A stretch of DNA of 64,000 nucleotides, from contig JARCRQ010000072.1 of NCBI GenBank assembly GCA_029850585.1, positions 1-64,000 on the forward strand, in the 5' to 3' direction. Below the pieces are notes generated by a model. It saw only the letters and a list, made by a program, of their open reading frames with translations, did no database searches and was not told where the DNA came from. A program made the position numbers and the translations under genes. Below, one piece after another: positions 1 through 64,000 of this stretch (its first letter is position 1; each line of letters opens with the position of its first letter). The DNA is from Sideroxydans sp. Its GTDB lineage: Bacteria; Pseudomonadota; Gammaproteobacteria; Burkholderiales; Gallionellaceae.

Positions 1-48
1 GTTAAGATGCACGACGCTGCGCGTGCAGCGTTTAATCAAAGGGAAGAC

Positions 49-579
49 ATGAAAAAGATTGCTATCGCTGCACTGCTGTGCAGTTTTATTGCGACTCCAG
101 TTTTAGCTGAAAATTTAAGCCCTGTTTATGTTGAGGCAGGCTTAGGTGTTGCTAGTTATGAATTTCAAACCTCACCACGCGACGTGCGCATTGCCGCAGG
201 TTTGCAATTTAGCCCTGTTTGGGCGGTTGAAGTCGGCGGTGCTTATTTAGGTGATTCTAGCGGCTTAGGTATTAAACCGACCAAGATCGTATCAGTGAGA
301 ACATTACAAGCTGCACTGGTGGGCAGCTATCGCGTCAATAACGACTTTGATTGGGTTGCGAAATTAGGCGTATCGCGCAATCAAGCTAAGGAAACAGGTA
401 ACGGGGCAATCGCGAAAGTGACTGATTTATATTGGGCACTTGGTGGCGACTACCATGTAAATCACCATTTCAGCGTGCGTGGTTTGTATGAGAACTTTGG
501 TGCGATTGGTCGACGTGCAATAGACCTGCAAGCCGTGAATGCCAGCGCAATTTCCGTGAACCTGCACTACAACTTCTAA
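49..579 (+). CDS. outer membrane beta-barrel protein (OmpA/OmpW-like porin family)
   Basis: Signal peptide MKKIAIAALLCSFIATPVLA followed by alternating beta-barrel pattern ending in aromatic F; start at the internal ATG at 49. Confidence 0.7.
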   Translation: MKKIAIAALLCSFIATPVLAENLSPVYVEAGLGVASYEFQTSPRDVRIAAGLQFSPVWAVEVGGAYLGDSSGLGIKPTKIVSVRTLQAALVGSYRVNNDFDWVAKLGVSRNQAKETGNGAIAKVTDLYWALGGDYHVNHHFSVRGLYENFGAIGRRAIDLQAVNASAISVNLHYNF

Positions 580-588
580 GAGAACACT

Positions 589-960
589 ATGAATAAATTT
601 GCAGTTATCAGCGCAATTATTATTGCGACATTACTCACCTCTGGCTGCTCAACCCGCCTAGGTAAATTTACGGTGGCATCTAGCCATAATGTGCGCGGCT
701 TAGACTATTCAATCGCTGACAAAACCAAGCAACATGTAACGGGGCAATCTTGTATCCATAGCGTGTTTTTCATTCCTCTTGGGCACTTTGACGACAGGAT
801 TCAACGCGCCATGGATGAGGCGATTGCGAGTGGACAAACAGCAGGGTTGGACGGCGATGTATTAGTGAATGTCCGTATTGATCACAATGTTTGGTCAGTG
901 ATTTTGTATGGTCAAAATTGCGTGTCCGTCGAAGGCGACTTGGTAAAAATTAAAAAATAA
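589..960 (+). CDS. putative lipoprotein
   Basis: Lipobox-like ATLLTSGCST at N terminus. Confidence 0.6.
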   Translation: MNKFAVISAIIIATLLTSGCSTRLGKFTVASSHNVRGLDYSIADKTKQHVTGQSCIHSVFFIPLGHFDDRIQRAMDEAIASGQTAGLDGDVLVNVRIDHNVWSVILYGQNCVSVEGDLVKIKK

Positions 961-980
961 TACTGAATTTTTCGCCCAAT

Positions 981-1016
981 AAAAAAACCTGCTGACTTTC
1001 ATCAGCAGGTTTTTTT
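981..1016. terminator. bidirectional intrinsic terminator
   Basis: aaaaaaacctgctgactttcatcagcaggttttttt: perfect stem flanked by A and T tracts between convergent genes. Confidence 0.85.
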
Positions 1017-1033
1017 CGTCCAACAATTAACGC

Positions 1034-2095
1034 TTAATAATCGGTATAGCCTGTTTCACCGGGTGTGTAAAAAGTGCTCATATCGTAAGCGGTGAGTGCT
1101 GTGCCGTTTTGCAGTTTTTGCACCAAGTCTGGATTAGAAATAAACGGGCGACCGAATGCCACCAAGTCGCCGCGATTAGCATTCAAATCTTCATTGGCAC
1201 GCGCGGCATCGTAGCCGCCCGACATAATGTACGCGCCCTTGAAAGTCTTGCGCAGTGTGGCTTTCAAGGTTTTGCTTACTTCAGGCGCACCCATCGCTTG
1301 ATGATCGACGACATGAATGTAAGCCAGCCCAATGTCGTTTAATTCCACGATTAAACTTTCATACATTGCATCCATTTCGGCATCGGCAACCGTGCCGTTA
1401 AACGCGCCGTAAGGTGAGATACGCATCCCGATTTTATCCGCGCCAATAGCCGCCGCAGCAGCCTTGGCAACTGCCACCGCAAAGCGAATGCGATTTTCAA
1501 TTTTGCCGCCCCATTGGTCGGTACGTTGATTGCTGGCGGTGTTGAAAAATTGGTCGATAAGATACCCATTTGCGCCGTGCAGCTCTACACCATCAAAGCC
1601 GGCGGCAATCGCGTTTTTGCAAGCAGTCGCATATTCAGCAATAGCGTGCGCGATGTCGGCTTCAGTCATTTCACGCGGCACAGAATAGGTTTGCATCGCC
1701 GCGCTATCCGTCCAAATTTCGCCGTCTAATTGCACCGCTGACGGTGCTAACACTTCGCTAGCGGCTGGCATATTGATAGCTTGGCTGACGCGTCCGCAGT
1801 GCATTAGTTGCACGAAAATTTTGCCGCCTGCTTGATGCACCGCATCGGTGACAGCGTGCCAGCCTTGAATTTGCGCAGCGGAATAAATGCCGGGAATGCG
1901 CGCGTAGCCTAAGCCGTTTGGCGAGGGAGACGTGCCTTCGGTAATGATGAGTCCAGCTGTGGCGCGTTGGCGGTAATACTCAACCATCAGTTCGTTCGGC
2001 ACGTTGCCAGTCGCGCGCGAACGGGTCAGCGGAGCCATCACGATGTGATTTTTTAAGGGCAGTTTGCCTAGCGTGGTAGCAGTAAAAAGAGTCAT
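1034..2095 (-). CDS. alkene reductase / Old Yellow Enzyme family (NemA-like)
   Basis: MTLFTATTLGKLPLKNHIVMAPLTRSRA..., GVELHGANGYLIDQFF, FGRPFISNPDL are OYE-family motifs. Confidence 0.9.
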   Translation of the reverse strand: MTLFTATTLGKLPLKNHIVMAPLTRSRATGNVPNELMVEYYRQRATAGLIITEGTSPSPNGLGYARIPGIYSAAQIQGWHAVTDAVHQAGGKIFVQLMHCGRVSQAINMPAASEVLAPSAVQLDGEIWTDSAAMQTYSVPREMTEADIAHAIAEYATACKNAIAAGFDGVELHGANGYLIDQFFNTASNQRTDQWGGKIENRIRFAVAVAKAAAAAIGADKIGMRISPYGAFNGTVADAEMDAMYESLIVELNDIGLAYIHVVDHQAMGAPEVSKTLKATLRKTFKGAYIMSGGYDAARANEDLNANRGDLVAFGRPFISNPDLVQKLQNGTALTAYDMSTFYTPGETGYTDY

Positions 2096-2119
2096 ATTAT
2101 TTTCCTGGGTTGTGCTGCA

Positions 2120-2968
2120 TTAGGCCAAACGGCCATTTCTAAAATCGTTAATCGCGTCTTGAATTTCTTGCTCGGTGTTCATCACGAACGGACCGTATTG
2201 CGCGATGGGTTCGTGCAGCGGTTTACCTGCTACGAGTATCAAACGCGTGTCTTGAGCAGCCTGCAAAATCACGCCATCCGCGCTTAAATCGTTGTGCAAA
2301 ATCGCCATGCGCTGCGCGGGGATTTCTGTCTCAGCTAGGCTCGCCGCGCCTTGATAAACATAGATGAAGGCGTTATGCGTATTGGCGATGGCGGTGGCAA
2401 AAGTCGCACCCGCTGGCAGATGAATATCGAGATAAATCGGCTCGGTAATTTCGCGCGATACCGCACCTGTTACGCCATTACTTACCCCCGCAATCACGCG
2501 CACTTTCACGCCGCTGTCGGTCACATATTCGGGAATCTCCGCGCTGGGAATATCGCGATACCAAGGCTCACACAATTTGCGTTGCGACGGCAAATTCAGC
2601 CACAACTGGAAGCCCGCCATCACGCCGTCTTGCTGCTCGGGAATCTCGGAGTGAATCACGCCGCGTCCCGCCGTCATCCACTGCACGCCACCATCGCCCA
2701 ATAAGCCTTCGTTGCCCGCGCTGTCGCGATGGCGCATCCGTCCCGCCAGCATGTAGGTGATGGTTTCAAAACCGCGATGGGGATGGTCGGGAAAACCCGC
2801 AATGTAATCGTCAGGATCGTCGCTGCCGAACGCGTCCAGCATCAAAAATGGATCGAGGCGACGTTGTAATTTGCCCGTCAACACGCGCGTGAGTTTTACC
2901 CCCGCGCCGTCGGAGGTGGCAACGCCCGTGATGAGTTGTTCAACGCGACGTGATGTTTGGATGGTCAT
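2120..2968 (-). CDS. pirin family protein
   Basis: DPFLMLDAFGSDDPDDYIAGFPDHPHRGFETITYML pirin cupin signature. Confidence 0.9.
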   Translation of the reverse strand: MTIQTSRRVEQLITGVATSDGAGVKLTRVLTGKLQRRLDPFLMLDAFGSDDPDDYIAGFPDHPHRGFETITYMLAGRMRHRDSAGNEGLLGDGGVQWMTAGRGVIHSEIPEQQDGVMAGFQLWLNLPSQRKLCEPWYRDIPSAEIPEYVTDSGVKVRVIAGVSNGVTGAVSREITEPIYLDIHLPAGATFATAIANTHNAFIYVYQGAASLAETEIPAQRMAILHNDLSADGVILQAAQDTRLILVAGKPLHEPIAQYGPFVMNTEQEIQDAINDFRNGRLA

Positions 2969-3909
2969 TTTGGTTCTCCTAGTGATGCGCCTGCCAGCAC
3001 GCTGTTCAATGTGGGGTAGCGCAATTGAATTTTCAACTCCTGTTTCATGCGTTGATTCGCCATGCGGCGCGATTCATTCATAAACGACCAGAGCATAGGC
3101 GAGACTAAATTTTTGACCTCGCTGCGCGGCAAACGCGGCGGGCGCGGCAAGTGGAACGCATCCGCCACTGCATCAAAATAATCGCCCATTTTCATCTGCT
3201 CATCATCGGTGGTGTGGTAGGTACGATTGGCGCGACCATAACGCAACGTCGCCAACGCAATGCGTGCCAAATCATCGGCATGGATGTGATTGCTGTAGCT
3301 GTCTTCGTCGCTGCGTATCGCAGGCGTACCCGCGCGCAATCTGTCCACGGGCAAGCGGTCTGCGGCATAAATACCCGGCACCCGCAAAATGCTAGCGCGT
3401 ACCTGATTACGTGTTGCCCAAGCGCGCACTTGTTGCTCGGCATTGACGCGCCGTAACGCACGCGGATTAGTTGCGTTAATTGGCGTAGTTTCATCCACCC
3501 ACGCGCCCGCGCAATCGCCATACACGCCGCTGGTGCTGATGTAAATCAACTGTGTCGGGAAACGTCCGCGCGACAAAGCGGCAAGTAAATTTTGCGTGCG
3601 TGTGTCGCGATTTTTCGTATCCCTTCCCCCTCTCCAACTCTCCCCCGCAAGCGGGAGAAAGGGCGAACGAGAAGGCGTTTGGTTTGTGGGAGGCGGCGCG
3701 AAGTGCAGTACGATGTCAGCAAGTCCTGCCAGTTTTTGCAACGAGTGACGCGCATCCAAGTCGCCCAATATCGGCATCACACCCATGCTGCGCAAGGCTT
3801 CTGCACGGGCAGGATTACGAATCAAGGCGAGCACTTGGTAATGCGCGGTGAGCAGCCCAATGGTGCGCAAAGCCACGTCGCCGCAGCCAATAATTAACAG
3901 TCTTTGCAT
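2965..3909 (-). CDS. SDR / NAD-dependent epimerase-like protein
   Basis: N-terminal LLIIGCGDVALRTIGLL and YISTSGVYGDCAGAWVDE; 4-bp overlap with pirin gene. Confidence 0.8.
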   Translation of the reverse strand: MQRLLIIGCGDVALRTIGLLTAHYQVLALIRNPARAEALRSMGVMPILGDLDARHSLQKLAGLADIVLHFAPPPTNQTPSRSPFLPLAGESWRGGRDTKNRDTRTQNLLAALSRGRFPTQLIYISTSGVYGDCAGAWVDETTPINATNPRALRRVNAEQQVRAWATRNQVRASILRVPGIYAADRLPVDRLRAGTPAIRSDEDSYSNHIHADDLARIALATLRYGRANRTYHTTDDEQMKMGDYFDAVADAFHLPRPPRLPRSEVKNLVSPMLWSFMNESRRMANQRMKQELKIQLRYPTLNSVLAGASLGEPK

Positions 3910-3993
3910 GATGGAGAGATTTTTAGAGTGAGCTCAAAAGGCTGGTGATTATGCGGTAAAATCCGCGCCCTCGCGAAATCAGCTCACTCACCT

Positions 3994-5007
3994 ATGTCAT
4001 TCACCACCACCCTCACGCCTAGCGGCCATCAGTTCCCGATTGAGTCTAACGAAACCATTTTAGAAGCCGCGCTTAAACACGGTTACACGCTGCCCTATAG
4101 CTGTCGCGACGGCGTGTGTGGGGCGTGTAAAGGCAAGGTTTTGCAAGGCTCGGTTGCACATGGCAAGTTTCAAGACAGCACGCTCACCGATGCTGAACAA
4201 GCGGCTGGCATGACGTTATTTTGCTGCGCAAAACCGCTGTCAGATTTGACGCTGGAATGTCGCGAAGTGAATGCGGTAAAAGATATTCCCGTTAAAACCA
4301 TGCCGTGTCGCGTGCAAAAAATGACCAAGCGCGCCGACGATGTGATGGTGTTGGAATTGAAATTACCCGCCAATGAACGCCTGCAATTTTTGGCGGGACA
4401 GTACATCGACATTCTGATTAAAGATCACAAACCGCGCAGTTTTTCGCTGGCAAATGCGCCGCACAACGACGAGTTTTTAGAGCTGCATATCCGTAATATC
4501 GTCGGCGGTGAATTCACCAAGCACGTTTTTGAAGTGATGAAAGAGCGCGACATTTTGCGTTTCAAAGGCCCGTTGGGCACGTTCTTTTTGCGCGAAGAGT
4601 CTGCACAGCCGATTATCTTTGTCGCCAGCGGCACAGGCTTCGCGCCCATCAAAGCCATCATCGAACACGCCTTATTTATCGGCATCAAACGCCCCATGCA
4701 CTTCTATTGGGGCGCGCGCAAACTGGCGGATTTATATATGTTGGACATGGCAAAACAGTGGGAGCAAGCAGGCATCAAATTCACCCCCGTGCTGTCGGAA
4801 GCCTTGCCCGAAGATGCTTGGACGGGGCGCACCGGCTTTGTACATCACGCCGTGATGGAAGATTATGCCGACCTGTCAGGACACGACATCTACGCCTGCG
4901 GCGCGCCTGTCGTGGTCGAAGCCGCACACACTGATTTCACCCAACAACGCGGCGCGCTAAATGAGAATTTCTACTCCGACGCATTCACTTTCGCACCAAA
5001 AAGTTAG
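3994..5007 (+). CDS. 2Fe-2S ferredoxin / NAD(P)H-flavin oxidoreductase fusion (CDP-6-deoxy-delta-3,4-glucoseen reductase-like)
   Basis: Ferredoxin motif CRDGVCGACKGKV plus FAD/NAD modules RSFSLANAP and FVASGTGFAPIKAI. Confidence 0.85.
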   Translation: MSFTTTLTPSGHQFPIESNETILEAALKHGYTLPYSCRDGVCGACKGKVLQGSVAHGKFQDSTLTDAEQAAGMTLFCCAKPLSDLTLECREVNAVKDIPVKTMPCRVQKMTKRADDVMVLELKLPANERLQFLAGQYIDILIKDHKPRSFSLANAPHNDEFLELHIRNIVGGEFTKHVFEVMKERDILRFKGPLGTFFLREESAQPIIFVASGTGFAPIKAIIEHALFIGIKRPMHFYWGARKLADLYMLDMAKQWEQAGIKFTPVLSEALPEDAWTGRTGFVHHAVMEDYADLSGHDIYACGAPVVVEAAHTDFTQQRGALNENFYSDAFTFAPKS

Positions 5008-5181
5008 GCGAACAAAATCTTCGCGATTAAGTTCGTCCATGCCTTGAATTTGATTAGCGATGAGAGCCGTTAGAGCAATGCGAAGCTAGCCTTGCGATGT
5101 AGGGAAACGGCTGAATTCCTTCAATGTAGCCGCCCAATAAAAACGGGTTAAACCATTTATGATTTAACCCGTTTTACTGAT

Positions 5182-5226
5182 TGGTAGGCACGAGCAGATT
5201 CGAACTGCTGACCTCTTGGATGTCGA
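5182..5226 (-). repeat. attachment-site copy: displaced 3' half of tRNA-Val (left island end)
   Basis: tggtaggcacgagcagattcgaactgctgacctcttggatgtcga matches the tRNA at 45806-45850 with one mismatch; the adjacent hairpin at 5143-5176 resembles the tRNA terminator at 45766-45800. Confidence 0.9.
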
Positions 5227-5454
5227 TTCGCTGAGATTTAAGCAACAAATTGATTTATTGTGATTTATTAATTAACCCCACATCCCCCTTCAACCACTGT
5301 ATTTCAGTGTTCTTTACACCTCAGTTCCTTCAAAGTTCCTTCGAGTAGAAGAATTACTTGGAAGCATAAAGAGAAACCCCTCCTTGTAAGTGCAGGGTAA
5401 TCACTATCACCATATTGATGGTTCCATTTAGATAACGCGAAATCTGCGTACCAG

Positions 5455-6333
5455 TTACAAAATCAAAACCTCTTGTTCCACTCCTCCACCATAACGCCGC
5501 ATTAAATCGATAACTTTCAAAATATCAGTATCCCGAGATTGAACCAATCGTGGCAGGAGTTTGCTGCTCTTATCCATCAGAGCTGGCTTGAGAAACCTAT
5601 TTTCTTTGAAGTGACTTTCCAAATCTTCTGGCATGTAGAAAGTAGCCCTCGGCGCACGCTCTTTCAATCTTCGATACTCGTCCAATCCAACTGGGTCATA
5701 GTCACCAAAATGAGTCAATGCACCTTCAATCATCGCAGAAGTGACCCAGTTCAACATGCGATCTGACATTCGACCATTTGTAAGAACGGCAACTGACACA
5801 TCAACGCTTGCCCAATCAAACCTGTAAAACAACTCAGGCCCCTCTACCGTTGCAACATTGCCGCGAATCTGTGGCAGCTCAGTGAGATCACCGCTGTCAT
5901 GAAGTGTGAGTGCAATACAACCGGTCTGACATGTGATTTCAGGTGCATCAATTTTGACTTTGTTGTTTAACATCGTGGTTACTACCTGAGCATCACCAAA
6001 TGCACGGAGCAGTACGAATTCGAAATCTAGTCCAGGCATGGACTTGGTATCCCCAAAGCGGTTCAAGGATTGAGTTCTACGCCCCTCAGATGTGTCGTCC
6101 TCACCGAACAGTCCGCTTGGAAACCGTCTATCTGCGAAGCGACGAACCGACTCCACATTTGTGACCAATACAACCCATCCGCCACTGCGCTTTTCTTCCC
6201 GCAAAGCACCTAGGTCAAACAACCCTGAAAGTTCTTTGCGTATTCGAGAGGAAATCTTGCTGCGTGCAATTTCACCAGTAGTGAATAGCTGGTGTAGCAA
6301 GCTCGCAAGAGGATTAAGCGGTTGCATCTTCAA
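5455..6333 (-). CDS. jetD: Wadjet JetD/MksG-like nuclease subunit (Toprim-type), compact
   Basis: VEGPELFYRFDW ... HFGDYDPVGLDEY Toprim-like acidic motifs; last gene of MksF-MksE-MksB-like operon. Confidence 0.7.
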   Translation of the reverse strand: MKMQPLNPLASLLHQLFTTGEIARSKISSRIRKELSGLFDLGALREEKRSGGWVVLVTNVESVRRFADRRFPSGLFGEDDTSEGRRTQSLNRFGDTKSMPGLDFEFVLLRAFGDAQVVTTMLNNKVKIDAPEITCQTGCIALTLHDSGDLTELPQIRGNVATVEGPELFYRFDWASVDVSVAVLTNGRMSDRMLNWVTSAMIEGALTHFGDYDPVGLDEYRRLKERAPRATFYMPEDLESHFKENRFLKPALMDKSSKLLPRLVQSRDTDILKVIDLMRRYGGGVEQEVLIL

Positions 6334-9055
6334 TCGTTTCCTCTTTCACCTCACGACGAATGCGCTGGTGACTATCCAGTACAGCCTTGCCCTTATTTGC
6401 CCACTGAACGAAATACAAGTTTTCTGCGACCGCAACAGGGATGGTACTTGCCAACACTGGGCAAAAGCCGAGCCGCCTTGCAGTATCGACAATCTGCTTA
6501 AGATTCTTCGGATCGATCTGGTTGGCCTCATCCAAATAAAAAGGAATCGACAACTCTCCAGACTTAATTACTGCTGGTCGCATCATGTCTCGAATCAGAA
6601 TCATATTTATGAGGGCCTTAATCATGATAGTCGTGCCATTCGACTCGATACTAGATAGGTCGGAAAAAGACTTTTTACTGCCATCCGCGAACTCAATATT
6701 GAATCGAACACCAAACAGGTCAGCCAGCCGAATGATCGGATTTTGTTCAATCATCTTGCTGATGTCGGCGATAGCTCTAGTTGATTCAGACAAGCCCGCA
6801 AACAATGTCCCTTCACTACTGATCATGTCGCGATAATTTTTTGTCAGATCTTTTCTTTCTTCTATATCCAGCGTGATTCGCTTTAGGTTGGAGATAGACA
6901 CACCGACCAAGTGCTGATTGAAGACGCGCATCTTCTCGTTTAATGCATCCAAGTCTTTCAAAATATAACTAAAGGAAGTTCGTAGTCCAACCACGCACCC
7001 CTCCCATATTTCCTTGCAACTATCCTCAATCCTCTGAATGCTATCCAACGTTATGATGACTGAATCAATCTGCTCTTCGAGCGTTGTTCCCACAAAGTGG
7101 TCTCCCGCCGAAGGAGCACTGTGACGAATACTCTCAAGGATCTCCGCTACTTCCTCGCCCGTACTAATGTAGATGGCATGCATTTCGCGGTATATCGATG
7201 CGGCTTGATGAAAGTCCTCCGTCCACGAGGGATCGAACAAACCTATAGACCAAGAGGTATCCGCTGGCACATATCTTTCTTTGTAAACCTTCTCCACGTC
7301 TTGCCCAGCTTGGTTCGCAGAAATCTTGTTTCGATTGATTTGCTCTGACAAGGCGAATTTTTCTTCCTCAATCTTCTGCACTGCAATCTCCATCACTTCG
7401 ATTTCAGACGATTTTGTTTTAACTATCCCTTCCCACTCGGGCTTCTTAATAAAGTCTTCTTGATGGATATTCCATTCAAATATCTTCCCCTGCAATATTT
7501 CAGCCTGTTCAGTGAGCGTATCAACTTGCTTCCTTACCGCAGCGGCATCTTGCGCCACAGACAATTCAGATGACCTTTTTTCAATATGCTTTTTGACTGT
7601 CTCAATCTCGGCCTTGATGGATTCGAGGTCATGCAATATCTCACTTGAGCCAGACAACGAGGACAGATGCATCTTCGTACCGCCCCATTCGAATACACCA
7701 TCACGAATTGCATCTTTGATCGCGCACAAATTCTTAAGCGCATCTTCTTCATCCAAGACCTCGATCGAACCTACTTGTATTGGTGTTGATAGCAAACTCG
7801 GGTTCAACACGCGAAACACATCACGTATCTCCGACTCTGAAAAATGTGCTTTCAAAGCCGTCCCCACCAGCAAGGCGAAATTGTCATGACTGCGCAACAA
7901 GTCTTTCAGCTTGCCCTCATAAAATTTAATCTCACGCTGAATGACTTCGACTGAGTCGGTGTTGGCGTGCAGCTTTCCTTGAAGCACAGCGATTTCAGAA
8001 TTCAAATTCTGCAGTGACACTTCTTCTACACCCAAAACAAATCCTTGAAGCGCTTTTTCCTTTTCAACGAGCCTAGTCAAATTTGCCTTCGCCCCTCCAC
8101 GCTCATCCGCTCGCTTCGTGATTTCGCCACGAACCTCTTTCAGTCGCCTATTGAGATGCTCAATTCCTTCTTCCGCCAAGCGTGCCGCATCACCGAATCG
8201 CTTTTCATCCGCACGCAATCGTTGAATGGTCTCAGTCTTGATTCGCTCCAAGTGCTGATAAAAAGCGGGGATGTCCTTACGAGCTGAGGTATGTTTTTCC
8301 CATTGCTCTTTTAACCTCTTCCCCTCCGGTAAAATTCGCTTCAACTCATTGAGCTTGTCGCGCTCCAGCTTGGCGCGAGCGAATTCGGTGCCATATTCAG
8401 CCACGAGATTGATTTCCGGTTTTCGAAACTGGTCATGAACTTCCAGCAGTGTTTCTTTGATGTCTTGCTGCGTCATGTTATTTAGACGCAAAAGGTTCCT
8501 GAAAAGATGAGAAAACTTTCCATACTTTCCGTCATCTCGCAGAGGAACGATACCAAGCGAAATTTGCGCATCGTCAATAGTTCCGAGTACAGAAGCACGA
8601 ATATCCTTAGGATCGAGCAGTCGAAAATGGCGTGCATCCTCATCCAGCTTCATCTTCACATCGTCAAAGGCACGCACATGATTGTCAGGAAGTACGAAGA
8701 CGTCTTTTATGTACTGCCCTGAAAAAGTGAAGCGCTCGACAGCGTAGTTTTGCAATGCACCGCGCCCATGTAGCCCAACGGTTACGTACTTGCCTTTGCC
8801 GGTCATACATTCGAACAGAATGTAACTTTGGTCTGAATTAAAGTAGTAGCGCTGGGTCTCTTCCCACTTGTAATTTCCAAACCTCATGTCACTGAAATTT
8901 CCAATGTAGAGGAACTGTAATGATTCAATCAGTGAGGTCTTGCCAACATTGTTGTCTCCGACCAAATGCACGGATTTACCTAGCTCCAGCTCCGCGTAGT
9001 CGTAGCGGCCTGCGCGGATAAAAATGATTCGCTTAACTCCCGGAGACAGCATCAT
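6314..9055 (-). CDS. jetC: Wadjet JetC/MksB-like SMC ATPase
   Basis: Walker A GDNNVGKTSLIE, long coiled coil, C-terminal SSIESNGTTIMIKALINM and IPFYLDEANQIDPKNL. Confidence 0.82.
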   Translation of the reverse strand: MMLSPGVKRIIFIRAGRYDYAELELGKSVHLVGDNNVGKTSLIESLQFLYIGNFSDMRFGNYKWEETQRYYFNSDQSYILFECMTGKGKYVTVGLHGRGALQNYAVERFTFSGQYIKDVFVLPDNHVRAFDDVKMKLDEDARHFRLLDPKDIRASVLGTIDDAQISLGIVPLRDDGKYGKFSHLFRNLLRLNNMTQQDIKETLLEVHDQFRKPEINLVAEYGTEFARAKLERDKLNELKRILPEGKRLKEQWEKHTSARKDIPAFYQHLERIKTETIQRLRADEKRFGDAARLAEEGIEHLNRRLKEVRGEITKRADERGGAKANLTRLVEKEKALQGFVLGVEEVSLQNLNSEIAVLQGKLHANTDSVEVIQREIKFYEGKLKDLLRSHDNFALLVGTALKAHFSESEIRDVFRVLNPSLLSTPIQVGSIEVLDEEDALKNLCAIKDAIRDGVFEWGGTKMHLSSLSGSSEILHDLESIKAEIETVKKHIEKRSSELSVAQDAAAVRKQVDTLTEQAEILQGKIFEWNIHQEDFIKKPEWEGIVKTKSSEIEVMEIAVQKIEEEKFALSEQINRNKISANQAGQDVEKVYKERYVPADTSWSIGLFDPSWTEDFHQAASIYREMHAIYISTGEEVAEILESIRHSAPSAGDHFVGTTLEEQIDSVIITLDSIQRIEDSCKEIWEGCVVGLRTSFSYILKDLDALNEKMRVFNQHLVGVSISNLKRITLDIEERKDLTKNYRDMISSEGTLFAGLSESTRAIADISKMIEQNPIIRLADLFGVRFNIEFADGSKKSFSDLSSIESNGTTIMIKALINMILIRDMMRPAVIKSGELSIPFYLDEANQIDPKNLKQIVDTARRLGFCPVLASTIPVAVAENLYFVQWANKGKAVLDSHQRIRREVKEETIEDATA

Positions 9056-9596
9056 TTCCTCCCTCAGTGACAGATTGCGCGTTCACGTCTAAATTGTTAT
9101 TCAAACAAGTTTCCAGCATTCGCCATACTGGCGACAGAAAACGGAATTTGATTGGCTCTGCCTCTGTGATCTTTGCGAAACCAAGATTGCTCATATTTTT
9201 TATGATGGAATTCAAATCTTTTTGATCGCCGACTGATACTTGGAACATATAGCCTTTGTAACGATCATTACCGAGATGCGGCAGCGCACTGGCCTCGAAC
9301 TCCTTGGTAAATAGCGATTCAATTATGTTATTACCGTTGTCCGCCAACCAATCAACTAGAACATAGACGAATAATGCCAATTTTTCCGTCCCATCGCTGA
9401 GTCCACGATTTGATCCATGAAAATAGAAATAGCCTCGCGAATCACTTATAAGCTCAAATCCCAGAGCCTTAAAAATCTCCTGGTACTCTGAAGTGGATTT
9501 ATTAAGTAGCTGCCAAGCCTCTCCTTCTTCGATGCTGATATGTTTTCCTCTCGACAGGAGTTGAAAGATCGAGTCGAGCTTCTCAGGCAAATCCAT
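9033..9596 (-). CDS. jetB: Wadjet JetB/MksE-like condensin subunit
   Basis: 187 aa winged-helix type protein between kleisin-like and SMC-like genes, with overlapping ORFs. Confidence 0.7.
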   Translation of the reverse strand: MDLPEKLDSIFQLLSRGKHISIEEGEAWQLLNKSTSEYQEIFKALGFELISDSRGYFYFHGSNRGLSDGTEKLALFVYVLVDWLADNGNNIIESLFTKEFEASALPHLGNDRYKGYMFQVSVGDQKDLNSIIKNMSNLGFAKITEAEPIKFRFLSPVWRMLETCLNNNLDVNAQSVTEGGNDAVSGS

Positions 9597-10811
9597 TTAG
9601 GCCTCAATTCTCAAGGGGAAGTAGTGATAAGTGGCTGACCCGACAACGTGACTTGTAATTTCGCTCTCAAAGACATACTGAACATCGTTTTGCAGAATCT
9701 CTTGAAATGCAGCTAATACAGAGTGTTCTGTCTTGTCCGGAAAGGATTCAAATAGCCAACGAAGCGTATCGCCAATAGGTTTGGATTCATGCACCCTGTC
9801 CAAGAGTTCGAATGGGTCTATGTAACGGTTTGCCGACCTGCCGGATATCGATGTTGTAACGAGGGGCTCAGGTGCGGACTGGATGCATTCAGACACACTC
9901 GATAGATAATCTTCCATCGTGCCAGAAGAGATTAGATATTCAGCCCGCCATTTTGAAATGGGCATCTCATCTTGCAGCAACTTCGCTAATGGGCCACATC
10001 CCTCTCTTGCAACTGCATCCAATTGCATACTCACTGCACGGGCAAGGTGGGCATCATGCCGAAGCTGGTTGTACAAGGGGAGTACCTCCTTGAACGCTGC
10101 CGAGAAATGTGAAAGTGCCTCTTTCTCTAGGCGAATCACTGCCGAGTTCAACCTATTGAGCATTTCAGGAATAGTCGGTGCATTAGAAAAAGCTACCTGC
10201 CCCTTTTTGATTACTAGCAGGAGAGCATTCAGGCACTTATCCATTTCGCCGCCTGGATTGATGATTGAGCGCAGCGGCTCGATATGATGCAGGTACATAT
10301 CACTGATGAATTCATAGCGTTCATGCACAGAGCGTTTATCAGTCCGTGCCTTGATTTTCATGACTTCATGAATGACTGCTGCATGACGACTTTCGCTGAT
10401 ATGGCGCACCTCACCTAAGCGATCCTTTACTGCTCTACCGCGTGCGATAACCAAATCAGGAGAGTTGGCTTCGATGGCCTTCTGAAATTCGTTAGTTTGG
10501 TATGCAATGTCTTCAAGTATGGAAATCAAAATCCCTGGAGATGCAAGCCGCTGCCGATTAGACAAATGGCGGAAAAAATCGCCAAAGGCATGTACTAACT
10601 CCCATTCTGATTCAGAACCTGGAGCTTTTTCCAAGATTCCGCACTCCTCAAACAAGGCGAGGATGATCTGCGGAGATCGTTCTTCTTTCGGCACATACTT
10701 CTCAAGCAAATCGCGAAGGTCATTGACCGACACTACAATCTGCTTATCTGCTATGAATTCCAATAGCGGCCAAAATGTCGCCGAAACTGAAAGTGATTTT
10801 GCTGGAGTCAT
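9597..10811 (-). CDS. jetA: Wadjet JetA/MksF-like kleisin subunit
   Basis: 404 aa protein, first gene of the four-gene Mks/Jet-like operon; N-terminal winged-helix pattern. Confidence 0.7.
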   Translation of the reverse strand: MTPAKSLSVSATFWPLLEFIADKQIVVSVNDLRDLLEKYVPKEERSPQIILALFEECGILEKAPGSESEWELVHAFGDFFRHLSNRQRLASPGILISILEDIAYQTNEFQKAIEANSPDLVIARGRAVKDRLGEVRHISESRHAAVIHEVMKIKARTDKRSVHERYEFISDMYLHHIEPLRSIINPGGEMDKCLNALLLVIKKGQVAFSNAPTIPEMLNRLNSAVIRLEKEALSHFSAAFKEVLPLYNQLRHDAHLARAVSMQLDAVAREGCGPLAKLLQDEMPISKWRAEYLISSGTMEDYLSSVSECIQSAPEPLVTTSISGRSANRYIDPFELLDRVHESKPIGDTLRWLFESFPDKTEHSVLAAFQEILQNDVQYVFESEITSHVVGSATYHYFPLRIEA

Positions 10812-10902
10812 TTACTATCTGCTAAAAAATCCAGGTGGCTAGATCCAATTATTCAAAGATACCGAGGCAATGATAATGTGCACTAAGCTCACCAAGTGAG
10901 CC

Positions 10903-11277
10903 TCAAGCCTGAATTTTTTTAACTACCGAATTTGAAAGTTTTACCCAGATTACTGCACCGCTAGGATGTTTATATGGGACTGGCTGTGGTAATCGCTCAA
11001 TGCTCCCCAACACCCAAGCGTAGGTATTTTTGTAGTACGTCGATGTAAGTTCGGAAGATTTACACCCAATACGTTTAGCGTTGTCCTGCATATCCTTGAG
11101 TGTTAGGGGCCCAATTACTTCGACGAGTGCGCAAATTCCAACGACCGTACCCGAGCCAGACTCAATCAGGGCAATAGGGCCTCGAATCTGTGAGCGAGAA
11201 CCACGAAGTTCCCATGTTTTTTTGCCCGCAAAAATGAGTTCCAGAAACTCCCTCTTAATCAATAAAGCACGCACCAC
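10903..11277 (-). CDS. ASCH domain-like protein
   Basis: MVRALLIKREFLELIFAGKKTWELRGSRSQIRGPIALIESGSGTVVGICALVEV matches the ASCH fold pattern. Confidence 0.75.
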   Translation of the reverse strand: MVRALLIKREFLELIFAGKKTWELRGSRSQIRGPIALIESGSGTVVGICALVEVIGPLTLKDMQDNAKRIGCKSSELTSTYYKNTYAWVLGSIERLPQPVPYKHPSGAVIWVKLSNSVVKKIQA

Positions 11278-11301
11278 CTTCTCCCTTGGTATTCAAAAAC
11301 A

Positions 11302-13989
11302 TCAACAACCAAACTGTCCAGCCAACCCATCCACCGTCATATTCACTGCAATCTTGGTATGCGGAATCAGCACATAGCACCAAGGCTTACCACCGTTGGC
11401 TTTAGCGTAATCCGTGGCGTTCTTACACCACTGGATTGCCGCCTCCTTTTTAGCGAGGACAATGGCATCTTCCATTTGGTTACTGGCCTTGGGCTCCAAC
11501 ATGTAAATAGCATCTCTCGTCTCAGCGACGAAATCGGGCTGGTACTCCTGATGATTGGCACCTTGTTTATAGAAAATCTGGAATTGCCCCTTGGCGGGTT
11601 TGAACCACTTCTCGGCATCACGATCAAGAATGACCGCTAAAACACGTTCCGCTTCTGAGTCGAACTTCTGCACCGGGTACAAGCAACGCTTGAAGCCGCC
11701 AAACACATATTTGGCCATATTGCTCTTGTCGCTCGGCGACACTAAATAATCCGCCGTAGGCTCATTCACGGCAAAGGTATAAGCACTGCTCTTGAACTCG
11801 GTAAATCCTTTGCTTACAACCACCTCATACTCAAGCACTTCTTCCCAACTATGTTCCTGCATCTGCGCATAGATGAATCTGGCAATATCGCGCTGATAGC
11901 AGCGCAACACTTTGCGCGCCTCGTCCTCGGACAAATAGCTACAAAAATGCCTAACCGTTTGTCCCGCCAAGTCATACAACAAGTCCGCCTGATCGTCATA
12001 AGAGACATCGTCGTTATCAACCAGGCCGCTGACGATGTAATCCTCCATGCGATTCTCTTCAATGCCGCCATTGCCTAACGTCACCAACTCCCGTTCATTG
12101 GTACGCAGCAGTTGCACCCACAACTCTTCAGACACGGCTGGATATTTCAGCGCATCCAGCTTCAGGGTGAATGACTTGAATCCGGCTTTGACCTCGCCCT
12201 TGGGTACAACCAAAATGCGCGGGATTTCTATCGTCTGTTGCGTCATCAGCGCGACCGTTTTGGCAACAACCGCCGCAAAGTCTGGTTGCTCAGTCACGCC
12301 CTCCAGTTCCATCTGAGTGGGGCGATGCTGCTCCTGCACAGCCTTGACGATGACCGCCTGTATCTCGGGATTTTTCAGATGCGCCAATGTCGGTACGCTC
12401 GCTGGCTGATTCTCCAACTTGCGGATCACCTCGTAGGCGATCTGCGCGACCTTCTGTTCTTCCGGCTTGGTGAAGATAGGCTGCACATCCTGTCCAGCCA
12501 TCTTGGTACTGTCAGTCGCATCAGCTGGCTTCATTCCCAACTGGGTAGCGAGCTGAGTTTGAGAAACAATGGTTGCCGTTTTTTGCATAACATCCTCGTC
12601 ATCCAGCACCACCGTCTTCAAGTGGATGGCGGAATCGGGGCGGTTCGCTTCGTCGATGATTTCCTGGAACCTGTCATGCGCGACGATGTTCAGCCTATCC
12701 ACTGCCGTCACACCAGTTCGCTTGCCATAGGGCAGACGCAAACCACGTCCAATGGATTGTTCGATCAGGATGCGTGCATTCGCGGCGCGCAACGGTACGA
12801 TGGTGTAAAGGTTAGTCACGTCCCAGCCTTCTTTCAGCATGTTGACGTGAATCACGATTTCGGTCGGCTCATCGGTATGCTCCACCTTGAGCAAGCGAGA
12901 AATCATCTCCTCCTCTTCCGCACCACTCCGGCTCGAATCCACCTGTATGACTTTGTCCTGGTAACGTCCCTCGAAAAATTCCTGCGACTGAATCAACGTC
13001 AGCAACTGTCCGGCATGCGTCGTGTCACGCGCAATCACCAGCAGGAACGGTTTCACAATCGCGTTACCGGTTTCGCGAGCGTAAGTCTCCAGCTCCACCT
13101 TCACACTCTCGTGCAGGCGCACGCCGTCTTCCAGCTTCATGCGCTCAATCGCTTCCGGCGACATGCCTGCTGGATTGAAATTTTTGCGCGTTACCACGGC
13201 AGGCTCTTTCACGAAGCCATCTTCCATCGCCTTGCCCAACGGGTAATCGAGAATGACATTCTTGAACGCCAGCGCACCCTTGGTCGATTCGACGAACGGG
13301 GTCGCCGTCAGCTCCAGCCCCAGGATAGGCTTCAGTTCATTGATCGCTTTGATACCGGCACTGGCGCGATAACGATGCGACTCATCCATCAGCAACACCA
13401 AATCAGGCAACCCAGCCAGGTAGTCGAAGTAGCTCTCACCGATATATTCTGACAGCCGCTTGATGCGCGGAGCCTTGCCACCCCGCACCTCGGAATTGAT
13501 CTTGGAGATATTGAAAATATTGATGCGCACCCCGCCGAACAGCGTGCCGCTCGCCGGATCATGCTGGTCATAGTTATCGCCCGTAACGATGACAGGTGCA
13601 TCAATGGCGAATTCCGAAATACCTTTGAACACATATTTCGGATGCGTCCGGTCGCTGAAATCCGCAATCAACTTGTTATAGATGGTCAGGTTGGGGGCAA
13701 GCACGAAGAAATTATTGATGCCATGTGCCAAGTGCAGATAGCTGATGAACGCACCCATCAAGCGCGTCTTACCCACCCCCGTGGCTAAAGCGAAACACAG
13801 CGAAGGAAACTCACGTTCAAAATCTGTTACCGATGGAAATTCGCTACGGATGATTTCCAGAACGGCAGCGATATCAGTGTCTTTTCTAGGCGGGGCAATC
13901 TCAGTGATGCGATCCAAAATCTCTAGCGAGCGACGTTGCGGCGCACGCAAACTCAACCGCCCGGCAATAGCGTTTACATGACGGTTCAT
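11302..13989 (-). CDS. DEAD/DEAH helicase, type III restriction (Res)-like subunit
   Basis: LCFALATGVGKTRLMGAFI, LLMDESHRYRA, LTATPF, QSIGRGLRLPYG; C-terminal nuclease-like FQIFYKQGANHQEYQPDFVAETRDAIYMLEPKAS. Confidence 0.88.
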   Translation of the reverse strand: MNRHVNAIAGRLSLRAPQRRSLEILDRITEIAPPRKDTDIAAVLEIIRSEFPSVTDFEREFPSLCFALATGVGKTRLMGAFISYLHLAHGINNFFVLAPNLTIYNKLIADFSDRTHPKYVFKGISEFAIDAPVIVTGDNYDQHDPASGTLFGGVRINIFNISKINSEVRGGKAPRIKRLSEYIGESYFDYLAGLPDLVLLMDESHRYRASAGIKAINELKPILGLELTATPFVESTKGALAFKNVILDYPLGKAMEDGFVKEPAVVTRKNFNPAGMSPEAIERMKLEDGVRLHESVKVELETYARETGNAIVKPFLLVIARDTTHAGQLLTLIQSQEFFEGRYQDKVIQVDSSRSGAEEEEMISRLLKVEHTDEPTEIVIHVNMLKEGWDVTNLYTIVPLRAANARILIEQSIGRGLRLPYGKRTGVTAVDRLNIVAHDRFQEIIDEANRPDSAIHLKTVVLDDEDVMQKTATIVSQTQLATQLGMKPADATDSTKMAGQDVQPIFTKPEEQKVAQIAYEVIRKLENQPASVPTLAHLKNPEIQAVIVKAVQEQHRPTQMELEGVTEQPDFAAVVAKTVALMTQQTIEIPRILVVPKGEVKAGFKSFTLKLDALKYPAVSEELWVQLLRTNERELVTLGNGGIEENRMEDYIVSGLVDNDDVSYDDQADLLYDLAGQTVRHFCSYLSEDEARKVLRCYQRDIARFIYAQMQEHSWEEVLEYEVVVSKGFTEFKSSAYTFAVNEPTADYLVSPSDKSNMAKYVFGGFKRCLYPVQKFDSEAERVLAVILDRDAEKWFKPAKGQFQIFYKQGANHQEYQPDFVAETRDAIYMLEPKASNQMEDAIVLAKKEAAIQWCKNATDYAKANGGKPWCYVLIPHTKIAVNMTVDGLAGQFGC

Positions 13990-15089
13990 TCAGCTTTTCC
14001 CTTGTTCTTTTTTGTGACACGCTTTACCTGCTCGATAGCCTTAACTTCCTTGGTGATCGCCGCCTCAAAATCCTGCTCTGCGCGGCTAGGTGAGGCCAAT
14101 TGCCGTTGCTGGAAGACACCGAATTCCGCTTCTGCCTTGGCTTGTGCCACATCAGCGGAAATTTTTCCGGCATGCGTCAACACCTCGCGGTCAGACAAGC
14201 GCAAGAAATCGTCCAGCTTGGCTATCCAGGCACTCATCGTCATCTCACGCCGGGACTGCGCCTGCAACTCGGCGAACTCCAGATAAGCGTTCACGACTCG
14301 ATTCAGCGTTCCCAGTTCTTCCTCGTTAAGATAATTCTTCGCCACGCTCACGTCCGCCTTGCGCACTGCTGCCCCCTTGGAAGCACCCGCCCAACTGGTC
14401 AACCCCATATTCGGTGCAGCCGCATCGGCACGCATAGAAATCAACTCCGCAGCCGTATGTCCATGTGCTGCCCAGTGCATCTTGTTTTGCATCGTGGCAA
14501 AGAATCGTTGCGAGGCTTCCGCAGAAGGATCGTAATCAATGCTGGTCGCATAGATGTCCAGCACCTTTTTCCAGAACACCTTCTCTGAAGAGCGGATGTC
14601 GCGGATGCGCGCCAACAACTCATCGAAGTAAGCATCGTCCCCACCGCGTTTGAACCGCTCGTCATCCAGCACAAACCCTTTCACCAGATAACTCTTGAGT
14701 TGCTCCGTCGCCCAACGGCGGAACTGCGTCCCGCGATGCGAACGCACCCGGTAGCCAATCGCCAGCACCATCTCCAGCCTGTAGTGAGAAACCCGGCGTT
14801 CCACATTCCGCGCGGCTTCCGTGGCAACTATTAAGTATTCCTTAACAGTTGCCGCCGGGGTCAATTCCCGTTCGGCAAACACATTGCGGATGTGTTGTGC
14901 AATGGCAGGAACACTCACCTGATACAAATCCGCGAGCTGCTTTTGCGTCATCCATACCGCACCTTCCGACATCCTCAACTGAACGCGGGTCTGAGCATCC
15001 TCGGTCTGGTACAGCAGAAACTCCCCGCTGACTGGAGCGCTGGCTGTAGAGGATGGCGCTAAACGGGAAGGCTTCTTCTTGTCGCTCAT
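13986..15089 (-). CDS. RhuM family virulence/DNA-binding protein
   Basis: VWMTQKQLADLYQVSVPAIAQHIRNVFAERELTPAATVKEYLIVA ... YRLEMVLAIGYRVRSHRGTQFRRWATEQLKSYLVKGF. Confidence 0.88.
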   Translation of the reverse strand: MSDKKKPSRLAPSSTASAPVSGEFLLYQTEDAQTRVQLRMSEGAVWMTQKQLADLYQVSVPAIAQHIRNVFAERELTPAATVKEYLIVATEAARNVERRVSHYRLEMVLAIGYRVRSHRGTQFRRWATEQLKSYLVKGFVLDDERFKRGGDDAYFDELLARIRDIRSSEKVFWKKVLDIYATSIDYDPSAEASQRFFATMQNKMHWAAHGHTAAELISMRADAAAPNMGLTSWAGASKGAAVRKADVSVAKNYLNEEELGTLNRVVNAYLEFAELQAQSRREMTMSAWIAKLDDFLRLSDREVLTHAGKISADVAQAKAEAEFGVFQQRQLASPSRAEQDFEAAITKEVKAIEQVKRVTKKNKGKAE

Positions 15090-16792
15090 GCCTCACCCTC
15101 TTCAAATAGACCGCCCTGCGCCGCATTCACCGCGCGCGTTTTCGCTTTTGTTCCCTCGCCCGCTTGCGGGAGAGGGCTAGGGTGAGGGGCTTGCGGCAAA
15201 TTCTCCACCTGCAACGAATAATCGTCATGCCCCCACTCGCAGCGCGTCAGCACCTGCTTGGGAATCTTCTTCACGGTAAGGTTCGGGTAGTCGCCCCGCC
15301 CACGGAAAGCGGTGCACAACACCAGCAGACTACGCTCCGCCCCCACCTCATCGGAAAGCTGCTGCAACTGCTCGTGATTCAGGTTCGCCGTGGTGACGTA
15401 GATAAAATCCCGCTCGGTGGAATGCCCGTGCATCCAGTAATGTGCATCGCTGGGCGCATAGGTGAAGCCCTCCAGCTTGCACAAGGCTTGCGCCAGCATC
15501 TCCGCGTTGTATTCCTTGTTGATCACCCACTGATTGTGCGCATCCTGCCGCAATAGACTGGGCGCGAGTTTGTAATAACGGAAACCGCCGCCCCCTTGCC
15601 AGTTCACCGCCTCGGAAATGCCGCCCTTATCTTCGCCATCGATCACCTTTTGCAGGCGCGGGATGATGTGCGTGTGGCAATGCTCGCCCAGCTCAATCAT
15701 GATCCAACGGCGACCCATCTTGTGCGCGACCGCACCGGTGGTGCCGGAACCAGCGAAGGAATCGAGGACGAGGTCACCGGGGTTGGTCGAAACACCGAAA
15801 ATGCGCGAAATTAAATCCTCCGGCTTGGGCGTTTCAAATTGTGTAACGTCTCCGAATATAACTTTCTGATGAGCTTTAGTTTGTCGTGTTGTATCTAAGT
15901 CGGCCCAAATAGTTGGCCATGGGCGAGAAGGTGAATCTGGAGCATATTCCCTTGTATAAGGAACCCAGCGGGTGACACCGTTTAATTCGCGCTGCTTCCA
16001 AACCAACTCACCTTTTGCTATAACCTCATCAACACCCTTCTGCCCCATAGCCCATCGAGCTTCTTGCCCATCATCATGGATCGGAAAAACATCAATGCCA
16101 TCTGGCCCTTTGATTGGGAAATACATTGATGGACGATCAGATCGCAGGCTATTTTTTCCATTCTTTTTCAATAGCCGATCACGGTACGGCCTGTCAGACT
16201 CGGCATCAGGCTGACGATAAGCATTAAGAATCGAATCATCTTGCTTCTGCCTGAAGCGAGCACCAGCGGGTACTTTAGAAAAACAGAGTACATACTCGTG
16301 ATCTGGTGACAAAGCACCTTTGTTATCGTTTGGACTATCTACTTTTTTCCAGATAAAGGATGTTACAAAACATGCCCGCCCAAACACCTCGTCGCACAAC
16401 ACCTTCAGGTAATGCGCCTCGTTGTCATCAATCGTGATCCACAGCGAACCATCCTCCGACAGCAACCGCCGGATAATCTCCAGCCGGTCGCGCATCAGCG
16501 ACAGCCAGATTGAATGCTCCACCCCGTCGTCGTAATGCGTGAACGCGCTGCCGGTGTTGTACGGCGGGTCAATAAACACGCACTTCACTTTCCCCGCTAA
16601 CTCCGCCTCTAAAGCCTTCAACGCCAGCAAGTTGTCGCCGAAGATGAGCTGGTTATCGAAGATGTCGCCATCCGTCACCCGATGCTTCGCGTGATAACTC
16701 CTCGCCGCATCTTCCAGCAAAATGCGCGGCTCCAACTTTGGCCGGTTCTCCTTGCCGATCCAGGTTAGTTCAAGTTTCTGTTTCTTGTTCAT
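15086..16792 (-). CDS. site-specific DNA methyltransferase, type III Mod-like
   Basis: FIDPPYNTGSAFTHYDDGVEHSIWLSLMRDRL and DLVLDSFAGSGTTGAVAHKM (beta-class amino-MTase order). Confidence 0.92.
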   Translation of the reverse strand: MNKKQKLELTWIGKENRPKLEPRILLEDAARSYHAKHRVTDGDIFDNQLIFGDNLLALKALEAELAGKVKCVFIDPPYNTGSAFTHYDDGVEHSIWLSLMRDRLEIIRRLLSEDGSLWITIDDNEAHYLKVLCDEVFGRACFVTSFIWKKVDSPNDNKGALSPDHEYVLCFSKVPAGARFRQKQDDSILNAYRQPDAESDRPYRDRLLKKNGKNSLRSDRPSMYFPIKGPDGIDVFPIHDDGQEARWAMGQKGVDEVIAKGELVWKQRELNGVTRWVPYTREYAPDSPSRPWPTIWADLDTTRQTKAHQKVIFGDVTQFETPKPEDLISRIFGVSTNPGDLVLDSFAGSGTTGAVAHKMGRRWIMIELGEHCHTHIIPRLQKVIDGEDKGGISEAVNWQGGGGFRYYKLAPSLLRQDAHNQWVINKEYNAEMLAQALCKLEGFTYAPSDAHYWMHGHSTERDFIYVTTANLNHEQLQQLSDEVGAERSLLVLCTAFRGRGDYPNLTVKKIPKQVLTRCEWGHDDYSLQVENLPQAPHPSPLPQAGEGTKAKTRAVNAAQGGLFEEGEA

Positions 16793-16828
16793 ATGTGTTC
16801 TATATAGTGGCGACTGGGCACAAGCCCA

Positions 16829-17497
16829 TTATTTACCGGTTGATCCACCCGATGTAGCTGTCGGAGCTACTGGCGCAGGTTGTGGGACCTGTTGCATCGT
16901 GGGCACGGGAGCCCCAGATTGAGGGACGGTTTGCATAGCCGGTATATTTGCCCCTCTCCGCTCTACTCCCAAACCGCGAGCAACGTTCTGCATAGTGGGA
17001 ACAATGGCCCCATCATTAGCACGAATTTTCGACATGACATTTCCTTTTCCAAGGTTGATAAATACATAAATACACGTTACCAGTAAGCCAACAACGAGAA
17101 GCACAGCACCTGCGCGATTAAGCAATTCAGTAATTGAAGCATATTCTGGTTGCAAATTAGCGGCCCCCTCATCATGCTCAATATAGTATTTGTGTGCCAA
17201 ATCGAGTTGCTCTGCAATTGCCTTTTGACTTGTAAAAAATGAAAGCAGCGTAGCAACAATTGCAGCCGGAAAGAACACCCACGACAAATACAGCAACCAT
17301 GAGTAATCAGCCGTTTGAATCGGTACAACATCCTTCAAAAACGCCAAGGAAAAACCTAGTGCCGCAGTCGATACTGTCAAAATTGCTCTATCAGCATTCT
17401 CGCTATTTGAAAGCTGACGTTTGAGAAGATCGGCCCGCGTTTCGCCATAAAATTTCAGGCGAAGCTCTTGATCGGTAGATTGTGCTTGGTCAGTCAT
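16829..17497 (-). CDS. membrane protein with TM helices and a proline/VPTMQ-repeat tail
   Basis: Two hydrophobic segments plus C-terminal VPTMQNV...IPAMQTV...VPTMQQV repeats. Confidence 0.6.
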   Translation of the reverse strand: MTDQAQSTDQELRLKFYGETRADLLKRQLSNSENADRAILTVSTAALGFSLAFLKDVVPIQTADYSWLLYLSWVFFPAAIVATLLSFFTSQKAIAEQLDLAHKYYIEHDEGAANLQPEYASITELLNRAGAVLLVVGLLVTCIYVFINLGKGNVMSKIRANDGAIVPTMQNVARGLGVERRGANIPAMQTVPQSGAPVPTMQQVPQPAPVAPTATSGGSTGK

Positions 17498-17532
17498 CTG
17501 CTACTTTTGCATTTTTTGTCTCGGCAAAGCAA

Positions 17533-17745
17533 TTAGGCTCTTGCATACCGATAAGAGCCCTTAATCTGTTGTGCTAGATATTGCCCCTTGGATGGCGCAT
17601 TGCGCATTCCCTCAAAGACGTGCTGTGGCACGTCGAAGTAATCGTATTGACCACCATTCTTAAATTCTACTTTCAGAACATTGCTTGCTTCGTCATAGGC
17701 GAACCTAGCAATATTCGAAGATTCCGGGGTATCTATCCAGTCCAT
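17533..17745 (-). CDS. KTSC domain protein
   Basis: SSNIARFAYDEASNVLKVEFKNGGQYDYFDVPQHVFEGMRNAPSKGQYLAQQIKGSYRY. Confidence 0.85.
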   Translation of the reverse strand: MDWIDTPESSNIARFAYDEASNVLKVEFKNGGQYDYFDVPQHVFEGMRNAPSKGQYLAQQIKGSYRYARA

Positions 17746-17748
17746 TGC

Positions 17749-19680
17749 TTACTCCTTTTTATCATCAGGTTTCGGGGATGCACCAACTGCAGGAGACTTG
17801 TGCTCATAATGCGGCGTCTGCAGTCGCCACTGTCTAACCATCGCAGTATAGTCAGCAGGGTCGCGGCGCTGCCCCCATCCACCCGGCCCCTGAAATCCCT
17901 CATTCAAATTGCCACGTTCAACAACACGAGGATCAACACTGTCAGGACGACGATCAAGAGCCGGAGGTGTAATCAAAGTTCGCACAGGAAGGCTAACCGC
18001 TTCACCAACGATAATCGCCTCGCCAGTTCGAAGAACGGGCAACATCTCAAATATGCCTTTTAAATTATCGGATGCGGCACTAGTTATGTGCCCCCTATCT
18101 GTGTCATTCGTAAGGCGCATCGCGAATATCGTGCCGCACTGTGAAAGTATGGTCGAATCTATTTCGGATGGTCGTTGACTGACGATCATCATGCCGACGC
18201 CATATTTTCGACCTTCCTTGGCAATCCTTCGAACAGCGGTCGCTGCTGATCCGGAGTGCTCCTTAGATAGATAAGCATGTGCCTCTTCAAGAACCAACAG
18301 CAAAGGGCGCTCCCTACCACCCTCTGGCAAATTCCTTGCCCAGAAAATTGCGTCATACAAAACCCGCAATAGCGCACCAATCAACTCGTTAAGTATAGAT
18401 GTTGGTATTCCAGACAGATCAAGAATGGTTATTGGATTTGTACCGCCAACCCATTCTTCAAGCATGCTGTCTAAATCTTTTACTGTTTTGCCATCAATAT
18501 CTGGCAGCCAGCCACCAGGATTAAATATAAAGGCCAGCCTCGGATCGCGCAGCTTTGATGCCAAACTGGCAAGCTGCTGCCTGATTCCAATTGGATCTCT
18601 ACCGTGTTGAACTCTTTCATTTGCGGGGCCAGTGGTTTTCACTGTTCGATATAGTGGCGGTATCACTGACATTGCATCGCCAAGTTGCTGAGGTTGATTA
18701 TCTTCCCCAAGCACATAGGCTGGATCAACTTCGTCAGTTGCCCCACCCGGCCTTGGAATAAGCGTGTGATGCTCCCGCTTGTGAAGTTCGAACCATAATT
18801 TATGCAAACAAAATGGTATAGGTGTATCAACGGTAACCCGTGACTCATCAATCTCATCGCACGGCTGATTAGCAAGTCCCTCTTTCTTGAGCTGCACGAT
18901 GTAATCCGCAACAACTGCCATCGCAGCATCACTCAGCTTGCCGAAAGCAAGCGTAACGAGCTCATCAAAACTCAATGCCCAAAACGGTACAAAAAATTCC
19001 TTTTGTCCTTTGGCCGAATTGGGATCAACTCTGAAAACTACGGCCTTGTCTGATAATGCCTTGGAATACTCTCCGTGAATGTCGAACACGAGAATTCTTG
19101 AGGATGGGTAAAGCGTTAAGTCCGATAGTGCATTCAGCAACCCGGCTACCGTAGTTGATTTCCCTGATCCTGTTGTTCCGACAACAGCAGAATGGCGTGT
19201 AACAAGCTTGTTAATATTGATAAGTGATGGAATTGACTCAGCACTTGCGAGATGTCCCACCGACACATAGTCCTGAGGATCACCTGAGCCATAAATCGCC
19301 TTAAGGTCTGCTTCAGTAACAATGTGGACGCGGTCGTCAATAGTAGGATGTTGAGAAATACCACGGTCAAATCGCCCGCCTCGCTGCCCTTCGCCGACCA
19401 TCTGCACCTTAACCCAACGATTGCCATAGACTTTAAGCTCTTGTTCACTTTCTGGTGCGGCACCTGCCCCGACTTGGGAAACAACGCCATATAAATCAAC
19501 AAATCCTAGAGGGATACGCACAAAGCTACCGACTTGCCCGACTCGGTAACCCTCCCCGTACACAAACCCAAGCCCGGTAACTGTCTCGTCGCTCAACTCA
19601 ACCGTGATGGTTGCGCCGTGAACGTCTTGGACAGTTCCTATGAATGTAGGATCACGTAGCATTTGTTCCCGCCTGCTCAT
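17749..19680 (-). CDS. HerA-like ATPase (DUF87/HAS-barrel)
   Basis: VVGTTGSGKSTTVAGLL, ILVFDIHGEY, LLVLEEAHAYL, VSQRPSEIDSTILSQCGTIFAMRL; preferred start at internal ATG 19680. Confidence 0.92.
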   Translation of the reverse strand: MSRREQMLRDPTFIGTVQDVHGATITVELSDETVTGLGFVYGEGYRVGQVGSFVRIPLGFVDLYGVVSQVGAGAAPESEQELKVYGNRWVKVQMVGEGQRGGRFDRGISQHPTIDDRVHIVTEADLKAIYGSGDPQDYVSVGHLASAESIPSLININKLVTRHSAVVGTTGSGKSTTVAGLLNALSDLTLYPSSRILVFDIHGEYSKALSDKAVVFRVDPNSAKGQKEFFVPFWALSFDELVTLAFGKLSDAAMAVVADYIVQLKKEGLANQPCDEIDESRVTVDTPIPFCLHKLWFELHKREHHTLIPRPGGATDEVDPAYVLGEDNQPQQLGDAMSVIPPLYRTVKTTGPANERVQHGRDPIGIRQQLASLASKLRDPRLAFIFNPGGWLPDIDGKTVKDLDSMLEEWVGGTNPITILDLSGIPTSILNELIGALLRVLYDAIFWARNLPEGGRERPLLLVLEEAHAYLSKEHSGSAATAVRRIAKEGRKYGVGMMIVSQRPSEIDSTILSQCGTIFAMRLTNDTDRGHITSAASDNLKGIFEMLPVLRTGEAIIVGEAVSLPVRTLITPPALDRRPDSVDPRVVERGNLNEGFQGPGGWGQRRDPADYTAMVRQWRLQTPHYEHKSPAVGASPKPDDKKE

Positions 19681-20872
19681 CACTCGTCCGTGATAATTGT
19701 TGTGCCAAGAAATTGCCAAAGTTCTTGAAATCCCCCAGCATGAACTCGCAGTTATTTGAGACTGCTTCAGTTTTATCTGCTGCCGTTTTCTTCGTAACGC
19801 TTATTCCATGTAAAGCATGGCTTGTTTGTTCGTCAGCCCGCCAGTCTCGCTCAACGGTTCCAAGGACAGCACCATCAGCAGCCAAAAGACTCAGGTTAGG
19901 ATGCATACGTGCCTTGTCCAAAGCATCTGCGTATGATGAGCGTTCGCCAAAAAGCAGACCAAAACAAATTGCAGTCGGATTGCTTCGCAACCCATGAAGA
20001 ATAACTTCATTCAAATGTTGGTCGGCAAAAGAGTACCCGGACGTCACCAGCACCGCCTGACCCCGTGCAAGAAAATCACGTAGTCGGTCGAGCATTGCCA
20101 AGTACGGCATACGACGACTCTGATCATACTTCAGGTGTGATGGATAAATCATTTGCCGATCACCTTCGGAATGATTTTCGCGACGTACAACTTCATCCTT
20201 CTGTGTACGCCACCAGTTCACAGAACCATGCACTTTCCAAACACGCGCCCATCGCGAAGGAAGAGATTCACTTTCCATCGAAGTTAGGTCGAAAAAGGCT
20301 TGCTTTGACCCAACAAAACCATCAAAGAATGGAATTTTGTGAAATTCCAATGCCTGCTCTACAAGCAAATCGTAGTTAGGGGTAAACACTTCAATCGGAT
20401 GTGCACGATGAATACCACCTATCCATGTTGCAAGCTGATGGTATGGCGTACTCAATTCAGGCAACTCGACGCCTACTACTTCAGTGGTGATTTTGCATAT
20501 TTCTGTATCGAGTGCCGCAAGCGTGCTCTTAGTGAGACCGTCAATATTGCCATCACGCACAACATCGTGAAGCGCACGAATATGGCTCAGGATGTCTTCA
20601 ATCGTCGGATTGACTGGCATCCCACCATTGAACCGTTTCAACAATGTGGCATAACTGTCCTTATATTGTTTCGACTTGCTCAGCTTTTCGTTAACTATAT
20701 TGGTGAGTCCCCGAATGTCTGGGATCAATGGCTTTGAGGCCTCTCCATCCGGAATACGGATCGAAACTGGGCAACCCGCCCCCAACAGAAATGCGATCCG
20801 CATTTTATCCGGCGCAAGCGCCTGCTGAAGAAGAGTAGATTGTCTATATGGACAGTGCGTTGAAGAATTCAT
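19652..20872 (-). CDS. SIR2-like (NAD+-binding) effector
   Basis: FLLGAGCPVSIRIP, FTPNYDLLVEQAL, KVHGSVNWW, VTSGYSFADQHLNEVI. Confidence 0.88.
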   Translation of the reverse strand: MNSSTHCPYRQSTLLQQALAPDKMRIAFLLGAGCPVSIRIPDGEASKPLIPDIRGLTNIVNEKLSKSKQYKDSYATLLKRFNGGMPVNPTIEDILSHIRALHDVVRDGNIDGLTKSTLAALDTEICKITTEVVGVELPELSTPYHQLATWIGGIHRAHPIEVFTPNYDLLVEQALEFHKIPFFDGFVGSKQAFFDLTSMESESLPSRWARVWKVHGSVNWWRTQKDEVVRRENHSEGDRQMIYPSHLKYDQSRRMPYLAMLDRLRDFLARGQAVLVTSGYSFADQHLNEVILHGLRSNPTAICFGLLFGERSSYADALDKARMHPNLSLLAADGAVLGTVERDWRADEQTSHALHGISVTKKTAADKTEAVSNNCEFMLGDFKNFGNFLAQQLSRTSDEQAGTNAT

Positions 20873-22170
20873 ATATTTTCCAATCTTGTTGTTGCGTCGC
20901 TTGCAGTCACCAGTGCATTTAATTCCAACCCCTCAATTTCCTGCAACGATTTCCCCGCAATACCCTGCAAGTCGCCATACATCCCCACTGTCGCTCCCAT
21001 CACCCGCTCAATCTGCTCTTCGCGTTTTGCCCATTGCTTCATGATTGCTTTGCGTTCTTTGTCGAGGTCTTCCTGCATGGAAGAAAAGGCTTCAACAATC
21101 GCTTCGACACGATGCTTGAAGCGCGGGCCGGTGAGGTACTGGTAAACCATTTCGGTTTTGGTTTGCTGGCCTTCGGATGACTGCCGTGACATCGCAATCT
21201 CTAGCAATGTCTGGCGCAAGATTGCCGCAACTGGCAATGCCGCACGCGGATGCGTTACCCACACACCCTCAATCAACTCGAAAGTTTCCACGCCTTTGGG
21301 TAGCACGTGGCTGACGATCACCGCAACTTCGGCCTTTGCTGTGCGCTGATCATCGCGCAGTTTTACCAACCAGGCATCGCTCCAATTTTTTGTGCGTTTG
21401 AACTCCCACAAGATAGTGCCACTGGCTTGTCCATTAGGTGCACGCACGCGATGCAAAACATCGCCGCCGAATTCGCCCTTGGGGACGGGCTCAATCGAAT
21501 CGAAGGGAAACTTGGTGCGCAGCAGGTTTTCCAGTTCCAGCTCTTGCACTTCGCCCTGCAATTGTTGTGACCCCTGCTCCGCCCTGCGCTTGAGTTCTTC
21601 GATCTGTTTCTGCATGGCGGAAATGGTTTGCTCTTTCTCCATCACCTTGAGCTTCTGTTCTTCCTCAGCTTCCTTTTTGGCGAGCGTGCGCACTTCAGTT
21701 AATCCAGTCTGCACACGCTTTTCCACGGTGAGTTCCAACTCACGCTTGGCATCATCGAGCTCACGCTGTTTCTTGATTAGACCCGCCTGCGCCTTTTGCG
21801 CTTCAGCTAATTTGGCATTGTTACTATTCAGGACTTCTTGTAACTCGGACAGCTCGCGTGCCTTGTTTTCTAATTCGGCTGCACTAGCCAGTTTGGCTTT
21901 CTTGGACTCTTCCGCTATCACACGGACGCGCTCAGCTTTCAACTGCGCCGCGACTTGATCGGCAACTTGGTCGTCGAGCTTGCGCTTATCCTCTACAAGC
22001 TGCTTTTCCTTGTCGCGCATCGCCTGTTCGCGCTTTGCGATGTCTGTGTCTTTCTGCGCGAGTTGCTCCTCAAACTGTTTGCGCGTTGCTGCAATCAGCG
22101 GTGCCGCGAGCGATTCGTTGAGTTTGATTTCAGTATGGCAATTAGGGCAAACGATTGTTGGTTCTGTCAT
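20869..22170 (-). CDS. DUF2130 domain protein
   Basis: N-terminal zinc motif CPNCHTEIKLNESL, coiled coil, C-terminal GTILWEFKRTKNWSDAWLVKLRDDQRTAKAEVAVIVSHVLP nuclease-like core. Confidence 0.85.
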   Translation of the reverse strand: MTEPTIVCPNCHTEIKLNESLAAPLIAATRKQFEEQLAQKDTDIAKREQAMRDKEKQLVEDKRKLDDQVADQVAAQLKAERVRVIAEESKKAKLASAAELENKARELSELQEVLNSNNAKLAEAQKAQAGLIKKQRELDDAKRELELTVEKRVQTGLTEVRTLAKKEAEEEQKLKVMEKEQTISAMQKQIEELKRRAEQGSQQLQGEVQELELENLLRTKFPFDSIEPVPKGEFGGDVLHRVRAPNGQASGTILWEFKRTKNWSDAWLVKLRDDQRTAKAEVAVIVSHVLPKGVETFELIEGVWVTHPRAALPVAAILRQTLLEIAMSRQSSEGQQTKTEMVYQYLTGPRFKHRVEAIVEAFSSMQEDLDKERKAIMKQWAKREEQIERVMGATVGMYGDLQGIAGKSLQEIEGLELNALVTASDATTRLENI

Positions 22171-25148
22171 GCGACCTCCCATTCACAAGCAAATAATGGC
22201 TGCACAGTCACCTGTTGCGACAACTGCACTTCCAGTTCATCAATTAACTTATCGCGGCGACGCTGAATCTCATCTTGCCGATCAAATAGCTCGCGGCGTT
22301 TGCGATCTCGATTATTTTCATGATTTCTCTGCTCTTTTTGCATCGCAAGTTTTTCGGCCAAAGTTGCCGCACCTTTGCTCTTGGTGCGCGCTTCCTTAAT
22401 CAGCTTATCGAGTTCTTTAATCTCGCGCTCCAGACCGACTTTAAGATCATCCGCCCATGAATCCAGCTTCTCGGTTTCTTGTGCAAAGAAACTCAAGTTG
22501 CGTGTTTCAAGTTCACTCAAGATGTGCACTCTTTGTTTACTTATCACCGCCTCCAGTGCGGCAGGTACAGTTACATTCGCAGCGGAAAAATCGAGCATAT
22601 TCTGTTCAGCAACCGGCTGAATATCCGGTAAAGCTGACTGCTCTGGCAGGCTATGTAGGCGCGGCAGCGCAATGGCATGAGCGGGCATATTGAGTAGTTT
22701 TTCAACGATGCCTTGGTCATAAGTCACGTCACTGGAGTCTACCGCCCCCATGAGTATATGTTCTTCAGTTGCACCTAATGCCTGCACTCTTAGCTTTTGT
22801 ACGAACAGCGTTCCTGATTGCCCCCTTAGCTCTTCTACTACAGACACCTTTGCCCCATAGACATCGTAATCAAAGACTAACTTGCTAGGCTGCAATGGCT
22901 GATGTTGAGCGTGCTCGACAAGCGATTGCGCCAGCGGATGCGCCAACCGGTAGATGTGCGCCTCTTGGCTGCGGCGTGGCAATTCATATCGGCCAAGTGG
23001 AATGGCAGGCGAAAAGTCTGCCTTTAGACCATCTGGCAGGGTGAGGAGTTTGAATGCGGTATCGTCTTCATCAAACTCAGCATGACCATTCAGTGCAGCT
23101 CGCGTGAATCTCATCAACAAGCGTTCTAACCTGCCTAGGGAGGCACGGGCAGTTTGATCGCGTAGACGCAGCCTTTCTTGCACGTCCTCATCAAAGTTTT
23201 CAAGGAGCGACTTACGAGCATTGATCATTGCATCACTAATCTCACCCGCCAGATCAAGCTGGAGTTGCTGGAAGGCGGTGTGTATCGCATCGGGATGACG
23301 GCAGGTTTGGTATATCTCGGCGATGCGACGCTCAAAGTCCACACCGGACTCGACTGCCCCCAGCACTTCATCGCTTGCGCCGAATACACCATCGAACAGC
23401 TGGAACTTCTGCGCCAACAATTCGTACACACGCTTATCAGCTTCATTCTCTCGGTTCAGGAAATTGACTACAACGACATCGTGTTTCTGCCCATAACGAT
23501 GGCATCGACCGATACGCTGTTCGATGCGCTGTGGATTCCACGGCAAGTCATAGTTAATGACCATCGAACAGAACTGAAGGTTGATTCCCTCGGCTCCCGC
23601 CTCGGTGGCAATCATCAGAGAACCTTCTTCACGGAAGTAATCTACTAATGCCGCTCGTGTATCTGCCGTCCTTGATCCGGTTACGCGGTCTGTGCCCGCA
23701 TGCCGCTTGATCCATTCGCTATAGATACGGCGTGATTTTTCATCATTGTTCGTACCATTGAAGAGAACAACTCCGGACGTTCCTTCTCCAAACTCAGGTG
23801 TACTGGCTAGCAGGTTAAGCAGATAGTCTTGGGTGCGCCTTGATTCGGTAAAGATGATGGCCTTCTTGGCAGCACCCAATTCTTCCAATTTTTTGAAGGC
23901 GACCTTTAAAGCTTGGAGCAACGCCATACCCTTGGCATTTTCCGTGATCGATACAGCCAGACTACGGAAAGATTCCAACTCAGCGATTTCAGCCTTGATG
24001 GAGGCAATCTCGCTTTCTGTTTTAGCCTTGCCGTTAATCTGGTCTAAATCTTCGATCTCTTCTGTCATCTCATCGAGGGATTCGAAGTCTTGATCTAGCT
24101 CTACGGCTAAATCTACGCTGGCCGCCTTCTCATCCAATGCAAGCTGGAGCCGCTTGATCAGTGTTTCCAGCGCACCGGCTATCGCAAATGTTGATGATGC
24201 CAAGAGCTTACGAAGCACCAAGGTGATGAGTTGACGCTGGCTATTAGGTAATGCGAATAGAGAGTCGCGTTGCAGATATTCAGAGACTAGGTTGTAAAGC
24301 CTGGTCTCGTCTGCACCCGCCATAAACTCTTCCAGCATAGGGATGCGGCGTGTGTACTTAACATAGGCTTCAACCTGTCTGCGCAGCGTGCGCTTACAGA
24401 TGGGCTGTATGCGGCTCTTTAACTCATCAAAGCTAGCAGCATCTTTAAGCTGGCCGAATTGGGTCTTGAAACTATCCAAATCACCGAAGACGCGGTCATC
24501 CACGATACTAACCAAACCATACAACTCCAACAGGGAGTTCTGTAATGGCGTGGCCGTGAGTAATATCTTCTGAAAATTTGATAATGCATCCCGCAGAATA
24601 TTGGCGGTCTTATTGTCGGGTTTGTAAACATTACGCAGGCGGTGGGCCTCGTCGATCACCACTAAATCCCAGGGAACGGCTTGGAGCTCCTTGGCTTTTC
24701 CTGCGGCAAACTGATAGGAACAGATGAGAACAGTCTTGGCCTCGAATGGGTTGTCGTTCCCATCCTTGATAGCCTGCTTGTAGGATTTAGCTTCGATAAT
24801 GGCCGCAGTGATGCCAAACTTGTCAGCTAGCTCTTGATGCCATTGTTTGCGCAGATTGGCAGGGGCAATGACCAGAATTCGGCGCTTACGCTCGGCCCAA
24901 CGCTGAGCGATCAACAACCCCGCCTCGATGGTTTTACCCAGCCCCACTTCGTCAGCCAGGATAACGCCCTTGGAGAGCGGATTGCTGGTTGCGAACAATG
25001 CGGCATCGATCTGGTGTGGATTCAGGTCGACCTGCGCATCCAGCAACGCACCTGCCATGCTCTCCATCGAGTCCGAAGCTGCGCGCAGGGTTAATTGGTG
25101 CGCGAAATAGCTTAGCTGATGAGGACTATAGAGCAACGAACTGGTCAT
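22167..25148 (-). CDS. SNF2/RapA-like helicase
   Basis: ILADEVGLGKTIEAGLLIAQRW, LVVIDEAHRLRN, LLTATPLQNSLLELYGL, NYDLPWNPQRIEQRIGRCHRYGQ. Confidence 0.93.
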   Translation of the reverse strand: MTSSLLYSPHQLSYFAHQLTLRAASDSMESMAGALLDAQVDLNPHQIDAALFATSNPLSKGVILADEVGLGKTIEAGLLIAQRWAERKRRILVIAPANLRKQWHQELADKFGITAAIIEAKSYKQAIKDGNDNPFEAKTVLICSYQFAAGKAKELQAVPWDLVVIDEAHRLRNVYKPDNKTANILRDALSNFQKILLTATPLQNSLLELYGLVSIVDDRVFGDLDSFKTQFGQLKDAASFDELKSRIQPICKRTLRRQVEAYVKYTRRIPMLEEFMAGADETRLYNLVSEYLQRDSLFALPNSQRQLITLVLRKLLASSTFAIAGALETLIKRLQLALDEKAASVDLAVELDQDFESLDEMTEEIEDLDQINGKAKTESEIASIKAEIAELESFRSLAVSITENAKGMALLQALKVAFKKLEELGAAKKAIIFTESRRTQDYLLNLLASTPEFGEGTSGVVLFNGTNNDEKSRRIYSEWIKRHAGTDRVTGSRTADTRAALVDYFREEGSLMIATEAGAEGINLQFCSMVINYDLPWNPQRIEQRIGRCHRYGQKHDVVVVNFLNRENEADKRVYELLAQKFQLFDGVFGASDEVLGAVESGVDFERRIAEIYQTCRHPDAIHTAFQQLQLDLAGEISDAMINARKSLLENFDEDVQERLRLRDQTARASLGRLERLLMRFTRAALNGHAEFDEDDTAFKLLTLPDGLKADFSPAIPLGRYELPRRSQEAHIYRLAHPLAQSLVEHAQHQPLQPSKLVFDYDVYGAKVSVVEELRGQSGTLFVQKLRVQALGATEEHILMGAVDSSDVTYDQGIVEKLLNMPAHAIALPRLHSLPEQSALPDIQPVAEQNMLDFSAANVTVPAALEAVISKQRVHILSELETRNLSFFAQETEKLDSWADDLKVGLEREIKELDKLIKEARTKSKGAATLAEKLAMQKEQRNHENNRDRKRRELFDRQDEIQRRRDKLIDELEVQLSQQVTVQPLFACEWEVA

Positions 25149-25320
25149 TAATTTTCCGCTTCAATGTGCTGGATACAAAGGGCGGAGTGTCGCATCGAAG
25201 CCCCGCCCTGTCTATGTTGCAGAAGGTCTATATATTTTCCGTACAACCCAATACTTTGTGACCAGCTCTGCCGACACTCTCTAGCCAACCACCTCACTTC
25301 AATTTCAGAAATGGTCTGCA

Positions 25321-25740
25321 TCACTTATCGGGATTTTGGCTGTATCCCATTTTGGCTCCTAAAGCAGCACAGATGATTACCCCAACTGGCCCACCTACTA
25401 AACCGAGCACAGCGCCCAATGCCCCACCAGCAAACGCATTTTGCGACTTTGCACTCTTACGCTTCTCTACAGAAAGGGGTGCCTTGGTCTTGCCGTTTTT
25501 GGCGCGAACCGAAACAGTGCTTGCGTCCCTCTTCGAACGATTACAGGAAATACATGCCGGATAGAGGTTGTTTAAGTGATGCGTCCCTCCGTGTACTTGT
25601 GGATATGAATGTTCAACCTCCCATGGGGCTCTCGCACTGAAAACGCCATAATTTTTGAACGCCAATTTCTTATGGCATATATGGCAACGCCCACTGGTTC
25701 GGGAAAATATTTTTGTTAGCTGGTCTGAGGTAAATGCCAT
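25321..25740 (-). CDS. HNH endonuclease with glycine-zipper tail
   Basis: CHICHKKL...WEVEHSYPQVHGGTHHLNNLYPACISCNRSKRD; tail FAGGALGAVLGLVGGPVGVIICAALGAKMGYS. Confidence 0.82.
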   Translation of the reverse strand: MAFTSDQLTKIFSRTSGRCHICHKKLAFKNYGVFSARAPWEVEHSYPQVHGGTHHLNNLYPACISCNRSKRDASTVSVRAKNGKTKAPLSVEKRKSAKSQNAFAGGALGAVLGLVGGPVGVIICAALGAKMGYSQNPDK

Positions 25741-25852
25741 ATTGGCCTCCAATTCAATAGTTGATACTCACCACTTCCGACAAGAAATAGTTGAGCCATA
25801 TTGAGCATCCTGCCAGACTCCAAGCTCAGGGGATGAGCTTGGAGAAAAAATC

Positions 25853-26830
25853 ATGAGCGTAAATGAGCGCATATACAAAATCGATCAAATATTGACCGAA
25901 CGCAGGTTTGCCACTATTCCTCTGCTTTTGGAAAGGCTGGAGATTTCCCTTGCCACACTGAAGCGAGACCTCGCACTTATGCGGGATAGGATGAAGGCTC
26001 CCATCATTTTTGATAAAGAGCTAGGTGGCTATCGGTACGACAAAGTGCAGGACGATCATTCAGCAAAGTATGAGCTTCCCGGGCTTTGGTTCTCATCTGA
26101 AGAGATTCACGCGCTCCTCACAATGCATCACATACTCTCTAATCTTGATACGGGTGGATTGTTGGGTGGACATATCAAGCCGCTCTTGTCTCGACTGACT
26201 GCTCTACTCAGCACTGCTGATGATCCAATAGAAGAAATACAGAAGCGAGTCCGAATAGAGATGATGAATGTGCGCCATGTGCCGTTAGCGCACTTCCAAG
26301 CGGTAGGCTCGGCACTACTAAGGCGTAAACGGCTATCTATTGACTACTATGCGCGCGGTACAAATCAAGACAGTCAAAGAGAAATATCACCTCAACGACT
26401 CATCAATTACCGTGGGAATTGGTATCTAGATGCTTGGTGCCACCTTCGTAACGGTCTGCGCAGCTTTTCTATTGATTCATTCCGTCGGGTCGAGATACTG
26501 GAGAAAAGTACAAAAGATGTCTCCGACAAGCAACTCAATGAGGTGTTGGGTTCTGGTTATGGAATTTTCTCCGGCAAGAAGGTGCAGTGGGCCACCCTAC
26601 TCTTCTCACCCGAGACTGCACGATGGGTTGCAAACGAATATTGGCATCCGAAGCAAAAAGGTCACCTGTTAAGTAATGGGAGCTATGAACTCCAAATTCC
26701 TTATAGCAAGGACACTGAGCTCTTGATGGATATCCTAAAATATGGAGCTGGCGTCAAAGTGATTGCCCCTGAGAGCCTAGTCAAAAGAGTATCTGACGAG
26801 ATAGAGTCAATGAAACTGGCCTATCAATAA
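25853..26830 (+). CDS. WYL domain transcriptional regulator (HTH-WYL)
   Basis: N-terminal HTH MSVNERIYKIDQILTERRFATIPLLLERLEISLATLKRDL; WYL core LLRRKRLSIDYYARG...ISPQRLINYRGNWYLDAWCHLRNGLRSFSIDSFRRVEIL. Confidence 0.9.
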   Translation: MSVNERIYKIDQILTERRFATIPLLLERLEISLATLKRDLALMRDRMKAPIIFDKELGGYRYDKVQDDHSAKYELPGLWFSSEEIHALLTMHHILSNLDTGGLLGGHIKPLLSRLTALLSTADDPIEEIQKRVRIEMMNVRHVPLAHFQAVGSALLRRKRLSIDYYARGTNQDSQREISPQRLINYRGNWYLDAWCHLRNGLRSFSIDSFRRVEILEKSTKDVSDKQLNEVLGSGYGIFSGKKVQWATLLFSPETARWVANEYWHPKQKGHLLSNGSYELQIPYSKDTELLMDILKYGAGVKVIAPESLVKRVSDEIESMKLAYQ

Positions 26831-26886
26831 TTGCAGCAGAGTCACACCGCTTGGTCAGGGCAAAGAGCTCATATTTTAGAGGGCAT

Positions 26887-27174
26887 TTACTCTTCTTTTG
26901 GAATAACCCTCTCACGCAATTCCTTACCCGCTTTGAAGTGCGGCACATACTTCGCAGGGACTTTCACCTGGTCGCCGTTCTTTGGATTCCGTCCTAGGCG
27001 AGGTGGACGGTAGTTAATCCCAAAACTACCAAAGCCGCGAACCTCAATACGCCCACCGCATGCCAGCGCGCCAGACATAGCATCTAGTATGGTTTTAACG
27101 GCAAGCTCTGCGTCCTTGGCAAGCAGTTGAGGGTGTAGCTCGGCTAGGTGAACTATGAGGTCAGATCGGTTCAT
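26887..27174 (-). CDS. HU/IHF family DNA-binding protein (IHF beta-like)
   Basis: [88 protein letters not shown]. Confidence 0.93.
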
Positions 27175-27300
27175 ACTGGGATTGATTTATTGGTCAACAG
27201 AATGCTGGGTAAAGGGCTGACGCTGGATTCTACCCTGCCTCGCCAGTACGTCACATCAATTGCTTGCGCGTTCAGCATGTTGAGAGTAGATTTCGCCCTG

Positions 27301-27364
27301 AGCCGATGACGCTTTGCAAGACCCTGGGTAATTACAGCCCAGACGTTGCAAGGAATTGTCGGCT
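27301..27364. repeat. 64-bp hairpin repeat, copy 1
   Basis: agccgatgacgctttgcaagaccctgggtaattacagcccagacgttgcaaggaattgtcggct. Confidence 0.85.
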
Positions 27365-27850
27365 TTTTGCATTTTGGTTATCACCGTAGTATTGAATGTT
27401 GACCTATAACGATGAGTTGGCCAAATCCGGTGGTAATTTATCATTGGATGAATACAAGCGTTTGTACCAGGAACAATGCCGTCACGATTTCACAGCCGGG
27501 ATTGTTTCTAAGGAATCACCGATTAAACATGTTTTTTCGTCCAGATAGTTCCCAAGCAATATCACCATAGTTTTTGCATCCACAACATGATTACGCTTTA
27601 AGGCAACAACCATATCTTCAACTTCATCCGTTAAACATCATCACCCGACAAACGCGTGACCGTTTCAGCCCATTCGTCAGCATAGGTTTTGACATAAGTC
27701 ACACTGCAAGTCCCGCGATATATTCCTTTAGCCCAGAGGCAGGGATGTCGGTAATTTCTGCAAATGAAACTGGTTGATTTTTCATAGTGTCGCTAAAAAA
27801 TAAGTGCACCGAATTGCATGGCAAGCAAGTTAAGCGTACATTTCGACCTG

Positions 27851-27914
27851 AGCCGATGACGCTTTGCAAGACCCCGGGTAATTGTAGCCCGGACGTTGCA
27901 AAGAGTTGTCGGCT
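27851..27914. repeat. 64-bp hairpin repeat, copy 2
   Basis: agccgatgacgctttgcaagaccccgggtaattgtagcccggacgttgcaaagagttgtcggct. Confidence 0.85.
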
Positions 27915-27956
27915 TTGTTTATTCCCGCTTTCCAATCGACACCATTCCGCAACACA

Positions 27957-28172
27957 TCAAGTTGCCTTGGATATTACAAAAAGTGATTCAGCTTGAAGTA
28001 GTGCAACAATAGCCTGTTCCTGTCCCAACGTAGGATAGGAGTCCAAAATTTCATCCAGCCATAATCCATCAGCCAGGTTTTCAAATAAAGCTGCGACAGG
28101 TACGCGGGTTCCCGAAAACTCAGGGCTCCCTCCAAGTATTTCCGCATCCATCGTTATCAGCTGCCCAGCCAT
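27957..28172 (-). CDS. DUF433 family antitoxin-like protein
   Basis: GGSPEFSGTRVPVAALFENLADGLWLDEILDSYPTLGQEQAIVALLQAE matches the DUF433 pattern. Confidence 0.85.
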   Translation of the reverse strand: MAGQLITMDAEILGGSPEFSGTRVPVAALFENLADGLWLDEILDSYPTLGQEQAIVALLQAESLFVISKAT

Positions 28173-28240
28173 ATTGCCCTCTCCGTGTTATATTTACAGC
28201 AACTTGCACGGCCAGTTGGATGTGTGTATCTTCATGCCTA

Positions 28241-28304
28241 AGCCGATAACGCTTTGCAAGACCCTGGGCAATTGGAGCCCAGACGTTGCAAAGAATTGTC
28301 GGCT
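28241..28304. repeat. 64-bp hairpin repeat, copy 3
   Basis: agccgataacgctttgcaagaccctgggcaattggagcccagacgttgcaaagaattgtcggct. Confidence 0.85.
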
Positions 28305-28308
28305 TTAT

Positions 28309-29019
28309 TTATTCCAGTCTTCCAATCGACACCATTCCACCATACATATCTGACACACCGCGCAAGCCTACGCCATGTGCACTGAAGCCTAAAGACTCCT
28401 CATAAGCTGCATAGTTGAGACGATCATGGTGGTGGCCGTGAAAAGCGAACTTAACCCTCATGCTCTGTGCCAACACATCGATCCCTTTAAACCCGTTGGG
28501 ATGACAGGATGGAGCCTCGTGCGTCACTAAAATATCTGCTTGCTGTCCGAACAACCGCATCCAGTCATCCCAGAAAATAGTGCTTTTGTGCAAGAGTGCA
28601 TCGCCCACCAAAGGTGGTGCCATGCCCTGACCTACATCCATCGTTTTTTGGATATAAGTTTTGTAATCCGGGTACAACGGTTCGATTTCGGCACTTGCCT
28701 GTGGATACCAGATTGATTCCCTAAAAATCCCACCCAATCCGGCCACGCGCAACCCATCAATTTCGACAACACGGCCATGCAGATTCTTGTCCGCTAAGGC
28801 AGATTCAAAAAGGTTGTCATAATCGGTTTTACTGTCTGTGTCGTGGTTGCCATGAATGAAATAGACTTCAGTCAGCCTCATCACCTCCACGAACTCTTGT
28901 TCAAGTGGATGTTGCGCTTGCAGATCCCCCAAGAAAATAATGGCAGCAGGCTGTTCTGCCTGTACCATCGGCAATACGTGACTAAAGTCGCTGTGAACAT
29001 CTCCAAACATGAGGATCAT
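28309..29019 (-). CDS. metallophosphoesterase 1
   Basis: MFGDVHSDF, FLGDLQAQ, IHGNHDTD, VTHEAPSC, FHGHHHDRL. Confidence 0.88.
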   Translation of the reverse strand: MILMFGDVHSDFSHVLPMVQAEQPAAIIFLGDLQAQHPLEQEFVEVMRLTEVYFIHGNHDTDSKTDYDNLFESALADKNLHGRVVEIDGLRVAGLGGIFRESIWYPQASAEIEPLYPDYKTYIQKTMDVGQGMAPPLVGDALLHKSTIFWDDWMRLFGQQADILVTHEAPSCHPNGFKGIDVLAQSMRVKFAFHGHHHDRLNYAAYEESLGFSAHGVGLRGVSDMYGGMVSIGRLE

Positions 29020-29059
29020 CGGACAGACTCAGACTCATGAGTAAGGTGTAGTGATGGAT

Positions 29060-29809
29060 TCATATTTCCACCACCAACTTTGGATTGAACTCGAAGTTTT
29101 CCGAACCGCGATAAGTGACATATCCACGAGGATTACAGATAACACGCGTGCCGTTGGCCACGTAATCCAGATTGTCGTGCGTGTGTCCGTGTATCCACAT
29201 GCTCATCTTGCCAAACAGGTGATCCAAGTTGGATGCGAAGCAAGCCGAGAGCGCACTATCTTTAAACCGTTCAACGACAGAAAGTGCTGACGGCAAGTGA
29301 TGCGTCACCACAACAGTCTTGCCATCGAATGGCGTGTCGAGTTTTTCAGTCAGCCATGCCAATGACTGCTCGTGCAACTGTGTGGAAAGTAGTGGTGTGA
29401 AGAGCATGATCCCTTCGTGAATCAGACGAAAATCATTCAGGCAATTCTGCCCGTCCATCATGACCTCATTTTTCTTGTGCTCGCCGAACAGCAAAAAGTC
29501 TGTCCATAGCGTGCTTCCCAAAAATCGCACGCCATTGATCACAACTTCATCGTCATCGAGTAGATGCACTTTGCACTGCTCGGCAGCAAGCCGCATCAAT
29601 ACTAGCGTGTCTTCACGCTGAGCACCGTAGAACTCATGGTTGCCAGGAACATAGATGATTTCCTTGTCGGGAAACTTTTCTCGCGCCCATATGATGCCGT
29701 TGGATTTCTTGCCGATGTCGCCAGCCAGCACAACCACATCCGCATCGGTTACAAATGGTTCAAACGTCGAGAACTCAAGGTGTATGTCACTCAGTATGTA
29801 CAGTTTCAT
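29060..29809 (-). CDS. metallophosphoesterase 2
   Basis: ILSDIHLEF, LAGDIGKK, VPGNHEFYG, VTHHLPS, IHGHTHDNL. Confidence 0.92.
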   Translation of the reverse strand: MKLYILSDIHLEFSTFEPFVTDADVVVLAGDIGKKSNGIIWAREKFPDKEIIYVPGNHEFYGAQREDTLVLMRLAAEQCKVHLLDDDEVVINGVRFLGSTLWTDFLLFGEHKKNEVMMDGQNCLNDFRLIHEGIMLFTPLLSTQLHEQSLAWLTEKLDTPFDGKTVVVTHHLPSALSVVERFKDSALSACFASNLDHLFGKMSMWIHGHTHDNLDYVANGTRVICNPRGYVTYRGSENFEFNPKLVVEI

Positions 29810-30477
29810 AGGTTCAATTTCAGAACGTCGCTCGGCACATTCCGTGCTCCTAGACGCTCCTCATCTGCAATAGCGCGCTGAATATCCTCAACGGTGTAGG
29901 TCGTTTCAAGATGTGGTGCCGCAGACTGTTCGTTGTGGTTTTGATTGGTCAATTTGTGCTGATTCAGAAACTCACCGAAGACCAAAGCCACTGCCTCTGA
30001 AAAGGCTTCATCGCCTTTCAGAATAAACAGGTTGTCCGGTGGATTTTCAGTATCGTCCCAAAAAAGCTGCGCCTGGTCATCCAAAGCGATCCAAGGCTCA
30101 CCAGCCAATCCGTTTCCCTCAAGATAGGCCAGCACCTCGGACAACCTTGATCCCACCCCACCAAACTTATCGCAAAGCGGGGTATGTCCGATCACACGGT
30201 CGGCAAGCGTAGCGGGCAAAAACTGCAAGAGTTTCTCGGGACGGAAATGCTCACGCCATGTCGATGAAATCACGATCCGCACATTCGGAAACGGCTCAAG
30301 AGCGGCGGCCAGCCGATCAGCATGCTCAAACATATCCTTACCCTTGACCAGCTTACCGTCGCGCGTCAGGAAGCGGGCCTCATGCGCTTTGAGGTAACGC
30401 CGCGCGGCTGGTGGGCAACGTTTCACGGTGACATTTTCGTGGTGTAGCACGCCATCGAAATCTAGAAAGAGAATCAT
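29806..30477 (-). CDS. HAD phosphatase-like protein 1 (resembles HAD domains of RNA-repair proteins)
   Basis: MILFLDFDGVLHHENV (DxD motif), VRIVISSTWREHF, WIALDDQAQLF. Confidence 0.8.
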   Translation of the reverse strand: MILFLDFDGVLHHENVTVKRCPPAARRYLKAHEARFLTRDGKLVKGKDMFEHADRLAAALEPFPNVRIVISSTWREHFRPEKLLQFLPATLADRVIGHTPLCDKFGGVGSRLSEVLAYLEGNGLAGEPWIALDDQAQLFWDDTENPPDNLFILKGDEAFSEAVALVFGEFLNQHKLTNQNHNEQSAAPHLETTYTVEDIQRAIADEERLGARNVPSDVLKLNL

Positions 30478-30902
30478 TGAAGTCTCCCCAGAATGGCCGT
30501 CACGTCACTCTCAGTCAGCCCTCGACCACCATCAACAACATAGAGATTGGGATGACCACCATTGAACAGCGCAGGTATATCGTCAATTGCGAGCCACGCG
30601 CCGACTTGGTCGTTAGCATCTAGCCAGCGTTGGATTTCAAAATCGCGCCGACCGTACCGCCCTTCCCCTTCAAGGTTCGGTATCGAGCCGATAATTCTGT
30701 GTGCGAGATCTTCGCCACCGCCGCTAGTCACGAACCCCACCATTTCAATCTGGCTGTAATTGTCACGCCACGAGGTTGAGAAAACCACTTGTACAGTTGG
30801 ACACGCACGCAATATTTTCCACAGCAATTCATTGCGACAGAAATCTGGCTCGTGCCGTAAATGCGGATGGAGTACACCGTCGAAATCAAGAAACAAAATC
30901 AT
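30474..30902 (-). CDS. HAD phosphatase-like protein 2 (paralog)
   Basis: MILFLDFDGVLHPHLRH, VQVVFSTSWRDNYS, AWLAIDDIPALF; start chosen at 30902 giving an ATGA overlap. Confidence 0.8.
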   Translation of the reverse strand: MILFLDFDGVLHPHLRHEPDFCRNELLWKILRACPTVQVVFSTSWRDNYSQIEMVGFVTSGGGEDLAHRIIGSIPNLEGEGRYGRRDFEIQRWLDANDQVGAWLAIDDIPALFNGGHPNLYVVDGGRGLTESDVTAILGRLQ

Positions 30903-31402
30903 TTTTTCGTCCCCTTCCATGCCAGCCACGCCAGTCGATTCGCCCGAGCATCATCCAGCGCATGATGACGGCACAAACGCGGAATATGAGTTTGATACGC
31001 CTCTTCAACCGCACGTTCTAAAAATGGCGAATCCACCATTTCATATAACTGTACCGGCTTACCATCGAGGTTTTTCGGCCAAGTACCCGGCAAGTAAAAC
31101 AGCTCCTGAATCCAAGGCCAGTCCCAGGACAAGGAATCGGTGACGAGTTGCACCGGCTGATTGAAGTCCTCAATCCAATTGCCAAGGCGCAAGGTCAGCT
31201 CGTCCATCGTCATCAGTGCCTCACCGCCCTGCAAGTGCGGCAACACCGCCTCGTAAACAAATGGCTCGCAAGCAGATACTTGATAGGTGTCTGAGAGCTC
31301 GGCGTAGAAAGTCCGTTCGCCATCCTCGGCAATCATCCCGATAGAGATCAGTTTCGGATCAAGGATCAAACCTGAAAACTCGGTATCAAAGAAAATCAGC
31401 AT
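30899..31402 (-). CDS. DEDDh 3'-5' exoribonuclease-like protein 1 (Rv2179c-like)
   Basis: MLIFFDTEFSGLILDPKLISIGMIAEDGERTFYAELSDTYQ ... CRHHALDDARANRLA. Confidence 0.82.
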   Translation of the reverse strand: MLIFFDTEFSGLILDPKLISIGMIAEDGERTFYAELSDTYQVSACEPFVYEAVLPHLQGGEALMTMDELTLRLGNWIEDFNQPVQLVTDSLSWDWPWIQELFYLPGTWPKNLDGKPVQLYEMVDSPFLERAVEEAYQTHIPRLCRHHALDDARANRLAWLAWKGTKK

Positions 31403-31656
31403 GATTTGCGCGGAAAACAAACGACCTGCTCACTCTGTTCACCGGGTTCGGCGTGAGATAATTCACCCTCATAGCTCCACCGATCCTCTGGTAGCCATCC
31501 GCTTAATAGTTGAGAGGGATTAATTGGCTGCCAAGGCCGGACAGTAATTATGCGGAGATCACAGACCACATCAAACCCACACTCGTAACCATTCACAACC
31601 ACGCGCATTGACGGGTCTAGTTCAGACAATCTTGCAATTAACTCAGCAACAGTCAT
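31396..31656 (-). CDS. hypothetical protein (86 aa) within exonuclease cluster
   Basis: MTVAELIARLSELDPSMRVVVNGYECGFDVVCDL; overlaps neighbours in coupled fashion. Confidence 0.6.
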   Translation of the reverse strand: MTVAELIARLSELDPSMRVVVNGYECGFDVVCDLRIITVRPWQPINPSQLLSGWLPEDRWSYEGELSHAEPGEQSEQVVCFPRKSC

Positions 31657-31657
31657 T

Positions 31658-32169
31658 TCATCTTCCTTTCTTAACAGCGAACTTCCAGGCAAATGCCAAA
31701 CTGCGTGCATCTTCCAGTGCGTGATGTTGGCGTGCGATCTTGTCCTGCCAATACGACTGCATACCTAGGTTGTAACGGTGGAATTGGCGCGGCTCTTCAA
31801 ACTGGATAGCCCCACATTTTTTACGCAGATTTGTCGGCCACCCGTTGTGGTCAAATATCTCCTGGATGAACGGCCAGTCTATGGTTGGTGCATCGCTGCG
31901 TAGAACCACTTCCTTATCGGTCAGCCCCTCGATCCATATCTTGAGACGCGCGGCCATTTCCGATACGCCCATGCTGCAATCCCCACCTTGCAATAGCGGA
32001 AAAACGGTGTCGATGACAAACATAGAGCAAAGATGCTCATCCCATGTGTCTGTGAGTTCCGCATAAAACTCGCGCCCGTCCTGGGACACACAGCCAATGC
32101 TGATGAGGTATCGGTGTCCATTCTTATCAGCTTGCATATTGGCAAACTCGGTATCGAAAAATACTTGCA

Positions 32170-32170
<1 letters not shown>
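31658..32170 (-). CDS. DEDDh 3'-5' exoribonuclease-like protein 2
   Basis: [43 protein letters not shown] ... ARQHHALEDARSLAFA; TAATG junction at 32170. Confidence 0.82.
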
Positions 32171-33514
<1,344 letters not shown>

Positions 33515-33611
33515 CTCTCTTTCGGTAATTCGTAAAGTTCTAGCTCAGGTGGTTCCTTGTGTGTTTCGGATTTTGAGAACGGTCGATAATCTGCGCGACT
33601 ACTATGTGCTA

Positions 33612-34997
33612 CTAGAAACCCATACGACGTTGACCTTCAACTTTGGGGATGATTAGTTTGGCGAACTTGTCGCCCGCATCGATCGCTTTGGAGAATGCCT
33701 CTCTGACCAAGCGAGTGGTTTTTCTAAGGTCCAAGTCCTTCCGATGCGCCAAGGATTCGCTGGCATCCCTATCCAGTTCAATGTCTCGTTTCGTGTCCAA
33801 GCGCAACTTTGCTGCCTCACCTTGAATGATGCGTAATCGTTGCTCTGGCTCAGGCCGTGGCACATCGAAAACCTCAAGCCGAGACAATAAAGACGTGGGT
33901 ACGCCTTCCAAGCTGTTAGCAGTTAGCACGAAAATCACGCGGCTTGCGTCAAAACGCATCTCTAGGAACTCATCTTTAAAGTCTTTAGCTGTATCGGGCT
34001 CAAACAAATCCAAGAGAACCGGCAGCACTGGGTAACGCCCATCAACGATCTTGTCTATCTCATCAATGACCACGACGGGTGCTGCCGACGCACCTTTGGC
34101 AAGCACAGAAACTAACGATCCTGGCCGCGCACCAGTCCAGCTTGTATGCGAACCCGTCAATTGGAATCCGCCCTGGGCACCACCAGCACTGATCTTTTCC
34201 ATAGAAACACCTAGAGCCTTCCCTAGCTGAGTAGCCAAATGGGTCTTGCCGATGCCGGGATCACCTAATAGCAGGATGGGGGTGATGTGGAAGTTCTCTG
34301 CCTTCATAGCACTGGCAAGCACCAAATCCATTTGCAACCGACTAATCGGATCAATCAGATTCTCAAAATTGCTCTTGGCAGCCTCCAGCTTCTGCCACGC
34401 TTTCTTGGCATCAGGTATGGAGCGATACCCATCATTGAGTTTTGCATTCTCAAGGAGCACATCACCGCCGATTCTGATTTCAGCTTTAACTTCCGACATA
34501 AGATTCAGAGCCTTCGCGACATCTCCCTGTTTGAAAACTTGAATGCTGGAGCGCGGCCTAGCCTTTTTCTTCGAGACTGGCTTTGCAAGTTCAAACGCTT
34601 TTTGCCATTGGACATGGAAGTATTTGGCTAGTCCTGATATTCGGTCGTTGGATAAGTGTTCAGTTTTTACATTGAAACCCTTATGCCAAAGCGCAGCGTC
34701 TTGTTGCAAAAAAGATTTACTACAGTTGCATAGGCACGACAGCATTTGTTTGGCTGAGTCCCAGCGGGGATCGGTCAAGTACTCGAGCATGTCTTCGAAG
34801 CTGACATTCTTCTGGTTGTACGAAAGATGTAAAGCGACCGCCACAAACATATCCTTGGATAGCTCAAATGTGACACTGTCCATGCCCCTCTTTGATTTAT
34901 TGAGCAGCTGCGTTGCCAGTGCAGATGCATCTGCTAGGTCGTGGTTGGTGCCGATACGAATACTGGCGAGATTTTTGGGTAACTGATTGATGCTCAT
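33612..34997 (-). CDS. AAA+ ATPase
   Basis: LLLGDPGIGKTHLATQLGKALG, VVVIDEIDKIVDG, FVLTANSLEGVPTSLLSRLEVFDV. Confidence 0.88.
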   Translation of the reverse strand: MSINQLPKNLASIRIGTNHDLADASALATQLLNKSKRGMDSVTFELSKDMFVAVALHLSYNQKNVSFEDMLEYLTDPRWDSAKQMLSCLCNCSKSFLQQDAALWHKGFNVKTEHLSNDRISGLAKYFHVQWQKAFELAKPVSKKKARPRSSIQVFKQGDVAKALNLMSEVKAEIRIGGDVLLENAKLNDGYRSIPDAKKAWQKLEAAKSNFENLIDPISRLQMDLVLASAMKAENFHITPILLLGDPGIGKTHLATQLGKALGVSMEKISAGGAQGGFQLTGSHTSWTGARPGSLVSVLAKGASAAPVVVIDEIDKIVDGRYPVLPVLLDLFEPDTAKDFKDEFLEMRFDASRVIFVLTANSLEGVPTSLLSRLEVFDVPRPEPEQRLRIIQGEAAKLRLDTKRDIELDRDASESLAHRKDLDLRKTTRLVREAFSKAIDAGDKFAKLIIPKVEGQRRMGF

Positions 34998-35115
34998 TTT
35001 TCCTCCTGACATGTCCTCTATGCAATCAACATTAAATTAGATATATATTTAATTAGTCCGACTTATATAGACATATTTTTATTTTAACTATGTTTATAAA
35101 TAGTTAAATACAGAA

Positions 35116-35134
35116 TATTAAGTGTTACTTAATA
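35116..35134. promoter_or_regulatory. palindrome in divergent intergenic region (candidate operator)
   Basis: tattaagt gtt acttaata perfect 8-bp arms between divergent AAA+ and 422-aa genes. Confidence 0.4.
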
Positions 35135-35179
35135 AAGTTTAATAAATAAATGTCCGATAATTTATCCGTAGGCGATTAA

Positions 35180-36448
35180 ATGGGATTAGACTGGTGGCAT
35201 ATCTATAAAAGCGCACGAAAGCTGACGAATATGACCTCGAAGAAACCACATGAAATGACTTTCATACAGTTTGCCCAAGCTATAAGCCCTGGATGGTCAA
35301 CCAGAGTGAAATTTCCGCTCAAAGATGGGCTGTGTGATCCGAAGTGGATAACTAGCGTGTGGGATAGCACAGAGAATGGAACTGACTATGGCGTGTATTG
35401 GCATAATCAGGCACTAGCAAATCAACTCCCTTCCGATGCACAAAGGTATAGGTTCGATGACTTTTTTCTTCATCCCTTCACAGAAAAGCTCGGGCTTAAT
35501 CCATCTGTTAGTGCAGACAATGTTAAAGCTGCCCAGTTGCTGGCAACGCGCAACGCTTGGATCGCTGCCATTCAAGATTATTACGGCCAATACTCTCCCA
35601 ATCTCGGAATCACTATGCTAAGTCGGGGGGCTGCGGCTGAATATTTATTGCTAACTAGTGGTGTGATTCATCCATGGATGGAAAAAGAGGTCAGGCTCTA
35701 CATCACAGAGCAAAAAGAAAAGAAACTTCAAGAAGCCAACATACCCAAAGCTCCAATAGAGATGTCCAGTAACCCCAATTGGCCTAATACCCAAGTGATA
35801 TATGCACGTACTAGTGAGCCGACTGCACAGCAACGCGCCGAGCTTGCAGAAAGACAGAAAAGTATTCAGTACTGGTTAGATTTGTATTATGACCAAGACG
35901 GTCGATGGACCTCTGCATACGAAATGAATGCTTCGTATGCACAGGAGGATATTGATATTGCCATTCAGAAAATAGCAGTCTTGCAAAAAATTATTGAGAA
36001 GCAGAATGCACTGATTAAAAAAGCTGGGTATGTCGTTAAGAAAAACAAGTTACACGAAGCCAAGATGCGCGCATCCAAGAAAATTGGTCGCCCAGAAAAA
36101 TCCCCAGAGCGGCAAAACGTGGCGGTTAGATTTACCGCGCAATGGGTACGGTCCTTAAAAGATGCGCTCAATGCCAAGAGCTGCGCACAACTGGAAGACA
36201 TGATTACCGGTAGTAGCCAGCGTAACTGGCGACGTTGGCTGAACGGTGAGGCCGTTCCTACACATAAGACCTTGTCCAAATTGCTGAATGAGGAGATAAC
36301 GCAGGGCCAATATAATGGCCAGCCCCTCATACAGGTAACAACGACCCCTGCGACCGGTGATTTGCTGACGTTGATTAGTCAATTAAGCCCAGCAACAGAA
36401 GAGTGGAAACGTCATCCTCAAGCCATTAATCGAAATTTTTTCGAGTAA
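35180..36448 (+). CDS. hypothetical protein, 422 aa, divergent from AAA+/exonuclease cluster
   Basis: Long ORF with AT-rich promoter region; basic linker KIGRPEKSPERQNVAVRFTAQWVRSLKDAL. Confidence 0.6.
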   Translation: MGLDWWHIYKSARKLTNMTSKKPHEMTFIQFAQAISPGWSTRVKFPLKDGLCDPKWITSVWDSTENGTDYGVYWHNQALANQLPSDAQRYRFDDFFLHPFTEKLGLNPSVSADNVKAAQLLATRNAWIAAIQDYYGQYSPNLGITMLSRGAAAEYLLLTSGVIHPWMEKEVRLYITEQKEKKLQEANIPKAPIEMSSNPNWPNTQVIYARTSEPTAQQRAELAERQKSIQYWLDLYYDQDGRWTSAYEMNASYAQEDIDIAIQKIAVLQKIIEKQNALIKKAGYVVKKNKLHEAKMRASKKIGRPEKSPERQNVAVRFTAQWVRSLKDALNAKSCAQLEDMITGSSQRNWRRWLNGEAVPTHKTLSKLLNEEITQGQYNGQPLIQVTTTPATGDLLTLISQLSPATEEWKRHPQAINRNFFE

Positions 36449-37830
36449 GCAGCGATGATTTGACGTGCAGGCTTTCCAACCAAGGTAAGCCCGCTCATCC
36501 ATTTACTATGGTGGACACACGGCAATTTGCACTCGTCTACTGGAAACCATAGCTCGATTTTTACTTGCGAGGCATCGGCAGATTTAAGTTCATGCTGCAT
36601 CAATCGCCAGCGATAAGCTTCGACACTCGCGATGTCTTGATACGACTTCCATTGTATTGCAAACTCGTTAACGTTATTTCTTAGAAACTTGAGATCAGGT
36701 GGGAAGGGAGGCTCTTCTCCCAAAAATTCTTTTTTTACATAGTTTTCTGCGTAGTACTTGAAATCAATTATCAAGTAGGTCGGTAGGGGGCCGTCGCCAT
36801 GAGTTTTCACCACAAGATCGGGCTTCCTCACCAAGCCGTCTTCGCCAAAAATTCGGGACCAGTTTCTTTGCCATTCTGAAAGACCACTCGGCCAATAGGC
36901 TGGGTCACAGGTAAAAACGTTGCTTGCACCGTATTCACCAATAGCATACTCAAGGCATGCTGACTCCCACACATGATAAAACCCTTTTAGACCCCAGATA
37001 TCGCCATCCTGACCAGTGAGTCTGCTGTGAAGCAATAGGTCTAGCAGATGATAGAGTTCGCGACTCTCGGCAGAGACCGGTGGTGCAATGCGAATGCAAG
37101 CTTCTAACGCGGCTTGCAACAAGTGCAAGGTCGCTTCCCAATTTTTTGAAAAAAGCGAAGCCTTGGCATCCAGCTCGTTGTCGTCTGCAAAACGGTGCGC
37201 CAACTCTTCCCATTCGGATTGCAATCCGGCACTGATTTCATGCTCTGCTGAATCTGGAAATAGATGGCTCAGCCCGTCCAGTGCCATCCAGCAAGCCAGC
37301 CCGACCATGTCGTTTCCGGTATGACGCATGTGCGTGCGTGGAGCCCAAAGATTCTCAAAAACCGGAGTGCCGTCCGGGAGAAACATGGCTCGTTCCAGGT
37401 TGCGTGAGATATAGCGATGATCGAATTGTGCCGTCAGCCCCGATGCTTTGGTGATTGCCAAAATGTGCGGATCACGCAACTGGCGAATCAACTGCACATA
37501 CAGTGAGAGATGAGAGTAGCCGAAATCGGGAGTGGTGCTGCTAAGGCTAAGAGACTGCCCTCCGTCGCCCTTCAGGAAACCATCACGCGTCGAACGCTGC
37601 TCATAACTCGAACGCGCTACGTCGGAAAAAGCCTCCGAGAATCTTGCAATGGCTCGCGTTAACTCACCGAGGATTTTGGGTTTCTCCTTTACGTCCTTGC
37701 CTGTCGGATAGCCATGTGGAACACGTAGCGTGACAGCTCCGTCCTCCTTCTTACGCAAGCCAACATACGCCTCCCAATCGAGATCTGAGGACGTCTCCAG
37801 TGCTAATTCTTCCCAGTTATGGGCAATCAT
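36418..37830 (-). CDS. McrC-like PD-(D/E)XK subunit of an McrBC-type system
   Basis: FYHVWESACLEYAIGEY ... RKPDLVVKTHGDGPLPTYLIIDFKYY; 4-bp overlap with McrB-like gene. Confidence 0.75.
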   Translation of the reverse strand: MIAHNWEELALETSSDLDWEAYVGLRKKEDGAVTLRVPHGYPTGKDVKEKPKILGELTRAIARFSEAFSDVARSSYEQRSTRDGFLKGDGGQSLSLSSTTPDFGYSHLSLYVQLIRQLRDPHILAITKASGLTAQFDHRYISRNLERAMFLPDGTPVFENLWAPRTHMRHTGNDMVGLACWMALDGLSHLFPDSAEHEISAGLQSEWEELAHRFADDNELDAKASLFSKNWEATLHLLQAALEACIRIAPPVSAESRELYHLLDLLLHSRLTGQDGDIWGLKGFYHVWESACLEYAIGEYGASNVFTCDPAYWPSGLSEWQRNWSRIFGEDGLVRKPDLVVKTHGDGPLPTYLIIDFKYYAENYVKKEFLGEEPPFPPDLKFLRNNVNEFAIQWKSYQDIASVEAYRWRLMQHELKSADASQVKIELWFPVDECKLPCVHHSKWMSGLTLVGKPARQIIAAYSKKFRLMA

Positions 37831-39197
37831 GTTGGCTTTGATTTTTCCTTAGGCCACGCCATCACGCCGTCGATGAAGGCGGTGACATTCCCATCCGATG
37901 AGAATTCGCCGAATGTGCGCAGCTCATTTTTATCCTTGCCCAATAAGCCTGCTAAAGGAGTGCGGTCACGTGGAAATACATTATCCCAGAGGAAGAACAT
38001 CAGCTTGTTTTTAATGGCAAAAAGTTCAATTGTGGATTCCTCGCCTTGACTATCAGCGATATCGATTGAGATAGACTTATCTGTTGCTGTGCGTGCTGTT
38101 CCATATTTGTCAGATATGTACTCGATTAAATTTTTTGCGAAGTACTGAGGATATTTAAATTTCGAGAAGCCAGTAAGATCAACGTCGTATTCTTTTTCCA
38201 ATACTGGCTTTGCTTTTTCGCACTCTAGGTCTATGTCTTGAAGCGCAGATAACCTTTCTTCTTCAGGATATATTTTCTGCCAATCACTCCATTTTGACTT
38301 GCCTATAAGGGGTGTAAGTAATGCAATTAAGTTTTGGTGCTTTTCTGAAAGCACCATGCCTAAAGGAATAGTTGATTTTTCTGAGCTCTTAGTTTGTGTT
38401 ACTACTGGAGTTGATTTTTTAGCTTTCAAAAACCATAACCCCACCTGCTTATCATCGACGCTTCGTTCTTTGAATTTTTCTGAGATAAAAGCATTGAGTT
38501 TTTCGAGAAATACGTACCAATTATACTGTGCCTGGCGGCCTTGAACTTTTGCATTTTTTTGCCATTCTGGTGCGTTATCTGTTCCAGACCATGTCATAAA
38601 CTCGAATTCCCAACGACGCTTGAAGGCGGTATCCATGTAATACACCGATTCGTCGCTGGTGTTCATGGTGCCGATTAAGGATAAATTTGGCGGCAGAAGA
38701 AGCTTCGAAAACCTATCATCACTCTTTAATTCATCGGGTAAGTCCGTTAATGACTTCCCGTATTCTTGAAGTAATTCCTGCTTTAGCGCAGCCTTAAACA
38801 GCTCGCTTGGATTAATTCCGTACTCCGACCAACCTTTATCGTCACGATCCAGTAATTGAAAGATGTCCCCAAAAATCTGTGCGCAATTGCCCCGGTTAAT
38901 TTCGTCGATGACCAGCAACACTGGTTGCTTTGGGTCGGCATAGGCACGTGCCAAAACTTTGACTAGAGGTCCAGCATGAATGCGATATTCGATATGCCCG
39001 TTCTCAGTCAATGGCATTAGCTTTGCGACAAAATCTCCATAACCATATTCGGGATGAAAGGCCGTCTCGATCATGTCCTGACTTTTGTCCAGATCCTCGC
39101 GCGTTCCGGTGATTTCTAAATCCTCTATTGCCACCTTCCTTACGTGGAAGCTCTTGCCGCACCCAGGCGGCCCAAAGAATATTTTTTGCAATGACAT
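37827..39197 (-). CDS. McrB-like AAA+ GTPase
   Basis: FFGPPGCGKSFHVRKV, LLVIDEINRGNCAQIFGDIFQLLD, LIGTMNTSDESVYYMDTAFKRRWEF. Confidence 0.92.
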   Translation of the reverse strand: MSLQKIFFGPPGCGKSFHVRKVAIEDLEITGTREDLDKSQDMIETAFHPEYGYGDFVAKLMPLTENGHIEYRIHAGPLVKVLARAYADPKQPVLLVIDEINRGNCAQIFGDIFQLLDRDDKGWSEYGINPSELFKAALKQELLQEYGKSLTDLPDELKSDDRFSKLLLPPNLSLIGTMNTSDESVYYMDTAFKRRWEFEFMTWSGTDNAPEWQKNAKVQGRQAQYNWYVFLEKLNAFISEKFKERSVDDKQVGLWFLKAKKSTPVVTQTKSSEKSTIPLGMVLSEKHQNLIALLTPLIGKSKWSDWQKIYPEEERLSALQDIDLECEKAKPVLEKEYDVDLTGFSKFKYPQYFAKNLIEYISDKYGTARTATDKSISIDIADSQGEESTIELFAIKNKLMFFLWDNVFPRDRTPLAGLLGKDKNELRTFGEFSSDGNVTAFIDGVMAWPKEKSKPT

Positions 39198-39349
39198 TTC
39201 AGTACCTTTGAATTTCTTGTCGCACGAATCTACTCGCAGTAAACAACCGGTGAAAATTAACTGCCATCTTCAATTCATCAGCTCCTACGGTTGTGGGAAG
39301 ACGCGATGATAGGGTAAAGATTTAATTCCTCCAACTATAGGAGGATTGC

Positions 39350-39592
39350 TTGGACGCTGGTATTGCTTTTGGAAAGGTGCTGCGCCGATTGCGTGAGGCC
39401 GCAGGATTAACACAAGAGCAGTTCGGCTTTGAGGCTGACTTGCGGCGCACATACGTCAGTATTTTAGAGTTGGGTCAGCAGCAACCGTCACTAACGACTA
39501 TTTTTAAGGTCTCGCAAGCACTCAATTGTTCACCTGGTAGCTTGCTCGATATGGTGTCCGAGGAAATGGCGAAGCCTGATAACAAAGGCTAA
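39350..39592 (+). CDS. XRE-family HTH regulator
   Basis: FGKVLRRLREAAGLTQEQFGFEADLRRTYVSILELGQQQPSLTTIFKVSQAL. Confidence 0.88.
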   Translation: MDAGIAFGKVLRRLREAAGLTQEQFGFEADLRRTYVSILELGQQQPSLTTIFKVSQALNCSPGSLLDMVSEEMAKPDNKG

Positions 39593-39661
39593 GCCACTTC
39601 GACCTACATATCTTTATCCAAAATTTTTGGTACTAGGATTTTGAATCGGTTCAATCGTTTT

Positions 39662-40090
39662 TTAACGCGCCCGTTTCTTACTTACAATCACAAACCCTTG
39701 CATATCGCCCGCCACCTTCAAAGGCAGATCCAGCATCCTATCACCCAATTCAAAGGTTCTCGCGACCGTGGTTTCTGAATTCGACTGAATTACGACACGA
39801 GTAGCATCCTTATCTGTCTTCTCTGCCGTCATTTGCAAAGTTAACTTATCATCACTAAATAATGCCGATGCGGAATCATCATTTTGTGCACGAATAAATC
39901 CACCATTCGCTCGCGCCACTTTGCGAAATAAATTGACCGCATCTTTTACCGACCCTTTGCCTTCTAGCGTCACTGTTGTCGAATTTCCTTTGGTAAATAA
40001 ATCTGCACCTGGAATGGGTGAGCCAAATTCCGCACAACCCGACAAAGCGACCATCCCCAACAGCATGGCAATTGACATACCTAATTTCAT
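39662..40090 (-). CDS. putative lipoprotein
   Basis: Lipobox GMVALSGCAEFG. Confidence 0.65.
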   Translation of the reverse strand: MKLGMSIAMLLGMVALSGCAEFGSPIPGADLFTKGNSTTVTLEGKGSVKDAVNLFRKVARANGGFIRAQNDDSASALFSDDKLTLQMTAEKTDKDATRVVIQSNSETTVARTFELGDRMLDLPLKVAGDMQGFVIVSKKRAR

Positions 40091-40213
40091 AACCTATCCC
40101 CTGAAGTAAATTTTAATTCGTAAAGTTTTTAAAGCCGCCGCATTTTGCCCAATATATTGTGAAGACGCAAACGTAACTTGTCCGTAACTTGCTTTGTCAT
40201 CAAGGAGAGTTGT

Positions 40214-40480
40214 GTGGAACCAGAAGTTGCGTTTGGAATAGTGTTGAGGAAATTGCGCAAACAGCGTCAGCTGTCGCAAGAGCTGCTCGCGCATGAGTCC
40301 GGCCTTGAGCGCAATTACATCTCACTATTAGAGTTAGGGCGCAACAGCGCGAGTATCAAGACGCTATTCAAGCTAACGCCTGTTTTGGGTGTATCGGTAT
40401 CAGAATTTATGCAGCAGGTAGAGAGCGTTTTGGCAGTCAAAGCCAGAAAGCCTCGTGTTGAACTTCAGCGTCATCTATGA
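40214..40480 (+). CDS. XRE-family HTH regulator
   Basis: VAFGIVLRKLRKQRQLSQELLAHESGLERNYISLLELGRNSASIKTLFKL; GTG start preceded by aaggagag. Confidence 0.85.
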   Translation: MEPEVAFGIVLRKLRKQRQLSQELLAHESGLERNYISLLELGRNSASIKTLFKLTPVLGVSVSEFMQQVESVLAVKARKPRVELQRHL

Positions 40481-40602
40481 AATGCATCGATGACATTCCA
40501 CTAAACCGTGAAAATACAAAGCCTGTGATGTTCAGACTGACCAATTTCCGGCAATTCAGCCAACAAGAATTGTTCTATTGCGTTATACAACACTTCTCGC
40601 TC

Positions 40603-41877
40603 CTACCAAACCTCCGGCAATTCACTCCACTCAGTCGTATAGCAGGGTGACTTACTCTCCCTGCGCATAGCCCATCGCTTCGTTATGCCTGATGCGGCGA
40701 TGGTGAGCGTACCTTTGCCCATCTTCCGATTGATCCTATCCATGACACTCATCGTGTTGTCAGACTTAGCTTGTTCTACCGGATCATCGAATAGCGTAGG
40801 CTGTATCGTCCCTTTGGGCTGTAAAGCCATCAGCAACACCCCGCTTTTCTTGTAGCGATAGCCAGCACGGTAAATCTCATTCAAGCCGTTTAAGGCTGCT
40901 TTGACGAGCTTGGTGGTGTTATCAGTAGGCTGGCTCAATGCCACGATCTTGGAGCTTTGATATTGAGGTTCCCTTTCACTGAATGGATTGGTTCTGACAT
41001 GCACGCATAGGCTTGAGGCAACCGAACCGTCCTGCCGAAGTTTCTCCGCTGCTAGCGTCGTGAAGTACGCAACGGACTCAGCTAGGTCATCAAGATACAT
41101 CACCGGTGAACCGAAGGAGCGAGACACCATGATCTGCTGCCTAGGTGTGCCCACTTCATCAAGTTCAATGCAGGGGTGACCGTTCAGTTCATTGACAGTG
41201 CGCTCCAACACAATCGAGAATTGTTGCCTAATTAACTCCGGATCGGCACAGCGCAGATCCTCGACGGTATGGATACCCATGACAGCAAGCCGCTCAGCAA
41301 TACGTCTTCCAACGCCCCATACGTCGCCCACTGGGATACGGGCAAAGAGCGTGCTGCGTTCAATGCCAGTGAGCATGCCGAAGTCACATACTCCATCATT
41401 ACCTGCAAAGAGTTTCTTGGCGCAGTGGTTGGCAAGCTTAGCGAGTGTCTTGGTATCGGCGATGCCGACACAAACTGGAATGCCAACGCTCTGCTTCACC
41501 GTCATACGAATCTTCTGGGCATAGGCCATTAAGGTTGCCGGGTCGAAGCCATTGAGGTCGAGGAAGCACTCGTCGATGGAATAGATTTCTTGCTTGGGCG
41601 AGAAGTTCGAGAGTATCGACATAACCCGTGCAGACAAGTCACCGTACAAGGTGTAGTTACTGGAATAAGCGATGATGCCGTGCTTCTTGGCGATGTCCTT
41701 CATCTTGAACCAAGGCTCACCCATTTTGATGCCGAGGGCCTTCACTTCGCTTGAACGGGCAACGGCACAGCCATCGTTATTCGATAATACGACTACCAAC
41801 TTACCTTCTAGCTTAGGATTGAACACCCGTTCGCACGAAACGTAAAAGTTGTTGCAATCAACGAGGGCTATGGGCAC
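40603..41877 (-). CDS. umuC: UmuC, Y-family DNA polymerase V subunit
   Basis: [57 protein letters not shown] ... [10 protein letters not shown]. Confidence 0.97.
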
Positions 41878-41881
41878 AGCA

Positions 41882-42325
41882 CTAACCTTTGTGGAACGTC
41901 TTCACGGTAGAGGTGACGACACCCCAGACTTGCAGCTCTTGCCCGTCTTTAAATTCAATCTCTTTGAAGCGATGGTTCTCGGGCTTTAGGATGACTTGTT
42001 CGCCTCGTTTAATGAGTCGCTTAACGGTGAGGTCACCATCCACCACGGCAATGACAATGTCGCCTGATGCTGGCGTGAGCGATTTATCGACTATCAGCAG
42101 GTCATTGTCGAATATCCCAGCTCCAACCATGCTGTTACCTTTTGCGCGCACGAAGAAAGTCGAATCTCTGTGATGAATCAGGTGTTCGTCTAGGCTCAAT
42201 CGTCCTTCGATGTAATCGTCGGCAGGTGATGGGAACCCGGCAGCCACTTTATAGCTGAACAGCGGGATACGGATAGCTTGGCTGACAAGTGCCGGAAACA
42301 GGATGGATTGCTGCATGGAAATCAA
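41882..42325 (-). CDS. umuD: UmuD-like S24 peptidase
   Basis: [53 protein letters not shown]. Confidence 0.96.
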
Positions 42326-42356
42326 CGAACTGAGTGAACGTTTGAGCCATCATACA

Positions 42357-42368
42357 GAACGAACGTTC
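42357..42368. promoter_or_regulatory. GAAC-N4-GTTC motif upstream of umuD (candidate SOS operator)
   Basis: gaacgaacgttc about 32 bp upstream of the annotated umuD start. Confidence 0.4.
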
Positions 42369-42419
42369 TTAGGTCAACTCTTGAGCGTGTATGAACAAAA
42401 AATACCCCCCATGTGGCCG

Positions 42420-42485
42420 ACTATAAATCCACTATAAATCCACTATAAATCCGCTGTAAATCCACTATAAATCCGCTGTAAATCT
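42420..42485. repeat. six tandem 11-bp repeats (actataaatcc / gctgtaaatcc)
   Basis: Directly readable: 3x actataaatcc, gctgtaaatcc, actataaatcc, gctgtaaatct. Confidence 0.95.
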
Positions 42486-42520
42486 ATCGTAATTTTGCCG
42501 CAAATATTCGAGAATATACT

Positions 42521-42779
42521 AGGGCAGGATGCCGGATAGGGCCCTCACGGGCAATCCAGATTTCGATGCTATATCGCTTCGCGTTCTTCGCATTCGACTC
42601 AGGGCTTCGCCCCGAGACCCAATAACCTAATACTGATTATCCCTACAACACATTAAGCATAATTACTTAGTACAAATTCGGGTCTCGGGGCGAAGCCCTG
42701 AGTTGACTGCGAGGAGTTTCATCGTGGCAGTCAACATCCTCGATGTGTGCCGTGAGGCACATATCGGGCATCCTGCCCT
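42521..42779. repeat. ~260-bp imperfect inverted repeat
   Basis: Outer arms agggcaggatgcc (42521-42533) / ggcatcctgccct (42767-42779); inner perfect 24-bp arms 42597-42620 / 42680-42703. Confidence 0.9.
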
Positions 42780-42835
42780 GTACTTTTGCATTCCAAAAGG
42801 TAGGTAATTGCTCATTTGTAAACTCTAGAAGCACT

Positions 42836-43885
42836 TTATAGGTATCTATTTTTGCGTCCATCTACGGCTTCTTTTTCTGCCTTCAACCATTCATCAGCAC
42901 AGCAAATAATATTAAGAATCCAAAACGGGTGTGTAGTCTCTTCATCAATGTCATTAAGCACCTTTAAAAGATACGCAGAAAATTCATTCCAACCTTTAAA
43001 ATCTACGGGGCTGCGGGCTAATAAACTCGAAACGTGCTGAAAATCATTTAATAAATCATCCCATTCTTGAGACACAACATACCAAGGTAACACCATAGTT
43101 TTTTCCACAACCGATTTTAATAGTGAGGAAGTGACAACTCCCTTTGAGAAGTAAAAGGAAGTCTCATCCTCTACGCCACTAATTAACTCAAAGGACTCTT
43201 CAAGATGAGTTCGATTGAACCTATACGCCGCCCACGCACATAAGACCTCTTGAGGAAGCGACTTTTGAAGTTTTATTGCCTTACGATAAGCCGTGTCGTT
43301 AGCAGTTACATCACTAGGTTTGTGCAGCCTGCAGTATTTTCTAAATCCATTTGCTCGCCGAAAACACGCGGAACACCAGTGCGGCGTTTCGTTAGGAAGT
43401 GTGCAGGATATGGCATAAAGAATTGCAGCAACAGCACTTAGACTTTCGCCCTGAATAACTATGATTTTCCAATCCTCACCGGAAATACTGGAATCCCCCT
43501 CCAATACTTGTATAGCTCTTTTCAGGTTATCTGCGAATTTAACAATATTCACTTTTGATTTTAAGTGAGTAGATAACGGGAGCGGTGCTCCCTCAAGACG
43601 AAGTTGTATCCAAACCAAAGAGTCAACCGGGATAACCTCCAAAAGTAATGGATCAAAAAAATCAACTATGCACCGCAGAATTGACTTGCGATTCCAAACG
43701 CTCCCACTCCGATTCCAGTCTGCTATTGCAATGCGATTTGAGGAAATAACTTGAATCAACCGATCAATTGCAAGATGAACGGATGGTGGTGCACGCTTAT
43801 GATCAAGACTTATGGCTTTAAGCCATGGTATCAGCACCTCACTCTCCTCACTTTTAGCCATGTCACCCCACCTCAACAAAGTCAT
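42836..43885 (-). CDS. hypothetical protein with zinc-binding-like motif
   Basis: HWCSACFRRANGFRKYCRLHKP within 349-aa ORF near integrase. Confidence 0.6.
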   Translation of the reverse strand: MTLLRWGDMAKSEESEVLIPWLKAISLDHKRAPPSVHLAIDRLIQVISSNRIAIADWNRSGSVWNRKSILRCIVDFFDPLLLEVIPVDSLVWIQLRLEGAPLPLSTHLKSKVNIVKFADNLKRAIQVLEGDSSISGEDWKIIVIQGESLSAVAAILYAISCTLPNETPHWCSACFRRANGFRKYCRLHKPSDVTANDTAYRKAIKLQKSLPQEVLCAWAAYRFNRTHLEESFELISGVEDETSFYFSKGVVTSSLLKSVVEKTMVLPWYVVSQEWDDLLNDFQHVSSLLARSPVDFKGWNEFSAYLLKVLNDIDEETTHPFWILNIICCADEWLKAEKEAVDGRKNRYL

Positions 43886-44077
43886 TAGAAAACTCTACTT
43901 ACACTTATCAAATCAGATCATTAATGCAACGAAATCAAATACATTTTCATGCCCTTCAGCCATTAGTGCTGTTAACAAACCTATTTTCCGGAAAAAGGCT
44001 ATGAAAAATCAGGCTGAGGATACCTAAAATCCGCACCAGACGATAATCAAGTTTTTCAACAACAACTGGGGAATTTT

Positions 44078-44431
44078 ATGAGTAAAGCATCAACAATTCA
44101 GAAAAATGAATTGCATAAAGTCAATTTTGATACGTTTGAGATTAATAGAAATCAACTGAGTACAACGCATCTGGAAGTTGAACCCAAGGGGATAACAGCG
44201 AGACAGGCAGTCAAGCGGCTGATGCCAAAATTAATTTTTCTAAAACAAAGAGGTTTTAGCTTTAATCAAATCTTATCTGTGCTAACAGAACATGGACTCC
44301 AATTATCCCAAGCTACCTTTAAGACTTATTACTATGATTTTAAAAATGAGATGAGAAAAGAGTCCACAAAAATTAGAACTAAATCAAGCTCTTCTACATT
44401 CAGAATAAAAGCGAAGCGGGTGTGTGAATGA
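44078..44431 (+). CDS. hypothetical protein upstream of excisionase-like/integrase genes
   Basis: 117 aa; RGFSFNQILSVLTEHGLQLSQATFKTYYYDFKNEM HTH-like; 4-bp overlap with next gene. Confidence 0.6.
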   Translation: MSKASTIQKNELHKVNFDTFEINRNQLSTTHLEVEPKGITARQAVKRLMPKLIFLKQRGFSFNQILSVLTEHGLQLSQATFKTYYYDFKNEMRKESTKIRTKSSSSTFRIKAKRVCE

Positions 44432-44775
44432 CACATCCAACTAATCTTAGGCGCGGACTTAACAGGCAAGAAGCTGTGGCATATCTAGGCATAAAAGGAA
44501 CATTTTTTGACAAAGAGATTCGACCCAAATTGATTAGCATCAAGATGGGCACTTCAATGATTTTTGACAAACTGGAACTTGACACCATATTTGATCAGTT
44601 TAAGCTCGCAACGGGGGATGTGGGGCCGACCGAGAAAGGATTAGAAAAATGGCCAAAAGAACCCCAGGTATCACTGAAACAAAAGACGGGCGCTGGAGAA
44701 TTGACAAGACCTACCAAGGAACTCGACTTCAGGGACGTTTTGAATCGTATCAAGCAGCGGAAAACTGGTTGCTAA
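44428..44775 (+). CDS. putative excisionase/AlpA-like HTH protein
   Basis: LNRQEAVAYLGIKGTFFDKEIRPKLISIKMGTSMIFDKLELD; directly upstream of integrase. Confidence 0.55.
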   Translation: MTHPTNLRRGLNRQEAVAYLGIKGTFFDKEIRPKLISIKMGTSMIFDKLELDTIFDQFKLATGDVGPTEKGLEKWPKEPQVSLKQKTGAGELTRPTKELDFRDVLNRIKQRKTGC

Positions 44776-45776
44776 CAGAGATTGAAGAACGGCGTCAGGC
44801 TGAATTTCGACGGCCTCACTATAAGTTTGAACCAATCGCAGCCAAGTATCTGCTGGAAAACGAGGATAAACTTTCCATTGCTACAGAAGCCACGCTGCTC
44901 GAAGCAATCATGCCTTTCATCGGGCATCTGAACTTAGAGCAGATACATGACGATACCTTGCAAACCTTCATTAAGGCACGTAAGGCCAGTGGCCGAAAGA
45001 ACAAGACAATCAATGCGTCAATGGCTGTCGTGCGACACATCTTGAACCTTGCTGCTAGAAAATGGCGCGACAACAAGGGGCGCACACTGCTGGAAACATC
45101 ACCGTTGATTGCAATGTTGCCACTGGATGATGCGCGAAAACCTCGTCCTATCAGTTGGGCAGAGCAGCGAAAGTTACTACCGTTGTTACCTGCTCATCTG
45201 CAACGCATGGCTTTGTTCGATTTGAACACGGGTGCTAGAGATGATGTCGTGTGCAATCTGCGCTGGGAATGGGAAGTGTATTTAGAGGATATCGAATGCA
45301 GCGTATTTATTGTCCCTCCCCGCTATGTCAAAGGCCGTAAAGGCTGGCGACCCCTGATATGCAATCGAGTTGCCCAATCGATTATCGAGGAGCAGCGAGG
45401 TGAGCATCCAGAATTTGTATTCACGTACCAACGCGGCAAGCTTCATGTACCGCATGCAGTGGAGACGATGAACAACAATGGGTGGCAGAGAGCGAGGAAG
45501 TCGGTGGGCTTATCGGATGTTCGTGTGCATGATTTACGACATACAGTAGGCATGAGGTTACGTGAAGCGGGTGTTCGAGAGGAAACCATCTCAGACATAC
45601 TGTGGCACAGCCGAGGAACAATGACAGCCCACTACAGCGTGGCTCAGGTAAGAGAGTTGCTTGATGCTTTGAATCTGATTACCGATGAAAGCAAACGAGC
45701 AAACGCGAATCTAGAAATGCTGTTCAGGGAAAAAGCTGAGTCCCTTCAAAGTTCCTTCGCAAGAAAAATGGGCTAG
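44649..45776 (+). CDS. tyrosine recombinase/integrase
   Basis: LFDLNTGARDDVVCNLRW ... VHDLRHTVGMRLREAGVREETISDILWHSRGTMTAHYSVAQ (R..HxxR..H..Y). Confidence 0.95.
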   Translation: MAKRTPGITETKDGRWRIDKTYQGTRLQGRFESYQAAENWLLTEIEERRQAEFRRPHYKFEPIAAKYLLENEDKLSIATEATLLEAIMPFIGHLNLEQIHDDTLQTFIKARKASGRKNKTINASMAVVRHILNLAARKWRDNKGRTLLETSPLIAMLPLDDARKPRPISWAEQRKLLPLLPAHLQRMALFDLNTGARDDVVCNLRWEWEVYLEDIECSVFIVPPRYVKGRKGWRPLICNRVAQSIIEEQRGEHPEFVFTYQRGKLHVPHAVETMNNNGWQRARKSVGLSDVRVHDLRHTVGMRLREAGVREETISDILWHSRGTMTAHYSVAQVRELLDALNLITDESKRANANLEMLFREKAESLQSSFARKMG

Positions 45777-45805
45777 ACCATTTACGATCTAACCCGTTGA
45801 TTATC

Positions 45806-45882
45806 TGGTAGGCACGAGCAGACTCGAACTGCTGACCTCTTGGATGTCGACCAAGCGCTCTAACCAACTGAGCTACGCGCCT
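45806..45882 (-). tRNA. tRNA-Val(GAC), intact copy at right island end
   Basis: Folds as AGGCGCG TA GCTC AGTTGGTTA GAGC G CTTGG TCGACAT CCAAG AGGTC AGCAG TTCGAGT CTGCT CGTGCCT ACCA. Confidence 0.9.
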
Positions 45883-45963
45883 AAATTTAGGACGCGCATT
45901 GTATATGAAAGTATTGCGCCAACCAATAAAAATTCGCTACGTTTTTGTCAACATGACCTGAGT

Positions 45964-46572
45964 TTATTCTTGCAAGCTGGTTCGCACACTGGTGCGTTGT
46001 TGCATACGCGTAAACCATGCGGCCAAATTAGGATGCGCACCGCGCCAATCGCGTTCTGCTTGGCGTAAATCCAAATAAATTAAAGCACTCACCAAGGCTA
46101 AATCCGCCAAGCTAATCGCTGCTCCCGCACAATAATTTTGTTCGCCCAGTTGCTCAGACATAAAATTCAAGGCGCGCGTAATGGCTAAATTATGGCGCGT
46201 CATACTCGCCGCATCTTGCTTGTCCGCATCGCGCAGCATTTCGTTGCGCACTAACACTGCCGAGTCCATCACACCATCTGCCAATGCCTCCCAACGCTTG
46301 ATGCGCATACGTTCTAGCGCGTTGTCGCGGGGAATTAAAATCGGCGTGTCGTTCAAACTATCGACATATTCGGCAATCACAGGCGAATCAAACACGCAAG
46401 TTTGATCATCTAAAATTAACGCAGGGATGCGCGCTAAGGGGTTCGCCAGTGCCACCTGACTGCCCGCCTCGCGTGGGGCATCGACGAGATAACTATGTGC
46501 GATGTTTTTTTCCAACAATACCAAGCGCACTTTGCGCACATAAGGGCTGGTGTTTGTGCCGAGTAATTTCAT
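45964..46572 (-). CDS. glutathione S-transferase family protein
   Basis: MKLLGTNTSPYVRKVRLVLLEKNIAHSYLVDAPREAGSQVALANPLARIPALILDD; start trimmed to 46572. Confidence 0.92.
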   Translation of the reverse strand: MKLLGTNTSPYVRKVRLVLLEKNIAHSYLVDAPREAGSQVALANPLARIPALILDDQTCVFDSPVIAEYVDSLNDTPILIPRDNALERMRIKRWEALADGVMDSAVLVRNEMLRDADKQDAASMTRHNLAITRALNFMSEQLGEQNYCAGAAISLADLALVSALIYLDLRQAERDWRGAHPNLAAWFTRMQQRTSVRTSLQE

Positions 46573-46589
46573 GGTTTGATTACCTTTAT

Positions 46590-47099
46590 TCAACACTTGC
46601 TTGCGCGGCAGGCAATCAGAATAGCCCAAGCAGCCAAGCCTAAATAACACAGCAGCGACCACTCTGGAATGCCTAAGCTCAAAAACGTCCAGCCGTGTGC
46701 GGCGCATTCGCCTGAACCGTGCAACAACTCTTTCAGCACATTCGCCATTGGCATAGTTTCTAACATGTAGTCCAAGCCGGGCCCACAAGCGGGAACGAGT
46801 TCGGGCGGTAAATGTTGTATCCAGATATGCCGTGCGGCGACTGCCACGCCAGCTAAGGCGAGCAGGCTAATTAGCACGGCGTAAACACGCTCACCAACAC
46901 GCTTCGCGCCATGCACGGCAGCAACGGCAAACAGCACCAAAATCGCGATGAACACTACGCGTTGCACCATGCACAGCGGACACGGGTCTTGGTGCTGGAC
47001 GTATTGCAAATACAGGCCAAATCCCATCAAACCACTAGCGAATAACGCACCCAGCAGATACAGCCAACGATTAGAAATAGTTTGCCAAATTTTGCACAT
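46590..47099 (-). CDS. dsbB: disulfide bond formation protein DsbB
   Basis: QHQDPCPLCMVQRVVF, four TM helices, second Cys pair PACGPGLDYML...HGSGECA. Confidence 0.9.
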   Translation of the reverse strand: MCKIWQTISNRWLYLLGALFASGLMGFGLYLQYVQHQDPCPLCMVQRVVFIAILVLFAVAAVHGAKRVGERVYAVLISLLALAGVAVAARHIWIQHLPPELVPACGPGLDYMLETMPMANVLKELLHGSGECAAHGWTFLSLGIPEWSLLCYLGLAAWAILIACRASKC

Positions 47100-47107
47100 A
47101 TACCCTC

Positions 47108-47302
47108 CTATTCGTTTTCTTCTATCCACGCCGCTTGGATGGCTTCGAGAATTTTTTCACCACTGTGCTTGGGGTCGTCATTGAAGTCTGGCAACGCCAT
47201 TACCCAGTTACGCAAATCCACAAAATTCACATAACGCGGATCGGTATCAGGCTTGCTGTCGGCGAGGCAAATTGCGATTTGATGTATGTCAGTCCATTTC
47301 AT
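47108..47302 (-). CDS. iscX: Fe-S assembly protein IscX
   Basis: MKWTDIHQIAICLADSKPDTDPRYVNFVDLRNWVMALPDFNDDPKHSGEKILEAIQAAW. Confidence 0.95.
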   Translation of the reverse strand: MKWTDIHQIAICLADSKPDTDPRYVNFVDLRNWVMALPDFNDDPKHSGEKILEAIQAAWIEENE

Positions 47303-47303
47303 G

Positions 47304-47642
47304 TTAATGCCCTTCCTTCACCATATTGATCGTGTATTTGGGAATTTCCACTACCAGATTCGTCGTGCCGACCAAAGCCTGACAGGACAAGCGCGAATTA
47401 TGTTCTAAGCCCCACGCTTTGTCGAGCAAATCGTCTTCTAATTCATCGGACGGCGCGAGTGAGTTAAAGCCTTCGCGCAAGATAATGTGGCAGGTGGTGC
47501 ATGCGCATGATTTCTCGCAAGCGTGTTCGATGGCGATGCCATTTTGCAACAGCGTATCGCACAACGACACGCCGACTTTGCCTTCAATCAACGCGCCATT
47601 GGGACACAACTCGACATGCGGCAGAACAATAATTTGCGTCAT
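47304..47642 (-). CDS. fdx: ISC-type 2Fe-2S ferredoxin
   Basis: IEHACEKSCACTTCHIILREGFNSL. Confidence 0.95.
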   Translation of the reverse strand: MTQIIVLPHVELCPNGALIEGKVGVSLCDTLLQNGIAIEHACEKSCACTTCHIILREGFNSLAPSDELEDDLLDKAWGLEHNSRLSCQALVGTTNLVVEIPKYTINMVKEGH

Positions 47643-47656
47643 ATTTTTCCTTTAAC

Positions 47657-49528
47657 TCAGATGTCTAAATCTGAAATTTTCTTACCTGACAACGCACTCG
47701 CTACGCTTTTATCCATACGCGCTTGCGCGAAATTGACCGTCGCATCATTCAAAGCAGTCATGGCACGTTGCAAAATTTGCGTGTCATGTTCTGCCAAGCA
47801 GGTTTGTAAATTTTCCAGTTGCGCAGTGATGGCAGCGCGCTGCGTGTTAGTGAGTAAATCCCCATCTTGCAGCAGCGCGTTTTGCACCGCATCGACTAGT
47901 TGATTGGCTTCCGTTTGCAGCTCACGCAAGGCGCGCGCCTGCATATCCTCTTTGGCGTATTGCCCCGACTCTTGCAACATACGCGCGATGTCGGCATCCA
48001 CCAAACCATAAGAAGGCTTCACTTCAATCGTGGCTTCCACGCCGCTGCGCATCTCACGCGCCGCCACGCTCAACAAGCCATCGGCATCGACTTGAAAAGT
48101 TACGCGTATGCGTGCCGCACCCGCCACCATGGCAGGAATACCGCGCAACTCAAATTTTGCCAAAGAACGGCAGTCGCTAATCAGCTCGCGTTCGCCTTGC
48201 ACCACATGAATGCTCATGGCGGTTTGCCCGTCTTTGTAGGTGGTGAATTCCTGCGCGCGCGCGGTCGGAATGGTACTGTTGCGTGGAATGACTTTTTCCG
48301 CCAAGCCACCCATGGTTTCCAAGCCTAGCGACAAGGGAATCACATCCAACAATAGCCACTCATCTGCGCCGCGATTGCCCGCTAATAAATTCGCTTGGAT
48401 TGCCGCACCGAGTGCCACCACTTTATCGGGGTCGAGATTGGTCAGCGGCGTTTGCGCAAAAAACTCACCCACCGCGCGTTGCACTTGCGGCATCCGCGTT
48501 GCGCCACCCACCATCACCACACCGTTGACATCCGCCACCTGCAAAGCCGCATCGCGTAAGGCGCGACGCAGCGGTTGCAAAGTGCGTTGTAGCAAATTAT
48601 TCGACATCTCGTGAAACTGCGTTTGGCTCAACACGCTGTCGATTACGCGACCATCCGACAACATGGCGGTGATGCGCGTGTCGTTATGCTCGGTGAGTTG
48701 TTCTTTAGCGGTACGCGCGTGCGTCAGCAACAAACGCGTGTCGCTGGCGGGCAAAGCAGACAAAGCGTTTTGCTCTAACAGCCAGCAAAAAATACGCTGG
48801 TCAAAATCATCGCCGCCCAGTGCCGAATCGCCATTGGTCGCCAGCACTTCAAACACGCCGCGCGACAGCCGCAAAATGGAAATATCAAAGGTGCCGCCGC
48901 CCAAGTCGTACACCGCGTAAACACCTTCCGCAGCGTTGTCCAAACCATAAGCAATAGCCGCCGCCGTTGGTTCATTGAGCAGGCGCAACACGTTTAATCC
49001 TGCCAAGCGCGCCGCGTCTTTGGTGGCTTGACGCTGTGCGTCATCAAAATAGGCTGGCACGGTAATCACTGCGCCGACCAACTCGCCGCCTAACGATAAT
49101 TCCGCGCGGGTGCGTAATTCTTTAAGAATTTCAGCGGACACTTCAACGGGACTTTTCGCTCCCGCTACAGTACGCAGTTGCACCGTTTGCGTGTTGCTAT
49201 CAGTAATAAAACGATAGGGGAAACGACTGGTGTCGCCAAGGTCGGCAAGCCCCCGTCCCATAAAGCGTTTAACCGAGCTGATGGTATTGAACGGGTCATC
49301 GTTTTGGCCACGTTGCGCCGCCTCACCCACCAAGATTTTTTGTGCGTCCACATAACGCACGATAGAGGGCAGCATGGCGCGTCCCTGCTCGTCGTTGAGC
49401 ACCGTGCTGATGCCATTACGCACCGTTGCCACCAGAGAATTAGTTGTACCCAAATCAATGCCCACCGCCAGCCGATGCTGATGGGGTGCGGTGCTCATGC
49501 CAGGTTCGGAAATTTGTAGTAAAGCCAT
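47657..49528 (-). CDS. hscA: Fe-S chaperone HscA (Hsp70)
   Basis: [60 protein letters not shown]. Confidence 0.97.
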
Positions 49529-49613
49529 ATTTAGTCGCGAGTGGGTAGTCGTTCGTTTTTTCGTCGCGCGGAGATGCTTTAACTAATCGCTAACGGCTAG
49601 TCGCGGCAACTGT

Positions 49614-50156
49614 TTAATTATCTATTTCATCGTAAGCGGCATGAATTTCTTCCGCGAGTTTTTCCATAAAGCGCAGCTTGCGCACCAATTCTGCGGCAGC
49701 AAGGTAATTTTTTTCGCCATCAATTTTAGCGGCAACGTCTGCTTCCAACTCACGCGTTTCAAGCTGCATAAGCCTTGTCAACTCATCCAGTGCCGCGACA
49801 TCGCGCTGTTGTTGCGCCGCTATCACCGCTTCGCGCCTATCCATTTGCGCCATTAAAAAATCCAAAGGCATCGCGGTATTGGTTTCTTCTTGCGTATCCA
49901 CATCGTTTAATTTAAGCAGATAGCGCGCGCGGCGCAGCGGACTGCGCAAGGTCTGATAAGCCTCATTAACAAAAGTAGCTTGTTGCAAAGCAAGGCGTTG
50001 CTGCGCAGCGGCTAAGTGTGCGGCTTGATCAGGATGGACTTGCAATTGCAAAGCACGATAGCGTTGTTCCAGCGTTGCGCCATCCAATGCGAAGGATGGC
50101 TGCAAATCGAATAACTGGAAAAAGCTTTGCTTGAAATCGATATTGATTGAAGACAT
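49614..50156 (-). CDS. hscB: co-chaperone HscB
   Basis: FFQLFDLQPSFALDGATLEQRYRALQLQVHPD. Confidence 0.95.
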   Translation of the reverse strand: MSSINIDFKQSFFQLFDLQPSFALDGATLEQRYRALQLQVHPDQAAHLAAAQQRLALQQATFVNEAYQTLRSPLRRARYLLKLNDVDTQEETNTAMPLDFLMAQMDRREAVIAAQQQRDVAALDELTRLMQLETRELEADVAAKIDGEKNYLAAAELVRKLRFMEKLAEEIHAAYDEIDN

Positions 50157-50222
50157 GCGAGGGACTTAGAAAATCGGAAGTAATGAGTAAGAGAATCGAT
50201 TCAGGCTAGGCGGGATGCACAA

Positions 50223-50546
50223 CTAAACCTGGAAACTCTCACCACAACCGCACTCATTTTTGACATTTGGATTGTTGAACTTAAAGCCTTCGTTCAAGCC
50301 TTCGCGCTGAAAATCTAGTTCCATGCCGTCAATATAGGGCAGGCTTTTCGGGTCAACCAATAAGGTCACGCCGTGACTTTGAAATTGCAAATCTTCATCG
50401 CTCAACACATCCGCAAACTCCAATTTATACGCCATGCCAGAGCAGCCCGTGGTGCGCACACCAATGCGCAAGCCCAAACCTTTGCCGCGCTTGGCGATAA
50501 AATTTTGCACATGTTTAGCTGCCGCTTCGGTCATCGAAATACTCAC
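50223..50546 (-). CDS. iscA: Fe-S assembly protein IscA
   Basis: [22 protein letters not shown] ... [12 protein letters not shown]. Confidence 0.97.
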
Positions 50547-50558
50547 GATGCTCTCCTT

Positions 50559-50945
50559 TTAGTGCGCTGCTTGCTTGGCTTTGTAATCCGCCACAGCGGC
50601 TTTAATCGCATCTTCAGCCAAAATCGAGCAATGGATTTTTACAGGCGGCAAAGCCAACTCTTCGGCGATTTGCGTATTTTTAATTTGCAATGCCTGATCA
50701 ACCGTTTTGCCCTTAACCCACTCGGTCACTAGCGAGCTCGACGCAATCGCCGAACCGCAGCCGTACGTCTTAAATTTAGCATCTTCGATGATGCCGTCTT
50801 TACCGACTTTGATTTGTAATTTCATCACGTCGCCACACGCGGGCGCGCCCACCATGCCCGTGCCTAAGCCTTCTGCATCTTTGGCAAATGAACCCACGTT
50901 GCGTGGATTTTCGTAATGATCTAAAAGTTTTTCGCTGTATGCCAT
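50559..50945 (-). CDS. iscU: Fe-S scaffold IscU
   Basis: MAYSEKLLDHYENPRNVGSF ... VGAPACGDVMKLQI ... KTYGCGSAIASSS. Confidence 0.98.
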   Translation of the reverse strand: MAYSEKLLDHYENPRNVGSFAKDAEGLGTGMVGAPACGDVMKLQIKVGKDGIIEDAKFKTYGCGSAIASSSLVTEWVKGKTVDQALQIKNTQIAEELALPPVKIHCSILAEDAIKAAVADYKAKQAAH

Positions 50946-50990
50946 GATATTGCTCCTTAATTCAAATAAGAGAACCGATGATTTGCGCGT

Positions 50991-51046
50991 CTGGCAAGGC
51001 GGCGGTTAGTGCCGTTTGCTGGCAAGGCGGCGGTTAGTGCCGTTTG
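50991..51046. repeat. tandem duplication of a 28-bp unit in iscU-iscS spacer
   Basis: ctggcaaggcggcggttagtgccgtttg twice, back to back. Confidence 0.95.
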
Positions 51047-51101
51047 CGTGTTTGCAAACAAACTGACCGACAACGCCGCTAGGCGCGCAAAGGGCGGTTA
51101 T

Positions 51102-52310
51102 CTAGTGTGCCGCCCACTGCACGGTATTGAGGTCAACACCGTCTTGATACATTTCCCAAAGCGGGGAAAGCTCACGCAATTTGCCGATTTTTTTCTTCAT
51201 CAAGTCGATTACAAAATCAACTTCTTCGACGGTCGTAAAACGTCCAATTGAGAAGCGGATTGAGCTATGCGCCAACTCATCGCTACGCCCTAAAGCGCGT
51301 AACACATAGGACGGCTCAAGACTCGCCGAAGTACATGCCGAACCACTCGAAACCGCGACATCTTTAATCGCCATAATCAACGATTCGCCTTCGACAAAAT
51401 TAAAACTCAAATTCAAATTGTGCGGCACGCGTTGCTCAATATCGCCATTCAGATGCACTTCTTCCATCGTCATCAACCCCGCCATCAAACGGTCGCGCAA
51501 CATGCGCACACGCTCGTTTTCAGTCGCCATTTCCGCTTGCGCAATGCGAAACGCTTCGCCCATACCAACAATTTGATGCGTCGCTAACGTCCCCGAACGC
51601 ATCCCGCGCTCGTGACCGCCGCCGTGCATTTGCGCTTCCAAACGCACGCGTGGCTTGCGTTGCACATACAGCGCGCCGATACCTTTAGGGCCATACGTTT
51701 TATGCGCTGAAAACGACATCAAATCGACTTTGAGCTGCTGCATATCAATCACGACTTTGCCCGTGGCTTGCGCCGCGTCAACGTGGAAAATAATGCCGCG
51801 TTCGCGACAAATTGCGCCAATTGCCGCGATGTCCTGCACCACGCCAATTTCATTATTGACCATCATAATCGACACTAAAATCGTGTCGGGACGGAGAGCG
51901 GCTTTGAACACATCTAAATCCAACAAACCATTGCTTTGTGGGTCTAAATACGTCGCGCTAAATCCTTCGCGCTCTAACTCACGGAAGGTATCAATCACAG
52001 CTTTATGCTCGATGCGCATAGTGACTAAATGTTTGCCCTTGCCTTGATAAAAATGTGCCGCACCTTTAATCGCCAAGTTATTAGACTCAGTCGCGCCCGA
52101 AGTCCACACGATTTCTTTAGGATCAGCATTCACCAACGCCGCCACTTGCGCGCGCGCCAGCTCAACCGCCTCTTCCGCTTCCCAACCGTAATGATGAGAA
52201 CGACTAGCTGGGTTGCCGTATTGTTCAGTCAAATAAGGAATCATTTTGGCTGCCACGCGCGCGTCAACGGGAGTGGTCGCGGAATAATCCATGTAAATGG
52301 GTAATTTCAT
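51102..52310 (-). CDS. iscS: cysteine desulfurase IscS
   Basis: [46 protein letters not shown] ... [30 protein letters not shown]. Confidence 0.98.
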
Positions 52311-52331
52311 AAATACTTTCTAAGTGTTTCG

Positions 52332-52805
52332 TTACATCGCCAAAGCTTTAGCCGTAGGCTTGCTCAACTTAATCGGCGACAAACCTGATTGATTATTGTT
52401 ATTGGCATGATTGTCGAGCAAGGTTTGCAAATTGATCTGCGCCAAATACTCATAAATTTTTTCATTCAAGCCCATCCACAAATCATGGGTCAAACAATGA
52501 TGTCCATCGCGACAATCGCCTTTTTCGCCGCAGTTAGTTGCATCCAAAGGCTCATCAACTGCAATCACAATCTCGGCAATGGTAATTTTTCCTGCCACCC
52601 GCGCCAAACAATATCCGCCACCTGGCCCACGCACGCTATCCACAATGCCATTGCGACGCAGCTTGCCGAACAATTGCTCCAAATAAGATAACGAGATACT
52701 TTGCCGCTCACTAATCGCTGCCAACGTCACTGGACCTTTGCTGCCGCGCATCGCTAAATCCACCATCGCGGTTACCGCAAAACGTCCTTTAGTGGTCAAT
52801 CGCAT
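52332..52805 (-). CDS. iscR: Fe-S cluster regulator IscR
   Basis: MRLTTKGRFAVTAMVDLAMR ... GPGGGYCLARV ... CGEKGDCRDGHHCLTHDLW. Confidence 0.97.
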   Translation of the reverse strand: MRLTTKGRFAVTAMVDLAMRGSKGPVTLAAISERQSISLSYLEQLFGKLRRNGIVDSVRGPGGGYCLARVAGKITIAEIVIAVDEPLDATNCGEKGDCRDGHHCLTHDLWMGLNEKIYEYLAQINLQTLLDNHANNNNQSGLSPIKLSKPTAKALAM

Positions 52806-52877
52806 TTGCCTCTCCTTGCTCTCAAGCTAAAATAATATCGTTTTGCAATGGTCGTCATTTTAGAATACCCGATTATT

Positions 52878-53609
52878 TTAATCAACTATTTTATTCAGAT
52901 GATTGGGGTCAAATTTCTCGGCGGTGGCGCGCTCTTCTTCGACTGGCACACCCATTTTTTCTAGCTGCTGCAAAATAAACTCGATGCGCTGATCGACCGT
53001 TACGCTATGCCCTATCAAGCCATGTAAGGCTTTATTGACTGGGTCGTTATGGTCGTTGCCAATGGCATACGCATTAAAGCCCGCTTTGCCTTTACGCTCC
53101 TCATCCAAAATCCGCGCGGGGATGCCCGCAGCAGTCGCCCCTGCTGGTACGTCTTTCACCACCACTGCATTCGATCCGATTTTTGCCCCCGCGCCAATCG
53201 TAATCGGGCCGAGTATTTTCGCGCCTGCACCGACCACCACTCCATTCGCCAAAGTCGGATGACGTTTGCCTTCTTTCCATGACGTGCCACCCAAAGTCAC
53301 ACCGTGATACAGCGTCACGTCATCGCCAATGTCGGCGGTCTCGCCAATGACAACCCCCATGCCGTGGTCGATAAAAAAACGTCGTCCGATGGTCGCACCG
53401 GGATGAATTTCGATGCCTGTTAAGCCCCGCCCGATATGCGAAATAAAGCGCGCTAACCATTTGAAATTGGCGTGCCACAAAGTGTTAGCGAGACGATGAA
53501 ACATGCGCGCGTGCAAACCTGGATAGCAGGTCAGCACCTCAAACGTGCTACGCGCCGCTGGGTCGCGGGCAAACACGCTGGCAATATCTTCTCTAATGTT
53601 TTTGAACAT
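52878..53609 (-). CDS. cysE: serine O-acetyltransferase CysE
   Basis: Hexapeptide repeats [32 protein letters not shown]. Confidence 0.96.
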
Positions 53610-53621
53610 GATTTGGATTAA

Positions 53622-54365
53622 CTAGGATGACTCTTGGTCGTAACGATTTTTGAGCCGCGCATTGTACTCGGTGGTCACACTTAACATACCGCGCAGGATA
53701 TTGATTTCGTCTTGCTCCAGCCGCGCACGCGCATATAAACGACGTAGCCGCTGCATCATGCGGGTGGGATTTTGCGTGGTAAAAAAACCAATCTCAAATA
53801 GAGTCTTTTCGAGGTGTGCAAAAAAACCTTCGACTTGCTCATGGCGCGCGGGCTGCATGACGGGTGCTTGCGCAACAAAACTTTGCGCTGCCACCGACAA
53901 TTCATACGCCATGACTTGCACCGCTGCCGCGAGATTCAAGGAAGAAAAATCAGGGTTGGCGGGGATGTTCACCAACAACTGCGAACGCCCCGTTTCTTCA
54001 TTGGTCAGCCCCGACATTTCCGTGCCAAACAATAACGCAACCGCTTGGCTCGTCGCTTCTTGCACCACCAGCGGCATCGCCTCGCGCGGCGTTTTGACCT
54101 CTATCGAAATATCGCGCAGACGCGCCGTCATGCCCACCGTATAAACCACGCCCTGCAAGGCTTCATCTATTGAGCTGCACACCCGCGCGTTCGCCAAAAT
54201 ATCGTCCGCGCCCGCCGCCATCGCACTGGCTTGCGCATCAGGGAAGTGGCGCGGATTGATTAAATATAAATGCTGCAAGCCCATGGTTTTCATGGCGCGC
54301 GCCGCCGCGCCGATATTGCCAGGATGAGTGGTATGACTGAGTACGACGCGGATATTTTCTAGCAT
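53622..54365 (-). CDS. trmJ: tRNA (cytidine/uridine-2'-O-)-methyltransferase TrmJ
   Basis: IRVVLSHTTHPGNIGAAARAMKTMGLQHLYLINPR ... LLFGTEMSGLTNEE. Confidence 0.94.
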   Translation of the reverse strand: MLENIRVVLSHTTHPGNIGAAARAMKTMGLQHLYLINPRHFPDAQASAMAAGADDILANARVCSSIDEALQGVVYTVGMTARLRDISIEVKTPREAMPLVVQEATSQAVALLFGTEMSGLTNEETGRSQLLVNIPANPDFSSLNLAAAVQVMAYELSVAAQSFVAQAPVMQPARHEQVEGFFAHLEKTLFEIGFFTTQNPTRMMQRLRRLYARARLEQDEINILRGMLSVTTEYNARLKNRYDQESS

Positions 54366-54523
54366 TTTGAGAGAGTGGGTAGTAGGTAGTTGTGAATGGT
54401 GAGGAGTGACGGAACTTCCAACGCTGGAGGGCTGTTACTCACCACTCACCATTAACGACTCAGTGCTATATTCAGTTAGAATGCGCGCCGAATTTATTTG
54501 CTCATTAACATAAAAGGTTTCCT

Positions 54524-55321
54524 ATGCATCCCATGCTCAACATCGCGGTGAAGGCCGCACGCCGCGCCGGCAATTTAATTTATCGCTCTGCCGACAAAAT
54601 TGACCATCTCACTATCACCAAAAAATCACATGCGGATTTTGTCTCTGAGGTGGATCGCGCGGCGGAACAAGTCATCATGGAAACCTTGCTGGAAGCCTAT
54701 CCCAGCCATGCAATTTTAGCAGAAGAGAGCGGTTCTCACGGCGAGTCTGAATATCTTTGGATTATCGACCCGCTCGATGGTACGACCAATTTTTTACACG
54801 GCTTCCCGCAATTCGCCGTCTCGATTGCCTTAGAACACAAAGGCGTGTTGACCCAAGCCGTCATCTACGACCCCGTGCGCAACGAACTGTTTACCGCCAC
54901 GCGCGGTCAAGGCGCGTACCTAAACGACAAACGCATCCGCGTCAGTAAACGGCTGCACATGGCGGACGCACTGATTGGCACAGGCTTTCCTTATTCCAAT
55001 TTTCAACACATGGATGCCTACCTAGCTATCCTCAAAGACGTGATGCAAAAGTCTTCGGGCTTGCGTCGCCCTGGCTCCGCCGCATTGGATTTGGCATGGA
55101 TGGCAGCGGGTCGTTATGACGGCTTTTTTGAAACAGGTTTGAAAGCATGGGACATCGCCGCAGGCTGCTTGCTGATTACCGAAGCGGGCGGCATGGTCAG
55201 CGACTTAGTCGGCAAAGATAGCTACATCAAAACTGGCCACATCTGTGCAGGCAATCCCGAAATTCATCCGCAATTACTCAAGCTCATGGCACCGCATTTG
55301 AGCGACGCACTGAAAGGCTAA
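54524..55321 (+). CDS. suhB: inositol monophosphatase SuhB
   Basis: [27 protein letters not shown] ... [15 protein letters not shown]. Confidence 0.95.
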
Positions 55322-55327
55322 GCTCGC

Positions 55328-57922
55328 GTGAGTGCCGCATCTGCGCCTAAACACACGCCGATGATGGCGCAATACTGGGGCATCAAAGCCGAGTATCCCG
55401 ACATGTTGCTGTTCTATCGCATGGGCGACTTTTACGAGTTGTTCCATGACGATGCGGCGCGCGCCGCCAAACTGCTCGACATCACTCTCACCCACCGTGG
55501 CAGTTCCAACGGCGCGCCGATTAAAATGGCAGGCGTGCCATACCACGCGGCAGAGCAATACCTCGCGCGCCTAGTCAAGATGGGCGAGTCGATTGCGATA
55601 TGCGAACAAATCGGCGATCCCACCACTAGCAAAGGCCCCGTCGAACGCAAAGTGGTGCGCATCGTCACGCCTGGCACGGTCACCGATTCTGCCTTGTTGG
55701 AAGAGAAGCGCGACAACCTGTTGCTGGCATTACATCAGAGTCACAACAAGATTGGTTTGGCTTGGCTGAATCTCGCTTCTGGGCAATTTTTCGTATGCGA
55801 AACCACGCCCGAAAATCTGCCTGCCGAATTGGAAAGATTGCAACCGTCGGAAATTTTGCACGCTGAGAATGTCGCCCCGCAAGCCAGTATTCATGCTGCG
55901 TTCAAGGCATTGCCCGATTGGTATTTCGAGCGCGACACGGCGCGACGCGGCTTATGCCAACAGTTTTCCACGCTCGATTTAGCAGGCTTTGGTTGCGATG
56001 ATTTCACCGTGGGATTGGAGGCGGCGGGCGCGTTGCTAGGCTATGCAAAACTCACCCAAGGTCAGGCAATTAACCACGTTCGCGGCATCCAAGTTTATAG
56101 CGCGGATTGCTATGTGCGTATGGATGCCAGCACGCGGCGCAATCTGGAAATCACCCAAACGCTGCGAGGCGAAGCTGCACCGACGCTGCTCTCGCTACTC
56201 GACACCTGCGCGACCAATATGGGCAGTCGCTTGCTGGCAAATTGGCTGCATCATCCGCTGCGCGACCGTGCGATTTTGAATGCAAGATTGCAAGCGGTTG
56301 AACAACTCAATGAGTTGCATCGCACCGTACACGAGCAGCTCAAACCCAGCGTCGATGTGGAACGCATCACCGCGCGCATCGCCCTGCGTTCCGCTAGACC
56401 GCGTGATTTGTCTGGTCTGCGCGACACGCTGGCGACGTTACAAAACTTACATACGATGCTCGTAGGTCGGGATTTATCCCGACACAACAATGACGCTGTC
56501 GGGATAAATCCCGACCTACAAAACCATACGCTCATCAACACACTAGCCGATGCGATTCAAGCAGAACACACGCTAGTCGAACTGCTGCAAAAAACCCTCA
56601 AACCCGAACCCTCTTCCGTGCTGCGTGAAGGCAGTGTGATTGCCGATGGTTACGATGCCGACCTCGACGAATTGCGCGGTATCCAAACCAACTGTGGCGA
56701 TTTTTTATTGGCACTAGAAGCACGCGAACGGGCGCGCACTGGCATCACCACTTTGAAGGTGGAATATAACCGTGTACACGGTTTTTATATCGAGGTGAGT
56801 GCCGCGCAATCGGTCAATGTGCCGGACGATTATCGTCGTCGCCAAACACTGAAAAATGCCGAGCGTTACATCACGCCTGAGCTGAAAGCCTTTGAGGATA
56901 AGGCGTTGTCGGCGAACGACCGCGCACTGGCACGCGAGAAATTGCTCTACGAACAATTGCTGGACGCGCTCGCACCACACATTGCGCAACTGCAAAACAT
57001 CGCCGCTGCCATTGCCGAATTAGACGTGCTCGCCACGTTTGCCGAGCGTGCCGCCACGCTGAATTTTTGCGCACCGCAATTTTCCAACGAGGCGCAAATC
57101 GACATCAAACAAGGTCGTCATCCAGTTGTGCAAGCGCAGGTAGATCAGTTCACGCCGAACGATTGCACGCTGAATGAGGCACGACGCACGCTGCTGATTA
57201 CCGGTCCGAATATGGGCGGTAAATCCACCTATATGCGCCAGACCGCCATCATCGCCCTGCTCGCCCATGTCGGTAGTTTCGTACCCGCACAAACTGCGAC
57301 GCTTGGCGAAATCGACCAGATTTTTACCCGCATCGGCGCGTCGGATGACTTAGCTTCGGGACGTTCTACTTTTATGGTGGAGATGACCGAGGCGGCGAAT
57401 ATTTTGCATAACGCCACGGAAAAAAGTTTGGTGTTAGTCGATGAAATCGGGCGCGGCACTTCGACGTTTGATGGTCTCGCCCTCGCCTACGCCATCGCCC
57501 GTCACCTGCTGGAAAAGAATCGCAGCTACACACTTTTCGCCACGCATTATTTTGAACTCACGCGCCTAAGCGAAGAGTACGCCCAACTCGCTAACGTGCA
57601 TCTGTCCGCCATCGAACACCAGCACAGCATCGTGTTTTTACACAGCGTCAACGAAGGTGCGGCGAGCCAAAGCTACGGCCTTCAAGTCGCCGCGTTGGCA
57701 GGTGTGCCCAACGACGTAATCCGCGCCGCGAAAAAACAATTGCGCAAACTCGAACAACACAGCGCGGCACAACACCCACAAGGCGATTTGTTCAACGCGC
57801 TACCCGATGCGCCCGAACCCGAAGAACATCCCGCATTAAAATCGCTGCGCGAAATTAAGCCCGATGATTTGAGTCCGAAGGACGCGTTGGAAATGCTGTA
57901 TCAACTCAAAAAACTCACCTAA
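55328..57922 (+). CDS. mutS: DNA mismatch repair protein MutS
   Basis: [30 protein letters not shown] ... [33 protein letters not shown]. Confidence 0.98.
56462..56519. repeat. palindromic element inside mutS (23-bp perfect arms)
   Basis: gtaggtcgggatttatcccgaca-N12-tgtcgggataaatcccgacctac. Confidence 0.95.
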
Positions 57923-57929
57923 AATCCCA

Positions 57930-58241
57930 ATGCCTAAGTTAGATGAATTGCTAGACCAAATCGGCGCGAATGAATCGCATCGCCTGATGCCGCTGCTCGA
58001 TATTGTCAGCAAAGAAATCGAACACTACGAAGCGAAAAATCTAAATCTGCCCGAAGCAAATCCCGCCGCCGTGCTTGCCTACTTAATGAGCGAACACGCG
58101 CTCAAGCAAAGCGATTTAGCCGAAGAATTAGGCGGACAAAGCTTCGTCTCCGCAATCTTGAACGGCAAGCGCGAACTCAACACCCGCCAAGTCAAAGCCC
58201 TCGCCCACCGTTTCAATGTCTCGCCTGCGGTGTTTTTGTGA
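57930..58241 (+). CDS. HTH protein, HigA antitoxin-like
   Basis: PAAVLAYLMSEHALKQSDLAEELGGQSFVSAILNGKRELNTRQVKALAHRFNVSPAVFL. Confidence 0.85.
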   Translation: MPKLDELLDQIGANESHRLMPLLDIVSKEIEHYEAKNLNLPEANPAAVLAYLMSEHALKQSDLAEELGGQSFVSAILNGKRELNTRQVKALAHRFNVSPAVFL

Positions 58242-58354
58242 TGACCATTGACGTCATCATTAAGAGAAACACTCCATATACTCAACGCAATGCGCCGCTG
58301 ATCATTGCGCCTTACTCAGTCTGATATAAAACAACGTTTACGAAAGAAACGAAA

Positions 58355-58975
58355 ATGACAAACAAACTATGGTGGTGGGAAAAAACAGTTGAATACACTT
58401 TTGTTAGAAAAATTTTAGCTGACAACTCAATTGCCTGCCCGATGGCAGGGAAACCTGAAAAATGGATGGGGGATTTAATTGAACAAATACAAGATGAGTT
58501 TCGACTGATTGAATTCAAGCGAGATGAGGACTCTATCAAAGATGAAAACAAGAAGTATGACAACACTAAACAAAGCTATTTAACTTCATGTAAAGACATA
58601 CCCAAACGGGAGGATGCAGCGCATTGGTTAGTCTTCGGCGAAGAAGTTACATCAAAAGACAAACCGACGATGCAACTAAGATACCGTCACTACCACAGCA
58701 AAGGAACTGATTCTTCAGATAGCAATCTCAACAAAACCGATGATTTGCTTACAATGAAGTATCAAGCGTTTCTCAAATACATCAACGAGCTTATGGATTT
58801 ACGAGGCGCAACCGAAGGTGCTTCTGGCGGACTCGTGATGGCAGGTGTAGGCGACGAGCAAACTACGGTGATGGATTTAAATGAGTTCATAGCGTTAGTG
58901 CCGCAACTAGATAACAAATTTAGCCCATCCGCCCCTTCTAGTTACGACAGTCCACCATCTAGTTTGAAGATGTAA
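58355..58975 (+). CDS. hypothetical protein with possible PD-(D/E)XK-like motif
   Basis: WMGDLIEQIQDEFRLIEFKRDEDSI. Confidence 0.5.
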   Translation: MTNKLWWWEKTVEYTFVRKILADNSIACPMAGKPEKWMGDLIEQIQDEFRLIEFKRDEDSIKDENKKYDNTKQSYLTSCKDIPKREDAAHWLVFGEEVTSKDKPTMQLRYRHYHSKGTDSSDSNLNKTDDLLTMKYQAFLKYINELMDLRGATEGASGGLVMAGVGDEQTTVMDLNEFIALVPQLDNKFSPSAPSSYDSPPSSLKM

Positions 58976-59035
58976 TAACTACTGCTACGTCAGCATTTCA
59001 TCCATCACAGCAACAATAGTCGGTAAAAACCCATC

Positions 59036-59701
59036 ATGCAAACCACTGGGCATCCCATCCTTCTCGCAGAAACCCGCAAGCCTTACTTCCAAGATTTGCA
59101 GCGTTTTGTTGCCGAGCAGCGTGCGCAGGTCACGGTGTTTCCGCCTGACGCGGAGGTGTTTGCGGCGTTGCATCTCACGCCTATCGAACAGGTGAAAGTG
59201 CTGATACTGGGGCAAGATCCTTATCACGATGATGGGCAGGCGCATGGGCTGTGTTTTTCGGTGCGACCGGGCATCGCGATTCCGCCTTCCTTGCTGAATA
59301 TTTTCAAAGAATTACACAGCGATTTAGGCTGCAAAATACCGAATAACGGTTCGCTCACGCATTGGGCGGAACAGGGCGTGCTGTTGCTCAACACGGTGCT
59401 GACGGTGCAGGCGCATCAGGCAAATTCGCATCAGGGCAAAGGCTGGGAAACGTTCACTGATGCGGTGATTGCTGCGGTGAATGCAAAAGCTGAGCCGGTG
59501 GTGTTTGTGTTGTGGGGCGCGAATGCGCGCAAAAAATTGGCGTTGATTGATACCACTCGTCATGTCGTTATCGAGTCGCCACATCCCTCGCCGCTATCAG
59601 CCTATCGCGGCTTCTTCGGCAGCCGTCCTTTTTCCAAAATCAATGCGGCATTGCGTGACGCGGGCAACACCGAAATAGATTGGCAGATTGCTGATTTTTG
59701 A
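59036..59701 (+). CDS. ung: uracil-DNA glycosylase
   Basis: VKVLILGQDPYHDDGQAHGLCFSV ... ESPHPSPLSAYRGFFGSRPFSKIN. Confidence 0.98.
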   Translation: MQTTGHPILLAETRKPYFQDLQRFVAEQRAQVTVFPPDAEVFAALHLTPIEQVKVLILGQDPYHDDGQAHGLCFSVRPGIAIPPSLLNIFKELHSDLGCKIPNNGSLTHWAEQGVLLLNTVLTVQAHQANSHQGKGWETFTDAVIAAVNAKAEPVVFVLWGANARKKLALIDTTRHVVIESPHPSPLSAYRGFFGSRPFSKINAALRDAGNTEIDWQIADF

Positions 59702-59738
59702 GCGGGGAACTCAAGGCGCGATGATAGAATCCGCCGCC

Positions 59739-60758
59739 ATGTTAAACGACCGCGCGCAACTGTTACTCAAAACCCTAATGGAACGCTTTATCAGCGACGG
59801 CCAGCCAGTTGGGTCGCGCGCGTTGTTGCAATACTCTGGCTTGGAAGTCAGCCCCGCGACCATCCGCAATGTGATGGCCGACCTTGAAGAGCTGGGCTTG
59901 ATACGCAGCCCACACACCTCATCGGGACGCGTGCCAACGGCGTTGGCGTATCGTTTATTTATCGACACCATGCTGGTCACGCAACCCTTGGAGCAGTTGA
60001 GTTTGCAGCATATTGAGCAACATTTACAACCCGATAATCCGTCGCGCTTAATCACCCAAGCCTCCAATTTATTATCTGAACTAACCCACTTCACAGGCTT
60101 GGTCGCCACCGCGAAACGCAGCACACTCACCATTCGCCAGATTGAATTTTTGCGCCTAGGTGACAAGCGCGTTTTGCTGATTATTGTGATGCCCGATGGC
60201 GAAGTTGAGAACCGCGTGTTGTTGCTAGAACGCGACTACACGCAGTCGCAACTCAGCGAGGCGGGCAACTTTCTCAACCAAAATTATCTCGGTTGCAGCT
60301 TCAGCCAAATTCGTGAAAAACTACGCGGCGAGTTACACCAGTTGCATCAAGACATGAGTGCGTTAATGGCGGCAGCATTGGCAGCGGGCGACGACGCACA
60401 GGCTCGTCACAGCAACGATTACGTCATCAGCGGCGAACATAATTTACTGCACGTCAATGAGCTTTCCACCGACATGAATCAGTTGCGTGGGCTGTTTAAT
60501 TTGTTCGAGCAAAAAACCGACTTACTGCAATTACTCGATGCGGGCGGACGCGGCACAGGCATCCATATTTTTGTCGGCGCGGAGTCAGGCTTGGATCAAC
60601 TCGCAGGCTGTAGCGTCATCACCGCGCCTTATGCAGCAGACGGAAAAATTATCGGCACGCTCGCCGTGGTCGGTCCGAAACGCATGAACTATGAACGCAT
60701 CGTACCGATAGTGGATATGACCGCAAAATTGCTAGGCAACGCTTTATCGCAACATTGA
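59739..60758 (+). CDS. hrcA: heat-inducible repressor HrcA
   Basis: LNDRAQLLLKTLMERFISDGQPVGSRALLQYSGLEVSPATIRNVMADLEELGLIRSPHTSSGRVPT. Confidence 0.97.
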   Translation: MLNDRAQLLLKTLMERFISDGQPVGSRALLQYSGLEVSPATIRNVMADLEELGLIRSPHTSSGRVPTALAYRLFIDTMLVTQPLEQLSLQHIEQHLQPDNPSRLITQASNLLSELTHFTGLVATAKRSTLTIRQIEFLRLGDKRVLLIIVMPDGEVENRVLLLERDYTQSQLSEAGNFLNQNYLGCSFSQIREKLRGELHQLHQDMSALMAAALAAGDDAQARHSNDYVISGEHNLLHVNELSTDMNQLRGLFNLFEQKTDLLQLLDAGGRGTGIHIFVGAESGLDQLAGCSVITAPYAADGKIIGTLAVVGPKRMNYERIVPIVDMTAKLLGNALSQH

Positions 60759-60839
60759 AGTTTGTAGTGGGTGACGAGTAGCTTGTTGCTACGACCTACC
60801 CGCTACTCGCTACCGACCAACCCCTACCAACTACTCACT

Positions 60840-61928
60840 ATGGCTTACTTAATCGAACCTCCTTACGCACACGGCACACCCGAAAAAACCGGCATTTTAT
60901 TAGTCAATCTCGGCACGCCCGACGCGCCCACTGCGCAAGCGGTACGTCCTTATCTCAAAGAATTTTTGAGCGACTCGCGTGTGGTGGAAATTCCTAAAGC
61001 GATTTGGTGGCTAATTTTGAACGGCATTATTCTCAACATTCGTCCGAAAAAATCTGCTGAAAAATATGCCTCGGTGTGGCTGAAAGAAGGCTCACCGTTG
61101 CGCGTCTATACCGCCCGTCAAGCCACGTTATTACAGGGTTACTTGAGCCAACGCACTAAAGCTCCGTTCGTAGTTGAGTATGCGATGAGTTACGGCAATC
61201 CGTCGATTATCAGCGTCATGCAAAAGCTCAAAGCGCAAAATTGCACACGCATTTTGGTCGTGCCGCTGTATCCGCAATATGCCGCAAGTGCCACGGCAAG
61301 CGTGTTCGACCGCGTGTTCGCTGCGGTGCAAAAAATGCGCGTCACCCCCGCCATCCGCACCATCAAACACTTCCACGACGATGCGGGTTACATCAAATCT
61401 TTGGCGGCTAACATCAACGAGTATTGGATGAAAAATGGTCGCCCCGAAAAGCTGGTAATGAGCTTCCACGGCGTGCCGCAATACACTTTAGACAAAGGCG
61501 ATATGTACCATTGCGAATGCCACAAAACTGGACGGCTATTGGCAGAGGCGTTGGGCTTAAAGCGCGAGCAATACACGGTGAGTTTTCAATCACGTTTCGG
61601 CAAAGCCGAGTGGATTAAACCCTACACCACCGCCACTTTGCTAGAACTCGGCAAACAAAAAACCAAACGCGTCGATGTAGTCTGCCCTGGCTTTGTCGCC
61701 GATTGTTTAGAGACGCTGGAAGAAATCGCGATGGAAGGCAAAGAAGATTTCCAACACGCGGGCGGCGGCGAGTACCACTACATTCCGTGCCTGAACGAAC
61801 GGGACGATTGGCTGCACGCCCTGACTGATTTAGTGCTGGACAATTTACAAGGCTGGCTCAAAGAACCTAACGCGGCGGAGCTGGAACAAAGCCGCTTAAG
61901 AGCGTTGGCGATGGGCGCGAAACAGTAA
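60840..61928 (+). CDS. hemH: ferrochelatase HemH
   Basis: [36 protein letters not shown] ... [25 protein letters not shown]. Confidence 0.97.
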
Positions 61929-61940
61929 TACTTACTCCTT

Positions 61941-61978
61941 AAAAAAAGGGTGAGCGCGTATCGGCTCACCCTTTTTTA
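61941..61978. terminator. bidirectional intrinsic terminator
   Basis: aaaaaaagggtgagcgcgtatcggctcacccttttttatt between convergent genes. Confidence 0.85.
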
Positions 61979-61996
61979 TTGCGCCATTCTCAACAG

Positions 61997-63985
61997 TTAG
62001 ATCTCGCTAAATTTTCCATCCGCAAACAACAAAGCGCAGCGTACTTTTTTCTCGGCATACACCGACTGCATGGCAGTTTGATATTCACGCATTTGCGCAT
62101 GGTGGCGCGATGCGTTTTCACTGTCACCTAACTTGTAATCCAGCACCCACACTTCGTCGTCAAACTCAACCAAACGGTCGATGCGTTTTAGCTCGCCTTG
62201 CGCATTGACGTAAGGCATTTCATTACTGGCACTGCGGTATTGTTGTGCATCAAAAAAGCGCGCGAGGTGCGGCGCGGTAAGCAAATGTTGCGCTTGCTGC
62301 CAGAGCGCATCAATTGCGTCATCAGGAATGTTGAGGCGACGCTGCAAAAAAATGGGGTCAGACTCGATTTCTTTTTGCGTGCGGGATAGCGCGGCTGAAT
62401 CCGTTGCTAACAAAGAATTCGAGTCTGACCCCATTTTTTTTGAGGTCGCAAGATATTGCAACAAGCCATGCAACCAAATACCGCGCCGTTGCGGCTCGCT
62501 CATCACAGGCTGGCGCGTGCCAGTGGGTACAGCTTGGGTAAGACGCGCATCAAAATAAATGGGGTCAGACTCGATTTCTTTTTGCGTGCGGGATAGCGCG
62601 GCTGAATCCGTTGCTAACAAAGAATTCGAGTCTAACCCCATTTCTACATGCGCATTCGCGACGCGCTCATACCAAGTGTCGGCGATTAACTTGCCGCTGC
62701 CGCTGACCATCAGCACTTGTTTGGCGCGCGTCATCGCAACATAAAGCAAATTCATATCTTCGCGATCTGCCAAAATTTTTTCTGCTGCGAAATACTTTTC
62801 ACGCGCCGCACCGTGACTGGCTTGGTCGGTGTACAGCGACAGATGCGCAGGTTTGGTATCGTTGGTCGGCCAATCGAGCAACACATCAAAACCCTTATCG
62901 GACGGGGCTTTGGCGTTGCTATCCAACAGCCACACCAGCGGCGCTTCCAAACCTTTTGATTCATGCACGGTATAAATGCGCAAGGCATCGCCCGCCTTAT
63001 CGACCGCGCCTTCGTTGGGTGCTTCGTTGTCGGCGGCTTGTTTAAGTTCATCCAAAGTGCGCAAGAATCGCGACAAACTCGGATAGCGTCCCGCATCGAC
63101 ATTCAGCGCGATTTCGATAAATGCCTGCAAGTTCGCCAACACCGTGGCGCGCATCGCCGTTGGTACGGCAGCGGCATAGCGAGACTGCACATCCGCATCA
63201 AAATAAATCTTGTCGAGCAAATCATGCACGGGTAATTTTTCCGCCAATACCAACCAACTTTGCAATAAATTGTGGGCGCGTTGCAGATGCGCGGAGGCAT
63301 CACCTGATTCAATCAAACTCTGCAAACGCTGCCACCAATTAGAAGAAATGGGGGCAGACTCGAATTCTTTTTGCGTTGCTGGCGTTGGTGCTGAGTTAGT
63401 CGCTCGAAGAGAAATCGAGTCTGAGCCCATTTCTTCCTGAATCCTCATTAGCTCCGCATCGCTGCACGAAAAAATCGGTGAGCGCAGTACATGAGCGAGT
63501 TGCAAATCTGCAAACGGGGTCATTAAGAAAGTCAGCAAAGCCTGTATATCCGAGGCTTCCAAGGTGTCGAGCAAGCCGCCGCGCCGCGAGGTGAGATAGG
63601 GAATGTGCTGCGCGCGTAACGCTTGCTCGTAAGTTTTTAGATGGGTGCGGCGGCGCACCAACACCATGATGTCTCCCCATTGCAAAGCACGCACGCCGCC
63701 AGCATCAGCACAGTCGCGCAGCGATTCGTTTGCCCCCTCTCCCTCTTGCGGGGGAGGGTTGGGGAGGGGGAGACGGGCTTGCCCGTCCGCATGAACTTGC
63801 CAACTACCCACCATGCTCAATAATTTTGTCGCAAACGCCTGCGCTTCCAGTTCGCGCGCGCCTTGTTCGCGGTCAGGATAGGCATCGGTGAGCGGATTGC
63901 GTAGCGTCAAAATTTCGCTCTCCACTGGTGCGCTACTACTGTCTGCTGCAAGCGATAAAGGCAGCACTTCTACATAACCCGGCAA
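61997..63985 (-). CDS. UvrD/RecB-type helicase-nuclease, C-terminal part (truncated by window edge)
   Basis: IYTVHESKGLEAPLVWLLD, MNLLYVAMTRAKQVLMVSG, C-terminal nuclease VEFDDEVWVLDYKLG. Confidence 0.88.
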   Translation of the reverse strand: MPGYVEVLPLSLAADSSSAPVESEILTLRNPLTDAYPDREQGARELEAQAFATKLLSMVGSWQVHADGQARLPLPNPPPQEGEGANESLRDCADAGGVRALQWGDIMVLVRRRTHLKTYEQALRAQHIPYLTSRRGGLLDTLEASDIQALLTFLMTPFADLQLAHVLRSPIFSCSDAELMRIQEEMGSDSISLRATNSAPTPATQKEFESAPISSNWWQRLQSLIESGDASAHLQRAHNLLQSWLVLAEKLPVHDLLDKIYFDADVQSRYAAAVPTAMRATVLANLQAFIEIALNVDAGRYPSLSRFLRTLDELKQAADNEAPNEGAVDKAGDALRIYTVHESKGLEAPLVWLLDSNAKAPSDKGFDVLLDWPTNDTKPAHLSLYTDQASHGAAREKYFAAEKILADREDMNLLYVAMTRAKQVLMVSGSGKLIADTWYERVANAHVEMGLDSNSLLATDSAALSRTQKEIESDPIYFDARLTQAVPTGTRQPVMSEPQRRGIWLHGLLQYLATSKKMGSDSNSLLATDSAALSRTQKEIESDPIFLQRRLNIPDDAIDALWQQAQHLLTAPHLARFFDAQQYRSASNEMPYVNAQGELKRIDRLVEFDDEVWVLDYKLGDSENASRHHAQMREYQTAMQSVYAEKKVRCALLFADGKFSEI
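62351..62435. repeat. palindromic element GGGGTCAGACTC...GAGTCTGACCCC, copy a, inside helicase CDS
   Basis: 85-bp element translated as MGSDSNSLLATDSAALSRTQKEIESDPI. Confidence 0.92.
62558..62642. repeat. palindromic element, copy b, inside helicase CDS
   Basis: Same 85 bp as copy a with one visible mismatch (gtctaacc). Confidence 0.92.
63347..63432. repeat. palindromic element, diverged copy c, inside helicase CDS
   Basis: atgggggcagactcgaattc...gaaatcgagtctgagcccat, translated MGSDSISLRATNSAPTPATQKEFESAPI. Confidence 0.85.
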
Positions 63986-64000
63986 GGCAGTTTGATGCGC

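Follow-up and report, generated by a model that had tools for sequence, protein, structure and literature searches.

Solitary copies of a candidate hairpin RNA family, otherwise found opposite phage MuF_C genes, beside a defence island in Sideroxydans

What are three nearly identical palindromic repeats, set between short genes at a single bacterial locus? The locus lies in a 64,000-nucleotide stretch of a Sideroxydans sp. contig, hereafter the window, where a sequence-only reading had described three 64-bp structured repeats in the same orientation and had matched them to no known family. From the comparisons below, the repeats are most likely stray, or orphan, copies of a previously undescribed hairpin RNA of about 65 bases that would have its own gene opposite a phage MuF_C gene. 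Taken as a whole, an origin in phage-derived RNA genes working in partnership with MuF_C seems to us rather probable. That the repeats belong to a family of RNA genes is very probable, and that MuF_C is the partner of the RNA is a tentative proposal, somewhat more doubtful than not.

The three copies are 91–92% identical over 64 nt and spaced by 390 and 550 bp; the size given earlier fell slightly short, the paired region extending one base farther on each side (Table 1). The change from CTGGG/CCCAG to CCGGG/CCCGG in copy 2, with pairing kept, is real. On the + strand, each copy forms one long hairpin of 64–66 nt with three helices and a 7-nt loop, with folding energies of -34 to -39 kcal/mol and z scores of -7.2 to -8.1 against dinucleotide shuffles, none of which (0 of 200) folded as well. 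Several of the pairs are G.U, which gives the + strand the more stable fold of the two strands. The sequence-only reading had overlooked these G.U pairs, and with them the upstream promoter-like hexamers, the T-rich tail and the sharp stop of conservation at the 3' end of the hairpin. The loop carries a palindrome (CAAUUG / UAAUUA), so that a kissing-loop dimer may be considered. In the whole genome, three hairpin copies were found, all at this locus.

Table 1. Positions of the hairpins, their promoter-like boxes and adjacent features in the window, and the boxes of five phage or MuF_C loci
Feature	Position	Strand	Remark
Hairpin RNA copy 1	27300..27365	+	followed by TTT
Hairpin RNA copy 2	27850..27915	+	followed by TGTTTATT
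Hairpin RNA copy 3	28240..28305	+	followed by TATTTATT
Promoter-like hexamers, copy 1	27264..27292	+	TTGCGC (27264-27269), 17 nt, TAGATT (27287-27292)
Promoter-like hexamers, copy 2	27814..27842	+	TTGCAT (27814-27819), 17 nt, TACATT (27837-27842)
Promoter-like hexamers, copy 3	28204..28232	+	TTGCAC (28204-28209), 17 nt, TATCTT (28227-28232)
HU/IHF-like gene beyond copy 1	26887..27174	-	same gene beyond the single copy in G037
Stretch of ~41 bp resembling the 3' end of the phosphoesterase gene 28309-29019	27916..27956	-	between the DUF433 gene and copy 2
DUF433 gene	27957..28172	-	3' end faces copy 2
Calcineurin-like phosphoesterase gene	28309..29019	-	3' end faces copy 3
Boxes of L142			TTGACA-N17-TACTCT
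Boxes of L143			TTGACA-N16-TATAAT
Boxes of L144			TTGACA-N17-TAGAGT; apical part different
Boxes of L150			TTTACT-N17-TATAAT
Boxes of L151			TTGACA-N15-TATATC

Among the checks proposed with the sequence-only reading were a covariance-model search of related genomes and a look for recurrence at gene 3' ends. The first recovered further members with covariation, far outside the window too, and upheld the pairing constraint; as to the second, the copies stand convergent to the 3' ends of adjacent genes. A DNA search of 101 genomes returned one copy each in G037, which matches a contig of Gallionella sp. STB_51, and in G021, which matches a contig of Ferrigenium altingense AG11. The G037 copy is flanked by the same HU gene and, on its other side, by a different phosphoesterase gene, and the G021 copy sits after a HAD gene, its outer stem exchanged for GCGG/CCGC by compensatory changes. 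A covariance model (R1) built on these two copies and the three of the window reached a further copy in another genus (G495, E 9e-21), as well as one in G480 (L127, E 5e-4) that was kept as a probable member only. Among the orphan copies compared, the RNA is 88–97% identical and the next 43 nt are 26–42% identical, except between copies 2 and 3 (81%), one of which arose by a local duplication that took in the flank.

Other searches were less productive. A scan of the genome contigs with the Gallionellaceae core pattern gave 64 matches, of which the two known relatives fold like the family and all the others look like chance; in a scan of the order, a match in G277 (L096) appears to be a GC-rich chance hit. 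A blastn search of plasmids and phages with a window copy gave no match.

In the window, a frameshifted short gene lies between copies 1 and 2 (27530-27786, minus strand, MKNQPVSFAEITDIPASGLKEYIAGL...), and a row of HAD (Swiss Army Knife type), phosphoesterase and 3'-5' exonuclease-like genes occupies 28309-33514. In G037 and G021 too, the orphan hairpins come after HAD and phosphoesterase genes.

Each repeat looks like a stand-alone RNA gene, with promoter-like boxes 7 nt upstream and a T-rich tail. The window boxes share a sigma70-like consensus, TTGCRY-N17-TANNTT, which ends 7 nt before the first paired base, and their position relative to the hairpin is constant in the three copies, G037 and G021 (TTGC.. 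and TA..T., 17 nt apart); in G021, whose stem is shorter by 6 bp, the boxes moved inward with it by 6 nt. The boxes of G495 read TTGACT-N15-TATATT. The orphan promoters score just 7 out of 12, low enough for the sites in the window to have been passed over by a simple scan for promoters and terminators. The T-rich tail, missing from G021, is the least conserved part of the element. Transcription from such a sigma70-type promoter would start on the + strand at the first base of the hairpin and end in the T-rich tail, releasing a hairpin RNA of 65–66 nt.

The connection with phages emerged when IMG/VR was scanned for the apical 19-mer. The scan yielded eight contigs representing seven distinct cases, L129 being the same site as L095; all seven are recognized by R1 (E 1e-8 to 1.5e-4) and share the hairpin fold, with outer stems that are unrelated yet complementary. 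The hairpin of L095 (G342) falls inside a coding region. In six of the six proteins tested (L131, with its short frame, was left out), the phage hairpin runs antisense to the reading frame of a large phage protein and lies immediately downstream of the part encoding its MuF_C domain (PF18819). As the 19-mer scan selects on DNA, later loci were chosen by protein alone: Escherichia phages PhiR5_2, PhiR12_3 and phi296, Pasteurella phage Pmp11, and genomes found via PF18819. The phage genes and most of the large MuF_C genes inspected have the hairpin with promoter-like boxes, its covarying outer stems different from those of the window and its loop of the AAUUGGA type. In L142 and L143, the protein motif GLQLP, encoded by the loop region on the other strand, is lost but the loop (G/A)AUUGGA and the stem are retained (AATTGGA in L143), so that RNA and not peptide is conserved there.

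The hairpin was not found at the MuF_C genes L146-L149 (further MuF_C copies of G802), L153, L158 and L159, nor at those of the Glaesserella plasmids L162 and L164; L154, L161 and L163 were counted neither as positive nor as negative. After their MuF_C gene, the two Glaesserella plasmids carry two tandem TAGTCCT..CGCTCTACTTGCTAAGTCC-like units, perhaps another RNA partner. A single-protein MuF_C search for related loci in IMG/VR recovered the query contigs only. In L152 and L128, a tandem pair of hairpins follows a single MuF_C domain and GLQL(P/S) is encoded twice; in genome G860, CRISPR-DR4 repeats lie upstream of the MuF_C gene (L143, 1-230).

Smaller genes show the same association. MuF_C-like genes that encode about 150 aa and have an opposite-strand hairpin at the 3' end occur in G050, G052 and G015, which belong to the window's own genus, and on a 3.7-kb Aeromonas veronii plasmid, LT635657. 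The hairpin is convergent to these solo genes. Across the phage and solo loci its boxes are TTGACA and TATAAT-like, one pair being perfect. Between the Aeromonas plasmid and the Gallionellaceae solo loci, about 37 noncoding core bases are identical bar one base in one sequence, and the outer stems differ and compensate. Window copies have the three helices, a 7-nt loop of the AAUUNNA type and sigma70-like boxes whose end lies about 7 nt ahead of the stem, without the opposite-strand MuF_C gene that is present at the phage, plasmid and same-genus loci. They are orphans in that their genome has no detectable MuF_C gene; PF18819 gave no match in the orphan carriers G000 (the window genome), G037, G021, G495 and G480, all incomplete drafts.

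Neither the hairpin nor the promoter is explained by protein coding. The null model shuffled synonymous codons within each gene; hairpin coordinates had been picked after inspection of the sequence, and the region test takes the best window in real and shuffled sequence alike. The antisense hairpin is stronger than in the shuffles, with a combined p of 8.5e-12 for 12 loci and 3e-7 for the six picked by protein, and the promoter score exceeds them with p values of 1e-8 and 6e-5, respectively; the combined values are approximate since the six loci include related phages. At control positions 300–450 nt away, the mean z ranges from -0.6 to 0.2, compared with -3.3 at the site itself. The T-rich tail of the phage copies does not go beyond codon expectation (p 0.06). 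Across 23 members, outer-stem pairs 1–7 are paired in all 23, with several Watson-Crick types each, as are apical pairs 1–3; the RNA strand is the better-folding one in 17 of the 23 (Wilcoxon p 0.005, approximate because the members are related).

How, then, might the RNA and the domain be connected? The family would have originated in phages, its RNA gene lying on the other strand of the MuF_C coding sequence, just past the domain, and the RNA would act with the domain as a bound partner or an inhibitor. MuF_C has been placed in the PBECR RNase-like clade and may bind or cut RNA; the version of phage Mu has been called inactive and probably RNA-binding, and active orthologues are predicted RNases (PMC5512222). 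Our AlphaFold model of MuF_C is poor (pLDDT 51), and the RNase-like fold is therefore taken from that study. Given this fold and a tightly linked, conserved structured RNA, an RNA–protein pair is the simplest reading. It would offer a candidate protein partner for the RNA, and would open the role of MuF_C to experimental test.

Type III toxin-antitoxin systems (ToxIN, CptIN, TenpIN) suggest themselves as a parallel, a structured RNA gene being tightly linked to an RNase-fold protein gene in both. Both occur on phages, plasmids and chromosomes. The type III RNA consists of tandem repeats upstream of the toxin on the same strand, and it inhibits an endoribonuclease toxin. In the putative MuF_C pair, one hairpin stands by itself, encoded opposite the gene and within or at its 3' part. 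MuF polymorphic toxins and polyvalent proteins represent the protein side of the pair (PMC5512222, PMC5576092), and term searches met no antisense, sRNA or hairpin in the first paper and no antisense in the second. Literature searches, with most subscription journals outside their reach, returned no paper describing such an RNA.

The foremost alternative, possible though on balance doubtful, is that a stable antisense transcript controls the overlapping MuF_C mRNA in cis, through translation or RNase III decay, the orphans being relics or acting on other mRNAs. The phage RNA gene does overlap the mRNA in antisense, its co-location with MuF_C could reflect control in cis, and phage antisense RNAs are known, STnc6030 among them (PMC12197685). 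As in that RNA and in type I toxin-antitoxin systems, the candidate RNA lies opposite coding sequence with promoter-like and terminator-like signals of its own. However, its loop and core are conserved beyond the needs of antisense pairing, across phages and plasmids with unrelated outer stems; in solo genes there is little or no overlap between the hairpin and the end of the coding sequence, and even so the hairpin core is better conserved than the protein; and orphans retain the RNA without a complementary MuF_C gene having been found. Nor is the neighbour a small hydrophobic toxin peptide of type I; it is a MuF_C domain, either about 150 aa long or embedded in a giant protein. The prophage sRNAs Pas and AgvB of pathogenic E. 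coli are likewise small RNAs on lambdoid phages with terminator-like 3' hairpins; the portions of the sources at hand place the Pas sRNAs beside capsid, tail or esterase genes, largely confine them to Escherichia and Shigella, and describe no Pas or AgvB sRNA as antisense to MuF_C genes (PMC13192938, PMC12197685).

Less probable still, and in our opinion unlikely, the repeats could be fossil pieces of a phage MuF coding region, duplicated locally and devoid of present function. Their minus strand still encodes SRQF(L/F)ATSGLQLPRVLQSVIGSG, like phage-like genes, the frame of G495 continues into KIYSDADLVKYR, and copy 1 carries a stop in the SRQF(L/F) frame. Conservation nevertheless ends at the hairpin ends and spares the structure rather than the frame, the flanks are randomised and the stems change by compensation. 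Plain intrinsic terminators of + strand transcription would account for a strong hairpin followed by T-rich sequence, and are very improbable with no evident + strand gene reading into the hairpins, promoter boxes directly before them, a tail that is their least conserved part and a conserved loop that termination does not need.

Known repeat families fared no better, in line with the sequence-only reading: no Rfam family reached its gathering threshold, and three copies at one locus are not the many dispersed copies of a REP or MITE. Integron attC-like sites or other hairpin DNA elements moving gene cassettes can be dismissed almost entirely, for although these palindromes, imperfect and about 60 bp long, come after short genes in a tandem, cassette-like layout, with different genes before the hairpin in relatives (the single G037 copy included) and an integron integrase encoded in the genome, the boxes R'' RYYYAAC and R' GTTRRRY are absent from every copy on both strands, the genome's real attC sites differ, no integrase stands beside the repeats (the only over-cutoff IntI among the matches listed is on contig C30, not C72, of a fragmented assembly) and in phages the copies occupy a single position within one gene instead of separating cassettes. 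That integrase is complete and lies near a contig end (G000:C30:68509-69450, L089). Canonical attC-like sites accompany it in L089, around positions 12441-12515 and 12877-12953, and the resident attC has CTAAC..GTTAG.

Under the preferred reading, an unannotated family of RNA genes would be hidden within phage coding sequence. Prophages are among its carriers, in about 8% of the complete genomes of E. coli (422 of 5426 have a match to both of two queries), and the RefSeq annotation of the two E. coli sites inspected lists no RNA.

The window orphans may have been left behind, or recruited without MuF_C, beside a defence island (6314-25148) that comprises a type III restriction-modification system with a RhuM gene between its genes, a HerA-SIR2 pair, a DrmD-like helicase with DUF2130, and an LmuB-like protein. 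The restriction system, the HerA-SIR2 pair and the helicase all lie within about 16 kb of the repeats. As context, this neighbourhood makes a role of the orphan RNA in immunity attractive, and orphan RNAs could neutralise MuF_C effectors delivered by phages or plasmids. A toxin-antitoxin-like version of the proposal, in which an RNase-fold effector gene of the phage carries its RNA partner on the opposite strand and bacteria keep solitary RNA copies in defence islands against the injected effector, is a speculative extension that we regard as having a limited chance of being right. Defence islands might then contain anti-phage elements made of RNA only. In G037 as well, a defence gene, encoding a type IIG enzyme, is found near the hairpin copy.
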